Assembly (NCBI RefSeq): GCF_021917145.1 | Contig: NW_025813796.1 | Location: 911,781-975,780, forward strand | Direction: 5' to 3' | Source: Hypomesus transpacificus | Taxonomy: Eukaryota; Chordata; Actinopteri; Osmeriformes; Osmeridae | Length of the DNA: 64,000 bases | In this document: positions 1 to 64,000 of the stretch, piece after piece | Numbering within the stretch: the stretch's first letter is position 1 | Layout of the letters: each line of letters opens with the position of its first letter | Notes under the pieces: generated by a model | Seen by the model: the letters and a program-made list of their open reading frames with translations, nothing else | The model's database searches: none | Told to the model about the DNA's origin: nothing | Position numbers and translations under genes: made by a program

Positions 1-1400
1 GGGGCTGACATCGTCGTTAATCCCGGGCTGTATTGTACCATATAGAGGCTAGGTTATCTGGGCTAAGTGTGGGGTAACGCGACTAAGTGGCTGCCCACTG
101 TTTCTTTGTGATGTCAATGGAAGGGCATTTGTCACTTTGCAGCTGACTGCAGGGTTTCTAAGTGTAGCTATATGCTCAGGGGAGTATGCAGATGCCACGC
201 GACGTACACACGGACTGCAAGACGCAGTCAGTGCAGTGTCGCAAGTGCAATGTCAGCCTTGGGAAATGTAAACGGCCAGTGGTTTTGCAGTGTCAAGATG
301 GAATCGTCATTTGGAAATGGGAGGCAGGAGGAGGAGGAGGCTGGCTATGGAAGGGAATCCATATTGGATGCACAGGAAGACTAGCTTCTTTTTTTTCTTC
401 TTTTTTTCTTTCATTGTTCCATGTTAATGCACCATCCACCTTTTAGAACTGGAACCCAAAATGTGCTCATTAGAGCTAATGCATTCGAAAAGATTGATGC
501 AATATTGATGAGGCGGTCCTCTGTTCTGTAGACTGCCGTTGTTTGTCCCTTCATCCTCTCCCACACTCCCTCTCTAATCCTTTGTCGACAAAATAATGAC
601 TAGACCAAGATCGACCTTGTATTTTTATTGGGGAAATCGAGCATTCGGTTCATGACATGAATAGCAAAAAATCAAATGAATATTTCTGAATAACGCAGAA
701 TCCTAATCACAATTCAGACTCAGATTCAGGTAATGCTAGCTAGGCATGGGGGCTGACTGTGTTTTCAGTCAGATCCGATTCATTTATTAATGAATCGTAA
801 GCCCCACCACCTAGCCTAGCCTTCAAATCTGTCCATGGTTGAATAATTTATGTCGACTGTTAAAAATAAATAAATAAATATATAAAATAAAACCCTGTGC
901 AGACGAGTGTGAGAATTGCTCTTACCCCACAGCAGCACAAGGCATTTACAGGGTTCTCGTCCTGCAGAACTACTGTAACCTCCTTTTGCTTCCGTTTCCA
1001 CTGAATCTCGCTTTGGTCCGAGTGCGTTTCCCTGTGCTTCGACTGAGGCGTCACTGACCTGCTCGAGCCCTCAGGCCCAGCCTAGTCCTAGTCCAGCTTC
1101 TCTCCAGCAAGGGGGGCGGGTGGGATGAGGGGGGGGGGGGGGGGGGTCTTAAAATCTGTTTTAAGACCGTTTTCTAAATCTGTCCCTGAACATCTTGGAT
1201 GGCACTAGCTGCAGGATCTAAAACCAAGTCAGCTTTCACTCTACGCTGTTGACAAATTGCTCTCATGCATCATAAGCCTAATAGCACTAAACCATTAGCC
1301 CGATCCCAATGGACAAATGAACAGCCGTGATGTTGTATGTATCGGTCCGTGTTGAAGAGTGACGAATCGGTATCGACGTGTGGCATTGCGTGTCTCTCCA
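1..1400. other. Upstream apc noncoding region
   Basis: I saw no gene or confident exon. It holds an 18-base poly-G run (1129-1146) and AT-rich intronic-looking sequence. It is probably the intron before the first apc coding exon. Confidence 0.4.
1129..1146. repeat. Poly-G run (18)
   Basis: Unbroken run of G. Confidence 0.9.
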
Positions 1401-1401
1401 G

Positions 1402-1554
1402 GCCAAGAGGTAGTGTAAGATGGCTGCAGCGTCTTACGATCAGCTGCTGAAGCAAGTGGAGGCGCTGAAGATGGAGAACTCCAACCTGCGACAAGAGCTC
1501 GAGGACAACTCCAACCACCTGACCAAGCTGGAGACGGAGGCGTCTAATATGAAG
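1402..1554 (+). CDS. apc: apc first coding exon (5'UTR tail plus residues 1-45)
   Basis: The acceptor (TCTCTCCAG) ends at 1401. Eighteen bases of 5'UTR precede the ATG at 1420, and the donor GTCAGT follows 1554. The exon encodes 45 residues beginning MAAASYDQLLKQVEALKMEN, a heptad-patterned coiled coil with L/V/L/N spacing that in the family mediates APC homodimerisation. The phase-0 exit and 45-codon length match human APC as recalled. An in-frame stop (TAG) in the short leader supports this ATG. Confidence 0.95.
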
Positions 1555-2143
1555 GTCAGTAGCTAGCGCTCTCGCCAGACATTTGGAACCCCCCTGTGAC
1601 TTGCCCTGGCCACCCCAGAAGCTCTTTTCCACGCTGTGTGTTTGGATGGTGTGCAGTGATTGGGTTTTTCCATTGACCTTGTTACATTGTGACTCATCTC
1701 GTTTGAGTAGCAAACAAATATTATTCACATGCTATTATAAAAGTGTAGGATCGTTCTCAAACTCCTAGCTGGATATGAAACACACAAAAAAACCTCACCT
1801 CATATGTTAAGCACTTGCATGTTACACTTCCCGAGTTCAACATTTTCGAGGGAAAGTGTTTTCGACTGCAGGACAGAACTTTGGAGCCTATTGTCCTTGT
1901 GTTTGGTACAATGCCAGCTTTAGTGGTGTTGGCCAATCGCAGGCCTTCGTGATTTATCTTTTTGGGGCTTTTCAAGGGGGATTTGATCTGTCTGAGATTC
2001 TTCTCCATGGAGTCTAGAGACAGGAGGATTGGTACGAGTCAGCCAATCCGATACAAAAAGCCAAGAAGGACTCTTGACAGCCAATGGGAAGAGGGTATTG
2101 TCATTGTTCCCCCCCCCTAGTGATCACTGCTACATTTACTTGG

Positions 2144-2205
<62 letters not shown>

Positions 2206-5200
2206 AAATGTTCTCTGGCAAAATTCTGCTATGTATTACAGCTAAATGCTTAGGTGAAACTGAGGAAGCGGACTAATTTATGGCCAGTAATCCTTCCTCC
2301 CTGATTTAGAGAACGTAAAGCGAGCTGCGACTAAAATACTTCCTCGTGTCTGCCGACATTGAAATTAAACCTCATCACCGGCTTCCCCTCTCCCGCCTCT
2401 CTGTCTCACTGTCTCTCTCTCACTCGCTCTCTCACTGTCTCTCTCTCTCTCGCTCTCTTACCACTCTCTATAGTTGGTCGAAACATTTCATTTGACCCAC
2501 CGTCCTTTACCTGGACCATATTTCATTTGGTTTTCCTCCACTCCGTTCTGTTCCTAGTCTGTTCTGAGGAGCTGCCAGGTCGGATGTGCCCGTTGGAAGC
2601 CTGTTTGGGGGGGGCGGGCTGGGCAGACTTGGATGTGACTTGGCAGGGCGAGGGCTGAGAGGATGTGATCGTACTCCCTGGGCTACATTCACAGAGACAT
2701 TCTAGCCCCTTGGTCTCTTGCACCCACTCACACACATACACACACACACACGGGCGCGCACAATTCACCCATGGGTAGTCACCGGTGCCAACTCCGATTA
2801 GTCCAATCCGCTGTAGTGTTGTCAGCGAAGATGGCTAGTCAAGAAGCGATTCTCTCCGGAATAGAGTTTGCCTTCCCCCGTCATCCCGTTAGAATATTAG
2901 AGCTTGCAGTATTGGATCAAAATGCTATTAATGGGGGCGGTTCAGAGGGCCATCGTTAACCAGACCTGAGAGGACGATAAAGGGTGACGTAAGCGACTAA
3001 GCTACAGTCATGTTTTATCGACGTGGTTAAAAACCAATTGCTTTCCGATTCATATTCCCAACCCCTTCCATGTAAAAGGAATGTAGGTCAGCTGACTGAT
3101 AAGAACGAGTCATGTGTGTGGACGTGTAGGTTCAGTCTCGTCACGGCGTACGCCATGAAAGGGGCTCACTCTCGGGCTGGTTGCCGTCTGCAGGCAGATG
3201 CACAGACTAGGATGTCCTCCCCCACCCCCACCCTCCCCAAACGCTTTCTCCACATTCGCGACATATTGTATATTGTCTACCGCCAGAGGATTATTGAATA
3301 CATTATTCATGAGATCATTTACATACTGCCCGCCGTGTATTAGAGAGAACAGGTCCCCCCTCATGTTTGTGGACGGGGCTTCGGAGGACATTACCAGTCT
3401 GTATCTGCAGCCTAGCATTTACTTCAATGCGAAAGAGAACTTGGCTTTGCGGATGGAGGTGCCAGCCAACCTTTTCAGTCTCTCACTCCCCCCCCAGGGA
3501 CAGGCAGTTTTCTTTTCCCTGGGTTGTGTCCAGAATGCCAGTCCCCCCCTCCCTGGAGGACGCTGCTATGCCATGCATGATAATAAGGATGACGGCTGCT
3601 GGGAGCTCCTCTTCGTACCGGAAGGAAGGGTCAGAGGCTGGCTTCTCTGCCCAGAGACAGAGGGCCCCGTTGCTGTTACGGGCTCTCTGGTGCTGCTCCC
3701 ACTCCTCTCCTACCCGCTCCGGGCTCCTCATTCAGCATCCTTCTCCTGGGTCGATCGTCAAGAAGCGCGAGGCGAATCGCGGCGGAAACCCGGCACAACC
3801 CCTCCCCCCCCCCCCCCCCTCCCGTCGCAATTCTCGCCGGTGATATTTTTTCGGCGCAAGCCTAATTGCCTCTTTTGTCGTCCGCTTTGAGAGAGACTTC
3901 CGGTGGGCGGCTTCCAGCTTCGGTGAGTGGAGCCTGTCCCCCCGCCGCCCCCAGTCATGGCGACAGCCAGCCTGGGTTTTTTTTTTATCGCCTCCCGCTC
4001 CCCGGGTCGGTGTTTGGGGAAGGCCGTTGTTCCCCTCGATGAGGCTAGGCTGCTGAATGGGCCCGTTTATTAACAATGCGCCCCATCAGCTCCGCGTCTG
4101 CTATGCTCTCCAATGGAGAGAGAGAGGGAGATTTTGTCCAGTCAGTGATTCGGTAAGCCGACCTGCCTTGCTGCAGTCTGAGTGCTGCGCTAGAAGCGGA
4201 CGCAGTGGCCGTTTTGCGTTGCGCCGCACCGTGACAAGCTTGTTTATTGTGTCTCTTATCTGCCATCGGACCTGGAGGTCGAAGAATGAGCCGCGTCGTG
4301 TGGTGAAATCGTCAGTTCACGACCAGAGCATCTGTTTAGTCAATCTGTATTGTTTTTCGTATCCTTCCGGGAAGAAAGCGTTGTGGTTCTGCCAGCCACG
4401 TACTGCCTCCGGTCAGTGTGAGTGTATATTTGTGCGTTTCACATCGGAATTTGATTCTGCCTATGAAATGCGCTCTTCACAACAACAGTGCGAATTCGTC
4501 AGGGTTGGAGCCATCATAATGTCATCGGGTCACCCTGAGCAGCGGTGCATGGCGGTCTTGATGCCGTTATGGTGGCCTGTGACTAATGGATGAGATGACT
4601 ACAGCTGGGAATCAATCCCTCTCTCTAGAAACACGATCCTCCCTTGGCACTGTCTATCGATTTGAGGCTCTCCTCTCCTCCTCCTGTACCTCAGGGAAGA
4701 CGGGGGCACTTTTCTTGTCTCTCTCTCCCCTCCCTCTCACACCCCCTCAACCCCCTCTCTCCTCCTCTCCTCTCACCCCCCTTTCCCCCTTTCTCTCTCC
4801 GTCTCTCCCCTCCCTTCCTCCCATTGTATGTAATGAATGCGTCTCAGTTCCGTCCTTCAGCCACTTCCTCCCCTCCGCGGGCTCTCAAAGCCTCGCAGCT
4901 GCGGCCGGCAAGAGACAGAGAGAGAGACAGAAAGAGAGAGAGACAGAAAGAGAGAGAGACAGAAAGAGAGAGAGACAGAAAGAGACACAGAGAGAGAGAC
5001 AGAGAGAGACACAGAGAGAGAGAAAGCAGCCGAGCATTTTACAAAAATGCTCCTCCTTTGAACTGCAGCTACCACCGCCGCCCGCACACAAACACGGCTC
5101 CCTCTGTAGGCTCAGAGGAAGCTTGGGGTGGCGCTCAGGCTCTCGCTCTTCCCGGGGGCGTCCGTCCTCCCGACGCGGGCATGCCGGGGCTCGCGCCGAC

Positions 5201-5976
5201 CGCCCCAGACGCCGTCTTTTCCGGCGCCGCGCTGCCTCACAAGCAGTGATTATGTGTGGGGAGGTAGGGATGGAGGATGTGTGTGTGTGCGTGTGGGGGG
5301 GGGGGGGGGAGGGGGGGCGCCACCTGTGATTCCCCCTGAAGAACTGGGAGAATGTTCCAGCTTTGATGGAGTCTTCCTGTTGGGGGGGTTGGGGAGACAC
5401 AGTGACATGTCCTGTTCTGGCAAACGTCTGATTCCACCATGGTGTGGCTGGCTGTGTAGGATGAGGGGGGGGATTCCAGTTAGAAGTGACACATGTGGCT
5501 CTGCCCTGTTTAGTCATGTCCTTCCAATGCAGCCACTTAGTGGATGACTCAGCAATAAATCAGCCAAAGTTGCCATGGCGGGTGTAAGAGTGCACAGTGT
5601 TTCCCAGCATCCATGGTATAGGGGGTTGTCTGAATAGGTTTGTACTGTTGTTCTCCGTGGAGGCATGTTTTAGGGTTAAGATGGATGGACAGACAAGCCA
5701 TGCAACCTAAGCTCTCAACAATGTTTGGGAGAAAAAGGTCTCGTCAGGCTCGTTTATGTAAGAGCAAAAGCTCAGGGGCTTCGATTCTCGAGTCTTCGTC
5801 AGTCTTTTGTTTTTTGGGGGGAGCTAGAACTTTTAGGTTTGCATCGAGGACTCGGGAGAGCTCGCGCAGCTAGCGACAACATTCTCCTGGGTGCCTATTG
5901 TGCTTCAAATCGTATTTGGAGTGCTGTAATCCTTAAATTACAAGATACGGGCTCTGTGATGTGTGAGGTCTCCTTG

Positions 5977-6007
<31 letters not shown>

Positions 6008-9000
6008 GTAGTGGTAGTGTTTCACGCCTTCCTCTCCTAATCTCCACCCGCCTCGCTCGGCCTTCCCATGACGACAATGCCTGTTGTTTCCTCACTCCTC
6101 CATGTGGATTATGGGGTGTTTTTTCTCTACATCTCAAGGACATGCAAAAAAAAAAAAAAAAAAAAGAATTCTCTCTCCCCCAGTATACAAAAACAGGACA
6201 TGATGCCTCCCCTCCTCCTATGTTCAGAGCCCCCCCTCCCCCCGGGGGGGGTTCGAATCACATGAAATGCACGCCCGATGAAAGCGAGCCCCCCCAGCGC
6301 GCTGGGTTGTGATCCTGCCCATGGCTGCTCTGACAGCATTGATTTCCCGTACGACAGGATCGGACGACCTTGTTTTAAACCCCTGGATCGAGGCCGGCCT
6401 CGGAGCGCTGCACGTGGGCTTTTCTGGGCTTTTCTAAACCAGTGTCTCGTACTATCTACCTTAGCTGACTGTTGTGAGTGGGAGTGGCTTAACCTTGAGG
6501 AATGAGTGTGGTACGCTGAGAGAGAAATGAGTTTACGGCGAATTTAGCCTAATGTAATTAGTGGTTATCGATTCGGCTTTTCTGCCTCGTGGATAGTGGA
6601 TTTAAGTGCAAGACTTTCATTCACCTCTCGCTGACATGTTCCTTTTCAAAGGCGAAAAGGTTTTACATACAGTAGTCTTAAGTTTTTTTTGTTGTCGTTG
6701 TCTGCGAGTGATAGGATTTCCACCCGGAGGGCTTTCACATGTTGGAACAACATGTTTATCACCCCCTATGCTGAAGGCCGTGGGCCTCTGTGAGCTGGCC
6801 TGACTCAGAATAGAAAGAAGGTCCTTTATCATATGATCCGGGGGAGAGAATGAAGCCGTTGTTCGCGGAGATCATCCGCGTCACACTCGCGGTCTTCACA
6901 GGAGCACAGCATCGGCCATGGGTCCAGTCTTAGTCACACAGTCGGAGCTGTGTGTGTGTGTGTTTGGCCTTTTCCACGCGTCGTTAGCCTCCAAACACAT
7001 CCATCCTCCTTTTCCCCCTCCCCGAGCCCTTCCTGTCCTCCCCAGAGGGGTCGGAGGTCGGGGGGGGGGGGGGGGGGGGACACACGCTGACCCTCCAGGG
7101 GTCGTGCGCTGGCTACGTAGGAGTGAGCCTCGGGTCTAATGGGAAGCAGCTGGGGCCGGCGGCCGGGCCTGACGCTGTGACACGGGGCGGGCGGAAGGCC
7201 AGGCTTCCTGAGAGGGAGGCATGCTGTCGGACATGGTGCCCGGCGCCCTGGCCTCCTCTCTCTCTCTCTCTCTCTCTCACACACACCCACGCAGGCTCGC
7301 GCGTTCCGGACAGTCGGACACGCCGCCGTTCCGCCGCTGTACTCCGGTGTCCCCCTGAGCTATGGAAGCCTCCGGAAGCCCTTCTCCGGTCGCACTGGAT
7401 GGTTCTGAAGGGGTTTTTGAACTGTGGCCGTGTTGTCTTGTAGGACTATGACTTTCCACCTTTCACTCGATGAACGCTGTAGGTTTATTGTGGTAAGTAT
7501 TATGGGACGGCTTTTCTTATCAGCACATGGTGTTCTTATGTGGTAAACTGTCTTGCTGTTGTGCCAAGGGTTTATGGATAGGTCCCATCTTGAATGCAAG
7601 CAACGTGGTCTTCATTGCAAATGAAGATTACATTGATGTTTATCGATCGATTGGACTCGAGATCTTGATTGCGAGCAAAGTGTTCCCAAAGTGCATTTTT
7701 GAAATGGGTCATGGCCTAAGTGCTGTTAGTGAACTGTTTAACTTAACAGGGTTTTGTATCGTTAGGAGAGACTTGGTTTACGGGATACAAAGCAAGTGCC
7801 TTGTGAGGCTTGTGTGTCTACGGCTTGATGAGAGGTGATTCATCCCTTTACAACCAGACTCCTGATTGTGTCCGAGTAAATGCCCAATGCTGTCTCAGCT
7901 GGTCTGAAGGGGCGAGATCAGAACAGCTTTAATCTCGAGAAACATTAGCAACATTATCTAAGCTAGGGAGCCATGAAACGGGTATCGTCGAAAAAAACAG
8001 CTGTGGTCCTCTTTAGTGGGTCGGTTGTATTTATAGGATGTGTAACGCTGTGAGGTCCTTTCTGTCTGGTTGTTACTGTGATGCAATTAAGCCCCCCCCC
8101 CCCCCCCCCCCCCCCCAAAGAAAGTAGCCAAAGGAGATAAATCTCCTTAATAAATAAAAATAGATAAATAAGATATCCAGAATCCAGATAAATAAATGTA
8201 TCTGAGCTGCTGACCTGGTGCCTCCAGGTTGCATTTCGAGTTGGTTTTCAGGCGAATGTTCATCGGTCCTTTTTATCTAGAAAGGAGCCACTAATTTTGT
8301 CGAAAGGTCTCTTTCAAAGCCTCGACGCGACAGGAGATCTTTGAAGCCCGGGTCCTGGTCCATCAAACTAGTCAACATCTAATCACTTGGAGAAGATCTA
8401 TAACCCCCCTCCGTTTCCACACACACACACCCACACACACACACACACACAGAGAGCCCAGTGAGAGATGAAATGAAGGGAGGGTGAGATTAAAGAATTA
8501 GCAGCAGTCTGTCTGTAGGCCCTCAGAGCAGTTTTTTTGCTTCTGTTGGCCAGGAAAGCTATTTGATGACACTTCAAAGCCCTGGAAAGGGGAGAGACGT
8601 TGTGCCCTCTCCGCCCTTTCTCTCTTTGTTCAAACCTTTCCCTCATGCAGAGTCTAGCAGCCTTATCAGTTGGATGGCCTCAGCCTAAAATGATTAGCCT
8701 CACTGTTTTCTAGTTAACCAATAACTTCAAGCTTATGCGGACCGTTTCCGGACCCTGTCATTGACAGATTGTCTGTCCTGTCTCGCAGGAGGTGCTTAAA
8801 CAGCTACAAGGAAACGCTGAAGAAGACTCTGTAGAAGCATCTGGACAAATCCATCTCCTGGAAAGACTGAAAGGTAAGGCTTTGTCACTCAGGACGAGAT
8901 CCCTAGGCCTCTGTTTCTTAGGTCCACACACACACACACACACACCACTATCTTTCCTACATTTAGTCATTTAGCAGACGCTCTTATCCAGAGCAACTTA

Positions 9001-12000
9001 CAGTAAGTACAGGGACAGGGTGAAGTGCCTTGCCCAAGGACACGTCATTTTGCACGGCCGGGAATCAAACCAGCAACCTTCTGTTTACTAGCCCATTCCC
9101 TAACCGCTCAGCCACCTGACTCCCTTCTTCCTTTCTTTAGAAATGAGCATGGACCCCAACTCGTTCCCGGGAGTGAAGCTGAGACAGAAACCCTGCACGC
9201 AGGGCCCGGGCTCAGCCAGGTCCACAGACGGCAGCCCCAGCCCGGCGGGGGGCTCCGTCCCCAGGAGAGGGGTGGCCAACGGAGGCCGCGACAGCGCGGG
9301 TTACCTGGAGGAGCTGGAGAAGGAGAGGTGGGCCCGTCTTCCACGTCGAGCCCAGCCGGCTGTAATTCCATCCGACACCGTCTGCACCGTTAGAGGGCCC
9401 CGCCCTCCTTCGGCAGGGACGGCTCCTTTATCGATCCGTGTTCAGTAATTCCAGACGTTCAATGAGATCAGACTGATTGTACTCTGAGAGGATCCCGTCT
9501 GGGCGTCTTCGCCTCAGATCGAACCAAATGATAAACTCAATTTAGAGACACATAAAGAAAAGCGTTCCCTCTTGGATTACACACAGATGGGATTTACAGG
9601 GTATATACACGTTGTGATAGTCAACCCCCCACGTGCCCACCAGGTCTGGGGTGTGACTGTCCTGTAACGTTGTCGTGTCCCGCCTTCCTCCTCCCCTCGG
9701 GGGCAGGTCCCTGCTGATGACGGAGCTGGAGAAGGAAGAGAAGAAGAAGGACTGGTACTACGCCCAGCTGCAGAACCTCACCAAGAGGATCGACAGCCTG
9801 CCGCTGACGGAGAACGTGAGCGCGGCGACTCGTGAAGCACGTTCTTGCCACAGGGTTTCCCGTCTGTCAGAGTTGCTGACTGTGTGTGTGTTCCTCCCGT
9901 AGTTCTCGCTGCAGACAGACATGACCCGCAGGCAGCTGGAGTTCGAGGCCCGTCAGATCCGCGCCGCCATGGAGGAGCAGCTGGGAACCTGCCAGGACAT
10001 GGAGAAGAGGGCACAGGTGAGAGGGAGCAGGCCCAGGGAGGAGGGCTCTGGACCAGGGAGGAGGGCTCTGGACCAGGGAGGAGGGCTCTGGACCAGGGAG
10101 GAGGGCTCTGGACCAGGGAGGAGGGCTCTAGACCAGGGAGGAGGGCCCTGGACCAGGGAGGAGGGCCCTGGGCCAGGGAGGAGGGCTCTGGACCAGGGAG
10201 GAGGGCTCTGGACCAGGGAGGAGGGCTCTGGACCAGGGAGGAGGGCTCTGGACCAGGGAGGAGGGCTCTGGAACAGGGAGGAGGGCTCTGGACCAGGGAG
10301 GAGGGCCCTGGTTGGAGGGCCCAGCGTAGGTGGGTGGGTACAGAGGATAGAACACAAAAGGAAGGTCATGGAAGACGAGGAGGATGAGAAGAATGGACCG
10401 AAAACATAAATACTGGTCTAGTTTGTGAGTGGTATAGCTCCTCGGGAGTTCGCTAGGGTTAATACCTGAAAATGTGGATATACTATACTGTTCTGATAGT
10501 TTTGAAGGTAAGCTAGGTTTTGAATGGCCTGGCGTTTAATCGACATAGATGAGGTTGGCTGGGATGACGTGTGGGTGGCAGTAAGTACTTGAGCGCAGGA
10601 GATTCAATATCAAGGCATTATCTCCCCATCTGTGAAAGCCTTTCCCATCATGTGATACCTGACCACCTCGGATGAGTGATTGGGTGAATGTCCCTGTTTC
10701 TAGGTGCGCGTAGCCAGGATTCAGCAGATCGAAAAGGACATGCTGAGGATCCGACAGCACCTCCAGACTCAGTCCGCAGAACCTGAGGTAAAAAATAAAT
10801 AATATATATATATATATATACACGAAAATTGTATATTCTTCTAATGCTCCTAAGTATGTTGTATGACCAGTGTTTTCCTTGGAAAGGCACACGGCATAAT
10901 TTTAAAACTTGAGCTGTCAGAATCCATAGGGGAAACCTCCTGGCGTCAGGATGTTGTTTTTCGAAAAGCTCGACTTGATGGACATGCCCAACTGGTCTCT
11001 TTAGTCACAGCTTGTTGAATTGTAGTCATGGTAAAGAAGCTAATGCGGATTACATGTCTGTGCTCCCTCCATGCCATGGCCATCCCATTTGTGGAGATCC
11101 ATATAATCCTCCACGTGATGTTTCATGCGTACCGTCTGTATACATTCTATATACACGACTGTGAAGCATTCTCGTGGACTGCGCTCATAGTAATCCGACG
11201 CAGGGGTCATGGGACCTGAACACGGTGTTCCCCTCATCCTCCGGGCGTCTTCCCGCGCTTCATCCATCCTCCCGCATCAACGCGGGCTCATGCGCTTAAC
11301 TTCATCCGTCCCACATAGCTCCCTCCCTCGACCCTGATTTCCGAGGTGAAAACCAACAGCACTCTCCTTGTGGTATAGGAAAGTGCATGCGCTTAACTTC
11401 ATCCATCCCACATGGTTCCCGCCCTCCCTCGATCCTGACTTCTGAGGTGAAAACCAAATGCACTCTCCTTTTGGTATAGGAAAGTGCTCTAAGTAGTATT
11501 TCTTTCTTTCGGAAAAGAGAGACCTCTATAGCTCCCAGCTCCGCCAGACGACCTGGTGGGTGAGCATGTGCAGTCATCGGTGACCAGCCTTCTGTTCCTA
11601 TTGGATGCACCGACGAGCCGGCCAATGAGGCCTGGTGTGTGCTGGCGTGCCTCTGTGTCGCACGGGCACGCCATCCGCGCCGGGGGGGCACTCGCGCTCA
11701 CGCTGTGACTTCTCCTTTTTGGCGGCACGCTGACTTAACGTGCACGCCGTAAATCTGTCGATAACGCCGAGTGTTTGTTTATCGTCTCGCCCCCTCAACC
11801 CTCTGTGCGTATTCGGTCTCCCGAGCGCGTACCCCGTTCCCGGGGGTAGATAAATCTCGTTGGACGCGGGTAATTTCCCTCCCCCCCCCTCTCTCTGGGC
11901 TGGAGTTTATGTAGGGTCAGAGAAGGAAGCATGATGATTCTGCGAGCACTTTAGGCCGCACTGACTGGCGCTCTCTTGGTCTGCCGGGCCCCCCTCCCTC

Positions 12001-15000
12001 TCTCTCCCTCTCTCTCGTTCTGCGTTTGTTGCTCTTCTCTCTCCCTGCCCCTCCCCCCACCTCTCTTTTTGAAACTAATTCTGCCTCTTCCAGGTGACCG
12101 GTTTTGTATCCTCCTCTGTATCCCCTGTTGACTCACACTCTCCTATTGATGCGGCCGTCTCACCTCATCTTCTCCTTGTTCTCTTCCTCCCCCCCCCCCC
12201 CCCCCCCCCCCCCCAGAGTAAGCATGAACCCGCCACCCAGGGCGAGGGAGCCCAGGCCTCTGTGGAAAGTGCCATGACCAGCGCTGGTTGTGCCCAGGTA
12301 AAAACTGCCCCCCCTCCCCATCTCAACAGAACAACACGAGCATTCCCCCAGAATGACCCTTCTCTAATGGATGGGCTTGGTTATGCCATTCCACTTCAGC
12401 ACTTTAGCGAGGTTCTGCCTGGCGGGGAGAGAAGGCGAATCCGCTGAACTGTCGTGAGAAGCCTGACTCTGCTTAAAGCACCGCCTGTCTTTTCAACTAA
12501 CGCTCATGACACTTTTGTTTTTTTACTTTGCTTGCTTTCAGTCCAGAGCTCGAGTTAAAGGCAAATTCCCAGTCTCATTTGCAATATTCATGTTTTTTAT
12601 TTTATGTAGTCTGACTTCACTGTAGCTGGGCGAATTTAGCATGTTGAGGGAATAGTAGCATCCAGTGGCAGTATCAATGAGAAAGATCAACCATATCGAA
12701 TATCCACCTCTTTTTGTGTGTTCGAGACAGAGCGGCCATTTAGCCTGTGTGAAATGCGCACGGTAACAGCCAGTGCTTCTCCTTCCAGGGTTCCAGCAGT
12801 CGTCTGGATTCGGACTCGGCCAGCGAGATGAGCTATGGAGGAAGTTACTCTGTTCCCCGGAAACTGACGAGTCACCTGGGCACCAAGGTAACTGCAGATC
12901 CCCCCCCCAGCTCTCTGCTTTGTCAACCAGCCCCTCGGCAACGCTCCAGAGTCCAAACGGTTAAATTCCCTCTGATTGACAATTTCATTAAGATAATCTG
13001 TTTAGACGATGGCTTACAGAAATGCGATTACGATGCCTATTTGGTATAACATCTCAAATAAGAGGCTTATTTCTGCCAACACTTTCCATATCAGTGTGAC
13101 ATTTGCACTTGATATCCTCTGTAAATCCTCATCCTGCCCCCCCTAACCCCTCAAACAGGTGGAGATGGTGTACTCACTGCTCTCCATGCTGGGGACCCAT
13201 GACAAGGACGACATGTCCCGCACCCTCCTGGCCATGTCCAGCTCCCAGGACAGCTGCATCGCCATGCGCCAGTCGGGCTGCCTGCCCCTGCTCATCCAGC
13301 TGCTGCACGGCAACGACAAGGACTCTGTGCTGCTGGGGAACTCCCGGGGCAGCAAGGAGGCCCGCGCCCGGGCCAGCGCCGCCCTGCACAACATCATCCA
13401 CTCGCAGCCAGACGACAAGCGCGGCCGCAGGGAGATCCGGGTGCTGCACCTGCTGGAGCAGATCCGGGTGTACTGCGAGACCTGCTGGGAGTGGCAGGAG
13501 AGCCACGAGAGGGGGGTGGACCAGGACCAAAACCCAAGTAAGGCCCGTTCAGATCATTCCAATTGTTATGCCCATAGCGATAAGTGCGACCAGGGCACTC
13601 GCTTTTTAAACGGACAGTAGGTTTGTTTCAAAATGTAAGGCGTTCCGTGTTATTACCCTGATCTCCCGTGTTTCCTAGTGCCCTCTCCGGTGGAGCACCA
13701 GATCTGCCCAGCGGTGTGTGTTCTCATGAAGCTGTCTTTTGACGAAGAGCACCGACATGCCATGAATGAGCTTGGTAAGCACTCAGTGTACTCTGAATCT
13801 TTACATGCAGTCTTTTCTTTTCTTTATTTTTATGGAGTAAATCCTCCATAAAATAATCCTGTGTGGGCTGGCTGATCCAGGACATCACATAGTAAAACAT
13901 TTATTTACTCGCCCACTGCATTATTGATTGTAATTACCGGGTGCTCTGCTTATTTCCCAGGGGGGCTGCAAGCTATCGGGGAGCTTCTGCAAGTGGATTG
14001 CGATATTTACGGCCTAACCAGCGACCACTACAGTGTCACCCTCAGAAGATATGCAGGAATGGCCCTCACCAACCTCACATTTGGGGACGTAGCCAATAAG
14101 GTTGGATACCATTGATTGGTCATTTGCTGCAAGCTAGGGGTTTGGAACTCGTGACAGTATGGATTGACATAGATGGCTTTGTCTGTGTTCCAAATCCCCA
14201 GGCCACCCTGTGTTCCATGAAGGGCTGTATGAGGGCCATGGTGGCACAGCTGAAGTCTGACAGTGAGGACCTACAGCAGGTATGCAGGCAGGCTCTCAAA
14301 TCCCCCCCAAGTAGGATGACCTACTGCAGAGAGACAATCTAGCGAAGTTTTAATCTGTAGCCGACATCAAAATAAAACCATTGTATTAAGGTCAGGAGAA
14401 GCCATCTTTTGCTGCACAGAAAATAATAAATTTACTGGAGGAAAAATGTCAGTGTATTTAAAATCTTTGCAGGGATTTCCTCTTTCTGAATATAAAATAT
14501 ATACACATGTATAAGTATATACCGTAATTTTCGGACTATAAGGCACAACGTTATATAAACCGCAGCAGCTAAATTGAATGATGTGTACATACAGTGCCCT
14601 CCAAAAGTATTGGAACAGTGAGGCGAATTCCTTTATTTTTGCTGTAGACTGAAAACATTTGGGCTTGACATCAAATAATGAACGTGAGACCAGAGATCAA
14701 CGTTTCAGCTTTTATTTCCAGGTATTTACATCAGGATCTGATGCACAACTAAGAAAATATCACATTTTGTTTGAATCCACCCATTTGTCATGTGAGCAAA
14801 AGTATTGGAACAGATATACTTAAAACATATTTAAGTGAATAAGACTTAATATTTAGTTGCAAATCCTTTGCTTTCAATAACTGCAGCAAGTCTGTGACCC
14901 ATTGACGTCACCAAACTTTTGCATTCTTCCTTTTTGATGCTTTCCCAGGCTTTCACTGCAGCCTCTTTCAGTTGTTGTTGGTTTTGTGGGGTTCCTCCCT

Positions 15001-18000
15001 TCAGTCTCCTCTTAAGCAGGTAAAATGCATGCTCTATAGGGTTTAAGTCTGGAGATTGACTTGGCCAGTCTAATACCTTCCATTTCTTGCCCCTGATGAA
15101 CTCCTTTGTTGTTTTGGCAGTGTGTTTTGGGTCGTTATCTTGCTGCATGATGAAGGCTCTGCCAATCAGTTTGGTTGCATCTTTCCTTAAATTGGCAGAC
15201 AAAATGTTTCTGTAGACTTCCGAGTTCATTTTGCTGCTGCCATCATGTGTTACATCCTCAATGAAGATTAATGAGCCCGTCCTAGAAGAAGCCATGCAAG
15301 CCCAAGCCATGACATTACCTCCACCGTGTTTCACAGATGAGCTTGTGTGTTTGGGATCATGAGCAGTTCCTTTCTTTCTCCAAACTTTAGCCTTTCCATC
15401 ACTTTGGTAAAAGTTAATCTTTGTCTCATCAGTCCATAAAACTTTGTCCCAGAATTTTTGAGGTTCATCTCTGTACTTTTTGGCAAATTCCAGCCTGGCC
15501 TTCCTATTCTTCTTGCTAATGAGTGGTTTGCATCTTCTGGTGTAGCCCTTGTACTTTTGTTCATGAAGTCTTCTGCGAACAGTAGATAGTGATACCTTCA
15601 CTCCTGCCATCTGGAGGTTGTTGCTGATCTCACTAACAGTTGTTTTAGGGTCTTTCTTTACAGCTCTCACAATGTTTCTGTCATCAACTGCTGATGTTTT
15701 CCTTGATCTACCTGTTCGACGTCTGTTACTTAGTACACCAGTAGTTTTCTTCTTCTTCAGGACATTCCAAATGGTTGTACTGGCTATGGCCAATGTTTCT
15801 GCAATGGCTCTGATTGATTTTCCATCTTCTCTAAGACTCACAATTGTTTGTTTTTCACCCAAAGACAGTGCTCCGGTTTTCATGTTGTTTTCACCTCTGA
15901 ATACAGTCTGCATAGACAAAACCTATCTTACCCAATCTGAACCTGAGTGTAGACATTCAGTGGTATTTATTGATTGAATAATGTATGTAATAGGACACAC
16001 CTGGGCAACAAAACACACCTGTCAGTCATATGTTCCAATACTTTTGCTCACGTGACAAATGGGTGGGTTCGAACAAAAAGGTGATATTTTCTAATTTGTG
16101 CATCAGATCCTGATGTAAATACCTGGAAATAAAAGCTGAAACGTTGATCTCTGGTTTCACATTCATCGTTTGATGTCAAGCCCAAATGTTTTCAGTCTAC
16201 AGCAAAAATAAAGGAATTGGCCTCACTGTTCCAATACTTTTGGAGGGCACTGTATATAAGCCGCACTGGACTATAAGTTTTAATGTTTAATTACCATATG
16301 TAAGGGTTCGTGCACAGAGGGGCTTGTCGGGAAAGAGATGGCTGCTTGAGGAAGCCCCCATTAAAAAAATATATAATACAAATACATATGATTTCTCTAC
16401 CCAGGTCATTGCCAGCGTGTTGAGGAACTTGTCCTGGCGTGCGGATGTGAACAGCAAGAAGACCCTGAGAGAGGTGGGCTGTGTCAGAGCTCTGATGGAG
16501 TGTGCCTTGGAGGTGCAAAAGGTGAGACAGGCCCCGCTCTTACGAGCCAGGCTGCTTGTGGATTCGCTGTGCGCACAGCAGTCTGCACCAGTCTAAATAA
16601 TTGACATCTTCACTAGACAAATCAAATATTTCCACAGAAACGGGTTGTGCTCTTTGGATATTCAACGTGTCGCGTTTATTTCTGTTGAAGGAATCTACTC
16701 TGAAGAGTGTACTGAGTGCCCTCTGGAACCTATCAGCTCACTGCACTGAGAACAAGGCGGATATCTGTGCTGTACAGGGAGCATTGGCCTTCCTGGTCAC
16801 CACTCTAACTTATAGGAGCCAAACAAACACCCTTGCCATTATTGAGAGTGGAGGAGGGATCCTTCGCAATGTGTCTAGTCTCATTGCTACCAACGAAGAT
16901 CATAGGTAATTTGTGTTTCAAATAACAAAGGATACAAGTGTATTTTTTGGGGGTGTTGTAATAATGTTTTTCATAAATGCACATTAATATCATGTCTTTT
17001 CTGTTTGTAGGCAAGTTCTAAGAGGAAGCAGCTGCCTCCAGACTCTTCTTCAGCACCTTAAGTCTCACAGCCTGACCATAGTAAGCAACGCTTGCGGAAC
17101 TCTCTGGAATCTCTCTGCTCGGAACACGAAAGACCAAGAGGCATTGTGGGACATGGGTGCCGTGAGCATGCTGAAGAACCTCATCCACTCCAAGCACAAG
17201 ATGATCGCCATGGGCAGCGCTGCGGCATTGAGGAACCTCATGGCCAACAGACCTGCCAAGTACAAGGATGCCAACATCATGTCCCCCGGCTCCAGCATGC
17301 CTTCCCTCCACGTCAGGAAACAGAAAGCCCTTATCGAGGAACTGGATGCGCAGCATCTCTCGGAAACGTTCGATAACATAGACAATTTGAGCCCCAAGGC
17401 CCACCGGGGCAAGCCAAGACACAAAGCGAATGCCTACGGCGATTACGATGGGGTGTCCAGATCGGATGTGTTCAGCCCCAATAGCATGCCCGTGCGACCC
17501 CAGTACATGAACACGCCCGTTCTGTCCAGCCCGTCATCGAGGGAGAACCGCGGGCCCGCTGATATCGTCAGGGCCGAGAGGGATCGGAGTGGGGACAGGG
17601 ATAGGAGGGGAGTTCCAGGGGGGCTCCACCCCGACATGGAGAACAAGAGAATGGGCATTCAAATCCCCAACACCACAGGCCAGATCGTCATGGTGATGGA
17701 CGATGTGCAGAACATCCACCTAGGCCTGGACGACAGGACGCCAGAAAACACACAGGAGCCCCATCGTACGACCGCAACGCATGGCCATTCTAACGCGTAC
17801 GCCTACAGCAAATCAGATCACTCGGGAAGAGCCTGTCCAATGCCCAAGTTGGAATACCGGGCGTCCAATGACAGCCTCAACAGTGTCAACAGCACTGATG
17901 GCTACGGCAAGAGAGGTCAGATGAAGCCCTCGGTCGATTCCTATTCCGAGGACGATGAGGGGAAGTGCTGCGTCTACAGGAAATACCCGGCGGATCTCGC

Positions 18001-21000
18001 CCATAAGATTTACAATGCAAATCACATGGAGGATGATGATGGAGACCTGGACACGCCCATCAACTACAGTCTAAAGTACTCTGACGAGCAGCTGAATTCT
18101 GGGAGGCAAAGCCCAAGCCAGAACGAGAGGTGGGCCCGGCCCAAGCACATGGAAGAGGAAATGAAACGTTCTGACCAGAGGCCGGGGAGGTCCCAAAGTC
18201 CCGGCTACCAATTGTACACAGAGAGCAGAGAAGAAGGAGAAGAGAAACTGAATTATCAGCCAAGGTTTGTCCAGACAGAAATTCAAGCGGGGTTCCGATC
18301 TAGAAACGCCAATTGCCCCGATCAAAGCTCTCCTGGTTCCAGCCAAGGAATGAACAAAAAGATCAATCAGACCATGTGCACTGTGGATGATTATGGAGAT
18401 GACAAACCAACCAATTACAGTGAGAGATACTCCGAGGAGGAAGAGCCCGACGACCAGCCAACCAATTACAGCATCAAGTACAGCGAGGAGCATCACGTGG
18501 AGCAACCAATCGATTACTCCCAAAAATCCCATCTTCCCATCTTCAGCCATTCAAAGCCCTCCTCCACTCAGAGCTCAGTGAAAGATCACCACAGTCAAGA
18601 GGGTTCCGCGTCCTCCGTGACATCCATTAAGAACGCAGGCAGGCAGAAACTTCATTCCTCCTCAGCCCAAGCGAGGCAGACTCGGGTGACCCAGAAGAAC
18701 CCTGTCAATCAAGAGACGCTGCAGACGTACTGTGTCGAGGACACGCCCATCTGTTTCTCCAGGGGAAGCTCTCTGTCGTCGCTGTCCTCGGACGAAGACG
18801 AAATGGAGAGTTGCAAGAGGAACATCAACGCCGCTAGCAACTACCCGACTCTTCCCATTGCAGAAAAAGAGCCTTCCGGTCCTCAAGATCAACGTGCAAA
18901 CGAGAGCCAGTCATCGGCGCAGTATGTCAGGATGAAGCCTCCAAGGAGCCATGGCCACGGGGAAGGATCCAGACACCACAAAGCTGTCGAGTTCTCATCC
19001 GGAGCCAAGTCGCCGTCGAAGAGCGGCGCCCAGACGCCGAAAAGTCCCCCGGAACACTACGTCCAGGAGACGCCGCTCATGTTCAGCAGGTGCACGTCCG
19101 TGAGCTCCTTGGACAGTTTCGAAAGCCACTCCATTGCCAGCTCTGTGCAGAGTGAGCTGTGCAGCGGGATGGTCAGCGGGATCATCAGCCCGAGCGATCT
19201 GCCCGACAGCCCGGGTCAGACGATGCCGCCCAGCAGAAGCAAAACTCCTCCCCCGCCGCCTCACCCAGCCCCCATGAAGCACAAGAAAGTAGCCCCTCTC
19301 ACTGAGAAGAGGGAGATGGCTCCTAGGCACGTGGCCGTCAACGCCGCCGTTCAAAAAGTCCAGGTGATCCAAGATAACGACACCCTATTGCACTTTGCGA
19401 CGGAAAGCACCCCGGATGGGTTCTCCTGCGCATCCAGCCTCAGTGCGTTAAGCCTCGACGAACCTTACATTCAGAAGGATGTGGAGCTCAAGATAATGCC
19501 ACCGGTTCACGAGGACGAGCAGGGAAATGAGGCTGAGCTCGAGGCAGACGATGCACAGGGACCTAGTGGCCAAGAGAATCACCCGTCACACGAGGCAGAA
19601 AAAGACATTCTGGATGACTCTGATGACGATGACATCGAGATACTGGAGGCTTGCATCAACTCTGCCATGCCCACAAAGTCATCGAGGAAACCAAAAAAAC
19701 AGTCGCCGCCATCCACATCCAGAATACCCCCACCGGTTGCGCGCAAACCAAGCCAACTTCCTGTATATAAACTTCTTCCCCCACAGAACAGGGGACAACA
19801 GCAGAAGCACGGCAACTTCCCCCATGGAGACGAAATGCCCAGAATATACTGCGTGGAGGGCACCCCTATCAATTTTTCTACAGCTACATCCCTCAGTGAC
19901 CTTACCATTGATTCTCCCCCCAATGAGCTTGCCGGTTCTGAAAGTTGCGCTCCCCGTGGAGAAATGCCCTCCAGTCAAAGAAGAGACACTCTTCCTGAAG
20001 GCAAAAGCACAGAGGAGAAGGATGCCGGTGCTGCAAGTTCCACGCAAGCTGCCACAGTAGAAAATGAAGGAGACGACATCTTAGCGGAGTGCATTAGCTC
20101 AGCCATGCCAAAAGGAAAACCCCATAAGCCTTTCAGAGTACAGAAAACAAACGACCAACCTCTGCACCCGACCTCCTCTCCTGTTAGTCTCGTCCAGCAA
20201 GAGGCTGAGAAGAGGAAGCCCACCTCTCCGGTAAAGCCAATGCCACAGAGTAGTGAATACAGAGCAAGGATGCTGAAGAGGCCAGATGCTCCAAACAACT
20301 TTTCGGCAGGACCGTCGTATACGGATAAACACAAGGAAACCAAAAAGCAAGACCCAAAAATGGCGGCGCGGGACTTTCCAGATAAGACGCCAAATGTAGA
20401 GGAGAGAACGACACGCCCCGGTTTCACCTTTGACTCGCCGCACCATTACACGCCGATAGAGGGCACGCCGTATTGCTTCTCGCGCAACGACTCCCTGAGT
20501 TCGCTGGACTTTGAAGACGACGATCTCGACCTCTCGAAGGAAAAGGCGGAGCTAAGAAAAGACAAGGACCAGAGGAAACCTCCGAGGCACAGCGGGGAGC
20601 CATCCGCGAGGGCAGCAAGTGCGCATGTGCCAACCGCACCGACCAAGCCTCTGCAAAAGCCTGCCACTTTCCCTCAGCCAGCCAAAGAAAACACAGGCCC
20701 GGTGCCTGATGAGAAACAGAAGTTCTCCATCGAAGACACCCCGGTGTGTTTCTCTCGCAACTCATCTCTAAGCTCGTTAAGTGATATTGACCAAGAAAAC
20801 AACAACAAAGACCAGCCAAAGGAGGATCCAAAAGAGGTGGACGTTCCAAGACCCCAAGCTTCTGGTTACGCACCCAAAGCCTTTCACGTTGAAGACACCC
20901 CTGTGTGCTTCTCTAGAAATAGTTCCCTCAGTTCCCTTAGCATTGATTCCGAAGACGATCTCCTGCAGGAATGCATAAGTTCTGCCATGCCAAAAAAGAA

Positions 21001-23302
21001 GAAACAGCCGGCCAGAAATAAGGGGGCCGACCAAGGTGTCACAGAGGAGAAAAGTATGGATGGCATTCTGGCGGAAGAGCCCGATCTCGTTCTAGATCTC
21101 ACGGATACTCACAGTCCAGTGTCTGAGCAGGCCTTGTCACCAGACTCAGAGTCATTCGATTGGAAGGCCATTCAAGAAGGTGCAAATTCAATTGTCAGCA
21201 GTTTACACCAGGCAGCCGCCAGCTTATCCAGACAGGGCTCATCCGACTCGGACTCAGTCCTCTCCCTCAAGTCAGGAATCTCGATCGGATCCCCTTTCCA
21301 CCTACCCTCCAATACAGATGACAATAAGCCTGTGGTCAACAAGGGAGGCCCTAGAATTTTAAAACCTGGTGAAAAGGGTACACTGGAAGTAAAGAAGAAA
21401 GAGGAGGAGCAAACCAAAGGTTTAAAAGGAGGGAAGAAAGTCTACAAAAGTCTAATCACAGGAAAACCACGGCCCAGTCTGGAGACTCCCTCCTCTCAAC
21501 AAAGGCAGGCCACTGTTCCCTTGATCTCTCGTGGGAGGACGATGATCCATGTCCCAGGTGTTAGAAGCAGTTCCCCTAGCACGAGTCCTGTGCAGAAGAA
21601 GCCCCCTGCTCGGGGCCCTGTGTCAAAGCCACCCACACAAGTACAGACCTCTGGCAACTCACCCAGAAGCATCAAAACACCTGGAAAAGCTGACCCCGCT
21701 CCTGCCAGGGAGACACCTGGATCTCAAGGAGGGTCCAGTAAAGCTTCTTCCAGATCCGGATCGAGAGACTCAACTCCATCAAGACCAGCTCAACAGGCCC
21801 TGACCAGACCGATGCAGTCACCTGGCCGCACCTCTGTGTCCCCAGGAAGAAATGGTCTGAGCACTTCAAACAAGTTATCCCAATTGCCACGCACCGCCTC
21901 TCCCGGTGCGTCCTCGACAAAATCCTCTGGATCGGGCAGGATGTCCTACCCCTCCCCTGGGAGGCAAATGGGTCAGCAAGGGACAAAACAAAGTGGCCTG
22001 CCAAGGAGTGCCAGTGGAATCCCAAGAAGTGAATCTGCATCCAAGAGTCTGAATCAGTGTGGAGGCACTAGTGCCGCTAAAAAGGCAGACTTGTCCAGGA
22101 TGTCATCCACCAAATCAAGTGGGAGTGAGTCGGATAGATCAGAGAAACCGGGGCTGGTTCGCCAGTCAACGTTCATCAAAGAGGCTCCTAGTCCAACACT
22201 AAAAAGGAAATTAGAAGAGTCCGCTTCCTTTGAATCTTTGTCCCCCTCTTCGCCAAGCCAGTCTCAGACACCCGTCTCCAGCCCGTCTTTGCCAGATATG
22301 TCGTTGACGCTGCCCTTTCAGGGGAGCTGCTGGCGCAAGTCCCCTCAAAGCCAGAGCTCCTCGGAAAATGGGGACGGAAAATCAGTGAGGAAAGATATTT
22401 CCAGATCTCAGTCAGAGAGCCCTTCCCGGCTCCCCATCAACCGAACGGGAACGTGGAAGAGGGAGAACAGCAAACACTCCTCTTCCCTTCCCAGGGTGGG
22501 CACCTGGAAGAGAACAGGAAGCTCTTCCTCCATTCTTTCGGCGTCCTCCGAATCCAGCGAGAAGGGCAAAAGCGAGGACGAGAGGCAGGCGCTGAGCCCG
22601 GCCCAGAAGTCACCACAAGGCAAAGATGGCAGCACGCCTTTAAAAGGAACATGGAGGAAGATGAAAGACAGCGACATGCCCCAGTCAGAAGGCCATGAGT
22701 CTTCCGTGGAGTCTTGCAACATGGCAAGGAACCAGATGAGCTTAGCAGTTTCTCAGAGTGAGGATGTATGGGTTAGGATTGAGGACTGTCCAATTAACAA
22801 TCCCAAGTCTGGAAAATCCCCCACTGGAAACACTCCCCCTGTCATTGACAGTGTTCCAGCTAGAAAACCCTCTTCTGACCGGGACATAAGTGAAACTCAT
22901 CTTAAACAGTCGACTGCAAGCGAGATCGCCCCTGCTCGCAGGCTTGGCTCAGAGACTAATTTAAACTTGTTCAGGAGCAGCGAGAGTCTCGATAAGAAAG
23001 GGGCAGACCTCAAACTTGCTCAAAGCACCCCTTGCATAGTCCCTGACGCGCATGAACTACCCGTTGCTGAACGTACCCCTTTCAGCTCCACCAATTCTAG
23101 CAAGCACAGTTCACCCAGTGGGGCTGTTGCAGCTAGGGTCAGCCCTTTCAACTACACCCCTAGCCCCAGAAAAAGCAGCGCTGACAGCATCACACCACGG
23201 CCATCACAGATACCCACACCTGTCACCGCCACTGCGAAAAAGAAAGACTCTAAAGGGGAAAGTTCCGGAGAAAGTGGGTCTTACATCGTAACCTCCGTTT
23301 GA
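1420..23302 (+). CDS. apc: APC, Wnt-pathway tumour suppressor scaffold (whole coding span, 15 coding exons)
   Basis: APC is the scaffold of the cytoplasmic beta-catenin destruction complex with axin, GSK3 and CK1; it also binds microtubules and EB1. Coding exons: 1420-1554, 8789-8873, 9141-9327, 9707-9815, 9903-10016, 10704-10787, 12217-12297, 12789-12887, 13159-13537, 13679-13774, 13961-14100, 14202-14279, 16405-16521, 16691-16905, 17011-23302. All are bounded by AG/GT and total 8,211 nt, a clean frame of 2,736 residues plus stop. Exon lengths 85, 109, 114, 84, 99, 379, 96, 140, 78, 117 and 215 equal the human APC values as I recall them; exons 3 (187) and 7 (81) are shorter. Human APC is 2,843 residues. 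No frameshift or internal stop was seen. The noncoding first exon and promoter lie upstream of the window or were not recognised. Confidence 0.97.
2145..2197. repeat. (TA)n microsatellite
   Basis: About 26 TA repeats, followed by TGTG. In apc intron 1. Confidence 0.95.
3750..5260 (+). other. CpG-rich stretch in apc intron 1
   Basis: Two dense CpG patches (about 3750-4350 and 4850-5260) with GCGCC, CGCCG and GGCGCAAG words stand out from the AT-richer surroundings. They could be an internal promoter or regulatory island. A purine tract of AGAGAC/AGAGAG repeats (4911-5025) separates parts of it. No convincing exon was found; the long open frames here come from low complexity. Confidence 0.35.
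4911..5025. repeat. AGAGAC/AGAGAG purine microsatellite
   Basis: GA-rich compound repeat with AAAGAGAGAGAGACAG units; it generates spurious Arg/Glu and Ser/Leu open frames on the two strands. Confidence 0.95.
5980..6004. repeat. Poly-G run (25)
   Basis: Unbroken G run in apc intron 1. A 20-base poly-A (6146-6165) lies 140 bp downstream. Confidence 0.95.
7060..7079. repeat. Poly-G run (20)
   Basis: Unbroken G run in apc intron 1. Confidence 0.95.
8092..8116. repeat. Poly-C run (25)
   Basis: Unbroken C run in apc intron 1. Confidence 0.95.
8789..8873 (+). CDS. apc: apc coding exon 2
   Basis: 85 nt between TCTCGCAG and GTAAGG. It reads EVLKQLQGNAEEDSVEASGQ and continues IHLLERLK, the second part of the N-terminal coiled-coil region. 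It leaves in phase 1, completed by the next exon. The preceding intron is about 7.2 kb. Confidence 0.93.
8961..9122 (-). repeat. tRNA-derived SINE (teleost type), minus orientation
   Basis: Starts (plus view) with TTTAGCAGACGCTCTTATCC and ends with GGTTAGGG..-type head sequence read in reverse (CCCTAACCGCTCAGCCACC). It is the reverse complement of the same family as the copy at 45602. It ends next to the polypyrimidine tract of apc exon 3. Confidence 0.8.
9141..9327 (+). CDS. apc: apc coding exon 3
   Basis: 187 nt between CTTTCTTTAG and GTGGGC. It begins MSMDPNSFPGVKLRQK (the first codon completed from exon 2) and ends GYLEELEKER. The middle is a Gly/Ser/Pro-rich linker, and the exon is 15 nt shorter than the recalled human exon. 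A minus-oriented SINE ends only about 20 bp before the exon and so abuts its polypyrimidine tract. Confidence 0.92.
9707..9815 (+). CDS. apc: apc coding exon 4
   Basis: 109 nt between GGGGGCAG and GTGAGC. It encodes SLLMTELEKEEKKKDWYYAQ and continues LQNLTKRIDSLPLTEN, a segment that is nearly invariant among vertebrate APCs. The first G completes the Arg codon begun in exon 3. Confidence 0.94.
9903..10016 (+). CDS. apc: apc coding exon 5
   Basis: 114 nt between CTCCCGTAG and GTGAGA. It encodes FSLQTDMTRRQLEFEARQIR and continues AAMEEQLGTCQDMEKRAQ, charged helical sequence typical of the APC N-terminal region. The donor is followed within about 20 bp by the 20-bp minisatellite. Confidence 0.94.
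10036..10312. repeat. 20-bp G/purine-rich minisatellite in apc intron 5
   Basis: About fourteen tandem copies of a 20-bp unit, GACCAGGGAGGAGGGCTCTG, with a few substitutions (CT to CC in some units, GACC to GAAC or GGCC). The array starts just after the exon 5 splice donor. The unit length is not a multiple of three, so the long open frames across it on both strands are repeat artefacts. Runs of GGG and GGAGG on one strand make G-quadruplex formation plausible. Confidence 0.95.
10704..10787 (+). CDS. apc: apc coding exon 6
   Basis: 84 nt between TGTTTCTAG and GTAAAA. It encodes VRVARIQQIEKDMLRIRQHL and continues QTQSAEPE, continuing the helical N-terminal region; phase 0 on both sides. Confidence 0.93.
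11289..11486. repeat. Two-copy tandem duplication, about 97 bp, in apc intron 6
   Basis: CATGCGCTTAACTTCATCC starts at 11289 and again at 11386, with GAGGTGAAAACCAA and GGTATAGGAAAGTGC in both. The copies differ at scattered positions, so the duplication is not very recent. Confidence 0.85.
12189..12214. repeat. Poly-C run (26) forming the exon 7 polypyrimidine tract
   Basis: Twenty-six C bases immediately precede the AG acceptor of apc exon 7. Confidence 0.95.
12217..12297 (+). CDS. apc: apc coding exon 7
   Basis: 81 nt encoding SKHEPATQGEGAQASVESAM and TSAGCAQ, followed by donor GTAAAA. It is 24 nt shorter than the recalled human exon but in phase. The acceptor CAG directly follows an unbroken run of 26 cytosines (12189-12214), which forms the whole polypyrimidine tract. 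Confidence 0.9.
12789..12887 (+). CDS. apc: apc coding exon 8
   Basis: 99 nt between CCTTCCAG and GTAACT. It encodes GSSSRLDSDSASEMSYGGSY and continues SVPRKLTSHLGTK, the Ser-rich stretch just before the armadillo domain. Confidence 0.94.
13159..13537 (+). CDS. apc: apc coding exon 9 (start of armadillo region)
   Basis: 379 nt, exactly the recalled human length. It runs from VEMVYSLLSMLGTHDKDDMS through MRQSGCLPLLIQLLHG (an armadillo-type helix) to ETCWEWQESHE and a linker. In mammals part of this exon can be skipped through an internal donor; I did not find a clear equivalent here. The exon leaves in phase 1. Confidence 0.95.
13679..13774 (+). CDS. apc: apc coding exon 10 (armadillo)
   Basis: 96 nt between TTTCCTAG and GTAAGC. 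It encodes PSPVEHQICPAVCVLMKLSF and continues DEEHRHAMNEL, part of the armadillo domain that binds KAP3, ASEF and other partners in the family. Confidence 0.94.
13961..14100 (+). CDS. apc: apc coding exon 11 (armadillo)
   Basis: 140 nt between TTTCCCAG and GTTGGA. It encodes GGLQAIGELLQVDCDIYGLT and continues through YAGMALTNLTFGDVANK, a canonical armadillo repeat with the GL.AI..LL and AL.NLTF patterns. Confidence 0.95.
14202..14279 (+). CDS. apc: apc coding exon 12 (armadillo)
   Basis: 78 nt encoding ATLCSMKGCMRAMVAQLKSD and SEDLQQ, donor GTATGC. The following intron (about 2.1 kb) contains the Tc1 element. Confidence 0.95.
14510..14591. repeat. Older interspersed repeat split by the Tc1 element (left part)
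   Basis: The left flank reads ACCGTAATTTTCGGACTATA followed by AGGCACAA and TATAAACCGCA. The right flank of the Tc1 element, 16253-16284, resumes with TATAAGCCGCACTGGACTATA. The repeated ...GGACTATAAG[C/G]... words on both sides suggest one older repeat with internal similarity that was interrupted by the transposon. I associate ACCGTAATTT...GGACTATAAGCCGCA with repeats common in teleost genomes, but the family name is unknown to me. Confidence 0.55.
14592..16252 (-). mobile_element. Full-length Tc1/mariner transposon with long inverted repeats
   Basis: The 1,661-bp element begins CAGTGCCCTCCAAAAGTATT and ends with its reverse complement, flanked by TA on both sides (14590-14591, 16253-16254), the target duplication typical of Tc1/mariner. 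Both termini carry inverted repeats of roughly 220 bp; the motif AGTATTGGAACA recurs at the outer and inner ends of each, as in IR/DR-type elements. The single transposase gene runs on the minus strand. The element sits in the apc intron between exons 12 and 13, opposite to apc transcription. The arms are similar but not identical, so some time has passed since insertion. Confidence 0.95.
14846..15919 (-). CDS. Tc1-like DDE transposase, uninterrupted
   Basis: The protein cuts and pastes the flanking element by binding the inverted repeats and hydrolysing at TA sites. The frame is open for 357 residues; a start at residue 13 (MKTGALSLGEKQ...) gives about 345, close to the usual Tc1 length. The N-terminal half has paired helix-turn-helix sequence (GKSIRAIAETLAIASTTIWN), a GRSRKTS GRPR-like hook, then the catalytic triad: D in VLWTDETK, D in MQQDNDPKHTAK, and E in SPDLNPIEHAFYLLKRR, consistent with DD34E spacing. 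All three acidic residues are present and there is no stop or frameshift. Whether it is still active cannot be told from sequence alone. Confidence 0.93.
   Translation of the reverse strand: MSMQTVFRGENNMKTGALSLGEKQTIVSLREDGKSIRAIAETLAIASTTIWNVLKKKKTTGVLSNRRRTGRSRKTSAVDDRNIVRAVKKDPKTTVSEISNNLQMAGVKVSLSTVRRRLHEQKYKGYTRRCKPLISKKNRKARLEFAKKYRDEPQKFWDKVLWTDETKINFYQSDGKAKVWRKKGTAHDPKHTSSSVKHGGGNVMAWACMASSRTGSLIFIEDVTHDGSSKMNSEVYRNILSANLRKDATKLIGRAFIMQQDNDPKHTAKTTKEFIRGKKWKVLDWPSQSPDLNPIEHAFYLLKRRLKGGTPQNQQQLKEAAVKAWESIKKEECKSLVTSMGHRLAAVIESKGFATKY
16405..16521 (+). CDS. apc: apc coding exon 13 (armadillo)
   Basis: 117 nt between CTACCCAG and GTGAGA. It encodes VIASVLRNLSWRADVNSKKT and continues LREVGCVRALMECALEVQK, an armadillo repeat. 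Confidence 0.95.
16691..16905 (+). CDS. apc: apc coding exon 14 (armadillo)
   Basis: 215 nt between CTGTTGAAG and GTAATT. It encodes ESTLKSVLSALWNLSAHCTE, then KADICAVQGALAFLVTTL and ILRNVSSLIATNEDH; it leaves in phase 2. The acceptor is AAG rather than CAG, with a T-rich tract upstream. Confidence 0.95.
17011..23302 (+). CDS. apc: apc last coding exon (residues 640-2736; beta-catenin, axin, microtubule and PDZ binding)
   Basis: 6,292 nt coding with TGA at 23300. In order: the last armadillo repeats (QVLRGSSCLQTLLQHLKSHS...ALRNLMANRP); 15-residue beta-catenin motifs near residues 987, 1104, 1120 and 1137 (TPINYSLKYSDEQ, KPTNYSERYSEEE, QPTNYSIKYSEEH, a partial QPIDYSQK); seven 20-residue-type repeats near 1211, 1326, 1439, 1589, 1790, 1881 and 1935 (TPxxFSxxxSLSSLS cores, with GSK3/CK1-type serines); and three SAMP axin sites near 1519, 1665 and 1959 (CINSAMP, CISSAMP, CISSAMP). 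A Ser/Pro/Lys/Arg-rich basic region follows, then PSQIPTPV near 2705 (EB1-type S-x-I-P) and the end GSYIVTSV, a PDZ class I ligand. Repeat number and order match vertebrate APC. Confidence 0.97.
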
Positions 23303-24330
23303 GTCAAACGCGACCAGACTTGCAACGCCCAAGATCTAGGGAAAATTTCTTGATTATAAAGATACTCTTTGACTTATGTTGTATAGAACTGAAAATAAAT
23401 TATAGGTTCATCCTAACTTTTGGTGGTAAACAGAAATATGTAAATAGTAGTTGATCACTAGAGGGTTACGTAGGTGAGGCTTATTGGAGGGGCACTGTTT
23501 CTTTGCTGGTAGAAATGTGGCTGGGACACTTGGTTATCAGAGAGAGAGGGAGACCTGTGAAGGAAAATGTATGTGAATTTGTACTGTACAGATTTTAATT
23601 ATGTATGTATTTAATTTAATCTTCTGTCAAGATCATGTATCTTTCCTGACTTGGCAAAGCTAATCACTTAAAGATACATATTTGGGATGTTTAAACACTT
23701 AACGATGGATTTGATATTACTTAATCTTTTGTTTTTTTAATGAACATGAATTAGGTCCTAAAGGTTTTTCATTTTTACTACTGCAAATGTATTATAAACC
23801 CCTCCCTTGCATGTACTGACCCAATGGTTTGTTTCCAGAAGTAAAGATGAACATTTCTGTGGTCACATGATGTGTTTGTAGTTTAGTGTAAAGTTTTTAC
23901 ACTATTTTATGTGTTCTGAAAGTAAGGAATTAACCTCAACCTTCACAAATGTTTTGGATGAGAATATTTACATTGGAAATATATTATATAAGAGAGTAGA
24001 TAGATACATTGCTCTGCTGTTGTTTCTTGTTATCAGGTGAGTCGGTTCCTTTCTATGAGACTGTCTCTGAAGGACTGAATGAACACTTCTAAAGATTAAA
24101 TTATTACTGTTGGGGTTTGGTGTTTATATGGTTCTTAAAGCTCAGTTTAATTTCCCCAGTAATCACTGTAATTGATAAAGCACATAATCAGAGGATGTAT
24201 TGTTCTGCCCAAAAAATATTACACTGTGTGAATGACTGTTTTTCTTTTTTTTTATGCAATAAAGTAAATGGTTGGATATTCAAGAAAAAAAAGGCAATTT
24301 ACATAATGTAATTCAGCATAATAAACGTTA
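23303..24330 (+). other. apc: apc 3'UTR with candidate poly(A) signals
   Basis: AT-rich noncoding sequence follows the apc stop. AATAAA occurs near 23393 (early), and at 24258-24263 in GCAATAAAG, followed by a further AATAAA at about 24316. I favour 24258 as the main signal from its spacing and composition. No open gene is seen here. Confidence 0.55.
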
Positions 24331-24599
24331 ACATTTTTGGTGGAAAATCATATGGTGTTTTGTCTGTCAATTTGTTGTCTAAAGTAAATATCTTGGGTCT
24401 TGTCCTTATTTTTAATAATTGTTACAACCAGAAAGTGACAACAGTATTTTAATTGATAGTAACGGCCTTTTGTGAATTCGTTTTTTGGCAAAGATGCATT
24501 GCTCAGGAAATTTGTCAGAAGGGATTGAACATTATTTTCAGAAAACCTGGTAAGGATCTTTCTAAACAGATCAACTGCAGTCCAACCGCACTAACATCA

Positions 24600-24870
24600 A
24601 ATATATGCAAGAAAATGTAAAGGATGATAACAGAAAGGTCATCGTATGAGCTTGACGAGAGGAATGCAAGCCAGGCTAAGAAAGAGTCAGTAATTGCTGT
24701 TTTTAATATAGAAAAAGCTTAAGACATGATGTGGAAGGAAGAATTGTTCATCAAGCTGCACAATGTTTCTCTCCCCAGAACGTGTGTTTTTAAGGAGTTT
24801 TGGAAGAATGGAGACAGTGCGAATTATTCAATAACAATCGGGGGGGGGGTCTTCAACTTCTTCTCCAGGG
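24600..24870 (+). pseudogene. Decayed LINE reverse-transcriptase fragment
   Basis: In one frame the stretch reads ESVIAVFNIEKA, a TAA stop, then DMMWKEELFIKL, which matches the reverse-transcriptase motif around [F/L]-D-I-E-K-A-Y-D-x-x-W found in I/Jockey-like non-LTR retrotransposons of fish. A stop replaces the tyrosine codon and the first catalytic Asp position is Asn. Similarity fades after about 24850. It is a short relic between apc and srp19. Confidence 0.6.
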
Positions 24871-24948
24871 TGTGTATAGGCCCCCCGACTTGTTGTTTTC
24901 ATCTCTTTTGGGGGGATCCAAGTCTTAATTAGGGGGGTCAGTCCCCAA

Positions 24949-24968
24949 CCCCCCCCCCCCCCCCCCCC
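24949..24968. repeat. Poly-C run (20)
   Basis: Between apc and srp19, just downstream of the LINE relic. Confidence 0.9.
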
Positions 24969-25410
24969 GTAATTTGCACCTTGGAGGGTGGAGGTGTCAA
25001 GAGTTATGACCTTACCATCTTCAGTCTTAGCAAGCTTAAGGTCTTTCCATTCAAATAGACGTCAAGATGTGCTATACAAAGTCCTTACGTCAGTCACAAG
25101 GAATGTAGGGGTTAGGGATCATGAGAATGTGAAGGGAGATGCAAAGAAGTAATAAAGTAAATAGTAAACAGTTCAATGTGTAATTTGCCACATTAAAGCC
25201 TTATTTAATGTGGCAAGAAAGGTGAGACAAAGAGAGGATAGGGAGGTATGTATGTCAAATTATAAGTGGTCAAAGTTACTAGGGTAAGACAGTGGAAGCA
25301 GGAGAGAGGAAACTTCATAGGGTTCAGGTTTGGGCACCGTGCACTGAGCAGAAGGTGGCGTTGCTGCACCAATAAGCTAGATACCAACCGCCTTTAAAAC
25401 AAGAAGAAGA

Positions 25411-25547
25411 AGCTTCCGGTGTATGGAGCCAATCATCGAAATACTGGTCAGCAGAGGAAAACCAGCCCATCCATCCGGTTGTGTTTACACATGCAACAAT
25501 CCTGTGAGCAAGCTAGGCTTCGCATAAAATCTTAAATAAGTATAAAA
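25411..25547 (+). promoter_or_regulatory. srp19: Putative srp19 promoter / 5'UTR
   Basis: The 140 bp before the srp19 ATG contain an ETS-type CTTCCGG (25413-25419) and a CCAAT box (GAGCCAATCA, about 25427-25436). There is no TATA box at a suitable distance, which fits a housekeeping TATA-less promoter. The exact start site is not determinable. Confidence 0.4.
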
Positions 25548-25585
25548 ATGGCTCCACTATCTGATAATCCGGCAGATAAAGACAG
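25548..25585 (+). CDS. srp19: srp19 exon 1
   Basis: Codes MAPLSDNPADKD plus two bases of Arg; donor GTAAGT. Phase 2. Confidence 0.9.
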
Positions 25586-26934
25586 GTAAGTACGTGCAAT
25601 ATCATGTGACAGCCTATGAAACTTCTCTGGTTGTACGCTACTAAATAGCTAGGTTTGTACTACAGACAGTAGCCTGGGCAGTGGTAGCACTAGCATATCC
25701 ACCAGCTCGAAATGGTTTGTAGCTATATTTTGACGATCACCGCTGCTAACAATTTACACAATACGTGGGAATGTGTGCAGAACACGAATACGAATGATAT
25801 ATTGGTAGCTAGTAACTTTGTGTCTTTTGCAATCCTTGGAAAATAAAGGGGTAAATTCTTTGCGAATTAGAAACATCTAGCTAGCTGTCTGGTCATTCGA
25901 TTAGTTCAACTGACATAATTAAGTAGCTAACTAACACATCCACACGAAACCAATTTAATTAAACGCTAACCATTGGCTATAACATATAGGTTGAAGTAAG
26001 TAGAATAGTTAGCAGCTATGTAAACTATATTGATGTCTTTCAGGTACATTTGCATCTATCCCGCATATGTCAATAGTAAGAAGACCCTTGCCGAGGGAAG
26101 GCGAATACCGTCTGAAAAGGTAATCGTGCGAACGTTATCTACTGCCAACAACTACCTAGCTTGTTAAGTGCTTTTCTAACATTAATTCAATGGACCGTAT
26201 AATACTGCCCTCTCCCAGCAGCTGTGAAGTCCTACACGTCCACACGGGTCCTTGGGTGTCCTTGCTTAACAATAATTCCTCCTTTCAGACGTTTGACAGT
26301 GTGGTCTAAAACAGTGTGGTACTCCACCGTGTGGAGTAAAACGTTTCATTAACTCACTGCATCTGTATTTAATTTTGTCTCTAACAAGGCTGTGGAGAAC
26401 CCTACCTGTGTTGAGATCCGTGATGTCCTGATTGCTGCAGGAGCAAATATCCTTGTTGAGGTGATGGTGGTTTTTGGTTAACTTGGATGCCTTGCATTGT
26501 ATTGTATTGTGAAAATTAACACGTTATTGATCTTCATCAAAACACAGAACAGCATGTATCCTAGAGAGTGGAACAGAGATGTGACGTTCAGAGGACGTGT
26601 GCGTGTCCAAATGAAACAGGAGGATGGAACGCTCTGCTCGGACAAATTTGCGACGAGTGAGTTTTTTTTTTAGTTGGTTGACTTGAAGCACACTTTGTGC
26701 ACACTTGTTTTGCACTCGTATCTTTTAGGCTGTTTGTGAGTTTGAGACGACCGTTTTGTAGATGGCGTCCCCATAGTCTTTGTCTTTACTGTCTTCTCTC
26801 CAGGGAGAGATGTGATGATGTACGTGGCTGAGATGATACCCAAGCTGAAGACCAGGAGCCAGAAGGGTGGTGGAGCCGACTCTGGCTCCCAGCAGGGTGA
26901 GACGGGAAAGAAAAGCAAGAAAAAAAGGAAGTGA
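25548..26934 (+). CDS. srp19: SRP19, 19-kDa subunit of the signal recognition particle (five exons)
   Basis: SRP19 binds the tips of SRP RNA helices 6 and 8 and primes assembly of SRP54, for co-translational targeting to the ER. Exons: 25548-25585, 26044-26119, 26389-26460, 26548-26656, 26804-26934; all have GT/AG borders and total 426 nt, i.e. 141 residues plus stop (human 144). The protein begins MAPLSDNPADKDRYICIYPA, keeps the core YICIYPAYVNSKKTLAEGRR, the central MYPREWNRD and RGRVRVQMKQEDGTL, then YVAEMIPKLKTRSQK and a Gly/Lys-rich tail (GKKSKKKRK) typical of eukaryotic SRP19. It lies about 1.3 kb downstream of apc on the same strand, the arrangement I recall in human 5q22. At the exon 3/4 join (LVE|NSMY) it is one residue shorter than human. 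Confidence 0.96.
26044..26119 (+). CDS. srp19: srp19 exon 2
   Basis: Follows TCTTTCAG and ends before GTAATC. It encodes YICIYPAYVNSKKTLAEGRR plus IPSEK, the most conserved part of the RNA-binding fold. Confidence 0.95.
26389..26460 (+). CDS. srp19: srp19 exon 3
   Basis: 72 nt encoding AVENPTCVEIRDVLIAAGAN plus ILVE; acceptor CTAACAAG, donor GTGATG. Confidence 0.92.
26548..26656 (+). CDS. srp19: srp19 exon 4
   Basis: 109 nt encoding NSMYPREWNRDVTFRGRVRV and continuing QMKQEDGTLCSDKFAT; donor GTGAGT in phase 1. Confidence 0.94.
26804..26934 (+). CDS. srp19: srp19 exon 5 (C-terminus)
   Basis: Follows CTCTCCAG. It encodes RRDVMMYVAEMIPKLKTRSQ, then a Gly/Ser/Gln linker and lysine-rich end, stop TGA at 26932-26934. 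AATAAA at 27267-27272 is the likely poly(A) signal. Confidence 0.94.
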
Positions 26935-27960
26935 ACCACACCGAATCATCTTTGAAAGCGGGTCAGCAGTCGTCACATAGGGAGGGTAAAAGACTGTTAG
27001 GAAAGAATGAAAGTACTCCGTGTATTTTCAGAATATTTACATGATCACATATGTTCTATGGACTCATTTGCGTGATGATTTGCTGGCTTACAGAAATGGG
27101 CAGCAAAAAAAACAGCTACAAGATTTCTTACTCACTCTGAAGACTAAGTCTGTAGTATTTCTTTTTTGAATCGGTCTCAAGTTGGCTTTTTTTATTTTTA
27201 TGATGTGCTTTTTTTCCAGTTTGTTTCCAATCCCCACCTTAGTTCACCTATTTATGCTTGGAAATGAATAAATTACTTTAATTGACCAATGTAATGGTGA
27301 GTCTGTTCTCACTATAAACTAGTGTAACATGTCGTAATGACACTTTGTCATCTAAGCTCTAGAACAGTGGGACTAGATGTTAAACAGCAGAATCACCGAT
27401 AACCATATAGCCAGAGTCGTTTTTATAGAACACTATGAAAACACATTGATATTTTATAGAATGTGTTATGAAGGTTTGAAGTGTGATTCCACAATGAGAA
27501 CAAAAGAATAAGTTCAATTTTCTTTTGGAAAGTAGATTGTGTATATTTGACCACAGGAGGGAGCTGGAGGTCCTTCAATACAAGCCTGACTGTACTCTAC
27601 CCAGATGTGTCTGTATTTTTTACTTTATACATCTTTGCTATGAAAGTAGACAAATGACTATACGAACATATTCACCTAAAGTATGTATTTGACATCTTAC
27701 GTGAATCAAGCTTTTAACCTGCTGTATTTAATTTTGTATGGTTAATAACTGATTATCAATGTCGCTGATTAGTTTTGTGTTACATCCATTGTTTAGTCTT
27801 GAGAGGAATGCATCCTTATTGAAATGAATTAATATTTCCCCACATGCTATTACAATACATCTCTTTGACAAGAAAACCACTGTAGAAATTGCAAGTAGAG
27901 AGCATTTTACTGAATCTTCAGATGAATTTCACATGCAGTTCAGTTCTAGTTCATCTAGTT

Positions 27961-28072
27961 CTAGAGCTTCAAAGGCAGCTGGGCTTGCTTGGCCCTCCTG
28001 ATGCGCTCCTCATAGAAGCTCTCTTGGTGTTGGTTCTGGAACTTGAGCCTTCTCACCCATTCTTCTCGCAGC
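27961..28072 (-). CDS. FAM240-like gene, last coding exon
   Basis: 112 nt coding. It encodes LREEWVRRLKFQNQHQESFY, EERIRRAKQAQLPLKL and a stop. Many charged residues suggest a single long helix. Confidence 0.7.
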
Positions 28073-29815
28073 CTGGGGACAACACAACGAGGAAGATCTT
28101 GTTTACGTTACAAGCGGAGATCACAGGAGCGAACAGACCAGCGCTTAAGTCATCTGTCTTAAAAAACACATTCGCTGAACTTCAAAGGCAAACAATGTTC
28201 CTTCCCACCCACAAAAAAAACCCAAAACTGTCCAGAGTTTGTGCGTTACTCCTCGGCATCGAAGATAGTACGTCTTTCATGTTCAGCATTTTGTGTTTTG
28301 AGGCGGACAGAACACATTGATTTACTAATTAACATACCGGCAACTCCGCCTGCCTTCCTGCCACTCAAAACATGAACAAGAACCCTGACACATGATCCGG
28401 CTCACACCTACACAATGTCAATCAGCGCCCAGACAAAGAATGCTAATTAGCATCTGTGGCATTTGGGGGGCCTCAGGCAGGCCAAATGTCAAGCCGCATC
28501 ACACAATCATCTCTAAAATAATAGCCATCCTGTTTTAGCAATCTCATACAGCACCAGTCCAATGTCAATACTGGGGAAAGTTGGTGTATGAGCCACCTGG
28601 TCGAATCCCCCCTTTATCCCCTATCCAGAAGCCCTGGTCTTTGCAGACTATTTTTTGTAACAGATGGGATTTGGGGCTTTCAAAGATACACATATTAATT
28701 CAATGAGGATGAGGCTTTGAAGCCGATTTGGTTGTTATGTGTGTGAATGACCTGTATATTAATTACAGGCATGCAGGCTGAGCCAACTCTGGGAGGCTCC
28801 CCCCAGCTGTTACAAAGGCAACACACTCTCACATTGATTAGTCAGAGGACCAAAGAAGAAGGATTAAGGGTGCATGTGTATCACTGTACGTGTTAATTCC
28901 CATTGACCTTACTGCAGAGTAGAGCCCAGGATAGGAGAGACAGAAGCCTGGCCAAGAAAGCCCGTATCTGTGGGCCAATCGGAGGCCTGGAGGTGCTCTC
29001 CACCTGCCCATTACCAAGTCACTTTAATATGTTCAGATTTACTGATGTATTATGCCAGTCGGCCCACCTATCTACCTGCCTGCAGGCTTGTCTGTATGTT
29101 GTTATTGAAGATCTTTTACTCGCCCACCATCAATTAAAACTCATTTGCTTGTCAATTATGCTTCAAGAGTGGAAAGGCGGTTGTCTTGGTTACCGAGGTT
29201 TAGGTTCAGTGGAGCGCTCCAACAAGAACAGATGCTCATTGTAATGACATTGTTACAGATGACACAACTCTGCTGAATTCTCTTCTACGTGTGGAAAATC
29301 TGCAAACACCAAAAGACCCCAGGCTTTGATGAAGTATTAGTGGAAAAGAATGTACACTGCTGGAGCTTTATATTTGGGGTGCAAATGAGATCCTAGAGTG
29401 TTGGGGGTTAAACATCACAAGAAGCCAATTTCTCAAAAGGCTTGTCCTTTGGAAATGGCTTTTTCCGTCTGTGCACGCCTGCCAATGAGCCCGACTGACC
29501 TATAGTCATTTGTCAAAGTGGTCTGTTATGGCAGTGTGTGAGACAGGATTTCATTGGTAATTACCTTCTATCGCCTGTTCTAATAAGACGAAAGAAACCA
29601 ATTTTTTCTAAATCCCCTTCTTCACACACTTGTTCCCCATGGATGTCAGATATGAAGGATGCTAAGGTGTCGGTCCTGACAGAGGTACTCACTTTGATAA
29701 AGCACTCATCTTCATTCTGGATTCCTCATTCCCTATCAACTGGCTGTGGCTTTCGATTTTCTGCTCCCAGAACTTCTTCAGCTTATATTTATCATGGATC
29801 CGGGCCAAATTCATT
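27961..29815 (-). CDS. Small FAM240-like protein, 77 residues, two coding exons
   Basis: Coding exons (minus strand): 29815 down to 29693 (start ATG 29815-29813; acceptor CAG 29820-29818) and 28072 down to 27961 (stop TAG). Donor GTGAGT, acceptor TTGTCCCCAG, phase-2 intron of about 1.6 kb. The joined protein reads MNLARIHDKYKLKKFWEQKI, continues ESHSQLIGNEESRMKMSALS, then KLREEWVRRLKFQNQHQ and ends KQAQLPLKL. It is charged and probably helical, with no signal peptide or membrane segment. The order K-x-F-W-E-x-K-I ... S-A-L-x-K-L-R-E-E-W-x-x-R-L resembles the vertebrate FAM240 family (about 80 residues, function unknown) as I remember it; nearby tdgf1 supports this because human FAM240A neighbours TDGF1. 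It converges on srp19, with 1 kb between their stop codons. A noncoding first exon was not identified. Confidence 0.7.
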
Positions 29816-29817
29816 CT
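29693..29817 (-). CDS. FAM240-like gene, first coding exon
   Basis: 125-nt exon on the minus strand. The ATG lies three bases after the acceptor, so the leader must come from an upstream noncoding exon. It ends with two bases of the split Lys codon before GTGAGT. Confidence 0.7.
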
Positions 29818-30252
29818 CTGAAACAAGGAGGGGGGTCAGTTAAGGAGATGTTTTACTGCTGTATGGTATTGGAAGTAGCTCAAGTTTCAAGATGGCACCG
29901 GTTGGCATTTTCCAGCAAAAGAATATAAATTCACACAGTACAGTCACAGTCCTGTGAAAAAGGGTGAGAAGACCTTGAGCACGAATCATCACCTGCAGTC
30001 TTATATTGAACATCTCATCATTGTTTAATTCTGTTTGCGGGTCTCAGAATTCTGTGCCTGGCTTCCAGACAGAGAGAGAGCAGTCAGCTGCATATTCAGT
30101 AAATACTTCATGAACTTCTGTACCGTGCTCTCATCTGTGGGCATTGAGAGGCACCTGAGATGGAACACATTTCACACTCCATAAACACAGAGAGAAAGGG
30201 AGACTTACTGCTGAGGGTGAATGAGTGTCCTCTCCTCTGGGTGGTGAGGAGC

Positions 30253-30276
30253 CTGCTGCTGCTGCTGCTGCTGCTG
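30253..30276. repeat. (CTG)8 trinucleotide repeat
   Basis: Eight CTG units upstream of the FAM240-like gene (minus strand reads CAG). Not in a recognised coding exon. Confidence 0.9.
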
Positions 30277-31636
30277 CGCTATCAGTCTGAGACAATCGTC
30301 CCAGAGGTGAGCGACCCACCCACAGGAGCACTCTGGTGGCTTCTGCGATGACCGCTCAATCTTGTCCTCCTTTCCCCTCCCTCCCTCCTTTCATCCTCTT
30401 CTCGATTCCATTTCACAGCTGTGGGTTTCTGAAACAATGGCAGCTTCCGTGTTCAACTCTGCCCTCCGGCGTTAGCGCCAAAGGGGTTTCATGAGGAAAA
30501 AAAGTCGGGATGGATTGAACTTACATGGCCAACGCGGATTAATATGTATTTTAAGAGACCCGGAATCTTCTGTTCACGGGGCCCAACATTCCCAGAGCTG
30601 CCAGGTTGACAGATCATAGGAAGGAAACAACACCAGTTCCATCCAGTCGTGGTTGGTCTGACACATCTCCTCCACATGTCACCCCACAAACTCTCACGCA
30701 CACCACCCGTGGGGTCCATCTAATGACACGGGGCTTAATGCCATACCAGGTCAGCGCCGTGGGGGCTGCAGGTTCTTAACCAGGGCTTAGTCGGCTCCCA
30801 CACTAACAGGCCCCCCCCACCCAGGGGCCTTCAGGACTGCACTAGCACCACACCAGACAGCAAGATATCTCTCCCTGGATAAACTGCACAGATACTTTCC
30901 TCTTGGTTTGGTTCAGGGCTTACTTGCTCAGCTCACTGTTAACTGCACAGGTTGAGTCCTTGGAGAGGAGGATGCGTCTTGTCCTTTTTTTAATGGCGAG
31001 GTGGGGTACAGCTAGTCCCAGACCATGTGACCACATCTGAACGTGTGCTAACAGCAATACAGTATGCTTTCACGGTACAACACAGGTCAGACCGTTCTAT
31101 ATTTATGTGTGGCACTGTTTTCAAATCCTCATTTTATAGTCACTAAGTTGGAGAAGTGTTCTCCCGCAATGCCAGTGGCATTCCATGTGTGGTACACTGG
31201 GTTGTAAATGTAACAAGAACTTGTAAACACGATAACACCCAGAACACGCTATCCAGGCTATCTTTACATCGAGTAGATTAACACCATTGTCTTTTTCATA
31301 TAACATCCCTCCAGCCAACCAGTCAGCGAGGCCATAGATCTGTTCTGCTAAGCTGCTGTTGGGCCGTGACATTAAACAGAACAACACTAGGTGTTACTGT
31401 AAAGTCGGGTTTGTATCACCTCGGGGGGGAATCTCTCTTTTCATTTGTTTGGGTTAACTAGGAGTGACATACCAGACCCACAAACAGGGAAGTCATCTGG
31501 AAGGCACGACAAAACCGTGGTTTGATGTGAGGGTATTTGGCCAGTCAGCTGCCCACATGGATTTGGCCAGAAGTCAATGGGGTGTGAGGCATTGCTGTTT
31601 CAGAGAGGCCGTCTGATGCTGGTTGTGTGTGTGTGC

Positions 31637-31638
<2 letters not shown>

Positions 31639-31680
<42 letters not shown>
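31639..31680. repeat. (GA)n microsatellite with GT-rich flanks
   Basis: 21 GA units, then GT/GTGC-rich sequence to about 31760. Confidence 0.95.
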
Positions 31681-31683
<3 letters not shown>

Positions 31684-32792
31684 GCGAGTGTGTGGTTGTG
31701 TGTGAGTGTGCGTGAGTGTGTGGTGTGTGTGTGCGCGAGAGGGGGAGCGTGTGTGCGTGCGCCTGTGAGTGGTGTGGGTTTTCCACCTGCTCTATAGATT
31801 CTTCTCATCATCGCCAATCAATGTTAAGCTCTGCCAGAGTGAGTTGCGCAGGAGGACGGCCTGGCGGGTGAGAGAAAACATATCAAACACATCTTCGAAC
31901 TTTTGCAACATTCCAGTCCGTCTAAGCTCTGACGTCCAAGCGCGAGACCCATTTCAACGTCTCTCTGTGTCCACATACACACACCTGGCACAGTCTGAGG
32001 ACATGAATTATTTACGAAGTATGGGTCTGTATGTCCTCTCCCCCAGTTCGGAGGGGACATGTTGGATTGCTTCTCCCTCGATACCTGGGCACAGGCCAAT
32101 AGCCAGCCCTGATACCCCGTCATAAACCCAGGTATTGCTCCTCTGCAGAAGCACTAAAAAAGTGGAGCGGCTGTTTAAGTGCAGCCTGATCACTGCAGGG
32201 CTTGTAAGTGCATGGCAAGGACACTTCACTGGCTTTATGGGCCTTGTGAGTTTCATGGCTGCCAAATACAGAAGCTTTTGGCAATCAGGAATGGCTGTGT
32301 GTGGGGGTCCTGACTGCCGGATGGTTCTCTTTCTTTCCATCACTCTTTCTCTTATGCTTTCTTTCTATCTATGTGTCAGAGTGTCTTTCTCTATATCTGT
32401 CCACCTTTGTCTCTCCCTGTCCCTCTCATTGCCTGTCTTTGTCTGTCTCTCTCTATGGCTCTCTCTCTCTCTTCCTCTCTGTCTCTCTCTCCGTCAGGCC
32501 CGTGCACATTCACAAGCGAACAATAGGAATATCTTACAGATTAACAAGCCCGCTTGTTAACAGGATATCTCTACCCTTGACATATTGGCCTAGAGGGATT
32601 CTCAGGCGCTACAGAGTTGGAGAGAGGTTGTGAGAAGGAAGTTGAAACAGCCAACACAGACTATGTTTGGTACCGATTATGAAATAACACCCCATTGTTT
32701 TTCATAGTTGGTGCTGTGTAAATGTGATATGTTGTGTTGTAAAATGTATGACATAACTCAGATACTTCTTTATCTATTATACGTGATACTTG

Positions 32793-33067
32793 TTTGGGCG
32801 GCTGTGGCTCCGGGGGAAGAGAGAGTCGTCTGTTAATATAGGTTGGCGGTTCGATACCCTACTCCTCCAGGCCATGTGCTGAAGTGTCCTTAATAAGCAA
32901 GACTCTAAACGTCTAAACGTCTGCTCCTGAGGGGCAGGCTAGCGCCTTGCATGGCAGCTTCGCCCCCGTGAGTGCGAAGGGGTGAATGAGAGGCAAACTA
33001 TTTATAAAGCGCTTTCAGTGCCAGTGCTAAGGCAGAAAAGCGCTCCAAAGTCCATTTACCATTTATA
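32793..33067 (+). repeat. Second tRNA-derived SINE family
   Basis: The head GGCGGCTGTGGCTCCGGGGG and the B-box-like GGTTCGATACCCT are followed by GGCCATGTGCTGAAGTGTCC, a middle TGAGTGCGAAGGGGTGAATG and a tail TTTATAAAGCGCTTT...AAGCGCTCCAAAGTCCATTT. It is distinct from the 8961/45602 family. The short segment near 50325-50400 (AAGCGTCTTTGAGT...AGAGCGCTATATAAA) resembles this class of tail. Confidence 0.7.
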
Positions 33068-33084
33068 TTAGAATCACACACACA

Positions 33085-33089
<5 letters not shown>

Positions 33090-33123
<34 letters not shown>

Positions 33124-33200
33124 ATTGTCTGTCTGTCTCTCTCTCTATATATATATATCTCTCTGTCTCTCTCTCTCTGTCTCTCTCTCTCTCACCCTCT
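33090..33200. repeat. (CT)n microsatellite
   Basis: CT repeats with a short TATATATATA insert; directly follows a SINE tail. Confidence 0.95.
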
Positions 33201-33597
33201 CTCTCTTATCTATCAACACTGCCAACAAGCCACTAGATGAGAGTCATGTAATACAGTCTTAATGCAGAGAAAATTGTGCATTGAGAAAATAGATTTATAG
33301 GAAGCCTGTTATTTATTGTGGCCTGATCATCACATGTGTGGATGTCGTCACCCTCATCGTTTTCACCGACTGCTACTGTTCATCTACCAGGCGATCAAGG
33401 CTTTGGGAGGAGAGAGAAGGGTTGCATTTGTCTCTGGCTGGTACTCTCTCACCGCTTCCACGGTCACAGAAACAACTCCTCTTATACAAAGACGATTGGC
33501 AGAGACAGTCGGACAGACAGACAGGCAGGTAGGCAAACAGTCAGACAGACAGACAGACAGGCAGGTATAGGTATGATGGTAGGGCTGATGAATTTTG

Positions 33598-33770
33598 GAG
33601 ACATTTACATCTATTCGTTTAGCTTTTTCGCTTATATCCAAAGCGACTTCCAAGAGAGAGCTTTACAAAAAAGTGCACAGGTCAATGATCATAAACAACG
33701 AGATAGCCCCAAAAACATTGCGGGTAGCCAAAATATGAACATACATTGTGATAATCATAAGAGAGAGGAG
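33598..33770 (+). repeat. Interspersed repeat, copy A
   Basis: ATCCAAAGCGACTTCCAAGA through AACGAGATAGCCCCAAAAAC and ATTGCGGGTAGCCAAAA. It is closely similar to the copy at 52168-52320. The first part shares the SINE/MITE word CAAAGCGACTT common in fish. Confidence 0.75.
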
Positions 33771-34818
33771 AAAAGGATTTAAGCGGTGGCAAGAAAAAGA
33801 ATGCCTGGCGTTTCAAACATACATATTTTGAATCGTACCAAGAGGCGTTATTTTGAATCATAGGAAGAGAGATACTGAGGCATAACTTAGGAGGGGAAAG
33901 GTGTCTGACGTCTGTATTTCTACGACTCATCATGACAAAAGCAGGATCCCTGCGAACTTTGCAGGTTTGGATTGTTAATTTGGCCTTCCTCCACATGGAG
34001 GCAATGTTGAGCTGTTTCATTAACGCCTTCTACTCAGTGTTTTATGATATCGCTTCCTCTCAGCCAGACTTGTTCTTAATTGCATGATCTCGTTATCATT
34101 TGCAGTACTGCATATTGCAGTCAGATTGTGCACTTTTTTTCAGCATCCTGGCATATCAGGTGAGGGAAAATGGTCAGCCCTATCCTCCTCCTTTTTAACC
34201 TTATTTCCATGGTTCCTTGTCATTCTTTACACAGAAGCAAGCGCACTTTAGCCACGAGAACACATTTCATCCAGCACATGACATTCCTTAGCTGTCATTC
34301 CAGCGAGTGCCTGTGGTGACAGTGCTGTGCTTTGAAGAACTATGAAGTTATTCCACTAAAAAGACCTGCCAAGTCTCTCCCCTGTCTAAGAACACTTCAA
34401 ACCCCAAACGGCAGACAGCTTAGCTCTCACATCTCAGTGAAGCCAAAACTGCGCTGTGCAAGAGGAGGGAAATGGGAAAGGACGTATAGCCACTGCAAAG
34501 GACGTATAGCCCCTATACGTCCACTGTAGGTTAGTGCATGACATGTGCACCAGCAAATACTATTTCAAAATAAATTCCTGCATTAAAATAATGTATCATG
34601 AGTTTGTATGATTTGGTCATGTATTATCACACTAGCATTTAATTATCACGTCAAACAATTACACTGCACTAAACTGTAAGTGTAAATGTAAAGTGAAAAT
34701 AACAAAACCAGTCAGTATGATGACTTGAGTGAATATCATTCATTCACGTCTTACTAAAACAGCGGCCACGCGAAAGGGAATAAGGAAACTGTTTCCTCTA
34801 CTAAAAAATACAATGCGG

Positions 34819-35690
34819 GTCACGTGAAAAAAGGATCCAAAGACTCGTAGAAAGACCGAGTCGGGGAAGGAACTAATCATTCGTTTCCTCTAGCTACAGA
34901 GCCTATGCAGGTCACGTGAAAAATGATCCAAAGACTCGTAGAAAGACCGAGTCGGGAAAGGAACGAATCGTTCGTTTCCTCTTGCTACAGCCTATACAGG
35001 TCACGTGAAAAATGATCCAAAGACTCGTAGAAAGACCGAGTCGGGAAAGGAACGAATCGTTCGTTTCCTCTAGCTACAGAGCCTATGCAGGTCACGTGAA
35101 AAATGATCCAAAGACTCGTAGAAAGACCGAGTCGGGAAAGGAACGAATCGTTCGTTTCCTTTTGCTACAGCCTATACAGGTCACGTGAAAAATGATCCAA
35201 AGACTCGTAGAAAGACCGAGTCGGGAAAGGAACGAATCGTTCGTTTCCTCTAGCTACAGAGCCTATGCAGGTCACGTGAAAAATGATCCAAAGACTCGTA
35301 GAAAGACCGAGTCGGGAAAGGAACGAATCGTTCGTTTCCTCTTGCTACAGCCTATACAGGTCACGTGAAAAATGATCCAAAGACTCGTAGAAAGACCGAG
35401 TCGGGAAAGGAACGAATCGTTCGTTTCCTCTAGCTACAGAGCCTATGCAGGTCACGTGAAAAATGATCCAAAGACTCGTAGAAAGACCGAGTCGGGAAAG
35501 GAACGAATCGTTCGTTTCCTTTTGCTACAGCCTATACAGGTCACGTGAAAAATGATCCAAAGACTCGTAGAAAGACCGAGTCGGGAAAGGAACGAATCGT
35601 TCGTTTCCTCTAGCTACAGAGCCTATGCAGGTCACGTGAAAAATGATCCAAAGACTCGTAGAAAGACCGAGTCGGGAAATGAACGAATCA
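34819..35690. repeat. Higher-order minisatellite, 89/91-bp units, each with a CACGTG E-box
   Basis: GTCACGTGAA starts at 34819, 34911, 35000, 35091, 35180, 35271, 35360, 35451, 35540 and 35631, giving alternating 89- and 91-bp spacing. One unit type has TCTAGCTACAGAGCCTATGC, the other CTTGCTACAGCCTATACAGG. Among the shorter type, CTTGC and TTTGC alternate, so the exact period is 360 bp. Each unit holds two inverted repeats: GACTCG...CGAGTC and AACGAATCGTTCGTT. The flank to about 35780 continues with related words (GAACGAATCGTTCACGAACG), suggesting amplification inside an older repeat. Confidence 0.95.
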
Positions 35691-36499
35691 CTCGTTGAGA
35701 GGACTCGTTACTCCCGAGTCCTTATAAGGATTTGTTCAAAATGAACGAATCGTTCACGAACGACACATCACTAATTCGAACGTTTGCAATACATCACGCA
35801 GACACCTTAAGTCTCGTTCTGCACTCTGTCAAGAGCATAAACGATCATGGCCATTTTTAGACAAACTCTCCCAGTGATGAAGTGCCAGGTCTGGACAATA
35901 TGTATTTTTACATCACTTTTGGAAAGACTGACTTTCCTCCAGAATCATTTACCTCCGATATGTTGTTGCTGCTTTGAGTGCGTGAGTGAAAGTACTGTCA
36001 CTTACAGGGTGACAAATGGCTGAATCCTAACGTATAACTGTCAGCATGTGAAAAATGCTTGCTCCTAAACCTATCCTTTGAAATATTATTCTAATCAGAT
36101 TTGGAGTTTACAAAATTAAATTTGTTTACAGTACATATAAGTCTATATCTACTGTTAAATAAAAGTTCAGTGTTGGGATTAGATGATAGACTATTAATAG
36201 ATGTCACCAGGCTATGAAAACCAACATTGCTGTTGGCCTAAATCCACAGAACTACCTCCCACCATTACCTCACGTGCACAACTACTGTAACCGAGATGTC
36301 GTCATTGCACTGGATTTAAGCGACGTTCATTTCAGAAACGTCACACAGTTGTATTCTGTGTATAATTAGGCCTACTTGTTAGCTGACAAGTGGCTGCTTA
36401 ATGATGGTGCTGGGAAAAACGGACAGTTCCTTGATTCTGACCAGAAACACAGTAGAACTATGCACATCTGAACATTGATCTACTGTTTTATAAATGCAC

Positions 36500-36560
36500 T
36501 AGCTGTACATCGATTTGGATAAAAGCATTTGCCAAATGAAGAAAATGTCAATGTGACATC
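36500..36560 (+). repeat. SINE tail fragment
   Basis: TTTGGATAAAAGCATTTGCC AAATGA is the common teleost SINE 3' tail (GGATAAAAGCGTCTGCTAAATG) in mutated form. Confidence 0.55.
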
Positions 36561-37590
36561 TAACTCTTTTTATAGCCGTAAGAGGTGTGTAATGTGTTGC
36601 CGTGTCTTGAGACTCACAACTCCTCCTCCACTCCCATAGACTTTAATGGAGAATTCCACCCTAATATGTAATTTCCTTTTTAACAGCCATGAAGGATGGG
36701 AGCTGAGATGCAGGTTAAGGAGAAGACGAAGCAGAAGGGGGAGGTATGGGGTGTGTGTTGGCGAATCCATTAGACAGTAAACACAGTGAGGTATTGGGCA
36801 TAGTGATTTGTTGTTTGTTTAAGGTCTGTTTGAGTGTGTGTGTGTGTGTGTGTGTATGCTTGAATGTGTGCGTGTGTCTAGTTTTAGAAGCTCTGACCCA
36901 TTGGGTTTTGAGAGTGTATTATTGACGACTGAACCATATTGATTTAGGTGGCCAGTGAGAGTGTGTGGGTGTGCGTGTGTGTTTGTGTATTTGTGTTTGT
37001 TTGTGTTTCTGAAGGCAGTGTATTAGTGGTATCTGAAGTGTCGATGGATTTCTGATTCAGGGGAGTAGAAGGGGGACTCAGACAAAAGGATGTCCTTTCT
37101 TAGAGAACAGGGTTTGTGTAAGGTTTTAACTCGGTGCGTCAGTTTTTTCCCTTTCTGGAAATCGGAAGTTTATCCAAGGTTTTACACTGTGTGAGCTCTA
37201 TTCCCTTCTGACGTTAGGGGAGGATAGACGGTCTTCCCAGCGCTTACAGCTGAACTATTTGTCTAGACAGAATAGTAAATAAACCGTTTTTCATGTTCCT
37301 GGCAGGAGCTGTTTACACCGCTTGTCAATGCTCACATTAGGAAAAGGGGCTTTTACTGTAACCTCTGCATCATTCAGTGAATTATCTTTTTTGTTGTTAT
37401 TGTTCATTCTCGGAAGTGATCCATCAAACTGGTTGAGAGTCTTTGGGAAGTATTTATAGTATTTCATCTTCAATGGCAGACTGTGAGCCAAATGTATTGT
37501 AGCTATGCTTATCAAGTTTGGCTCTAAAGCTGTCTTTTGTGGTGGCGTGCGGGTCTCTAGAGAAGAGTGCGGGTCTCCAGAGAAGAGTGT

Positions 37591-37591
<1 letters not shown>

Positions 37592-37680
<89 letters not shown>

Positions 37681-37770
37681 GGAGAGACAGGAAGAGAGAG
37701 GGAGAGAGAGGGACAGAATGAAAGAAAGCAAGAAAGATAGAAAGGTTGAGAGAGAGAGAGACAGAAAGCA
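37592..37770. repeat. (AG)n microsatellite and decayed purine tract
   Basis: Long GAGAGA tract with GAAAGAG interruptions, decaying downstream. The Ser/Leu open frames on the minus strand are its shadow. Confidence 0.95.
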
Positions 37771-40700
37771 TGAGATGGACAGAGCCTGAGTGAGAGAGGA
37801 AGAGTGAAAGACCGAGAGGGTGAGCCGATTCCAGAAAGCTTTGGTTTCTGCTCTCTTAGCTGCTGTGTCATCCCGCACAAGGCTGATCATCCGGAGCACC
37901 ACTGCGGTTCTGATTATTCACCTTGCTGCAGCTGCTCCAAATCCTCAAACCTGGCTTCCATGCACTGACAAAACTGTGCTGGCTGAGAAATCAACCAATC
38001 TCAATCTCTTCCCTCGTGCCCTTTCTCCCGCCTTCCTGTCCTCACTTTTACTTTTTGCCCTCACCCTTTTGCTCGGTGTTCCCTCCCTCCCCCTCCTTCC
38101 AGTCTCTGCTCCATGTTACTCTCCCTTTCTCAGTGCCCTCCTCTGTGTGTCTCCCCTTTCCTCTCCAGTTATCTCCCTCCCACCCTCCCTCTCTAACACA
38201 GTGACTCCGGGTCACAGAGAAAGGTCATGTACAGCCCCTCTCTTAAAGAATAGAAATGTTTGCAGTCTGCTGAGAGTACGCTGTGGGAAGCAGGGCCAGG
38301 TGGGTCTTATAATTACTGTTGCCTTAGCCAGCACACAGTGTGTCAAAGCAATTTCAGCAAAGGCATGTTTGTGTTTTTTTTTTTTTTATTTCAACATGAA
38401 AACTTTTTTTCTCTCAGCATCTGACCTGGTTCAGCGACACAGGAACGCCAAAAACCCCTGTCAACATCTCCAAAAGTTCTCCCTTTGATATCAATTAATT
38501 CCGGGTCCAACTTTTGTTTTTGTTACCATTTCCAAATTTGATGTCTGGCTGGGGTGGCTTAAGGCATCAATGACAGAAACGTGCAAAATGAATGACGTTC
38601 ACCGTGCTTTGTGTAAACAGACACATCATTACAGTCCATATCTTTATGTCCTTTATCATACCTGACTTGGCAGCACAACAAGGCGCTGGTAATTAGTTCT
38701 GTATCATTGCAACACATTTACCCAGAGATTAAACAACAACGGCAGCCTGCCCTTGCTGCACACATGGTGTGCCCAGAATGTTACAGACAACACTCTTCAT
38801 TAAGTCTGACATTACATGAATCATATCAAATATATTAATCAGCTTCCTTATTGGGCAAGAGGGAATTCTAAAACAAATCAGCCACATGAAACAGTGCAGA
38901 TGAAAATGAAAAGGATAAAATGTGTGAAGTGGGGAGGTAAGCAGCAAGGAAAAAAAACCATCCTGTCGAGGTTTGTAATCTGTTTGGGATTCCTGGACAG
39001 AGATGTGACACACAGAGGACAATAAGGACACTCGATGCCTGTGTGCGGCACAGTCCGTCATACCTCCATGTGTTTCAACACAGGGATTCTCATTCTGTGC
39101 ACACACAGTCCATGTGGAGGTTTGGCGATGGGTTGATGAGCCCCACCCTACTTCCACCCCCACCCATCCCCTGGATGTTCTGCTCTGTGGATGTCCTGCT
39201 GGCAGCTGGAGAGGAACCAGATGGCCCAGGGGGGGGGCGGGTATGAGCACAGGGGTATCTGCTCGCCTAAGACCTGTGTTGGGGTCAGAGAGATAACCCA
39301 ATCACCCAAGATACCAGATCGCACAGGAAGGGAAGAGGAAGAGAGGCATCATAAACAGGCCCTAGTACAGTACCAGTATCATTTAGTCCACCCTCCCTAT
39401 CACTGTGTTCCCCTCCAACCTTTAAGAATGCCAGCCCTTCCCCCTTCTGCTTGTTAAAGGTAAATACTTTCCCTGGCAGTGTGATGTATGTTGTTTTCTG
39501 TTGTGTGGGTGTAAGGCTGACAGCACCCGCCTGCTATCCCACCCTCACCCCCACGCGGGAGCCTCCAGAGACTGGCCTCTCACTATCGGGAACCCTATCC
39601 CCTCCACTGTCCGAACCCCCCCACCCTGCGATACCATGGCTGTTTACCGAGCACAACCTCTGTTTACTACCACAAAGCAGATGCACTTCCCACTTTCACG
39701 CTGGAGACACTCAGATCCTGGAAGGGGAGAGAATGAGAGAAAGAGAGAGACTGAGAGAGACTGAGAGAGAAAGAGACATGGACCACGGAATGAACGGTTA
39801 AAAAAAACTTGGAGTTATTGGGGAGAGGACTGGTGATAATTTTAGAACAATCATTAATTGATCTTTGTAGAGATGAGGCCATTCACAGGAAAAGGTACAC
39901 AAAGGATAAAAGCCATCAAGCTCCAAAGTTTGTTTTCTTTTCACAATATGAAACATGGCCTTCGTGAAAGAGCAAAGAGGCTTTGCCAACGCTGCAATCA
40001 AAAGTACATTAATATTTAAAATGGATGCATTAGGGCTGAATGTGATATATTTCCCTTCAAGCACAGCAAAAACGAACATAATGCATGTTTGCAAGAAAGT
40101 TAGAAAAGATTAGTTGTTTTTACCCACACTAACTTTCAATCTATATATGTGTCCATGTACCAAGCATTCAACGGGCAAAAATATGCTACAGTTTGACATT
40201 TAAGAGTAGCTAAATTCAGACTAAAATTGCTAAGAAATTAGACTTCAGGCACAGAGTTCTCTGACTGAGTACTTGCACTTAGAAAGGTGATAGGGAGGCA
40301 TCCTTCTTGCTGTCTTATCAAGTCTAGATAGGACTGTCTCTTTTACTTTAAATAACTCCACCTACTCTGGTCAGAGACAGCTGGTGATAGCAAGAATAAA
40401 ATGCATGAAGGACACAAGACAATACAATCTTCGTTGTTGATTATCTCAAAGAAATGTAATGGGTTTGCTTTTTATCTTTGATATTTCAATCCCTGATTAT
40501 TCATGGCTTAAACAATTAAATCTAGTCACACTTTGCTTTGTTTTTAAAATGCTTTCTTTCTACCAGTGACTTCACTACTGTCATAAATACCATGGGGTCA
40601 GGTTTGAGTCATTGCTAAAAAAGCATTAAAGATAAACCATGTACCCAATTTACATGTATACACAACTTAATTTAACCAGTGCTTCTGTGTTATTCATCAA

Positions 40701-40839
40701 ACCTTTACCACCCTGACAACATCCTGTCTTCCCAACTGACACAGTAGGAGTCAGACTACCCTCGCATGACTCCATGTCTATAGAATGCTAAAGATTTCCT
40801 GTGTGTAATCCTGTGCATCCTCAATCTCATTAAGTCTAT

Positions 40840-40840
<1 letters not shown>

Positions 40841-40934
<94 letters not shown>

Positions 40935-40945
40935 TACACACATTC
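40841..40945. repeat. (CT)n microsatellite followed by CACACA
   Basis: About 43 CT units followed by (CA)n-like sequence. Confidence 0.95.
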
Positions 40946-42930
40946 ACACAGACACACACCATCTTTAAGCTGCTCAAACATCATGATTGTGTATGGGGTC
41001 ATTGACTCAGTGTCAGTGGGGTGTAGGAGCTAGAGCTGAAGCAGACTTTATCTCAGCCAAAGGCTGGGTGGATTAAAGACTTGTTATGGGCCATGGGGGT
41101 CCACCACAAAACTAGGCCGGTGGAATTTTACAATTAGTCCTTTTTGTTGAAATGAGCCGGGAGTCCATTGTCTTGCCATGACTTGATCCATGGTGAGGAG
41201 CAGATATGGATGAGAACAGTGGTCAACAAAAAAGTGTTATCCTGTTAAAGGATGCCGGCGTGACACAGGGGGTCCAGCTATGAAGCCTTTACTTTAGAGA
41301 GATAACCTGGTTTTGGGAGCTGAGAGTGGAGACAGGAGCAGCTCAATAAATCACTGTGGTGTATAGAGGGATTAGGTTGGGGCAGTTAGGTAGCTAGCAA
41401 CCTATTTGCCACAACAACTCTGTCAGACTGAGTTGGAGGATTTACCGTGACAGACTACACTCCACACATTGACTCCAATGTCAATTGTTCTTAATCTGCC
41501 ATTTATGTCGTTTTTCCCAAATCTCGCCCCGCCACTACAAATTCATTAAAACTCTTTGCATTTTAAGATATGATCAGCTGGCGCGAGCTGTATTTTAGGA
41601 AATATCCCATCCACGGAATCTCCCAGATTACTGAAAAGTTTGGAATCAGATTTGAATGCAGGAGGAATACACAAAACACACACACCATCTTAATACACTT
41701 CCATTGAGTAGTATGTGTGTGTGCACGTGTGTGTTGGGGTGGGGGGGGGGGGCAATACCTGGAGTGGTTTTGGGTTCCTCTGGGAGTGTCTGATCCAACA
41801 GCCTGCAGAATACTCTGCTGGCACACATGGAAAGACCCACATTAAGATAGCTCATCCTGTCCACCCACAGACAAAAGCCTTTCAATTGCATCTGAGGGCT
41901 CTGTGCTGACACCTCTTAGAGGCAAGCAGACAGGTCCTGACATGGAAAAGCTTTTTAGACACAATTACAGTTTGATTAACATGAATGTCGACTTTATTTC
42001 CTCCCTGCCATATCTAATACGTGAATTGCAGACCTGAAGAGGGTAAATTCACCCATATCATATCTGTCATATCCAGGACATTTGTGTGTTGAAACCCCTT
42101 TGTAAAAGTCAGACGTCGGCAACATAATTTGTCTGTATATTCACATTGAAACATTTTTGGAAAGTTCAGCTGCAATCAATAGCCAATTTAATCAAAGTAC
42201 CGACGAGACAGGTTATTTGTCAAACCAATAAATCGACTTCCAAAGAATAATTCAAGTTGTTCTATCTCACGTATGAGTTAATAAAAAGTCAATATCAAAT
42301 CATCATGTCAATTTTAATGACAAACCATTCAAGTCCTATTACATTCCCCACAAACACATCTGACCGGGCACGACTAACACAACAAGCAGGAACGCCATCT
42401 ATGGTGATCGATTGGCCGTTGTATAATTGTTTAACTTAGATAAGGGAAAATGGACGCAAGGGTCAACAATCACAAGTCATTCATCCTTAATGAAACTCTC
42501 ACTTCCACAGAAAGGGAGAGAGGCAAACACTGTCAGCAAATAGTAGTTATCCAACTTAAAAGTTTTACTTTAACATTTTTTTTTTTAATTGGGGAAAGGT
42601 AGTATTACAATATGTGCATGCAAACAGAAATACTTCATTGCTATTTCAAAAACAAAAAAACAAGTCTACATGATATTGCATCTTGTAACCACTGTGTATG
42701 CACTAAAGCCTAGAAAAATGTAGAACCAACATATCAATATTTTCCATCACACATTATTATGTACAGCGTCTTTCCATTTATAGACAGTTGCCTTTTATAC
42801 AAAAAGATGTTCAGACTTCCACTGGAAGGAAAATTCATTTCAGCGTTGCAGAAATATTGCTGCCCTAAAAAACCAGGAGTCCTTTCATGAGAGCTATTTG
42901 TGGCCAAATCCATGAATCCGCTCTAAGCTC

Positions 42931-43031
42931 TCAAACAAAAAAAGCCAAAAGTAGTGCAATGCACTGTAAGTACACTGTCTGCCGCATTCTGACACCAGAC
43001 GAGCGACCCCACTGGACTTCCTGGGTGTCAT
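42931..43031 (-). CDS. tdgf1: tdgf1 exon 6 (GPI-type C-terminus)
   Basis: 101 nt after CTATTTTTAG. Encodes DTQEVQWGRSSGVRMRQTVY and LQCIALLLAFFV, then TGA. Confidence 0.9.
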
Positions 43032-44556
43032 CTAAAAATAGAGAAGAGACATCACATAAGTACAGGAACCTGATGTGGAGAGATGCAAATCATGGATATT
43101 GGGCCGTTCACACGTCCCCAAACCTGAAAACCCAGCCTTTGAATATCCTTTGGTGGGTGGAAGCAGCCTAGGAACCCCAGGGGCCCATTCTGAACCTCGG
43201 TTGGGTGACTACGTATATTTACTTCACTATGGGTCATTCTGAGCCAACTACTGACTCTTGTGATACCTGACCCTAAATGCCCCCCTGGAACAATGGCAGG
43301 TATGCCACTTCTTTTAATTATCCTCTACACAATGACGTTTAACGGGTAAAAAAAACGGATAATATACATTCAACCTATGTAGATAGAATCGTGATCACAA
43401 TAAAAAGGTATGAAATGTGTTTTGAGAAGACCTACAATTTAGATTCTAGTCATTGCTTTAGGTTAGAAAAACAACAATATCAACACTCCACCTATCAATT
43501 ATAGTGACACACGGTCTTACCACAGTCGTCATGGAAGACATCGTGGAAGCAGTGCAGGATTCCATATCCACACCTGCAGTATGAACAGCCCTTCTTAACC
43601 CACTCCCCTTGAGGAATCATGCCACAGGTCCTGCTCATGACGACAGAGGAAGAGAAGTTAGTCAAGTAGGAAGCTAGCTACAGCAACTATATGCTCAGTT
43701 TGATGCATGTATGGACGTTCCTGATTCATACCTGATTCTTTTGTCGTATTCACAACTCCGTCCGGTAAAGTACGGAGGACATGCGCAAAAGCTCCCCAAG
43801 ATGCAGGTCCCACCGTTTTTACAACAGTCCCGACTTTGTTTGGAGCCTTTGGATACAAAAAGTAGTATTATTATTATAATGTTATTATTAAATAGGAGTG
43901 AGAGAAAGGAGATGACATTTGTTATTAATTACGCTTCTAATTGACAATGGCCAGGGCACTGGGCAACACGTTCACACACATTCCTTCTGTCTAATGTCTT
44001 CCATCAAGGGTCAATAAAACCTAGCAGCTTGGTCGAGGGTAGGTCGACAAGCATAAAAACAAACAAAAAAAACGCCTTAACTAAATCATATGCTCCAAGG
44101 TCAAGCGCACTGGTATTGTCGATAAAAATTGCACCCAAATCAGCACTTACTTCCTGTGAGGCCGACAAAGGGAAGAACTGATCCTGCATCCCGATGTTTT
44201 GCGTTTTCGTCTGGCGAGTTCCTCTCAGTGAATTGTTTCAAATATTCAGCGTGCTGAGGTTCCACGGAGTCTTGTGTTCTGTTGCATTCAGGTCCATCAC
44301 AAGCTAGAATGCAATACATTTTTATTAATTCACTTACACCACGTTGTGTCTGTCAAAAGCATGATCTTCTGAGAAAACCATAGATTAGCCTACCTGCAGC
44401 AACCGTGATGACCTGGAAGGTAACAAGAGTAGACAGTAGAGTCCTAGAACACATTTAAAACAGGTTATCCCCTTTTACCAACAATTCATTTTAGTCGATA
44501 TTATTTTTTTTAGCCGTATTGATCCTGACTTACCTAAAGAGCTGGATTGAACTCAT
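42931..44556 (-). CDS. tdgf1: EGF-CFC Nodal co-receptor, Cripto/one-eyed pinhead orthologue (six exons, 183 residues)
   Basis: EGF-CFC proteins are GPI-anchored co-receptors that let Nodal and Vg1/GDF ligands signal through ALK4/ActRII for mesendoderm and left-right patterning. Minus-strand coding exons in order: 44556-44534, 44443-44394, 44303-44151, 43846-43732, 43630-43521, 43031-42931; all have AG/GT borders and total 552 nt. Signal peptide: MSSIQLFRTLLSTLVTFQVI then TVAAA. EGF: CCKNGGTCILGSFCACPPYF then TGRSCEYDKR, with the O-fucose site C-x-x-G-G-T-C. CFC: CGMIPQGEWVKKGCSYCRCG then YGILHCFHDVFHDDC. C-terminus: hydrophobic QTVYLQCIALLLAFFV, suiting GPI attachment. The CFC position equivalent to human Cripto His120 is Gln here, while the Trp is kept. 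Zebrafish oep is the closest match from memory. Confidence 0.93.
43521..43630 (-). CDS. tdgf1: tdgf1 exon 5 (CFC domain)
   Basis: 110 nt after ATGAGCAG, before GTAAGA. Encodes six cysteines, C-G-M-I-P-Q-G-E-W ... C-x-x-C-x-C ... H-C-F ... D-D-C. Confidence 0.95.
43732..43846 (-). CDS. tdgf1: tdgf1 exon 4 (EGF-like domain)
   Basis: 115 nt after ATCCAAAG, before GTATGA. Encodes six cysteines in EGF order, CCKNGGTC...C-x-C-P-P-Y-F-T-G-R-S-C. Confidence 0.95.
44151..44303 (-). CDS. tdgf1: tdgf1 exon 3 (variable N-terminal region)
   Basis: 153 nt after CATTCTAG, before GTAAGT. Encodes CDGPECNRTQDSVEPQHAEY and continues LKQFTERNSPDENAKHRD...LTG; it includes one N-glycosylation motif (NRT). Confidence 0.87.
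44394..44443 (-). CDS. tdgf1: tdgf1 exon 2 (signal peptide)
   Basis: 50 nt after GTTCTAG, before GTAGGC. Encodes the hydrophobic core TLLSTLVTFQVITVAA. Confidence 0.87.
44534..44556 (-). CDS. tdgf1: tdgf1 exon 1 (start)
   Basis: Encodes MSSIQLF plus two bases of Arg; donor GTAAGT. Short first coding exon. Confidence 0.85.
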
Positions 44557-45601
44557 TTTCTCCGTTACGTGCACAATTCTACAGTAGTCCTACTTGGCAG
44601 CAATTTTACTACTTCTTTAAGGCTCTCCCAAACACTAAGTTAGAAAGGCTACTCTTCCAACTCTACACCCCAGAAAGTTTGCCAGGTGATGCTCTCGGTC
44701 GAGCTGTAGCCTATCCACAATTCTGGCCATCCGACTTGAGGATAAATGTCTCAACCCCTTTCTCAAAGGCCAATTAGCACCTATTGCCCTGCCTTCTCCA
44801 GTCCCATACATAAACATGAGATCACACCCACCTCCGGAATCTGGACATGCAAATTACCTAGCGGCTCTGGCTCTGTTGGTTATGTCTAAAACTGCCGATT
44901 ACGACGCTTTTATCCTGCAATCATTTAAATAACAGCAAGAGTTTGCCACACCGATATAACCTCATGTCATGTCAATATCACTTCATGTTTAGATTACCTG
45001 AGAATATTTTATAATGCAAGTATGCTTATTTTCAACAAGTTGGATACAATCTGATACAATACACAGGACATCATTGAAAATCACAGACAGGTGTAATGTT
45101 GGACACAACAAATGGCAAGCTAAGCAAAAAGACAGAATAGCAATCAATCAAACATACAAAACAACACAGATATATTTTTGTGGGCCTTATAGTTTTCCCA
45201 ATCTGCTTTCAGCTGTACAAGGAGATCTCAGAGAGAAAGGAATGGGTAGTCAATTCAACTGAGGCCATTTGCATGCACTGAGAGAGGGTAGGGACAGCTT
45301 AGATATCTGCATAGTCTGCCTGTGTGCATATCAATGCTTCATACATTTCACAGACTAAGTCTCTTTGCCAGCTGCCTTACCATAACAGTGAATCAAGTTC
45401 TTGAGTTCCTGGATGCCCCCCCCCCCCCCCTCCCCAGTGTCACGGTTTTCTAACTGGGAAGTGACCTTACTACAGATTTGCAGGTACTGGGAGATGCCAG
45501 ACATTGACTATGCTAGTTATAATGCCAGGATCTAGATCACACAGCACATTAAGTCAATGTGATGGGCCTCTGTATTTAGAATTGGGAAATGAAAAACGAT
45601 G

Positions 45602-45800
45602 GGTAGTCGGGTGGCCGAGTGGTTAGGAAAACGGGCTAGTAATCAGAAGGTTGCTGATTGATTCCCAGACGTGCAAAATGATGTTTTGTCCTTGGGCAAG
45701 GCACTTCACCCTACTTGCCTTGGGGAGAATGTCCCTGTACTAACTGTAAGTCGCTCTGGATAAGAGCATCTGCTAAATGACTAAAATGTAAATGTAAATG
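45602..45800 (+). repeat. tRNA-derived SINE, plus orientation
   Basis: The head GTGGCCGAGTGGTTA is a type-II tRNA (Leu/Ser) A box, and GGTTGCTGATTGATTCCC corresponds to a B box. A body (CTTGGGCAAGGCACTTCACC) and the tail GTCGCTCTGGATAAGAGCAT then CTGCTAAATGACTAAAATG follow. The layout is a nearly full-length SINE. Confidence 0.85.
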
Positions 45801-46615
45801 AGTGTTATCAAATACCATTGTTTTCTTTACGTTCAATGTACACCACAGTGGGTGAAACATTGCATCTTCTACCTCATAAATTGTACATGAACAACAGCAC
45901 GCATATCTTATCTAAATGTTGCCCATTGCAAGGCTTGTCATGGTCATGAACCAACAGTCAGCAAACAAGGCCAGAGAATCACTGCTTCTTTCTCATAAAA
46001 AGTATTATTTCGCATAAACAAGTGCAGATCCCCAAGTACGTTATTATTTACCCTGCTTTGCGATTACACTGTGGAAGAGCAGATAATTGTTGCATGACTC
46101 GATGTAGAGGTCGGACAGGACTAATGAACAGACAGACTTAGTTAAGGAAGCAGCAGTCACCTGGATGTCTATTCTCTCCTAAAGAACAGACAGTTGTAAT
46201 TAGACTGCATCTGCATGTACCTGCCTCGTGAAGTGTCTTTATTGAATATGGGCACAGGAGACTTAGAATCCTGTTCTTACAGAAGAGATTTGTATTCACT
46301 GTGTTTCTACAGGAAATGTCTAGAAATTATGATTGATATATACACAACATCTGCATTGACGAACCCTAATCAACACAGACTCAATAGTCTCTTGACATTT
46401 TTGTTCAAATGTTTGAAATGTGAAGTGATTTTATTCAACTGAACCTGTGTAAGCACGTATTTAAGTAAAGTGCATTTTATTGGGATTTCTCTGATAGTTA
46501 TTCACATATTTGGGTGGAATGTAAAATAATTAAGAGAAATTCTATTCAAACGGGGTCTTCTTGTAATCTAGTTTCTAAAAACTTCAACCGTACTACATTA
46601 AGCTGTCATGAGTTT

Positions 46616-46640
46616 GGGGGGGGGGGGGGGGGGGGGGGGG
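46616..46640. repeat. Poly-G run (25)
   Basis: Unbroken G run, intergenic. Confidence 0.95.
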
Positions 46641-48940
46641 AGGCTGAGAGACACAACCTGATAAAGTGCCAGACAGAAATGATGGTTCACGTGTCTGTGC
46701 AGCTGCTGGAATCTGAGTGGTCTTAAATCAACCACAGGGCCGGTAGTTCATATGGAAAAGCACAACCTCAGACAGTGTCCATGGGAGAGGTGGTCAATGT
46801 TCGTCCATGAACCGATAATAGGTGACCTTGGTCACATTGATAAACAAATGGTCCCATCTGTCAAACAAAGGGATTTGACGTGGGGCAACAGTAAGTCGTG
46901 TGACTTCACAACAGACATGTAGATTCTCATCCTGCTGTTCAAAAATGAGTAAAAATAGATTTCACAATAATTAAATGTTCGCCTTCAGCTGGAGGAGAAA
47001 TAATTTCATTTGGAGATAATGAAAAGAATTCTAGGAATTTAATGAAAAATGTCAACTATGCGTTAGAGCCATGGTAGGTGTATGTGGGTGCGCATGTGTG
47101 TGTGTGAGTGGGGTTAATTACTGATGAATTATGGCGGCAGGCTATCTTCAATGATGAATCAGAGCCGAATTATGTCCGCTAATGACTGGGAAGTAAGGGA
47201 GGCCTCTTGTTGGTTTTCAAGGTCAGAGATCTTTTAAAACATATTTTTTTGTAACCTTTTTTTCTCCTGGTTACCTTGAGGGGGCTTGGTTGTGACAGAA
47301 ATAGGAGGGAGTCAAAAGGTGATTTACTCTGTCTATGCCCAGGTGCATTGGTGTCTGGCAAGGCTGACAACCTGTCATGTTTCCTGTCAGGAGCATATGT
47401 GAGGTAATTAGAGTGACAGAGATGGGAAAAGGGGAATTGCAGGTACTGATTTATACCTGAGATGCAATGGTGAAACTACACACCAGAAACTGTTGAATAA
47501 CACACAAGAGTGAGACTGGCTAGAACTTGAAAAACTAAATCCCGCCTGGTTTCATCTACAAATTAGTATATTCAAAAGTATTTACTGTAAACAGAATATA
47601 TACATGACATTTAACCATACAATCTTTCTTGCTCCATTGAAAAGGTAGGCAATAAAAGTAGTGGCTGTGATGCTACTAAATAACTAATTATTTAAGGAGT
47701 TATTAGAATCCCTAAACTTTCATCCTATGAAGCGTCTGAAGGAAAGGCAGAATCATGAAAGCCCACATAGTTGAGATAGATATATTCATTATAATAACAT
47801 GTTCTGCAGACAACATGATTGGTATTCCTGAAATCAAGTGCTTGCTTGGTAAGTCTACTAAGTCTACTCCAATAGCGTGCTGTGATTAGCACCTGACATG
47901 AACAGCCTTTTTGATTTCTTTATATTACACCTTCACATGCAGAGGTTTTCAGATGTGATAATACAGCAACAGCTTCTTCTTCCAGTGGTCCATTCTCGAC
48001 ATACCTCTGGTCATGGGAGCCTCCTGCTGGTAGGCCGTGATTTCACACATTGCTTTTTACAAGCTCGCCAAAATGGTGACATGCACCTGTTAAATGTCAA
48101 TGTATGCCAATTCATCGTGTATGCAGCTCTTGTGGACAGCCCTGCTTGAGAGGATTTCGTTCCCCATTACGGCTTAGTAAGTGACTGAGCTCCCCAGTAT
48201 TTAATGTCACAGCCAATCATTTCTTTATTCCGGGTCAGCTTCTGAGAGGTAGGCAATTTTAGCTAAGCCTGAATGTGTGATATATAATTCAAACATATCA
48301 CATGGCAATGTGTGTGTCTACGTGAGGCTTTGCCTGACTCAGCAGCGAATGCGTTCCACCGTTACCCAGCTGAAGCAGTAGTTTTCTGACGAGAAAAAAG
48401 GGCCATAAAAGGGCTATTGCATGACCAGTGTCTGGACCAGATGACTTGACCACAGCTCGATCAGTACAGGTGGAGTTGATTACCTGCCATCTCTCCGGTT
48501 AAGAATTAGAGCAGATTTTATTCATACTGTGCATCCCGATCTGTTTTCCTTGAACATGCCCCAATGTCCATCTTTGAGCCTGTTGGATCTCCTTCCTCAC
48601 TCCTTTCGTATCCTGTTTCTCCCTGCTTCTCGCTTTCGCCCTCACCCTGCACTCACACGTCTCTCCATCCCCCCCCCCCTCGCTTCCTTTATTTCTGCTC
48701 GTCCTGACAGTGCGTTGCTGTGCATGTTTGGGCATTGGGTCTGCGAGAGCGCTGCGGAGCTTGGCACTCCCCGAGCTGTCACTCTTGGCAGTGTTGGAAC
48801 ACCTCCAGGTCACCGGGCTCAGCCAGTTGGACCATCATCATGATTTATGGATTCAACAAGGGTGGGCGATTAACACAGTGCTCAGTGGCAAAGTCAAGCA
48901 TGCTGTACTTTTACACTTCTTTAAGCCTCTTCTTCTGACA

Positions 48941-48969
48941 CCCCCCCCCCCCCCCCCCCCCCCCCCCCC
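48941..48969. repeat. Poly-C run (29)
   Basis: Unbroken C run, intergenic; the longest homopolymer noted in the window. Confidence 0.95.
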
Positions 48970-49145
48970 TTTGCACGTCCTCAGACGGGGTTGTTTGGAG
49001 TCGTACTCGCAACACTAGGATCGAGGACAGCACCGAATGGGTGCTTTTCAGAACCATGCCCTGCATAGCTTGTCCTTATTATGGTAATAGTAATGGATGA
49101 TATGGATAGAGCTCAGTTGCCCAAAGTATCCCTTAATGAAACCTT

Positions 49146-49270
49146 GCTACAACTTGCTTAGTTCAAGTTCAAGTTCAAGTCTTTTATTTGTCAGGTGCAC
49201 AGAGCAACACAAGGTTAGACTGGGCACTGAAATTCTTAAGACAAGACAACGCAAGCACCTGGCATAACAT
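49146..49270 (+). repeat. Dispersed repeat fragment
   Basis: TCAAGTTCAAGTTCAAGTCT then TTTATTTGTCAGGTGCACAG and GGTTAGACTGGGCACTGAAA. I recognise the pattern from dispersed teleost repeats (TTTATT-GTC-GTGCACAG) but cannot name the family. Confidence 0.45.
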
Positions 49271-50696
49271 AACATATAAGCTTAGTGATACTTTTCGGCT
49301 ACAACGTTTGAATATGAATCTTTTGACAGACTTGATTAACATTTGAGGTAAAAAACAGACGATATAATGTAAAATAAATAATTACCAGCCATGCAAAGGT
49401 TGTCAGCGCCCCTATTGAGTAGACTGTGAATGACATTGCTCTTTCCCCATCCAAATTGAAAGGCCACGTCACTCAAGTTGTCAACCGTTCTAATAAAACC
49501 CATAAAATAAAGCAATAAAGAAAAAAACAGTTTGGTTGATTTAGTATTTGATAAGTAATTATACATTTTAAATCTTACTTTTTAACCCCAAACAGATACA
49601 TAGAATAAGCATACAAATAGTAAGTGTATAGTAAACAGACAAATGGTTAAAAAAAGCACAGTTTAATGACAACTGAAGACACAGATAGTTCTCTCTTCGA
49701 TGTTATAGTACAGAGTAGTTGACTGTATATGTTATATTACATGCCATTTATACTGAAGACCACTATTCTGTATGCAATATGCAAAAAGGTTAAACTGGGT
49801 TAGAATGTTCTCTATGTATGTGCATTGACATGTGATACCTTAGAACACCCCTGTTCATTATGGAACATCATGTGCAGGCCTATTTATACCCATGTGTACA
49901 GCATAAATGATGCTATTTATACGCATGTGCAAAGTATGTTGGTTGGTATCGTATATGCATGTATGCTATTAACAGCGTTTTCTAACTTGAGACAGTGATA
50001 GTTAGCTGAGGAACTAAGCTTAGGTGACGTGTTCTCTATAACTAGAGAAGAGCATTGGCTGTCATGTCCAAACCAGGGTGGAGGTCTTGATACACATTTG
50101 ATATGGCTTGGCTCAAGCTGGCGATGTAGTCCCCACTCTTCTTATAAATGTCAAATGTCATGTAATGTCATAAATACTTGAGGTCCTAACACAACGAAAA
50201 GCACGCAACATCTACAATGAACTCCTGCAGCTATGCTAAGGCGGTCAACGATCAAGATATAGTAAAATATGCGTGATACAGTTGGAATTTAGTTGTATTT
50301 GTTATTCGTTGTATTATTTTGTTTGTCTTCGCACATGTAAAGCGTCTTTGAGTATTTAGAAGAGCGCTATATAAAAATATATTATTACTATTATTATTAA
50401 AGATACCTAGCGGTGTGCAACTGCAAATTATGTTTCTCAACCCTGTTTATTTCTAAAGACTGTTTCCCTTTCCCTCATATACTGTGCAAGCAGAGGTATT
50501 GTGGCTGTGTGGGTGTGCCATTTGTGGGAATCTGCCATGCCCCAAAACAGCTGCAGTCTGCATGACAAGCCTCAGTGTCACACAGAATGAAGCGACCTTT
50601 GTTAAATAAAAGATAAGTTTCCGAAATGTTTTACATTTCTTAAGCAGTAAAAAAAAAAATGCAGGAAGGAAAGGGGGCATGGCATCTCCCTGGGTG

Positions 50697-50827
50697 ATAT
50701 AAATAGAAGATCCAAGCATGCTGGTCACACGGGGCCAGGTTAATTACAGTTGACACTTAGCGATAAATAGGAGCTGTGCCCTGAGCCTGTGAACAGGTTG
50801 TTCAAGTTCGGCAGAACACAACCACTG
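50697..50827 (+). promoter_or_regulatory. TATA box and putative noncoding first exon of the 969-residue W-repeat gene
   Basis: GATATAAATAG (50697-50707) is a good TATA box. A transcript starting about 30 bp downstream would run to a strong donor, CACTG|GTAAGC, at 50827/50828 without a useful ATG-led frame. The next acceptor (CGACAG, ending about 51446) lies just before the coding ATG at 51458. The same layout is found upstream of the downstream paralogue. Confidence 0.5.
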
Positions 50828-51457
50828 GTAAGCAATTCTTTCCTCAGTTTCTCATTACTCCATAGAAAAATGAATTGTTTTTAATGAATGAATGATCTGT
50901 GACTAATTATATAGAGGCTTGATTTGTTGTGCAAGGCATGAATGGAAGCCTTTTGACGAGGACCATATACTTAACACCTTTTTTGTGTTGTGAATAGGAC
51001 CATATACTTAAATAGATCTGAAAATGTTGCAGAATACTTTTCTTATTTGGAATGGTTATTTATAATAATTTATAAGTGAATTAACTGTCTTGGATATCAT
51101 GGCTATTCCTGAGGTTCACATTGGTGACATCATTCAAAAGCCCAGGACGTCTTCTCAATTGGATAAAATAAATAAATACAAAGGGCAATATGGCTGCAAA
51201 GTTGCACAAACCAATTATCATTAGAATGGACCTAGGAAATAACACTATAGAAATCTACAGATGGAAATTTACTTTTTTGCACAGTTTAAAACTTTAAAAC
51301 GCACTTTGTTTTCTACTTTCCTACTTTCTTACTTATTCCCAGTTTTGCAGCATAGCCCTAACAGACATAACTAAATATAAACGTTATTCAACATGACTTG
51401 TGGATCGTTGTCATTAAAGCATCACATCCTTTCTGTTGGTCGACAGAAAAAGCCATC

Positions 51458-51585
51458 ATGAGCACGGGGGAGGTGACCGGGTGCGATGCATCTATCATGA
51501 AAAATGTGTGGGAGATCAGACTCAGAGAGCAGACTATGAAAATACAGTTGGAGCAGGAAAGATTGGAGAAGAGCGCTCTGGAGAC
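51458..51585 (+). CDS. W-repeat gene 1, first coding exon
   Basis: Encodes MSTGEVTGCDASIMKNVWEI and continues RLREQTMKIQLEQERLEKSALE plus two bases. A second possible start is the Met just before KNVWE. The upstream in-frame ATG at 51398 lies before the probable acceptor and is disfavoured. Confidence 0.75.
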
Positions 51586-54500
51586 GTAAGTACACCATCT
51601 CTGGAACACAAGTCCAAACCTGTCATCAGTAGAGCATACAGTACAACTGCCAGCTAGACATGGGCAGTGCATGCACGTGGATCAAGTGTCACACCCTAAA
51701 CTGGGACAGCCTCGGCTCATTTGGAACAGCTGAAGATAAGATAAAGGAAGTATGGTTGCCTTGATTGTTAAATATAATAGTAATATTGTTACATTGAAAT
51801 CATTTTGTCATTATCCCCACACACACATGCATACACACAGGCACACAAACTGACATACATATTCCGTCCCGTGAAGTGGCATGCCACCAACATTCCTTTG
51901 ACCTATAATAAAGTGAGCCCTGATATTGAAAGCTAACTTCCGTAATCTCCCCTATGGATGGTCATGGACTGTGGTGACACTGACCCCCTTCAGACTGCAT
52001 CGGCATGATCCACTTATGTAATATTGCATCACCATGTCAAGTATGTTTGGCCTTGAAGTATATTTAGCGTTTGACTAGCCATACAGCTTATAAGAGCCAT
52101 AGAGCTAGTCAGAGTCATACAGCTTATAAGAAAACACAATATTTTAAAGTTTGTTATAGATATGAAAATATATATTTACATTTATTAATTCAGCAGACAC
52201 GTTTATCCAAAGCGACTTCCAAGACAGATGTTTACAAAGTGCATAGGTCACTGATAATAACAACAACAAGATAGCCCTAAAAACATTGCGGGTAGCCAAA
52301 ACATGAAGCACATATTGTGAACAATATATACGTACAATACATATTATATTATATATATTTAATAAATATATATATTTTCATCATGCCTCTATGGAGATTA
52401 TTTATTGCTAGTCATATAGTCAAGTCTCAGACTGTTTTGACATGTTATACTTTATTTAACCCCAAGGGTTTACACTTCGTGCTCTGATTTGACAATTTCC
52501 ACTCACTGTCTTTTAAGAAATCACAAACTCATCCCCCTTGTTTGTCCCCCAAGCAGTCTGCAGGGACACTGATGGGCACAGCATGGATGCAGGATTCATC
52601 CTAGACTGTACTTTTCTTTTGCTCTGCTTACCTTTTGGGGGGGGATTGAAATGATCAGTCGGCAACAGTTTTCTTTCCAATGTGTGCCAAGTGTGAGCAC
52701 TGTAAAGTCGCTTTGTGTTTCTCCCGTACCTCTGAGACTTCCTGCTCAGGGTTAAATTACTTTGTGAAATGCCTTGAGATCAATTTGGTGTCGTTACGAG
52801 CGGTTACGAGGTCATCAAAATAAGTCTTGACATTGGTTCTATTGCAACGTGGATTGACATAATTGTGCCTTTGGTGTTTTGCAGAATCAATAAAGATTGG
52901 CAGAAACGTATGACATCGAATCAGAAGTATCCCAAAAGGTTGGCGAGGAAACCGAAGCCGGTAGAAACCTCGGAGCCTGTTCAGCCTTACATGAACAGAC
53001 GCATGGGTGCAGACACCGGCAGAGGCACCGGATACCTTGGTTCTCAGAACCAGAGAGCCAGCCCTGTCACACTCAGCAAAAGCCTGTTAAAAAATGTCAA
53101 AATTCAAAGGCTAATCTCTCTGGCCAGCAGTCAACCAAGTGGAATGATTTGGTCCAAGTCATGGAAATTCTCCAACTCGCTGCCCAAACTAGAAGAAGGC
53201 AGTACACCACCCCCAGACTGGGGTAAATCTTGGCAATTTATGACCCTCCAGCCCCATATTGATGGCAAACCATGGACTGAGGAAAACGGCCCCGCATCTC
53301 ACCATGAAAATTGCAGTATATGGCAAAAGCCAATGAGGATGTTGGATTCGCAAGACTGTGAGCAAATCCTGCATTCACCAGAATGGGGACAGTCCTGGAA
53401 ATATAGAAAGCCCGAAAGCGATCTGAAGTCAGGAACTAAGGATAAGGCTAACAAGGAAGCTGGGTTGCATAGTTCGAAAAGCAGGATATTAGAAATGCTT
53501 GTTGAATCACAACACCACAATGAAGCATTGTCTTCATCAGAGTGGAGTGAATCTTGGAAGTCAACAAAACCTCCAAAAGCTGGGGAGGCCCACACTAATG
53601 GACCCACGAATGGCCCTTTCAATGAGCCTAAGAATGATCTGAAGAAAGATGGGAAATCAGGATCCCAGAGTATAGAGTGTTGGAAGTTTATAAACCGCCA
53701 GCTTCATGTCACTGATAACTCCAAACAAACATCACACAACCCAGAGTGGGCTGACTCATGGAGAGCTGCGAAGATGGTGTCAAACAGTAACAAAAAGGCA
53801 AAGTCTCCCGAATATTTAGAAAATGGCGAGAGACAGGATTCCAACCACGACCACCAGGTCATTATATCTGTTTCACGCGAGCTCAAGTACAGAGACCTCT
53901 TGGGTGCTCAGTTATGTGATGAAAACAAGCCTTTGTCTGAATGGGAAAAGTCCTGGAAGACAACAAAGAATCTCTCAAAACCAAGTGCAGAGGCAACCTT
54001 GAAGGCAGAGGAACCGAAGGAAAAGTCCATGGCTCAAAATCAAAAGGTTGGGATGTCCAAGGAAAATGATACAAATCTGGCAGGGGTGCAGCAGGGCATG
54101 CGTAAACCGACGATTATGTCAAAAATTGCCAAATACAGAAATCTCATGAGTCGCCTTTTGATAGATGACATGCCCTATGAGTGGAATGAGGCCTGGAAAT
54201 TCACGAAACCTCAGTCGTCCAAGGAGACAGTGCAGTGGTCAACTACTGGAATGGCAGATGACTCCATGGTCCGGAAACAACACATGACGAAAAGATCATT
54301 GACCGATTGGTCAGAATCCTGGCAATGTGCTAGACCTCACTCCCGCCATGCAATGCCCTCTGTGACTGAATGGAAAGAGTCGTGGTTTTCGAGATATAAA
54401 CCACACGCAAGGCGAGAACACTGGATCAAGGAAGCTGGGCTTAAGGACTTTGACAAGCAACATCCCAAATATGAGGTTTTCAACCTGCCCAAGAGGGCTT

Positions 54501-55666
54501 CAGCTGAAAAGATGCTTTATCACATGCAGGATGGCGAAAAGGGAATGGGAAGTGCAGAATGGAAGGAGTCGTGGAAATCTCTGAAGCATCAAATCCATCT
54601 GGAGGGGATGAGAACCATGACCGAGTGGACCGACTCTTGGAGATGTGCTGTCTTCCACACTGATATGTCAGGGCAGGAACAGCCAAGACAGAACTGGCCA
54701 GATGAATCGATGGAAATCCAACCAAGGAAAGAAAAGCTCCAAGTGCCAAGAGCCATGACCCACATGAGCCGATCTTTTGATTCTCAGGTCTTCAAAGAGA
54801 GGTATCCTCAAACCCAATGGAATGAGTCTTGGAAGGCAGCAACACTTCAACATCACCACCATAAAACCAACTACGTCATGGAAACAGACAAATCCTCATT
54901 ATTCCACCTAAACAACACCAATCCATCTACACCAGACTGGAAAAACTCATGGAAATTTGTGTGTATGCATTTCAATCAGAAAAAAGAATCTTGGGATAAG
55001 GAACGTGCCATGTTCCATTCAGAAACGAAATCACAGACACTTACGGATTATGATCAGGATGTCCAGCCTCAAATGAGCAGTCACGCATCCAAGTGGGGAA
55101 AGCCATGGAAAATGGCCAATCCCATGCCAAATGTGGAGAAAGGATCTTGGATACACAGCCATGCAAACCAGTCTCAATATGTGGTCCTGTGGTCAAGAAG
55201 CAACAGCATGAAGTCGCTTTACACAAGTCTTAAAGAAACAGCCACTTTAAGACTGTGGGAAAAATCATGGAGATTCTTGAAGATTGAGGGTAAAGGAGAT
55301 TCAAAGGCTGGTAAAGGAAAGTCGAATGGCTCTAATGGATTTGTGATTGGTACTCAGAAAAGGAAAACAAGGAAGCACATATATAGTCAAATAGATAAGG
55401 AAAAGCCTGCTGAACGGAAGTGGACTGACTGTCATAAGATAACAAAAACTCAGCCACGCCCAAAGAGAGGTTCTTTTATGAACATGCCCAAGGCAGTGAC
55501 AAAGGAAGTTTCCGACTTTACGCAGCAGTGGGCCGAATCTTGGCGGTTCTCAGACCAACCAGTGAAACAGAAGACGGAGGTAACTGCGACTCTCTCTACC
55601 TGGGGAGAATCCTGGAAGTTCCTGATTGCACCTTATCCACAACAGAATGGACCCAAGTCCAAGTAA
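51458..55666 (+). CDS. W-x-x-S-W repeat protein 1 with FAM240-like N-terminus, 969 residues
   Basis: Two coding exons: 51458-51585 (donor GTAAGT, phase 2) and 52885-55666 (acceptor TTTTGCAG, stop TAA). Residues about 14-55 (NVWEIRLREQTMKIQLEQER...SALETINKDWQKRM) align with the small FAM240-like gene of this window, including the intron position. From about residue 130 to 950 the giant exon carries about 20 copies of [E/D]-W-x-x-S-W-[K/R] (for example EWGQSWKYRK, EWSESWKSTK, EWADSWRAAK, EWKESWKSLK, QWNESWKAAT, TWGESWKFLI), 17 near-canonical and about 3 degraded, every 25-70 residues and separated by poorly ordered charged spacers. No signal peptide, membrane segment or catalytic motif is seen. 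Function unknown. Poly(A) signals overlap at 56004-56013. Confidence 0.85.
52168..52320 (+). repeat. Interspersed repeat, copy B
   Basis: TTTACATTTATTAATTCAGC, ATCCAAAGCGACTTCCAAGA and AACAAGATAGCCCTAAAAAC match copy A. It lies in the intron of W-repeat gene 1. Confidence 0.75.
52885..55666 (+). CDS. W-repeat gene 1, giant repeat exon
   Basis: 2,782 nt open from acceptor to TAA. It starts (T)INKDWQKRMTSNQKYPKRLA and ends ESWKFLIAPYPQQNGPKSK. The length of the open frame and the conserved motif make coding status secure even though the family is unfamiliar. Confidence 0.9.
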
Positions 55667-56019
55667 GACAGGGGACATGAATGCAGGGTTGACAAGGAGT
55701 TGATGAACACTTTTTATGATTCGCTAACATATCAGTAGCAAGAATAATTGTCGCCATCATCTACCACACACGCACATGGCACACACATATACACACACCG
55801 AATGACATGCTATAGTAAATGAAGGTTGATGGAAGGAAGATGTTTGCAGGTTGAGTACAGATGGTTTGAAAAGGTCTGAGTGATTTTTCAGTGGGAATGC
55901 CATGTAGGTATTTAGCAAAGCTAAATGTTATTTTAATCATACTTCTAGCTGAATGCAATTTTGTTTAGAAAATGTTTACAATCAAAAGGTTATTTTTGGA
56001 ATGAATAAATAAAGTTATG

Positions 56020-59000
56020 TCATTTTACTTTTCGTCTTTGTCTCATTCTTAAATGATAATGGTCATGATCAATATTATACCAGAAAATTACACAAGCACA
56101 CATTAAATTTAACGTTGTGATGTAATCAATAAATACAAATATTCACACTTGATTTTCACTTTTACTTAAATGCCAAGGAGCCTGAGTACATTCAACATAT
56201 TATGTTTAACAACAATTTATGAATGTATATATATAACAATATATTGGTACAAAATGTAATATAAACGACCAGGTGGTTTAGGCCTATGTCAGTGCTCATA
56301 CATTTGTCATCATAGCTGCCCAATCTCTTTTTTCCACAAACAACATGATGTGAGACCAAAAGGATATTGTGCTATTCATAGTACAATGTCATTGAATCAT
56401 TTTTTTTACATGATGATTACTGCATAATAGTAGCTGCTCCCTTACACCAGCATCTATTTTATGGATTGTGGAATACAATTTTTAGTATCAATAGATAAGT
56501 TGGTAGGATGTTAGCAGAGCAAAGACACTACATGTTTTGTGTAGAGAGGGTGCTTCACCACAGCCGTTTGATGGAGGGCCCTACAGAGGAGCTCAAGGGA
56601 GGGGCCTGTGATGGAGCTGCACCAGGAGACCCATGGCAAAGCTGAAGGGCAGGCCTTCTGAGCAGCAGTGACACACGTGATATTCTATTAAGAATGGAAT
56701 AAAAGGGTCGGGTTGTCGTGAGCATTTTTCACTTTCACAATTAGTTGCTAGGGACGATGTTTGGGGTCAGCGTAACTTTTGGGTGTACAGAACCACAATC
56801 GGCGAACAATATGTGTTTGTTTTACTTAGTCAGTAAAACATTGTTGCAAAAAAAACTAGGGCACTTAAAAAACAATCACCATGCATCCTTTGGATAGAAA
56901 TAGAAGCTGTTGACTGTTGCCATAAGCTTCCCTTATCCTTATCTTATAACACTGCACACAACTCGGATGAAGGGAGAGTATTTAGGTCATGCATGATCAG
57001 ATGAAAACCGACCGCACACAGTATGGAGGGAACACATGATATGAAAGGCTTGGCTTTCTAGTTGACACGCCAATGTGACAAGTTAGAAGTTTAAAGGTCA
57101 ACACCAATTAATAACCTTATTAGATTTGGTCTCATAGGAAACTTGACTCCAAGCCAATGCTTCAGTTTAATGTAATTCAATGTTATTTGTGATTGTTTAT
57201 CAGAAGAAAAGTATCTGTTAATTAACTGATAATTCCGGTAACATCTGTTATAAATGTTCTTGTTCATAAACACGTGTTTATGAGACTCAGTCTGATTGAT
57301 AGGATGCACAGACATCTGTAGCTTATGTGCATTTTAAATGCATTTTTTTGCGGATTACTTGGTGTAGCCATTTCTAATACATTGCATAGTTGTTTCTTTT
57401 AGATGGGGCACTTGATTTCATTAATTTACTGTAAGGACATCTAAAACACAATATACATATAACATATTTACGTCTACATGTAAAGGTTATTTAAAATCTG
57501 TAACCAAAGAAATGTGGGTCAACTCGACAGGACATTTTGTACTAATCTAATTATATTTCTACATGGAACATACTACCTCTCCAGATATGTTCAGAATGAC
57601 ACTTGAAGAAGGGTAATGTACCTAACATGTATGGAGACTGCAGCTGTGCTTGCCAAATTACATCACAACGTCTTTTTCTGTTTTGGAAAATGGCCAAGTG
57701 TCAGGCAGCAGGGTCCTATGAAAAGCACACGTCCCCTGAGGATCATCGCATTCACACATTGGATTGCAATTCATTTTGATAATTGTTTTATTTAGGTGAG
57801 TCTGTCGTTGCTACTCTCACCCAGATAATATAGCCACACACAAGGAAAAAATCATCTAGGGGAATGGAGTCCACAGATCAATACTGCTACCTTGTGCTCA
57901 TGCATGAACGCGCAGGTACACGAACACACACGCAGCCGTGTGCGCACACACGGCGTGAGCACATCGGTGCACACGCACACTCACGGAGGGCACATGTGGG
58001 AATATTGTTTAATGCACATGGAGGCACAGGAGCAAAAAGAACACATACCCAATTCATCAAGTAGATTCTAACACTTCAACACCGTATCTCAATCCCCTCC
58101 CTGGGGAAGTCAGAGGAGAGATTGTCTGGAGACAAAATTAAACCTATTAACCGAATCAATTTACAGTTCGTTGACACAATTTTCGGGCTGAGCATGTAGC
58201 CGTATACTGTCTTGCTCTGATAATGCTTTGTAAAGTGAATTAGAGAGCTCTTTTTTTTCTGCCTGCCGAACAGTCGTGTCGCTGGGGTTCCAGCAGGAAG
58301 GGCAAGGGAGGGCAGTTGGCAGGTCACTGGTGTTTATGGATGGAGTCCACGTGCTGACAAAGGGCAAAGACTATAATGTTGGCAACTCTAATCACTGCTC
58401 TTGAGAGCATCTTGATTTCTGTGGTCACAAGTGTTGAATTGGCAACTTTGCTTTGTTTTCGACCACGCCATTGATATGTGGACAATATGGTTGAGGATGG
58501 GGGGGGGGTCTGTGGGGAGGTGCGGCAGTTAAACCTGGAATTAGCTTTCTGAAAAATCCTGCCATTGTATGTCATACAGGTGGCAATGTCTGCGCTTTTG
58601 CTCGTTAAATATCAAAACTAACATTTGCATAATCCCTGTCACACTCCATAGCGTGTTTAATTACACCAGCAGTGAAGCAATTTCCTTTCCCTGAGGATCA
58701 TCCTACAACCTCTCATGTTGAGAGGTATCCCATCTCAGCTTGGAGAACCCACAATCCTAGTTAATCGCTCGGACCTCAGCATTTGAGTGTTAATATTAAT
58801 AGCGTTTCCCAATGCTAACTGTAGTTTTTCTTATTGGGTGGTCAAAAAACGGAATATACCGTTTCTTAGCAACATACAACTTTAAATAAAAACAATGACA
58901 GATAGTCACTACAGTTCATCACCACATTGCATGAATGACCAGTCTGCTTGGTGGTGTTTACATGGTTTTGATCAATTTGGCTCCCAATTAAAGTGAGATT

Positions 59001-60220
59001 CATTTGTTTCTACCTCGCATTAACACTTTATGATTGAGAGCTGACCCCTATTACTGTTACATGTGCCAGAAGAAAGCCACAAACGTGCACAAACTCCAAT
59101 ACTATTCCGGCTGTGAGACAGTATCTATCAGCACACACATGAAATTAGACAATGAATGGTTGCTGTTACACAACAAATCATTTTATCATAAAAATAAAAG
59201 CGTTATGTCCTCTCTGTGTGGATCATGTTTATGACACCAGTGTACAGTGTACGTGTTTGACATGTGTGTGGTTTGTGAGGCTGCAAATATGACACTGGGA
59301 ACAGTAATGACTTTGGCTATGGCACCTGTTGGATGAAATGTGGAGAGCAAGAACAGAATGCTGTCACTTCTGAGGTATCCCACCAGAATAGATATCAGGA
59401 CAGAGCTATGGCACGGATTCGTGCAGTGCAAACAAAACCATAAAGGCTGAACTTTGGGTCAATACAGCCTCATGTAGAAGCACCCAACTCCCTTAAACAA
59501 CGACAATAATTCAATAATCCAACAAATGCTCCTTAATTGCTCATTACGGTAGATGTGCAGAGGGACTGACATCACCTGGTGGCATCTCTCACATGGCTGT
59601 CACTCTCGGCACCCCATGTGTTTCCACCATGCTGCTGCAACCCCCCCCCCCCCCCCTCCGTCCACACGCACACCAACAAACACACGACCCCACCCACACA
59701 GACACTGCTGTGTGTGGCCTAGCGGGGAGCTAGTGATGGCCGGGCCACGGGACTCCCTCTCCAGAGAAGGGCTGCCGACCCCCACAGAGTCCCATAGGGA
59801 CTCTACTGTTGAATAATGCCCACTAAGGCCCACTGCAGTACACAGGCTGTATTGTTATGTAAGTGTCTCTGCGAAGGACACTGTCAGAGAAACATGGCCA
59901 ACACACTGACAGAGAAACATAGTTTTACAAAGTTTTATTTAGTTGCAAAATGGAGAGGGCGAAGCAACAACAGCTGGGTCTACACATGTAGACTACTTCT
60001 CATGTGTTGCTTTTTAGTCGCGAATCATCAACGGTTTGCAATTTTCCCAGTGCAGGCATTCAGCTGTCGAAAATAACTGCTGAAATACCAGATCGTTCGT
60101 TAAGTACTTCTTTAAATGCTCAACACTGTCATTTGATATGGCCTGAGAATTGTCCACATCACGTGTCATGTGACGAGAACAGAAATAATGGCATTCCAAA
60201 AGATTGTGCCTATAACTGGA
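56020..60220. other. Intergenic stretch between the two W-repeat genes
   Basis: AT-rich, with no coding exon recognised. It has CA/CACG-rich sequence at about 57900-57985 and a poly-C run at 59641-59656. Confidence 0.5.
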
Positions 60221-60226
60221 CCATAG

Positions 60227-60412
60227 CCAATGGTGAAGCATGGACATAGTATCCACATTGATAAAAATAGAATTTTGGAGAGCCACGGTCATGGAGCCTA
60301 GTTACCTCCCTCTCATGTGGTTATATATGAGTTCCTCCCTTCTCCTGTAAAGCCATCGTGGGACATCCACAGAGAAGACAAGGTTCGATATAATAAGGAT
60401 AATAGACCATAG
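60227..60412 (+). promoter_or_regulatory. CCAAT/TATA promoter and putative noncoding first exon of the 720-residue W-repeat gene
   Basis: CCAAT at 60227-60231, then GTTATATATGAG (TATA at about 60320-60330), then a candidate first exon ending AGACCATAG|GTAAGT at 60412/60413. The next acceptor is TGTCAGCAG at about 60989, ten bases before the coding ATG at 60999. It parallels the upstream paralogue. Confidence 0.5.
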
Positions 60413-60998
60413 GTAAGTCTATCTTGAACGGTCATACTAGATATATTGACACAATGCAGTGTTTAGTGAGCATTTATTTTGGCGTTGACTCGGAACTGAA
60501 AGGGATGCCATTCAAACATTGACAGCACAGTTTAAGTGAATGCAATGCTAGGCATATGGTTTTAATCACAAACCCACTTGTTATTCTCCTATCCTTTGCC
60601 ACTTGGGTAAAATAATGAAATGGTTGTTTGGTTGCATGAGACACAAACAGTGTCAGTGTTGACAGTCTGGTGTGCAACAACCGCCAGCAAGCTAAGACTG
60701 TGTTAATTATAGCTTTGCATGTAACACACCAGTATTCTGAAACTTTGCTTGCCTACAGCTATATGACACTGTTCACAAGGGCAGGAACTTTCTTTCTTTG
60801 AATTTTCTTTGAATCTCAGTGCAACATGTCCCTTGAATGGAATGTATGTTGTACTTAAGACATGCACTAGCATGTGGATAGGAATTAGATGCAAAAGGCC
60901 AGATTTTCCATGGGACTTCTGGACACGAATATCATGATGTGGGGGTGGCAGTTTGGCTGATGTGTCCTTGTGTTGCTCCCTGTCAGCAGGTGGGCGAT

Positions 60999-61129
60999 AT
61001 GCAGGACAGGGCAGAGGTGACCGTGTATGACAACTTCCAGCTCAAAGACCAGTGGGAGAAGAGAGCACAGCTGTTAAGTGACAAAGAAAATCAGGAGAAG
61101 GAAAGGAAGGAAAAAAGTGCCATCAATGG
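60999..61129 (+). CDS. W-repeat gene 2, first coding exon
   Basis: Encodes MQDRAEVTVYDNFQLKDQWE and continues KRAQLLSDKENQEKERKEKSAIN plus GG of a split Gly codon. The frame stays open upstream through the acceptor, so an upstream coding start cannot be excluded. Confidence 0.75.
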
Positions 61130-63558
61130 GTAAGATGATGTTATTAGTGGAGGGATATCTGACTCGATCTACGATTTCCCCCCGTCTGCTGTAAGTGAAA
61201 GGCAATCAGATATTTCATTTGTGCTGCTTCTGTGAGACAGGTGAGTTGACACTGAGAATGGGAAAAAATGGGGGAGTTAAAGATAATTTAAATGGAGATT
61301 ATGGATCCTTCTTTCCCTTTGAGACAGGGGTTTATGTGCTCCTGGAGGACAGACACCATGCAATCCCAATACACTGCTTCTGACGGCTGCTCCAACTGTA
61401 GTGTTTAGTTGTCACCCCTTTCCCCCCCGCTCAATCTCTTCCCTCTGAATGTCCATGTACTGAATAACATTGTTGCGGTTCTAACTTCTGATTCCTTCCC
61501 TGTTGTGGCCTTCTTGTAATCTACAGGCTTTTTAAAGAGTGGCAGTATCGCATGGCAGTCAGGACGGGCACGGTTCCGGTGTCGGAAAAGAAAGGAAAGG
61601 GAAGTGACATGTCTGACTTCAGGAAGTATGTGGTGAAAGCGTCTGGAGAAGAAGTGGATATGTCTCGTTTGGAAGCCAAATTTAAGGTGAAACCCCCTCC
61701 AAAGAAGCCTGTAGCCCCCCCTCCATCCCCACCACCGAAGAAGAAACCACCCTCACCACCGAAGAAGAAACCACCCCCACCACCAAAGAAGGAGATACCC
61801 CCAAAACCAGTGGAAAAGAAGCCTGTCGAGAAGCCAAAGCCTCCAGCAGGCTGGGGTGAGTCATGGAAGATGCTGAAATCTCCCATTCGCCAGCAGAGGA
61901 GTGTGGAATCGAAGCAAGAATCTGTGGCACCCCAACAAACAAATGACAAAACATACAAGTCCCAGGGTTACGACTTTGAAAAGCAGTGGGGATCCAATGC
62001 GGAATGGAAAGAGTCATGGAAGCAGTTGAAAAACCATTCGGATGAGGTTTCAATGGAAAACATGTCCTTCTTTGAGATTATATCCCAGGGGAAGTGGTGG
62101 AGGACATACGAGGAGATCGAAACCTTTGCTCTTCCTGTCTGGGCTGGCACGTGGAAGACGGTCAACTTTAAACTGGGTCAGACTCCTGAGGACTGGGATC
62201 AGAAATGGCCCCAATACAAACGTGAACCGAGCGATAAACTTCTGAAGGCTCAGTTTCTGGAAGACACTGTCAGCCTACCTGGATGGGAGGACTGTTGGAA
62301 GACCGCAAAGCCTGATGTGAAACAAGAAACGGAGAAGACAAAATTACAAATTCCCAATGTCTTCTTACCAGGTTGGAATGATTCTTGGAAGACCTGCGAT
62401 ATGGGTGTCAAACACAATGATCAGGCCCCACCAAGTATGAGGGATTGGCGAGACTCCTGGAACTACTGCCAAGAGCACAAGTGGTGCTCGGCATCCATGG
62501 ATTCCCGCTATCGTCATTATGCCATGATGATGGCAAAACGCAAACTGACCAATGAGCTACGGGGCGGTCTGCTCGACGAGGAAATTCCCTCTGAGTGGAT
62601 GGAATCTTGGAAATCCCCTCAATGTCAGTCTCAGACAGAAGAATCAGATGAATCTGAACCCGTTTCTGAGCAGGACATGTCAGATGTACCACTGCATCTC
62701 CAGTTCCACAAGATAAATACGTCTTTCCCATCCTGGACTGAGTCATGGAAGGTTTCATCCGCACCTACAGCAGGTGACGATGAAGAGCAGTCCTCCACAG
62801 ATTGGAAGGACTCCTGGAAACTATCCAATCCTAATATGAGCTCCAATTCACAGAGCCATGGAGATGTCATATTTTTGTCTAAAAAGCATAAGACCCACAG
62901 ATACATGGGTGTCGAGCACGCGGAAGACGCAATGGGCCAGGATGAGTGGTCAGAGTGCTGGAAAACGACCAAGCCCGAACCACAGCAAGAGCTCGAAGAA
63001 GAGAACGCGCCTGACAGAAACTACGACCTCTCTAAACATTCACCCGCAGTGATAGACATCCCTCTGTATGACTGGACAGAGTCATGGAGGCTGTCTACTC
63101 CCTTCAAGCCTTGTAACTCAAATTCACTGGCCAGGTGGAAAGAATCATGGAGGCTCTCTAATCTGAACCACGCCGAGCAGCTTGACCAAGGCGTTGAGTC
63201 TCGGTTTTACAGACAAAATGGCCCCAAACATCACCAGCACCTGTGCGAGGTGGATCTGCCTCAAGAAGAGTGGAACAACTCCTGGAAGTACCTCAAGTCA
63301 GACACTCTGGACCCGAACATGAGCAGGGAGGACAGTGAGGAGTGGGGCCAGAGCTGGAGGGTTCTCAACCCGCAACTCTACCTGAAGAAGGAGGCCTGGT
63401 GTGACCAGGCAACGCCTGAACCCTTCGCTGATCTACGTCTGCAGTTTACGTTCTTGTCGAGGGAAGACCGAATGGTGCTGAAGCCTGAGTTTAGTCCTTC
63501 AGAGTGGTCCGAGTCCTGGAGGTTCCTGAAGCAAGAAGCAGACACAAGATCTAAGTGA
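60999..63558 (+). CDS. W-x-x-S-W repeat protein 2 with FAM240-like N-terminus, 720 residues
   Basis: Two coding exons: 60999-61129 (donor GTAAGA, phase 2) and 61527-63558 (acceptor ATCTACAG, stop TGA). The N-terminus (MQDRAEVTVYDNFQLKDQWE...KSAINGLFKEWQYRM) aligns with W-repeat gene 1 and with the small FAM240-like gene. Residues about 98-150 are a Pro/Lys tract built of PPKKK and PPPP words. From about 150 to 706 there are roughly 16 tryptophan-pair motifs, such as GWGESWKMLK, EWKESWKQLK, GWNDSWKTCD, DWTESWRLST, RWKESWRLSN and EWSESWRFLK; some are altered at Ser or the second Trp (VWAGTWKTVN, GWEDCWKTAK, DWDQKWPQYK). No secretion or membrane signals. A tandem paralogue of the gene 10 kb upstream, same strand. 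Function unknown. Poly(A) signal AATAAA at 63702-63707. Confidence 0.85.
61527..63558 (+). CDS. W-repeat gene 2, giant repeat exon
   Basis: 2,032 nt open. It starts LFKEWQYRMAVRTGTVPVSE after the split Gly and ends SESWRFLKQEADTRSK. The first third holds the Pro/Lys tract, the rest the tryptophan-pair repeats. Confidence 0.9.
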
Positions 63559-64000
63559 AATGAAGAATAATTGCAACAAAAAAACATACAGTGTAGACAA
63601 CGTCATCATTGATAGTGTGTCTTTAGCTCTAAGTATTGCTTTGCAATAGCTGATTTGGTGCTCCTAGGAAATAATACAGTGTGATTTTGAAATCCCAATG
63701 CAATAAAAACATAATATAAAAAAATCTATCTGCCTCATTTCTTTTCAATAATCGCTAATTGCAATGTCATTTACATAATAGCAATATCCATGATCAATAG
63801 GTCACCATGCAGACCATCACCATTTGCATGCAGCTGTAATTACATATGGAACATTGGATTTTCCGTTGATGACTCATGCACAAATTACAGATAACGATCC
63901 CAGTAAATACACCTGCATCAACACGAGGTACAACTTGAACAACTAGCACATTTTAACAGCTGTGATTCTCACGCTTAAGTGAAAAAGTGTCAAGTTAAAT

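What the first reader, a model, noticed from the sequence alone, without database searches (positions are those of the whole stretch)
50697..63710. A tandem pair of genes built from tryptophan-pair repeats, [E/D]-W-x-x-S-W-[K/R]
Two neighbouring genes encode proteins with about 20 and 16 copies of a short motif with two tryptophans four residues apart, followed by a basic residue and set in charged, disordered-looking spacers. On a helix the two Trp would lie on one face, which suggests many small docking sites rather than a folded domain. I know no named family with this layout. The motif stays intact while the spacers differ strongly between the paralogues, which points to selection on the motif itself.
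Basis: partly seen in the sequence, partly recalled or inferred. Interest (0 to 1): 0.85.

Follow-up and report, generated by a model that had tools for sequence, protein, structure and literature searches.

The report
Fish Trp-repeat proteins with LRRC2-like head
Two neighbouring fish genes encode uncharacterised proteins that join a small helical head, shared with the striated-muscle protein LRRC2, to a long floppy tail carrying about 16 copies of a conserved double-tryptophan motif, so they look like multi-site docking proteins whose partner is still unknown.

Summary
Gene A (51458-51585 + 52885-55666, 969 aa) has 17 W-x3-W motifs, gene B (60999-61129 + 61527-63558, 720 aa) has 16; shuffles give about 2. 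Named homologues are teleost proteins without a described function, in two old paralogue groups. Against 29 A homologues, aligned motif Trps match in 397 and 355 of 400 cells and the residue between (mostly Ser) in 321, spacers in 5286 of 16462. AlphaFold2 is confident only for an N-terminal helical hairpin. It also resembles FAM240A, but that sequence was recalled and not confirmed. Best reading: a teleost scaffold with an LRRC2-type head and many short Trp-Ser-Trp docking sites. Partner, tissue and mechanism are inferred. The helix-face idea gets no clear support. One literature search for the motif found nothing relevant.

The parts
51458..51585 (+). Gene A coding exon 1: first part of the LRRC2-type head (MSTGEV...KSALE plus 2 nt; phase-2 donor)
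   Evidence: open frame and donor; agrees with exon-1 ends of homologues
52885..55666 (+). Gene A coding exon 2 with stop: rest of head, then tail with 17 W-x3-W motifs
   Evidence: ORF, spliced model, motif count
60999..61129 (+). Gene B coding exon 1: first part of the LRRC2-type head (MQDRAEV...KSAIN plus 2 nt; phase-2 donor)
   Evidence: the O. mordax model P0001 reads through the same junction
61527..63558 (+). Gene B coding exon 2 with stop: rest of head, proline-rich stretch (about 61690-61850), tail with 16 W-x3-W motifs
   Evidence: ORF
50698..50704 (+). TATA-like box (TATAAAT) upstream of gene A; a possible 5' non-coding exon could end near 50827
   Evidence: consensus match only; exon end read by eye
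60322..60328 (+). TATA-like box (TATATAT) upstream of gene B; a possible 5' non-coding exon could end near 60412
   Evidence: consensus match only; exon end read by eye
43498..43928 (-). tdgf1 (Cripto) exons, nearest gene identified upstream of A
   Evidence: CFC domain PF09443 E 4.4e-15; the EGF-like exon beside it gives only sub-cut-off EGF matches
16988..23302 (+). apc last exon, further upstream neighbour
   Evidence: APC repeats, SAMP, APC basic and EB1-binding domains

Best explanation
A and B are a tandem pair of old teleost paralogues. Each protein has an N-terminal helical hairpin of about 60 residues, homologous to the N-terminus of LRRC2 and split by the same phase-2 intron, followed by a 650-900 residue disordered tail encoded by one giant exon. 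Shown: the gene structures, the homology of the head to lrrc2 in the same genome, the conservation of the motif Trps and Ser over fast-changing spacers in teleosts, and the lack of a confidently predicted fold in the tail. Inferred: the head places the protein at the partner or site that LRRC2 uses (mammalian LRRC2 is enriched in striated muscle and partly mitochondrial), and the repeated [ED]-W-x-[ED]-S-W-[KR] motifs act as short linear docking sites that gather many copies of one partner, the central Ser being a possible switch.
For: Motif far above chance. Against 29 A homologues (of 39 hits), 400 aligned of 493 cells per motif position: W1 397, W2 355, position +3 (Ser in 15 of 17 motifs of A) 321 identical, against spacer 5286 of 16462 aligned; Ser inside motif windows 335 of 429 against Ser in spacers 679 of 2016. 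B against 5 close homologues (of 29 hits): W1 80/80, W2 78/80, spacer 1507/2398; Ser in motifs 62/75 against 178/265 in spacers. Head: 25-row alignment with invariant W19, S40, W49; AlphaFold2 block means 77-92 over residues 11-50, overall mean pLDDT 43.7 and 40.3. lrrc2 on contig C24: found with A exon 1 (E 0.0059), 62.5 bits to the head profile against a best of 10.7 in 10,000 shuffles, same intron position and phase, followed by LRR exons. LRRC2 striated-muscle enrichment: PMC12785520 (passages, some from its abstract). LRRC2 partly mitochondrial: PMC5291451 (passages, some from its abstract). The A rows are split from all others with 100/100 support. Head and tail read as one frame on contigs hardly longer than the coding sequence (P0002 2395, P0005 2406, P0007 2624, P0033 3699 bases), which suggests spliced transcripts (inference).
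Against: No partner, tissue or localisation data for A or B were obtained. Spacers carry conserved blocks and lone spacer Trps are kept about as well as motif Trps, so the unit of selection may be wider than the motif. Motif number is not fixed: percomorph B rows have about 7-10 and two salmonid rows (P0021, P0025) only 4. In A, motifs 476, 518 and 539 align with the first Trp in 4 of 29 homologues, motif 728 in 12, and motifs 780 and 834 keep the second Trp in only 11 and 13 of 29. The tree has two long branches whose place is unsure (P0015, P0025) and rows of unusual composition. Identity of the C24 locus as lrrc2 rests on recalled human LRRC2 and LRR matches, not on an annotated record. A shared head does not prove a shared location.
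Confidence: 0.5

Rival explanations
1. Cytoskeletal or sarcomeric cross-linker: each Trp motif binds successive subunits of a filament, in the manner of nebulin or Xin repeats, in striated muscle.
For: Many similar motifs strung along one chain; LRRC2, which shares the head, is striated-muscle enriched (passages).
Against: Motif spacing is irregular (18-54 residues in B, 21-91 in A), unlike the fixed register of nebulin repeats (recalled). No significant match to a solved structure. No expression data.
Confidence: 0.2
2. Sticker-and-spacer protein: the Trp motifs mainly bind each other or RNA and drive a condensate, with no single folded partner.
For: Charged tail without a confident fold with recurring aromatic residues; lone spacer Trps are also conserved (187/211 in A, 25/25 in B).
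Against: Motif Ser is kept better than other Ser in A (335/429 against 679/2016) and a basic residue usually follows; a pure aromatic sticker would not need them. The Ser contrast is weaker in B (62/75 against 178/265).
Confidence: 0.2
3. The tail is a weakly constrained giant exon in which Trp persists only because Trp is slow to change.
For: Lone Trps are about as conserved as motif Trps.
Against: Motif Ser is also held, the pattern occurs in both A and B groups, and frames of hundreds of codons stay open across teleosts.
Confidence: 0.03

Closest known systems
LRRC2 (leucine-rich repeat containing 2), N-terminal region
   Same: Homologous head: 19 of 44 (A) and 17 of 44 (B) identical residues in the ungapped core, same intron position and phase 2.
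   Different: LRRC2 continues into leucine-rich repeats; A and B continue into the Trp-motif tail, and Pfam finds no LRR in their large exons.
FAM240A/B/C (small human proteins of unknown function)
   Same: A recalled FAM240A sequence fits the head profile without gaps (32.5 bits, best of 5000 shuffles 11.9); recalled human gene order places FAM240A beside LRRC2 and TDGF1.
   Different: FAM240 proteins are about 80 residues with no Trp tail (recalled).
Pfam PF27680
   Same: Precomputed on many family members, including short fragments that hold only the exon-1 part, so it covers the head.
   Different: Did not appear in scans with the local Pfam copy; its name and scope could not be read, and a paper search for the accession found none.
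Multi-motif disordered scaffolds such as GW182/TNRC6 (recalled)
   Same: Works-like comparison: many Trp-containing short motifs in disorder.
   Different: GW182 uses isolated G-W/W-G sites (recalled); here the unit is two Trps four apart with a central Ser and usually a following basic residue.

Membership tests
LRRC2 | N-terminal W-E-x-[RK]...KSAL...W helical region | tested here: met
   The lrrc2 locus of the same genome scores 62.5 bits against the A/B head profile and shares the phase-2 intron
LRRC2 | C-terminal leucine-rich repeats | tested here: not met
   Pfam scan of the A and B large exons gives no LRR; exons of the lrrc2 locus do. A and B share a domain with LRRC2 but are not LRRC2.
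FAM240 | same head sequence | tested here: inconclusive
   Only a recalled FAM240A was compared; the head-profile search (15 hits among 49 candidates) showed no source name at all for its hits
FAM240 | short protein ending soon after the head (recalled) | tested here: not met
   A 969 aa, B 720 aa
FAM240 | genomic position next to TDGF1/LRRC2 (recalled for human) | tested here: inconclusive
   tdgf1 is the nearest gene identified upstream of A; lrrc2 lies on another contig; a cattle gene list names LRRC2, TDGF1 and RTP3 in a row (PMC9875303, passages) but not FAM240A
Any family with a solved structure | significant sequence match to a PDB chain | tested here: not met
   none at E up to 1; best E 0.3. 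Only B-type tails and the head profile were searched, not A's tail

The most novel reading that the evidence does not exclude
A teleost invention in which the LRRC2-type head was joined to a giant exon encoding a new linear motif, W-x-[ED]-S-W-[KR], read many times over by a partner domain not yet recognised as a motif reader; the pair would define a new motif-reader system, perhaps in fish striated muscle.
Probability: 0.35. Interest if true: 0.75.

Novelty: new variant of a known kind. Interest (0 to 1): 0.6.

Why it matters
The named homologues are labelled uncharacterized, hypothetical or unnamed, or carry unrelated names (midasin-like, nestin-like, golgin-like, cingulin-like), yet the motif is held in both paralogue groups, each with clupeiform and euteleost members. 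A conserved motif repeated up to 26 times in one chain is an easy target for partner-finding. The link to LRRC2 gives a first testable location and tissue, and could help explain the N-terminal region of LRRC2 and perhaps FAM240 in mammals.

Tried and rejected
Look-ups for the repeat gave nothing useful: Pfam (weak sub-threshold matches only, apart from the CFC domain of the fused Solea model), PDB, papers (101 papers, 20 listed, none on this, 2 papers, search listing only, unrelated). Considered from memory and set aside: kinesin W-acidic motif (needs an acidic residue directly after Trp), LIR motif (position +7 is S 25%, L 17%, T 15%, not consistently L/I/V), C-mannosylation WxxW (spacing differs), GW/WG Argonaute hooks. 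A pattern scan upstream of the genes for muscle-type sites found one loose MEF2-like match and one E-box before A, four E-boxes and no MEF2 before B, no CArG before either; no chance control was run. The genome search with recalled FAM240A gave one hit with a stop inside and no head-like ORF. Forty kb downstream of the window showed no clear gene among ORFs of 75 codons or more, which would miss short exons. A leucine-rich-repeat pattern in and around the window gave three loose matches that I judged chance.

Rows dropped before counts: one search used 29 of the 39 A hits (partial, near-identical, fused or very weak ones left out) and 5 of the 29 B hits, and its 400 aligned cells leave out 93 gap cells per motif position; one search used 25 of the 37 head rows kept (46 extracted); one search used 20 of the 29 B hits; one search used 28 homologues plus A and B; one search used 27 A-type rows; one search used 65 rows. 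The protein search scored only the 7986 candidates sharing most words. The head-profile search could only see proteins of similar length, which shuts out LRRC2.

Full report
What is there. Two + strand genes lie at 51458-55666 (A) and 60999-63558 (B). Each has a short coding exon, a phase-2 intron with GT-AG ends and one giant exon. The spliced proteins are 969 and 720 residues. A has 17 and B has 16 W-x3-W motifs; 2000 residue shuffles give means of 2.1 and 2.0, and the fuller pattern W..[STC]W[KR] occurs 12 and 14 times against a shuffle maximum of 2. The motif Ser uses four different codons in each gene, so the array is not a recent DNA duplication. A TATA-like box precedes each gene (consensus match only).

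Who has it. Searches with the two large exons found 29 proteins (only the 7986 candidates sharing most words were scored) and 39 (of 4579) at E up to 1. The hits that carry an organism name are teleosts (taxonomy recalled), labelled uncharacterized, hypothetical or unnamed, or given unrelated names. Only relatives that share short words are reachable, so absence outside teleosts is not shown. A tree of 30 rows splits the A rows (12) from the rest with 100/100 support. The A side holds clupeiforms, cypriniforms, smelts and percomorphs; the other side holds B-type rows of a clupeiform (a model fused to a partial A-like copy), salmonids, pike, smelts and spiny-rayed fish, plus eel and one whitefish row on long branches whose place is unsure. 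In the window's own genome each large exon matched only itself; since neither query found the other paralogue, that search would miss distant copies.

Selection. On 29 A homologues the two motif Trps match in 397 and 355 of 400 aligned cells and position +3 (Ser in 15 of 17 motifs) in 321 of 400, against 5286 of 16462 for spacers. Ser inside motif windows is kept in 335 of 429 cells against 679 of 2016 for spacer Ser. Against the simple reading: lone spacer Trps are kept about as well (187 of 211), conserved non-Trp blocks exist in the spacers, motifs 476, 518 and 539 align with the first Trp in only 4 of 29 homologues, motif 728 in 12, and motifs 780 and 834 keep the second Trp in 11 and 13. 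For B the five close relatives show W1 80/80, W2 78/80, spacer 1507/2398; in percomorph B rows the motif count is about 7-10, in several beside long acidic stretches, and two salmonid rows have 4. No dN/dS was run.

Fold. AlphaFold2 with 20 and 27 rows gives mean pLDDT 43.7 and 40.3. Only the N-terminal hairpin is confident (helices 12-39 and 41-56 in the B-type P0001, 3-38 and 41-53 in the A-type P0031; block means 77-92 over residues 11-50). Only 3 of 16 and 4 of 21 motifs are fully helical, against 18% and 12% helical residues after residue 60. The tail therefore looks disordered, and the helix-face idea gets no clear support.

The head is LRRC2's. A 25-row alignment of the N-termini shows invariant Trp, Ser and Trp. 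A search of the same genome with gene A exon 1 found, besides itself, one locus on contig C24 (E 0.0059). That locus encodes MTTRLEKR...LWEVRVKKYKHKLRTEKERVEKSALVK, a phase-2 intron, then INKQWQYRI..., and further downstream exons with leucine-rich repeats. I identify it as lrrc2 from recalled human LRRC2 and the LRR matches; no annotated LRRC2 was compared. Its head scores 62.5 bits against the A/B head profile, with the best of 10,000 shuffles at 10.7, and the intron sits at the same residue and phase as in A and B. A recalled FAM240A sequence also fits (32.5 bits against 11.9 in 5000 shuffles), but I recalled it after seeing the head, so it is a lead only; a genome search with it found nothing credible.

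Neighbourhood. apc and tdgf1 lie upstream, and a Solea model fuses a B protein to a tdgf1 CFC domain. A cattle gene list names LRRC2, TDGF1 and RTP3 in a row (PMC9875303, passages seen); that human FAM240A lies there too is recalled. One economical story, inferred, is that an LRRC2/FAM240-type head gene beside tdgf1 acquired the giant tail exon and duplicated in tandem early in teleost evolution.

Mechanism. Mammalian LRRC2 is striated-muscle enriched (PMC12785520, passages) and at least partly mitochondrial, under Pgc-1alpha control (PMC5291451, passages). The most likely reading is that the head sets the location and the tail offers many short docking sites. The partner, the tissue and the role of the Ser are not shown. 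Paper searches for the motif (two unrelated papers listed), PF27680 (none) and the whole word FAM240 (none) found nothing relevant in the held library. A search for FAM240A, FAM240B and FAM240C listed 12 papers; in the three of these that I looked into by passages FAM240 genes appear as list entries or as genes of unknown function.

Noticed in passing
window 14846-15922, - strand: Tc1/mariner-like transposase ORF (358 aa between stops) with HTH and DDE_3 domains, lying among the apc exons or just upstream of the last ones.
   Followed up: partly
window 52885-55666 compared with P0031 (Osmerus eperlanus): Gene A here is about 135 residues shorter (969 against 1104) and has 17 W-x3-W motifs against 21; a block with motif repeats present in the other smelt is missing in frame.
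   Followed up: partly
P0003, P0004 (salmonid B-type, 1139 and 1128 aa): B-type tails with 26 motifs that look internally duplicated.
   Followed up: no
P0018 (Solea), P0063 (Coilia): Gene models that seem to fuse neighbouring genes: a B protein joined to tdgf1, and an A-like piece joined to a complete B.
   Followed up: partly
P0014, P0016, P0020 (pipefish and relatives): B-type proteins with hundreds of residues of mostly acidic insert between conserved blocks, which may have caused names such as midasin-like, glutamic acid-rich and golgin.
   Followed up: no
window about 9950-10400: Short repeated unit (ALDQGGGLWTREEGSGPGRR in one frame), a GC-rich minisatellite-like array upstream of the apc last exon.
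   Followed up: no
G000:C24 about 5094523 onward (L011, L013): The smelt lrrc2 locus lies on a different contig from tdgf1, whereas a cattle gene list names LRRC2 and TDGF1 side by side.
   Followed up: partly
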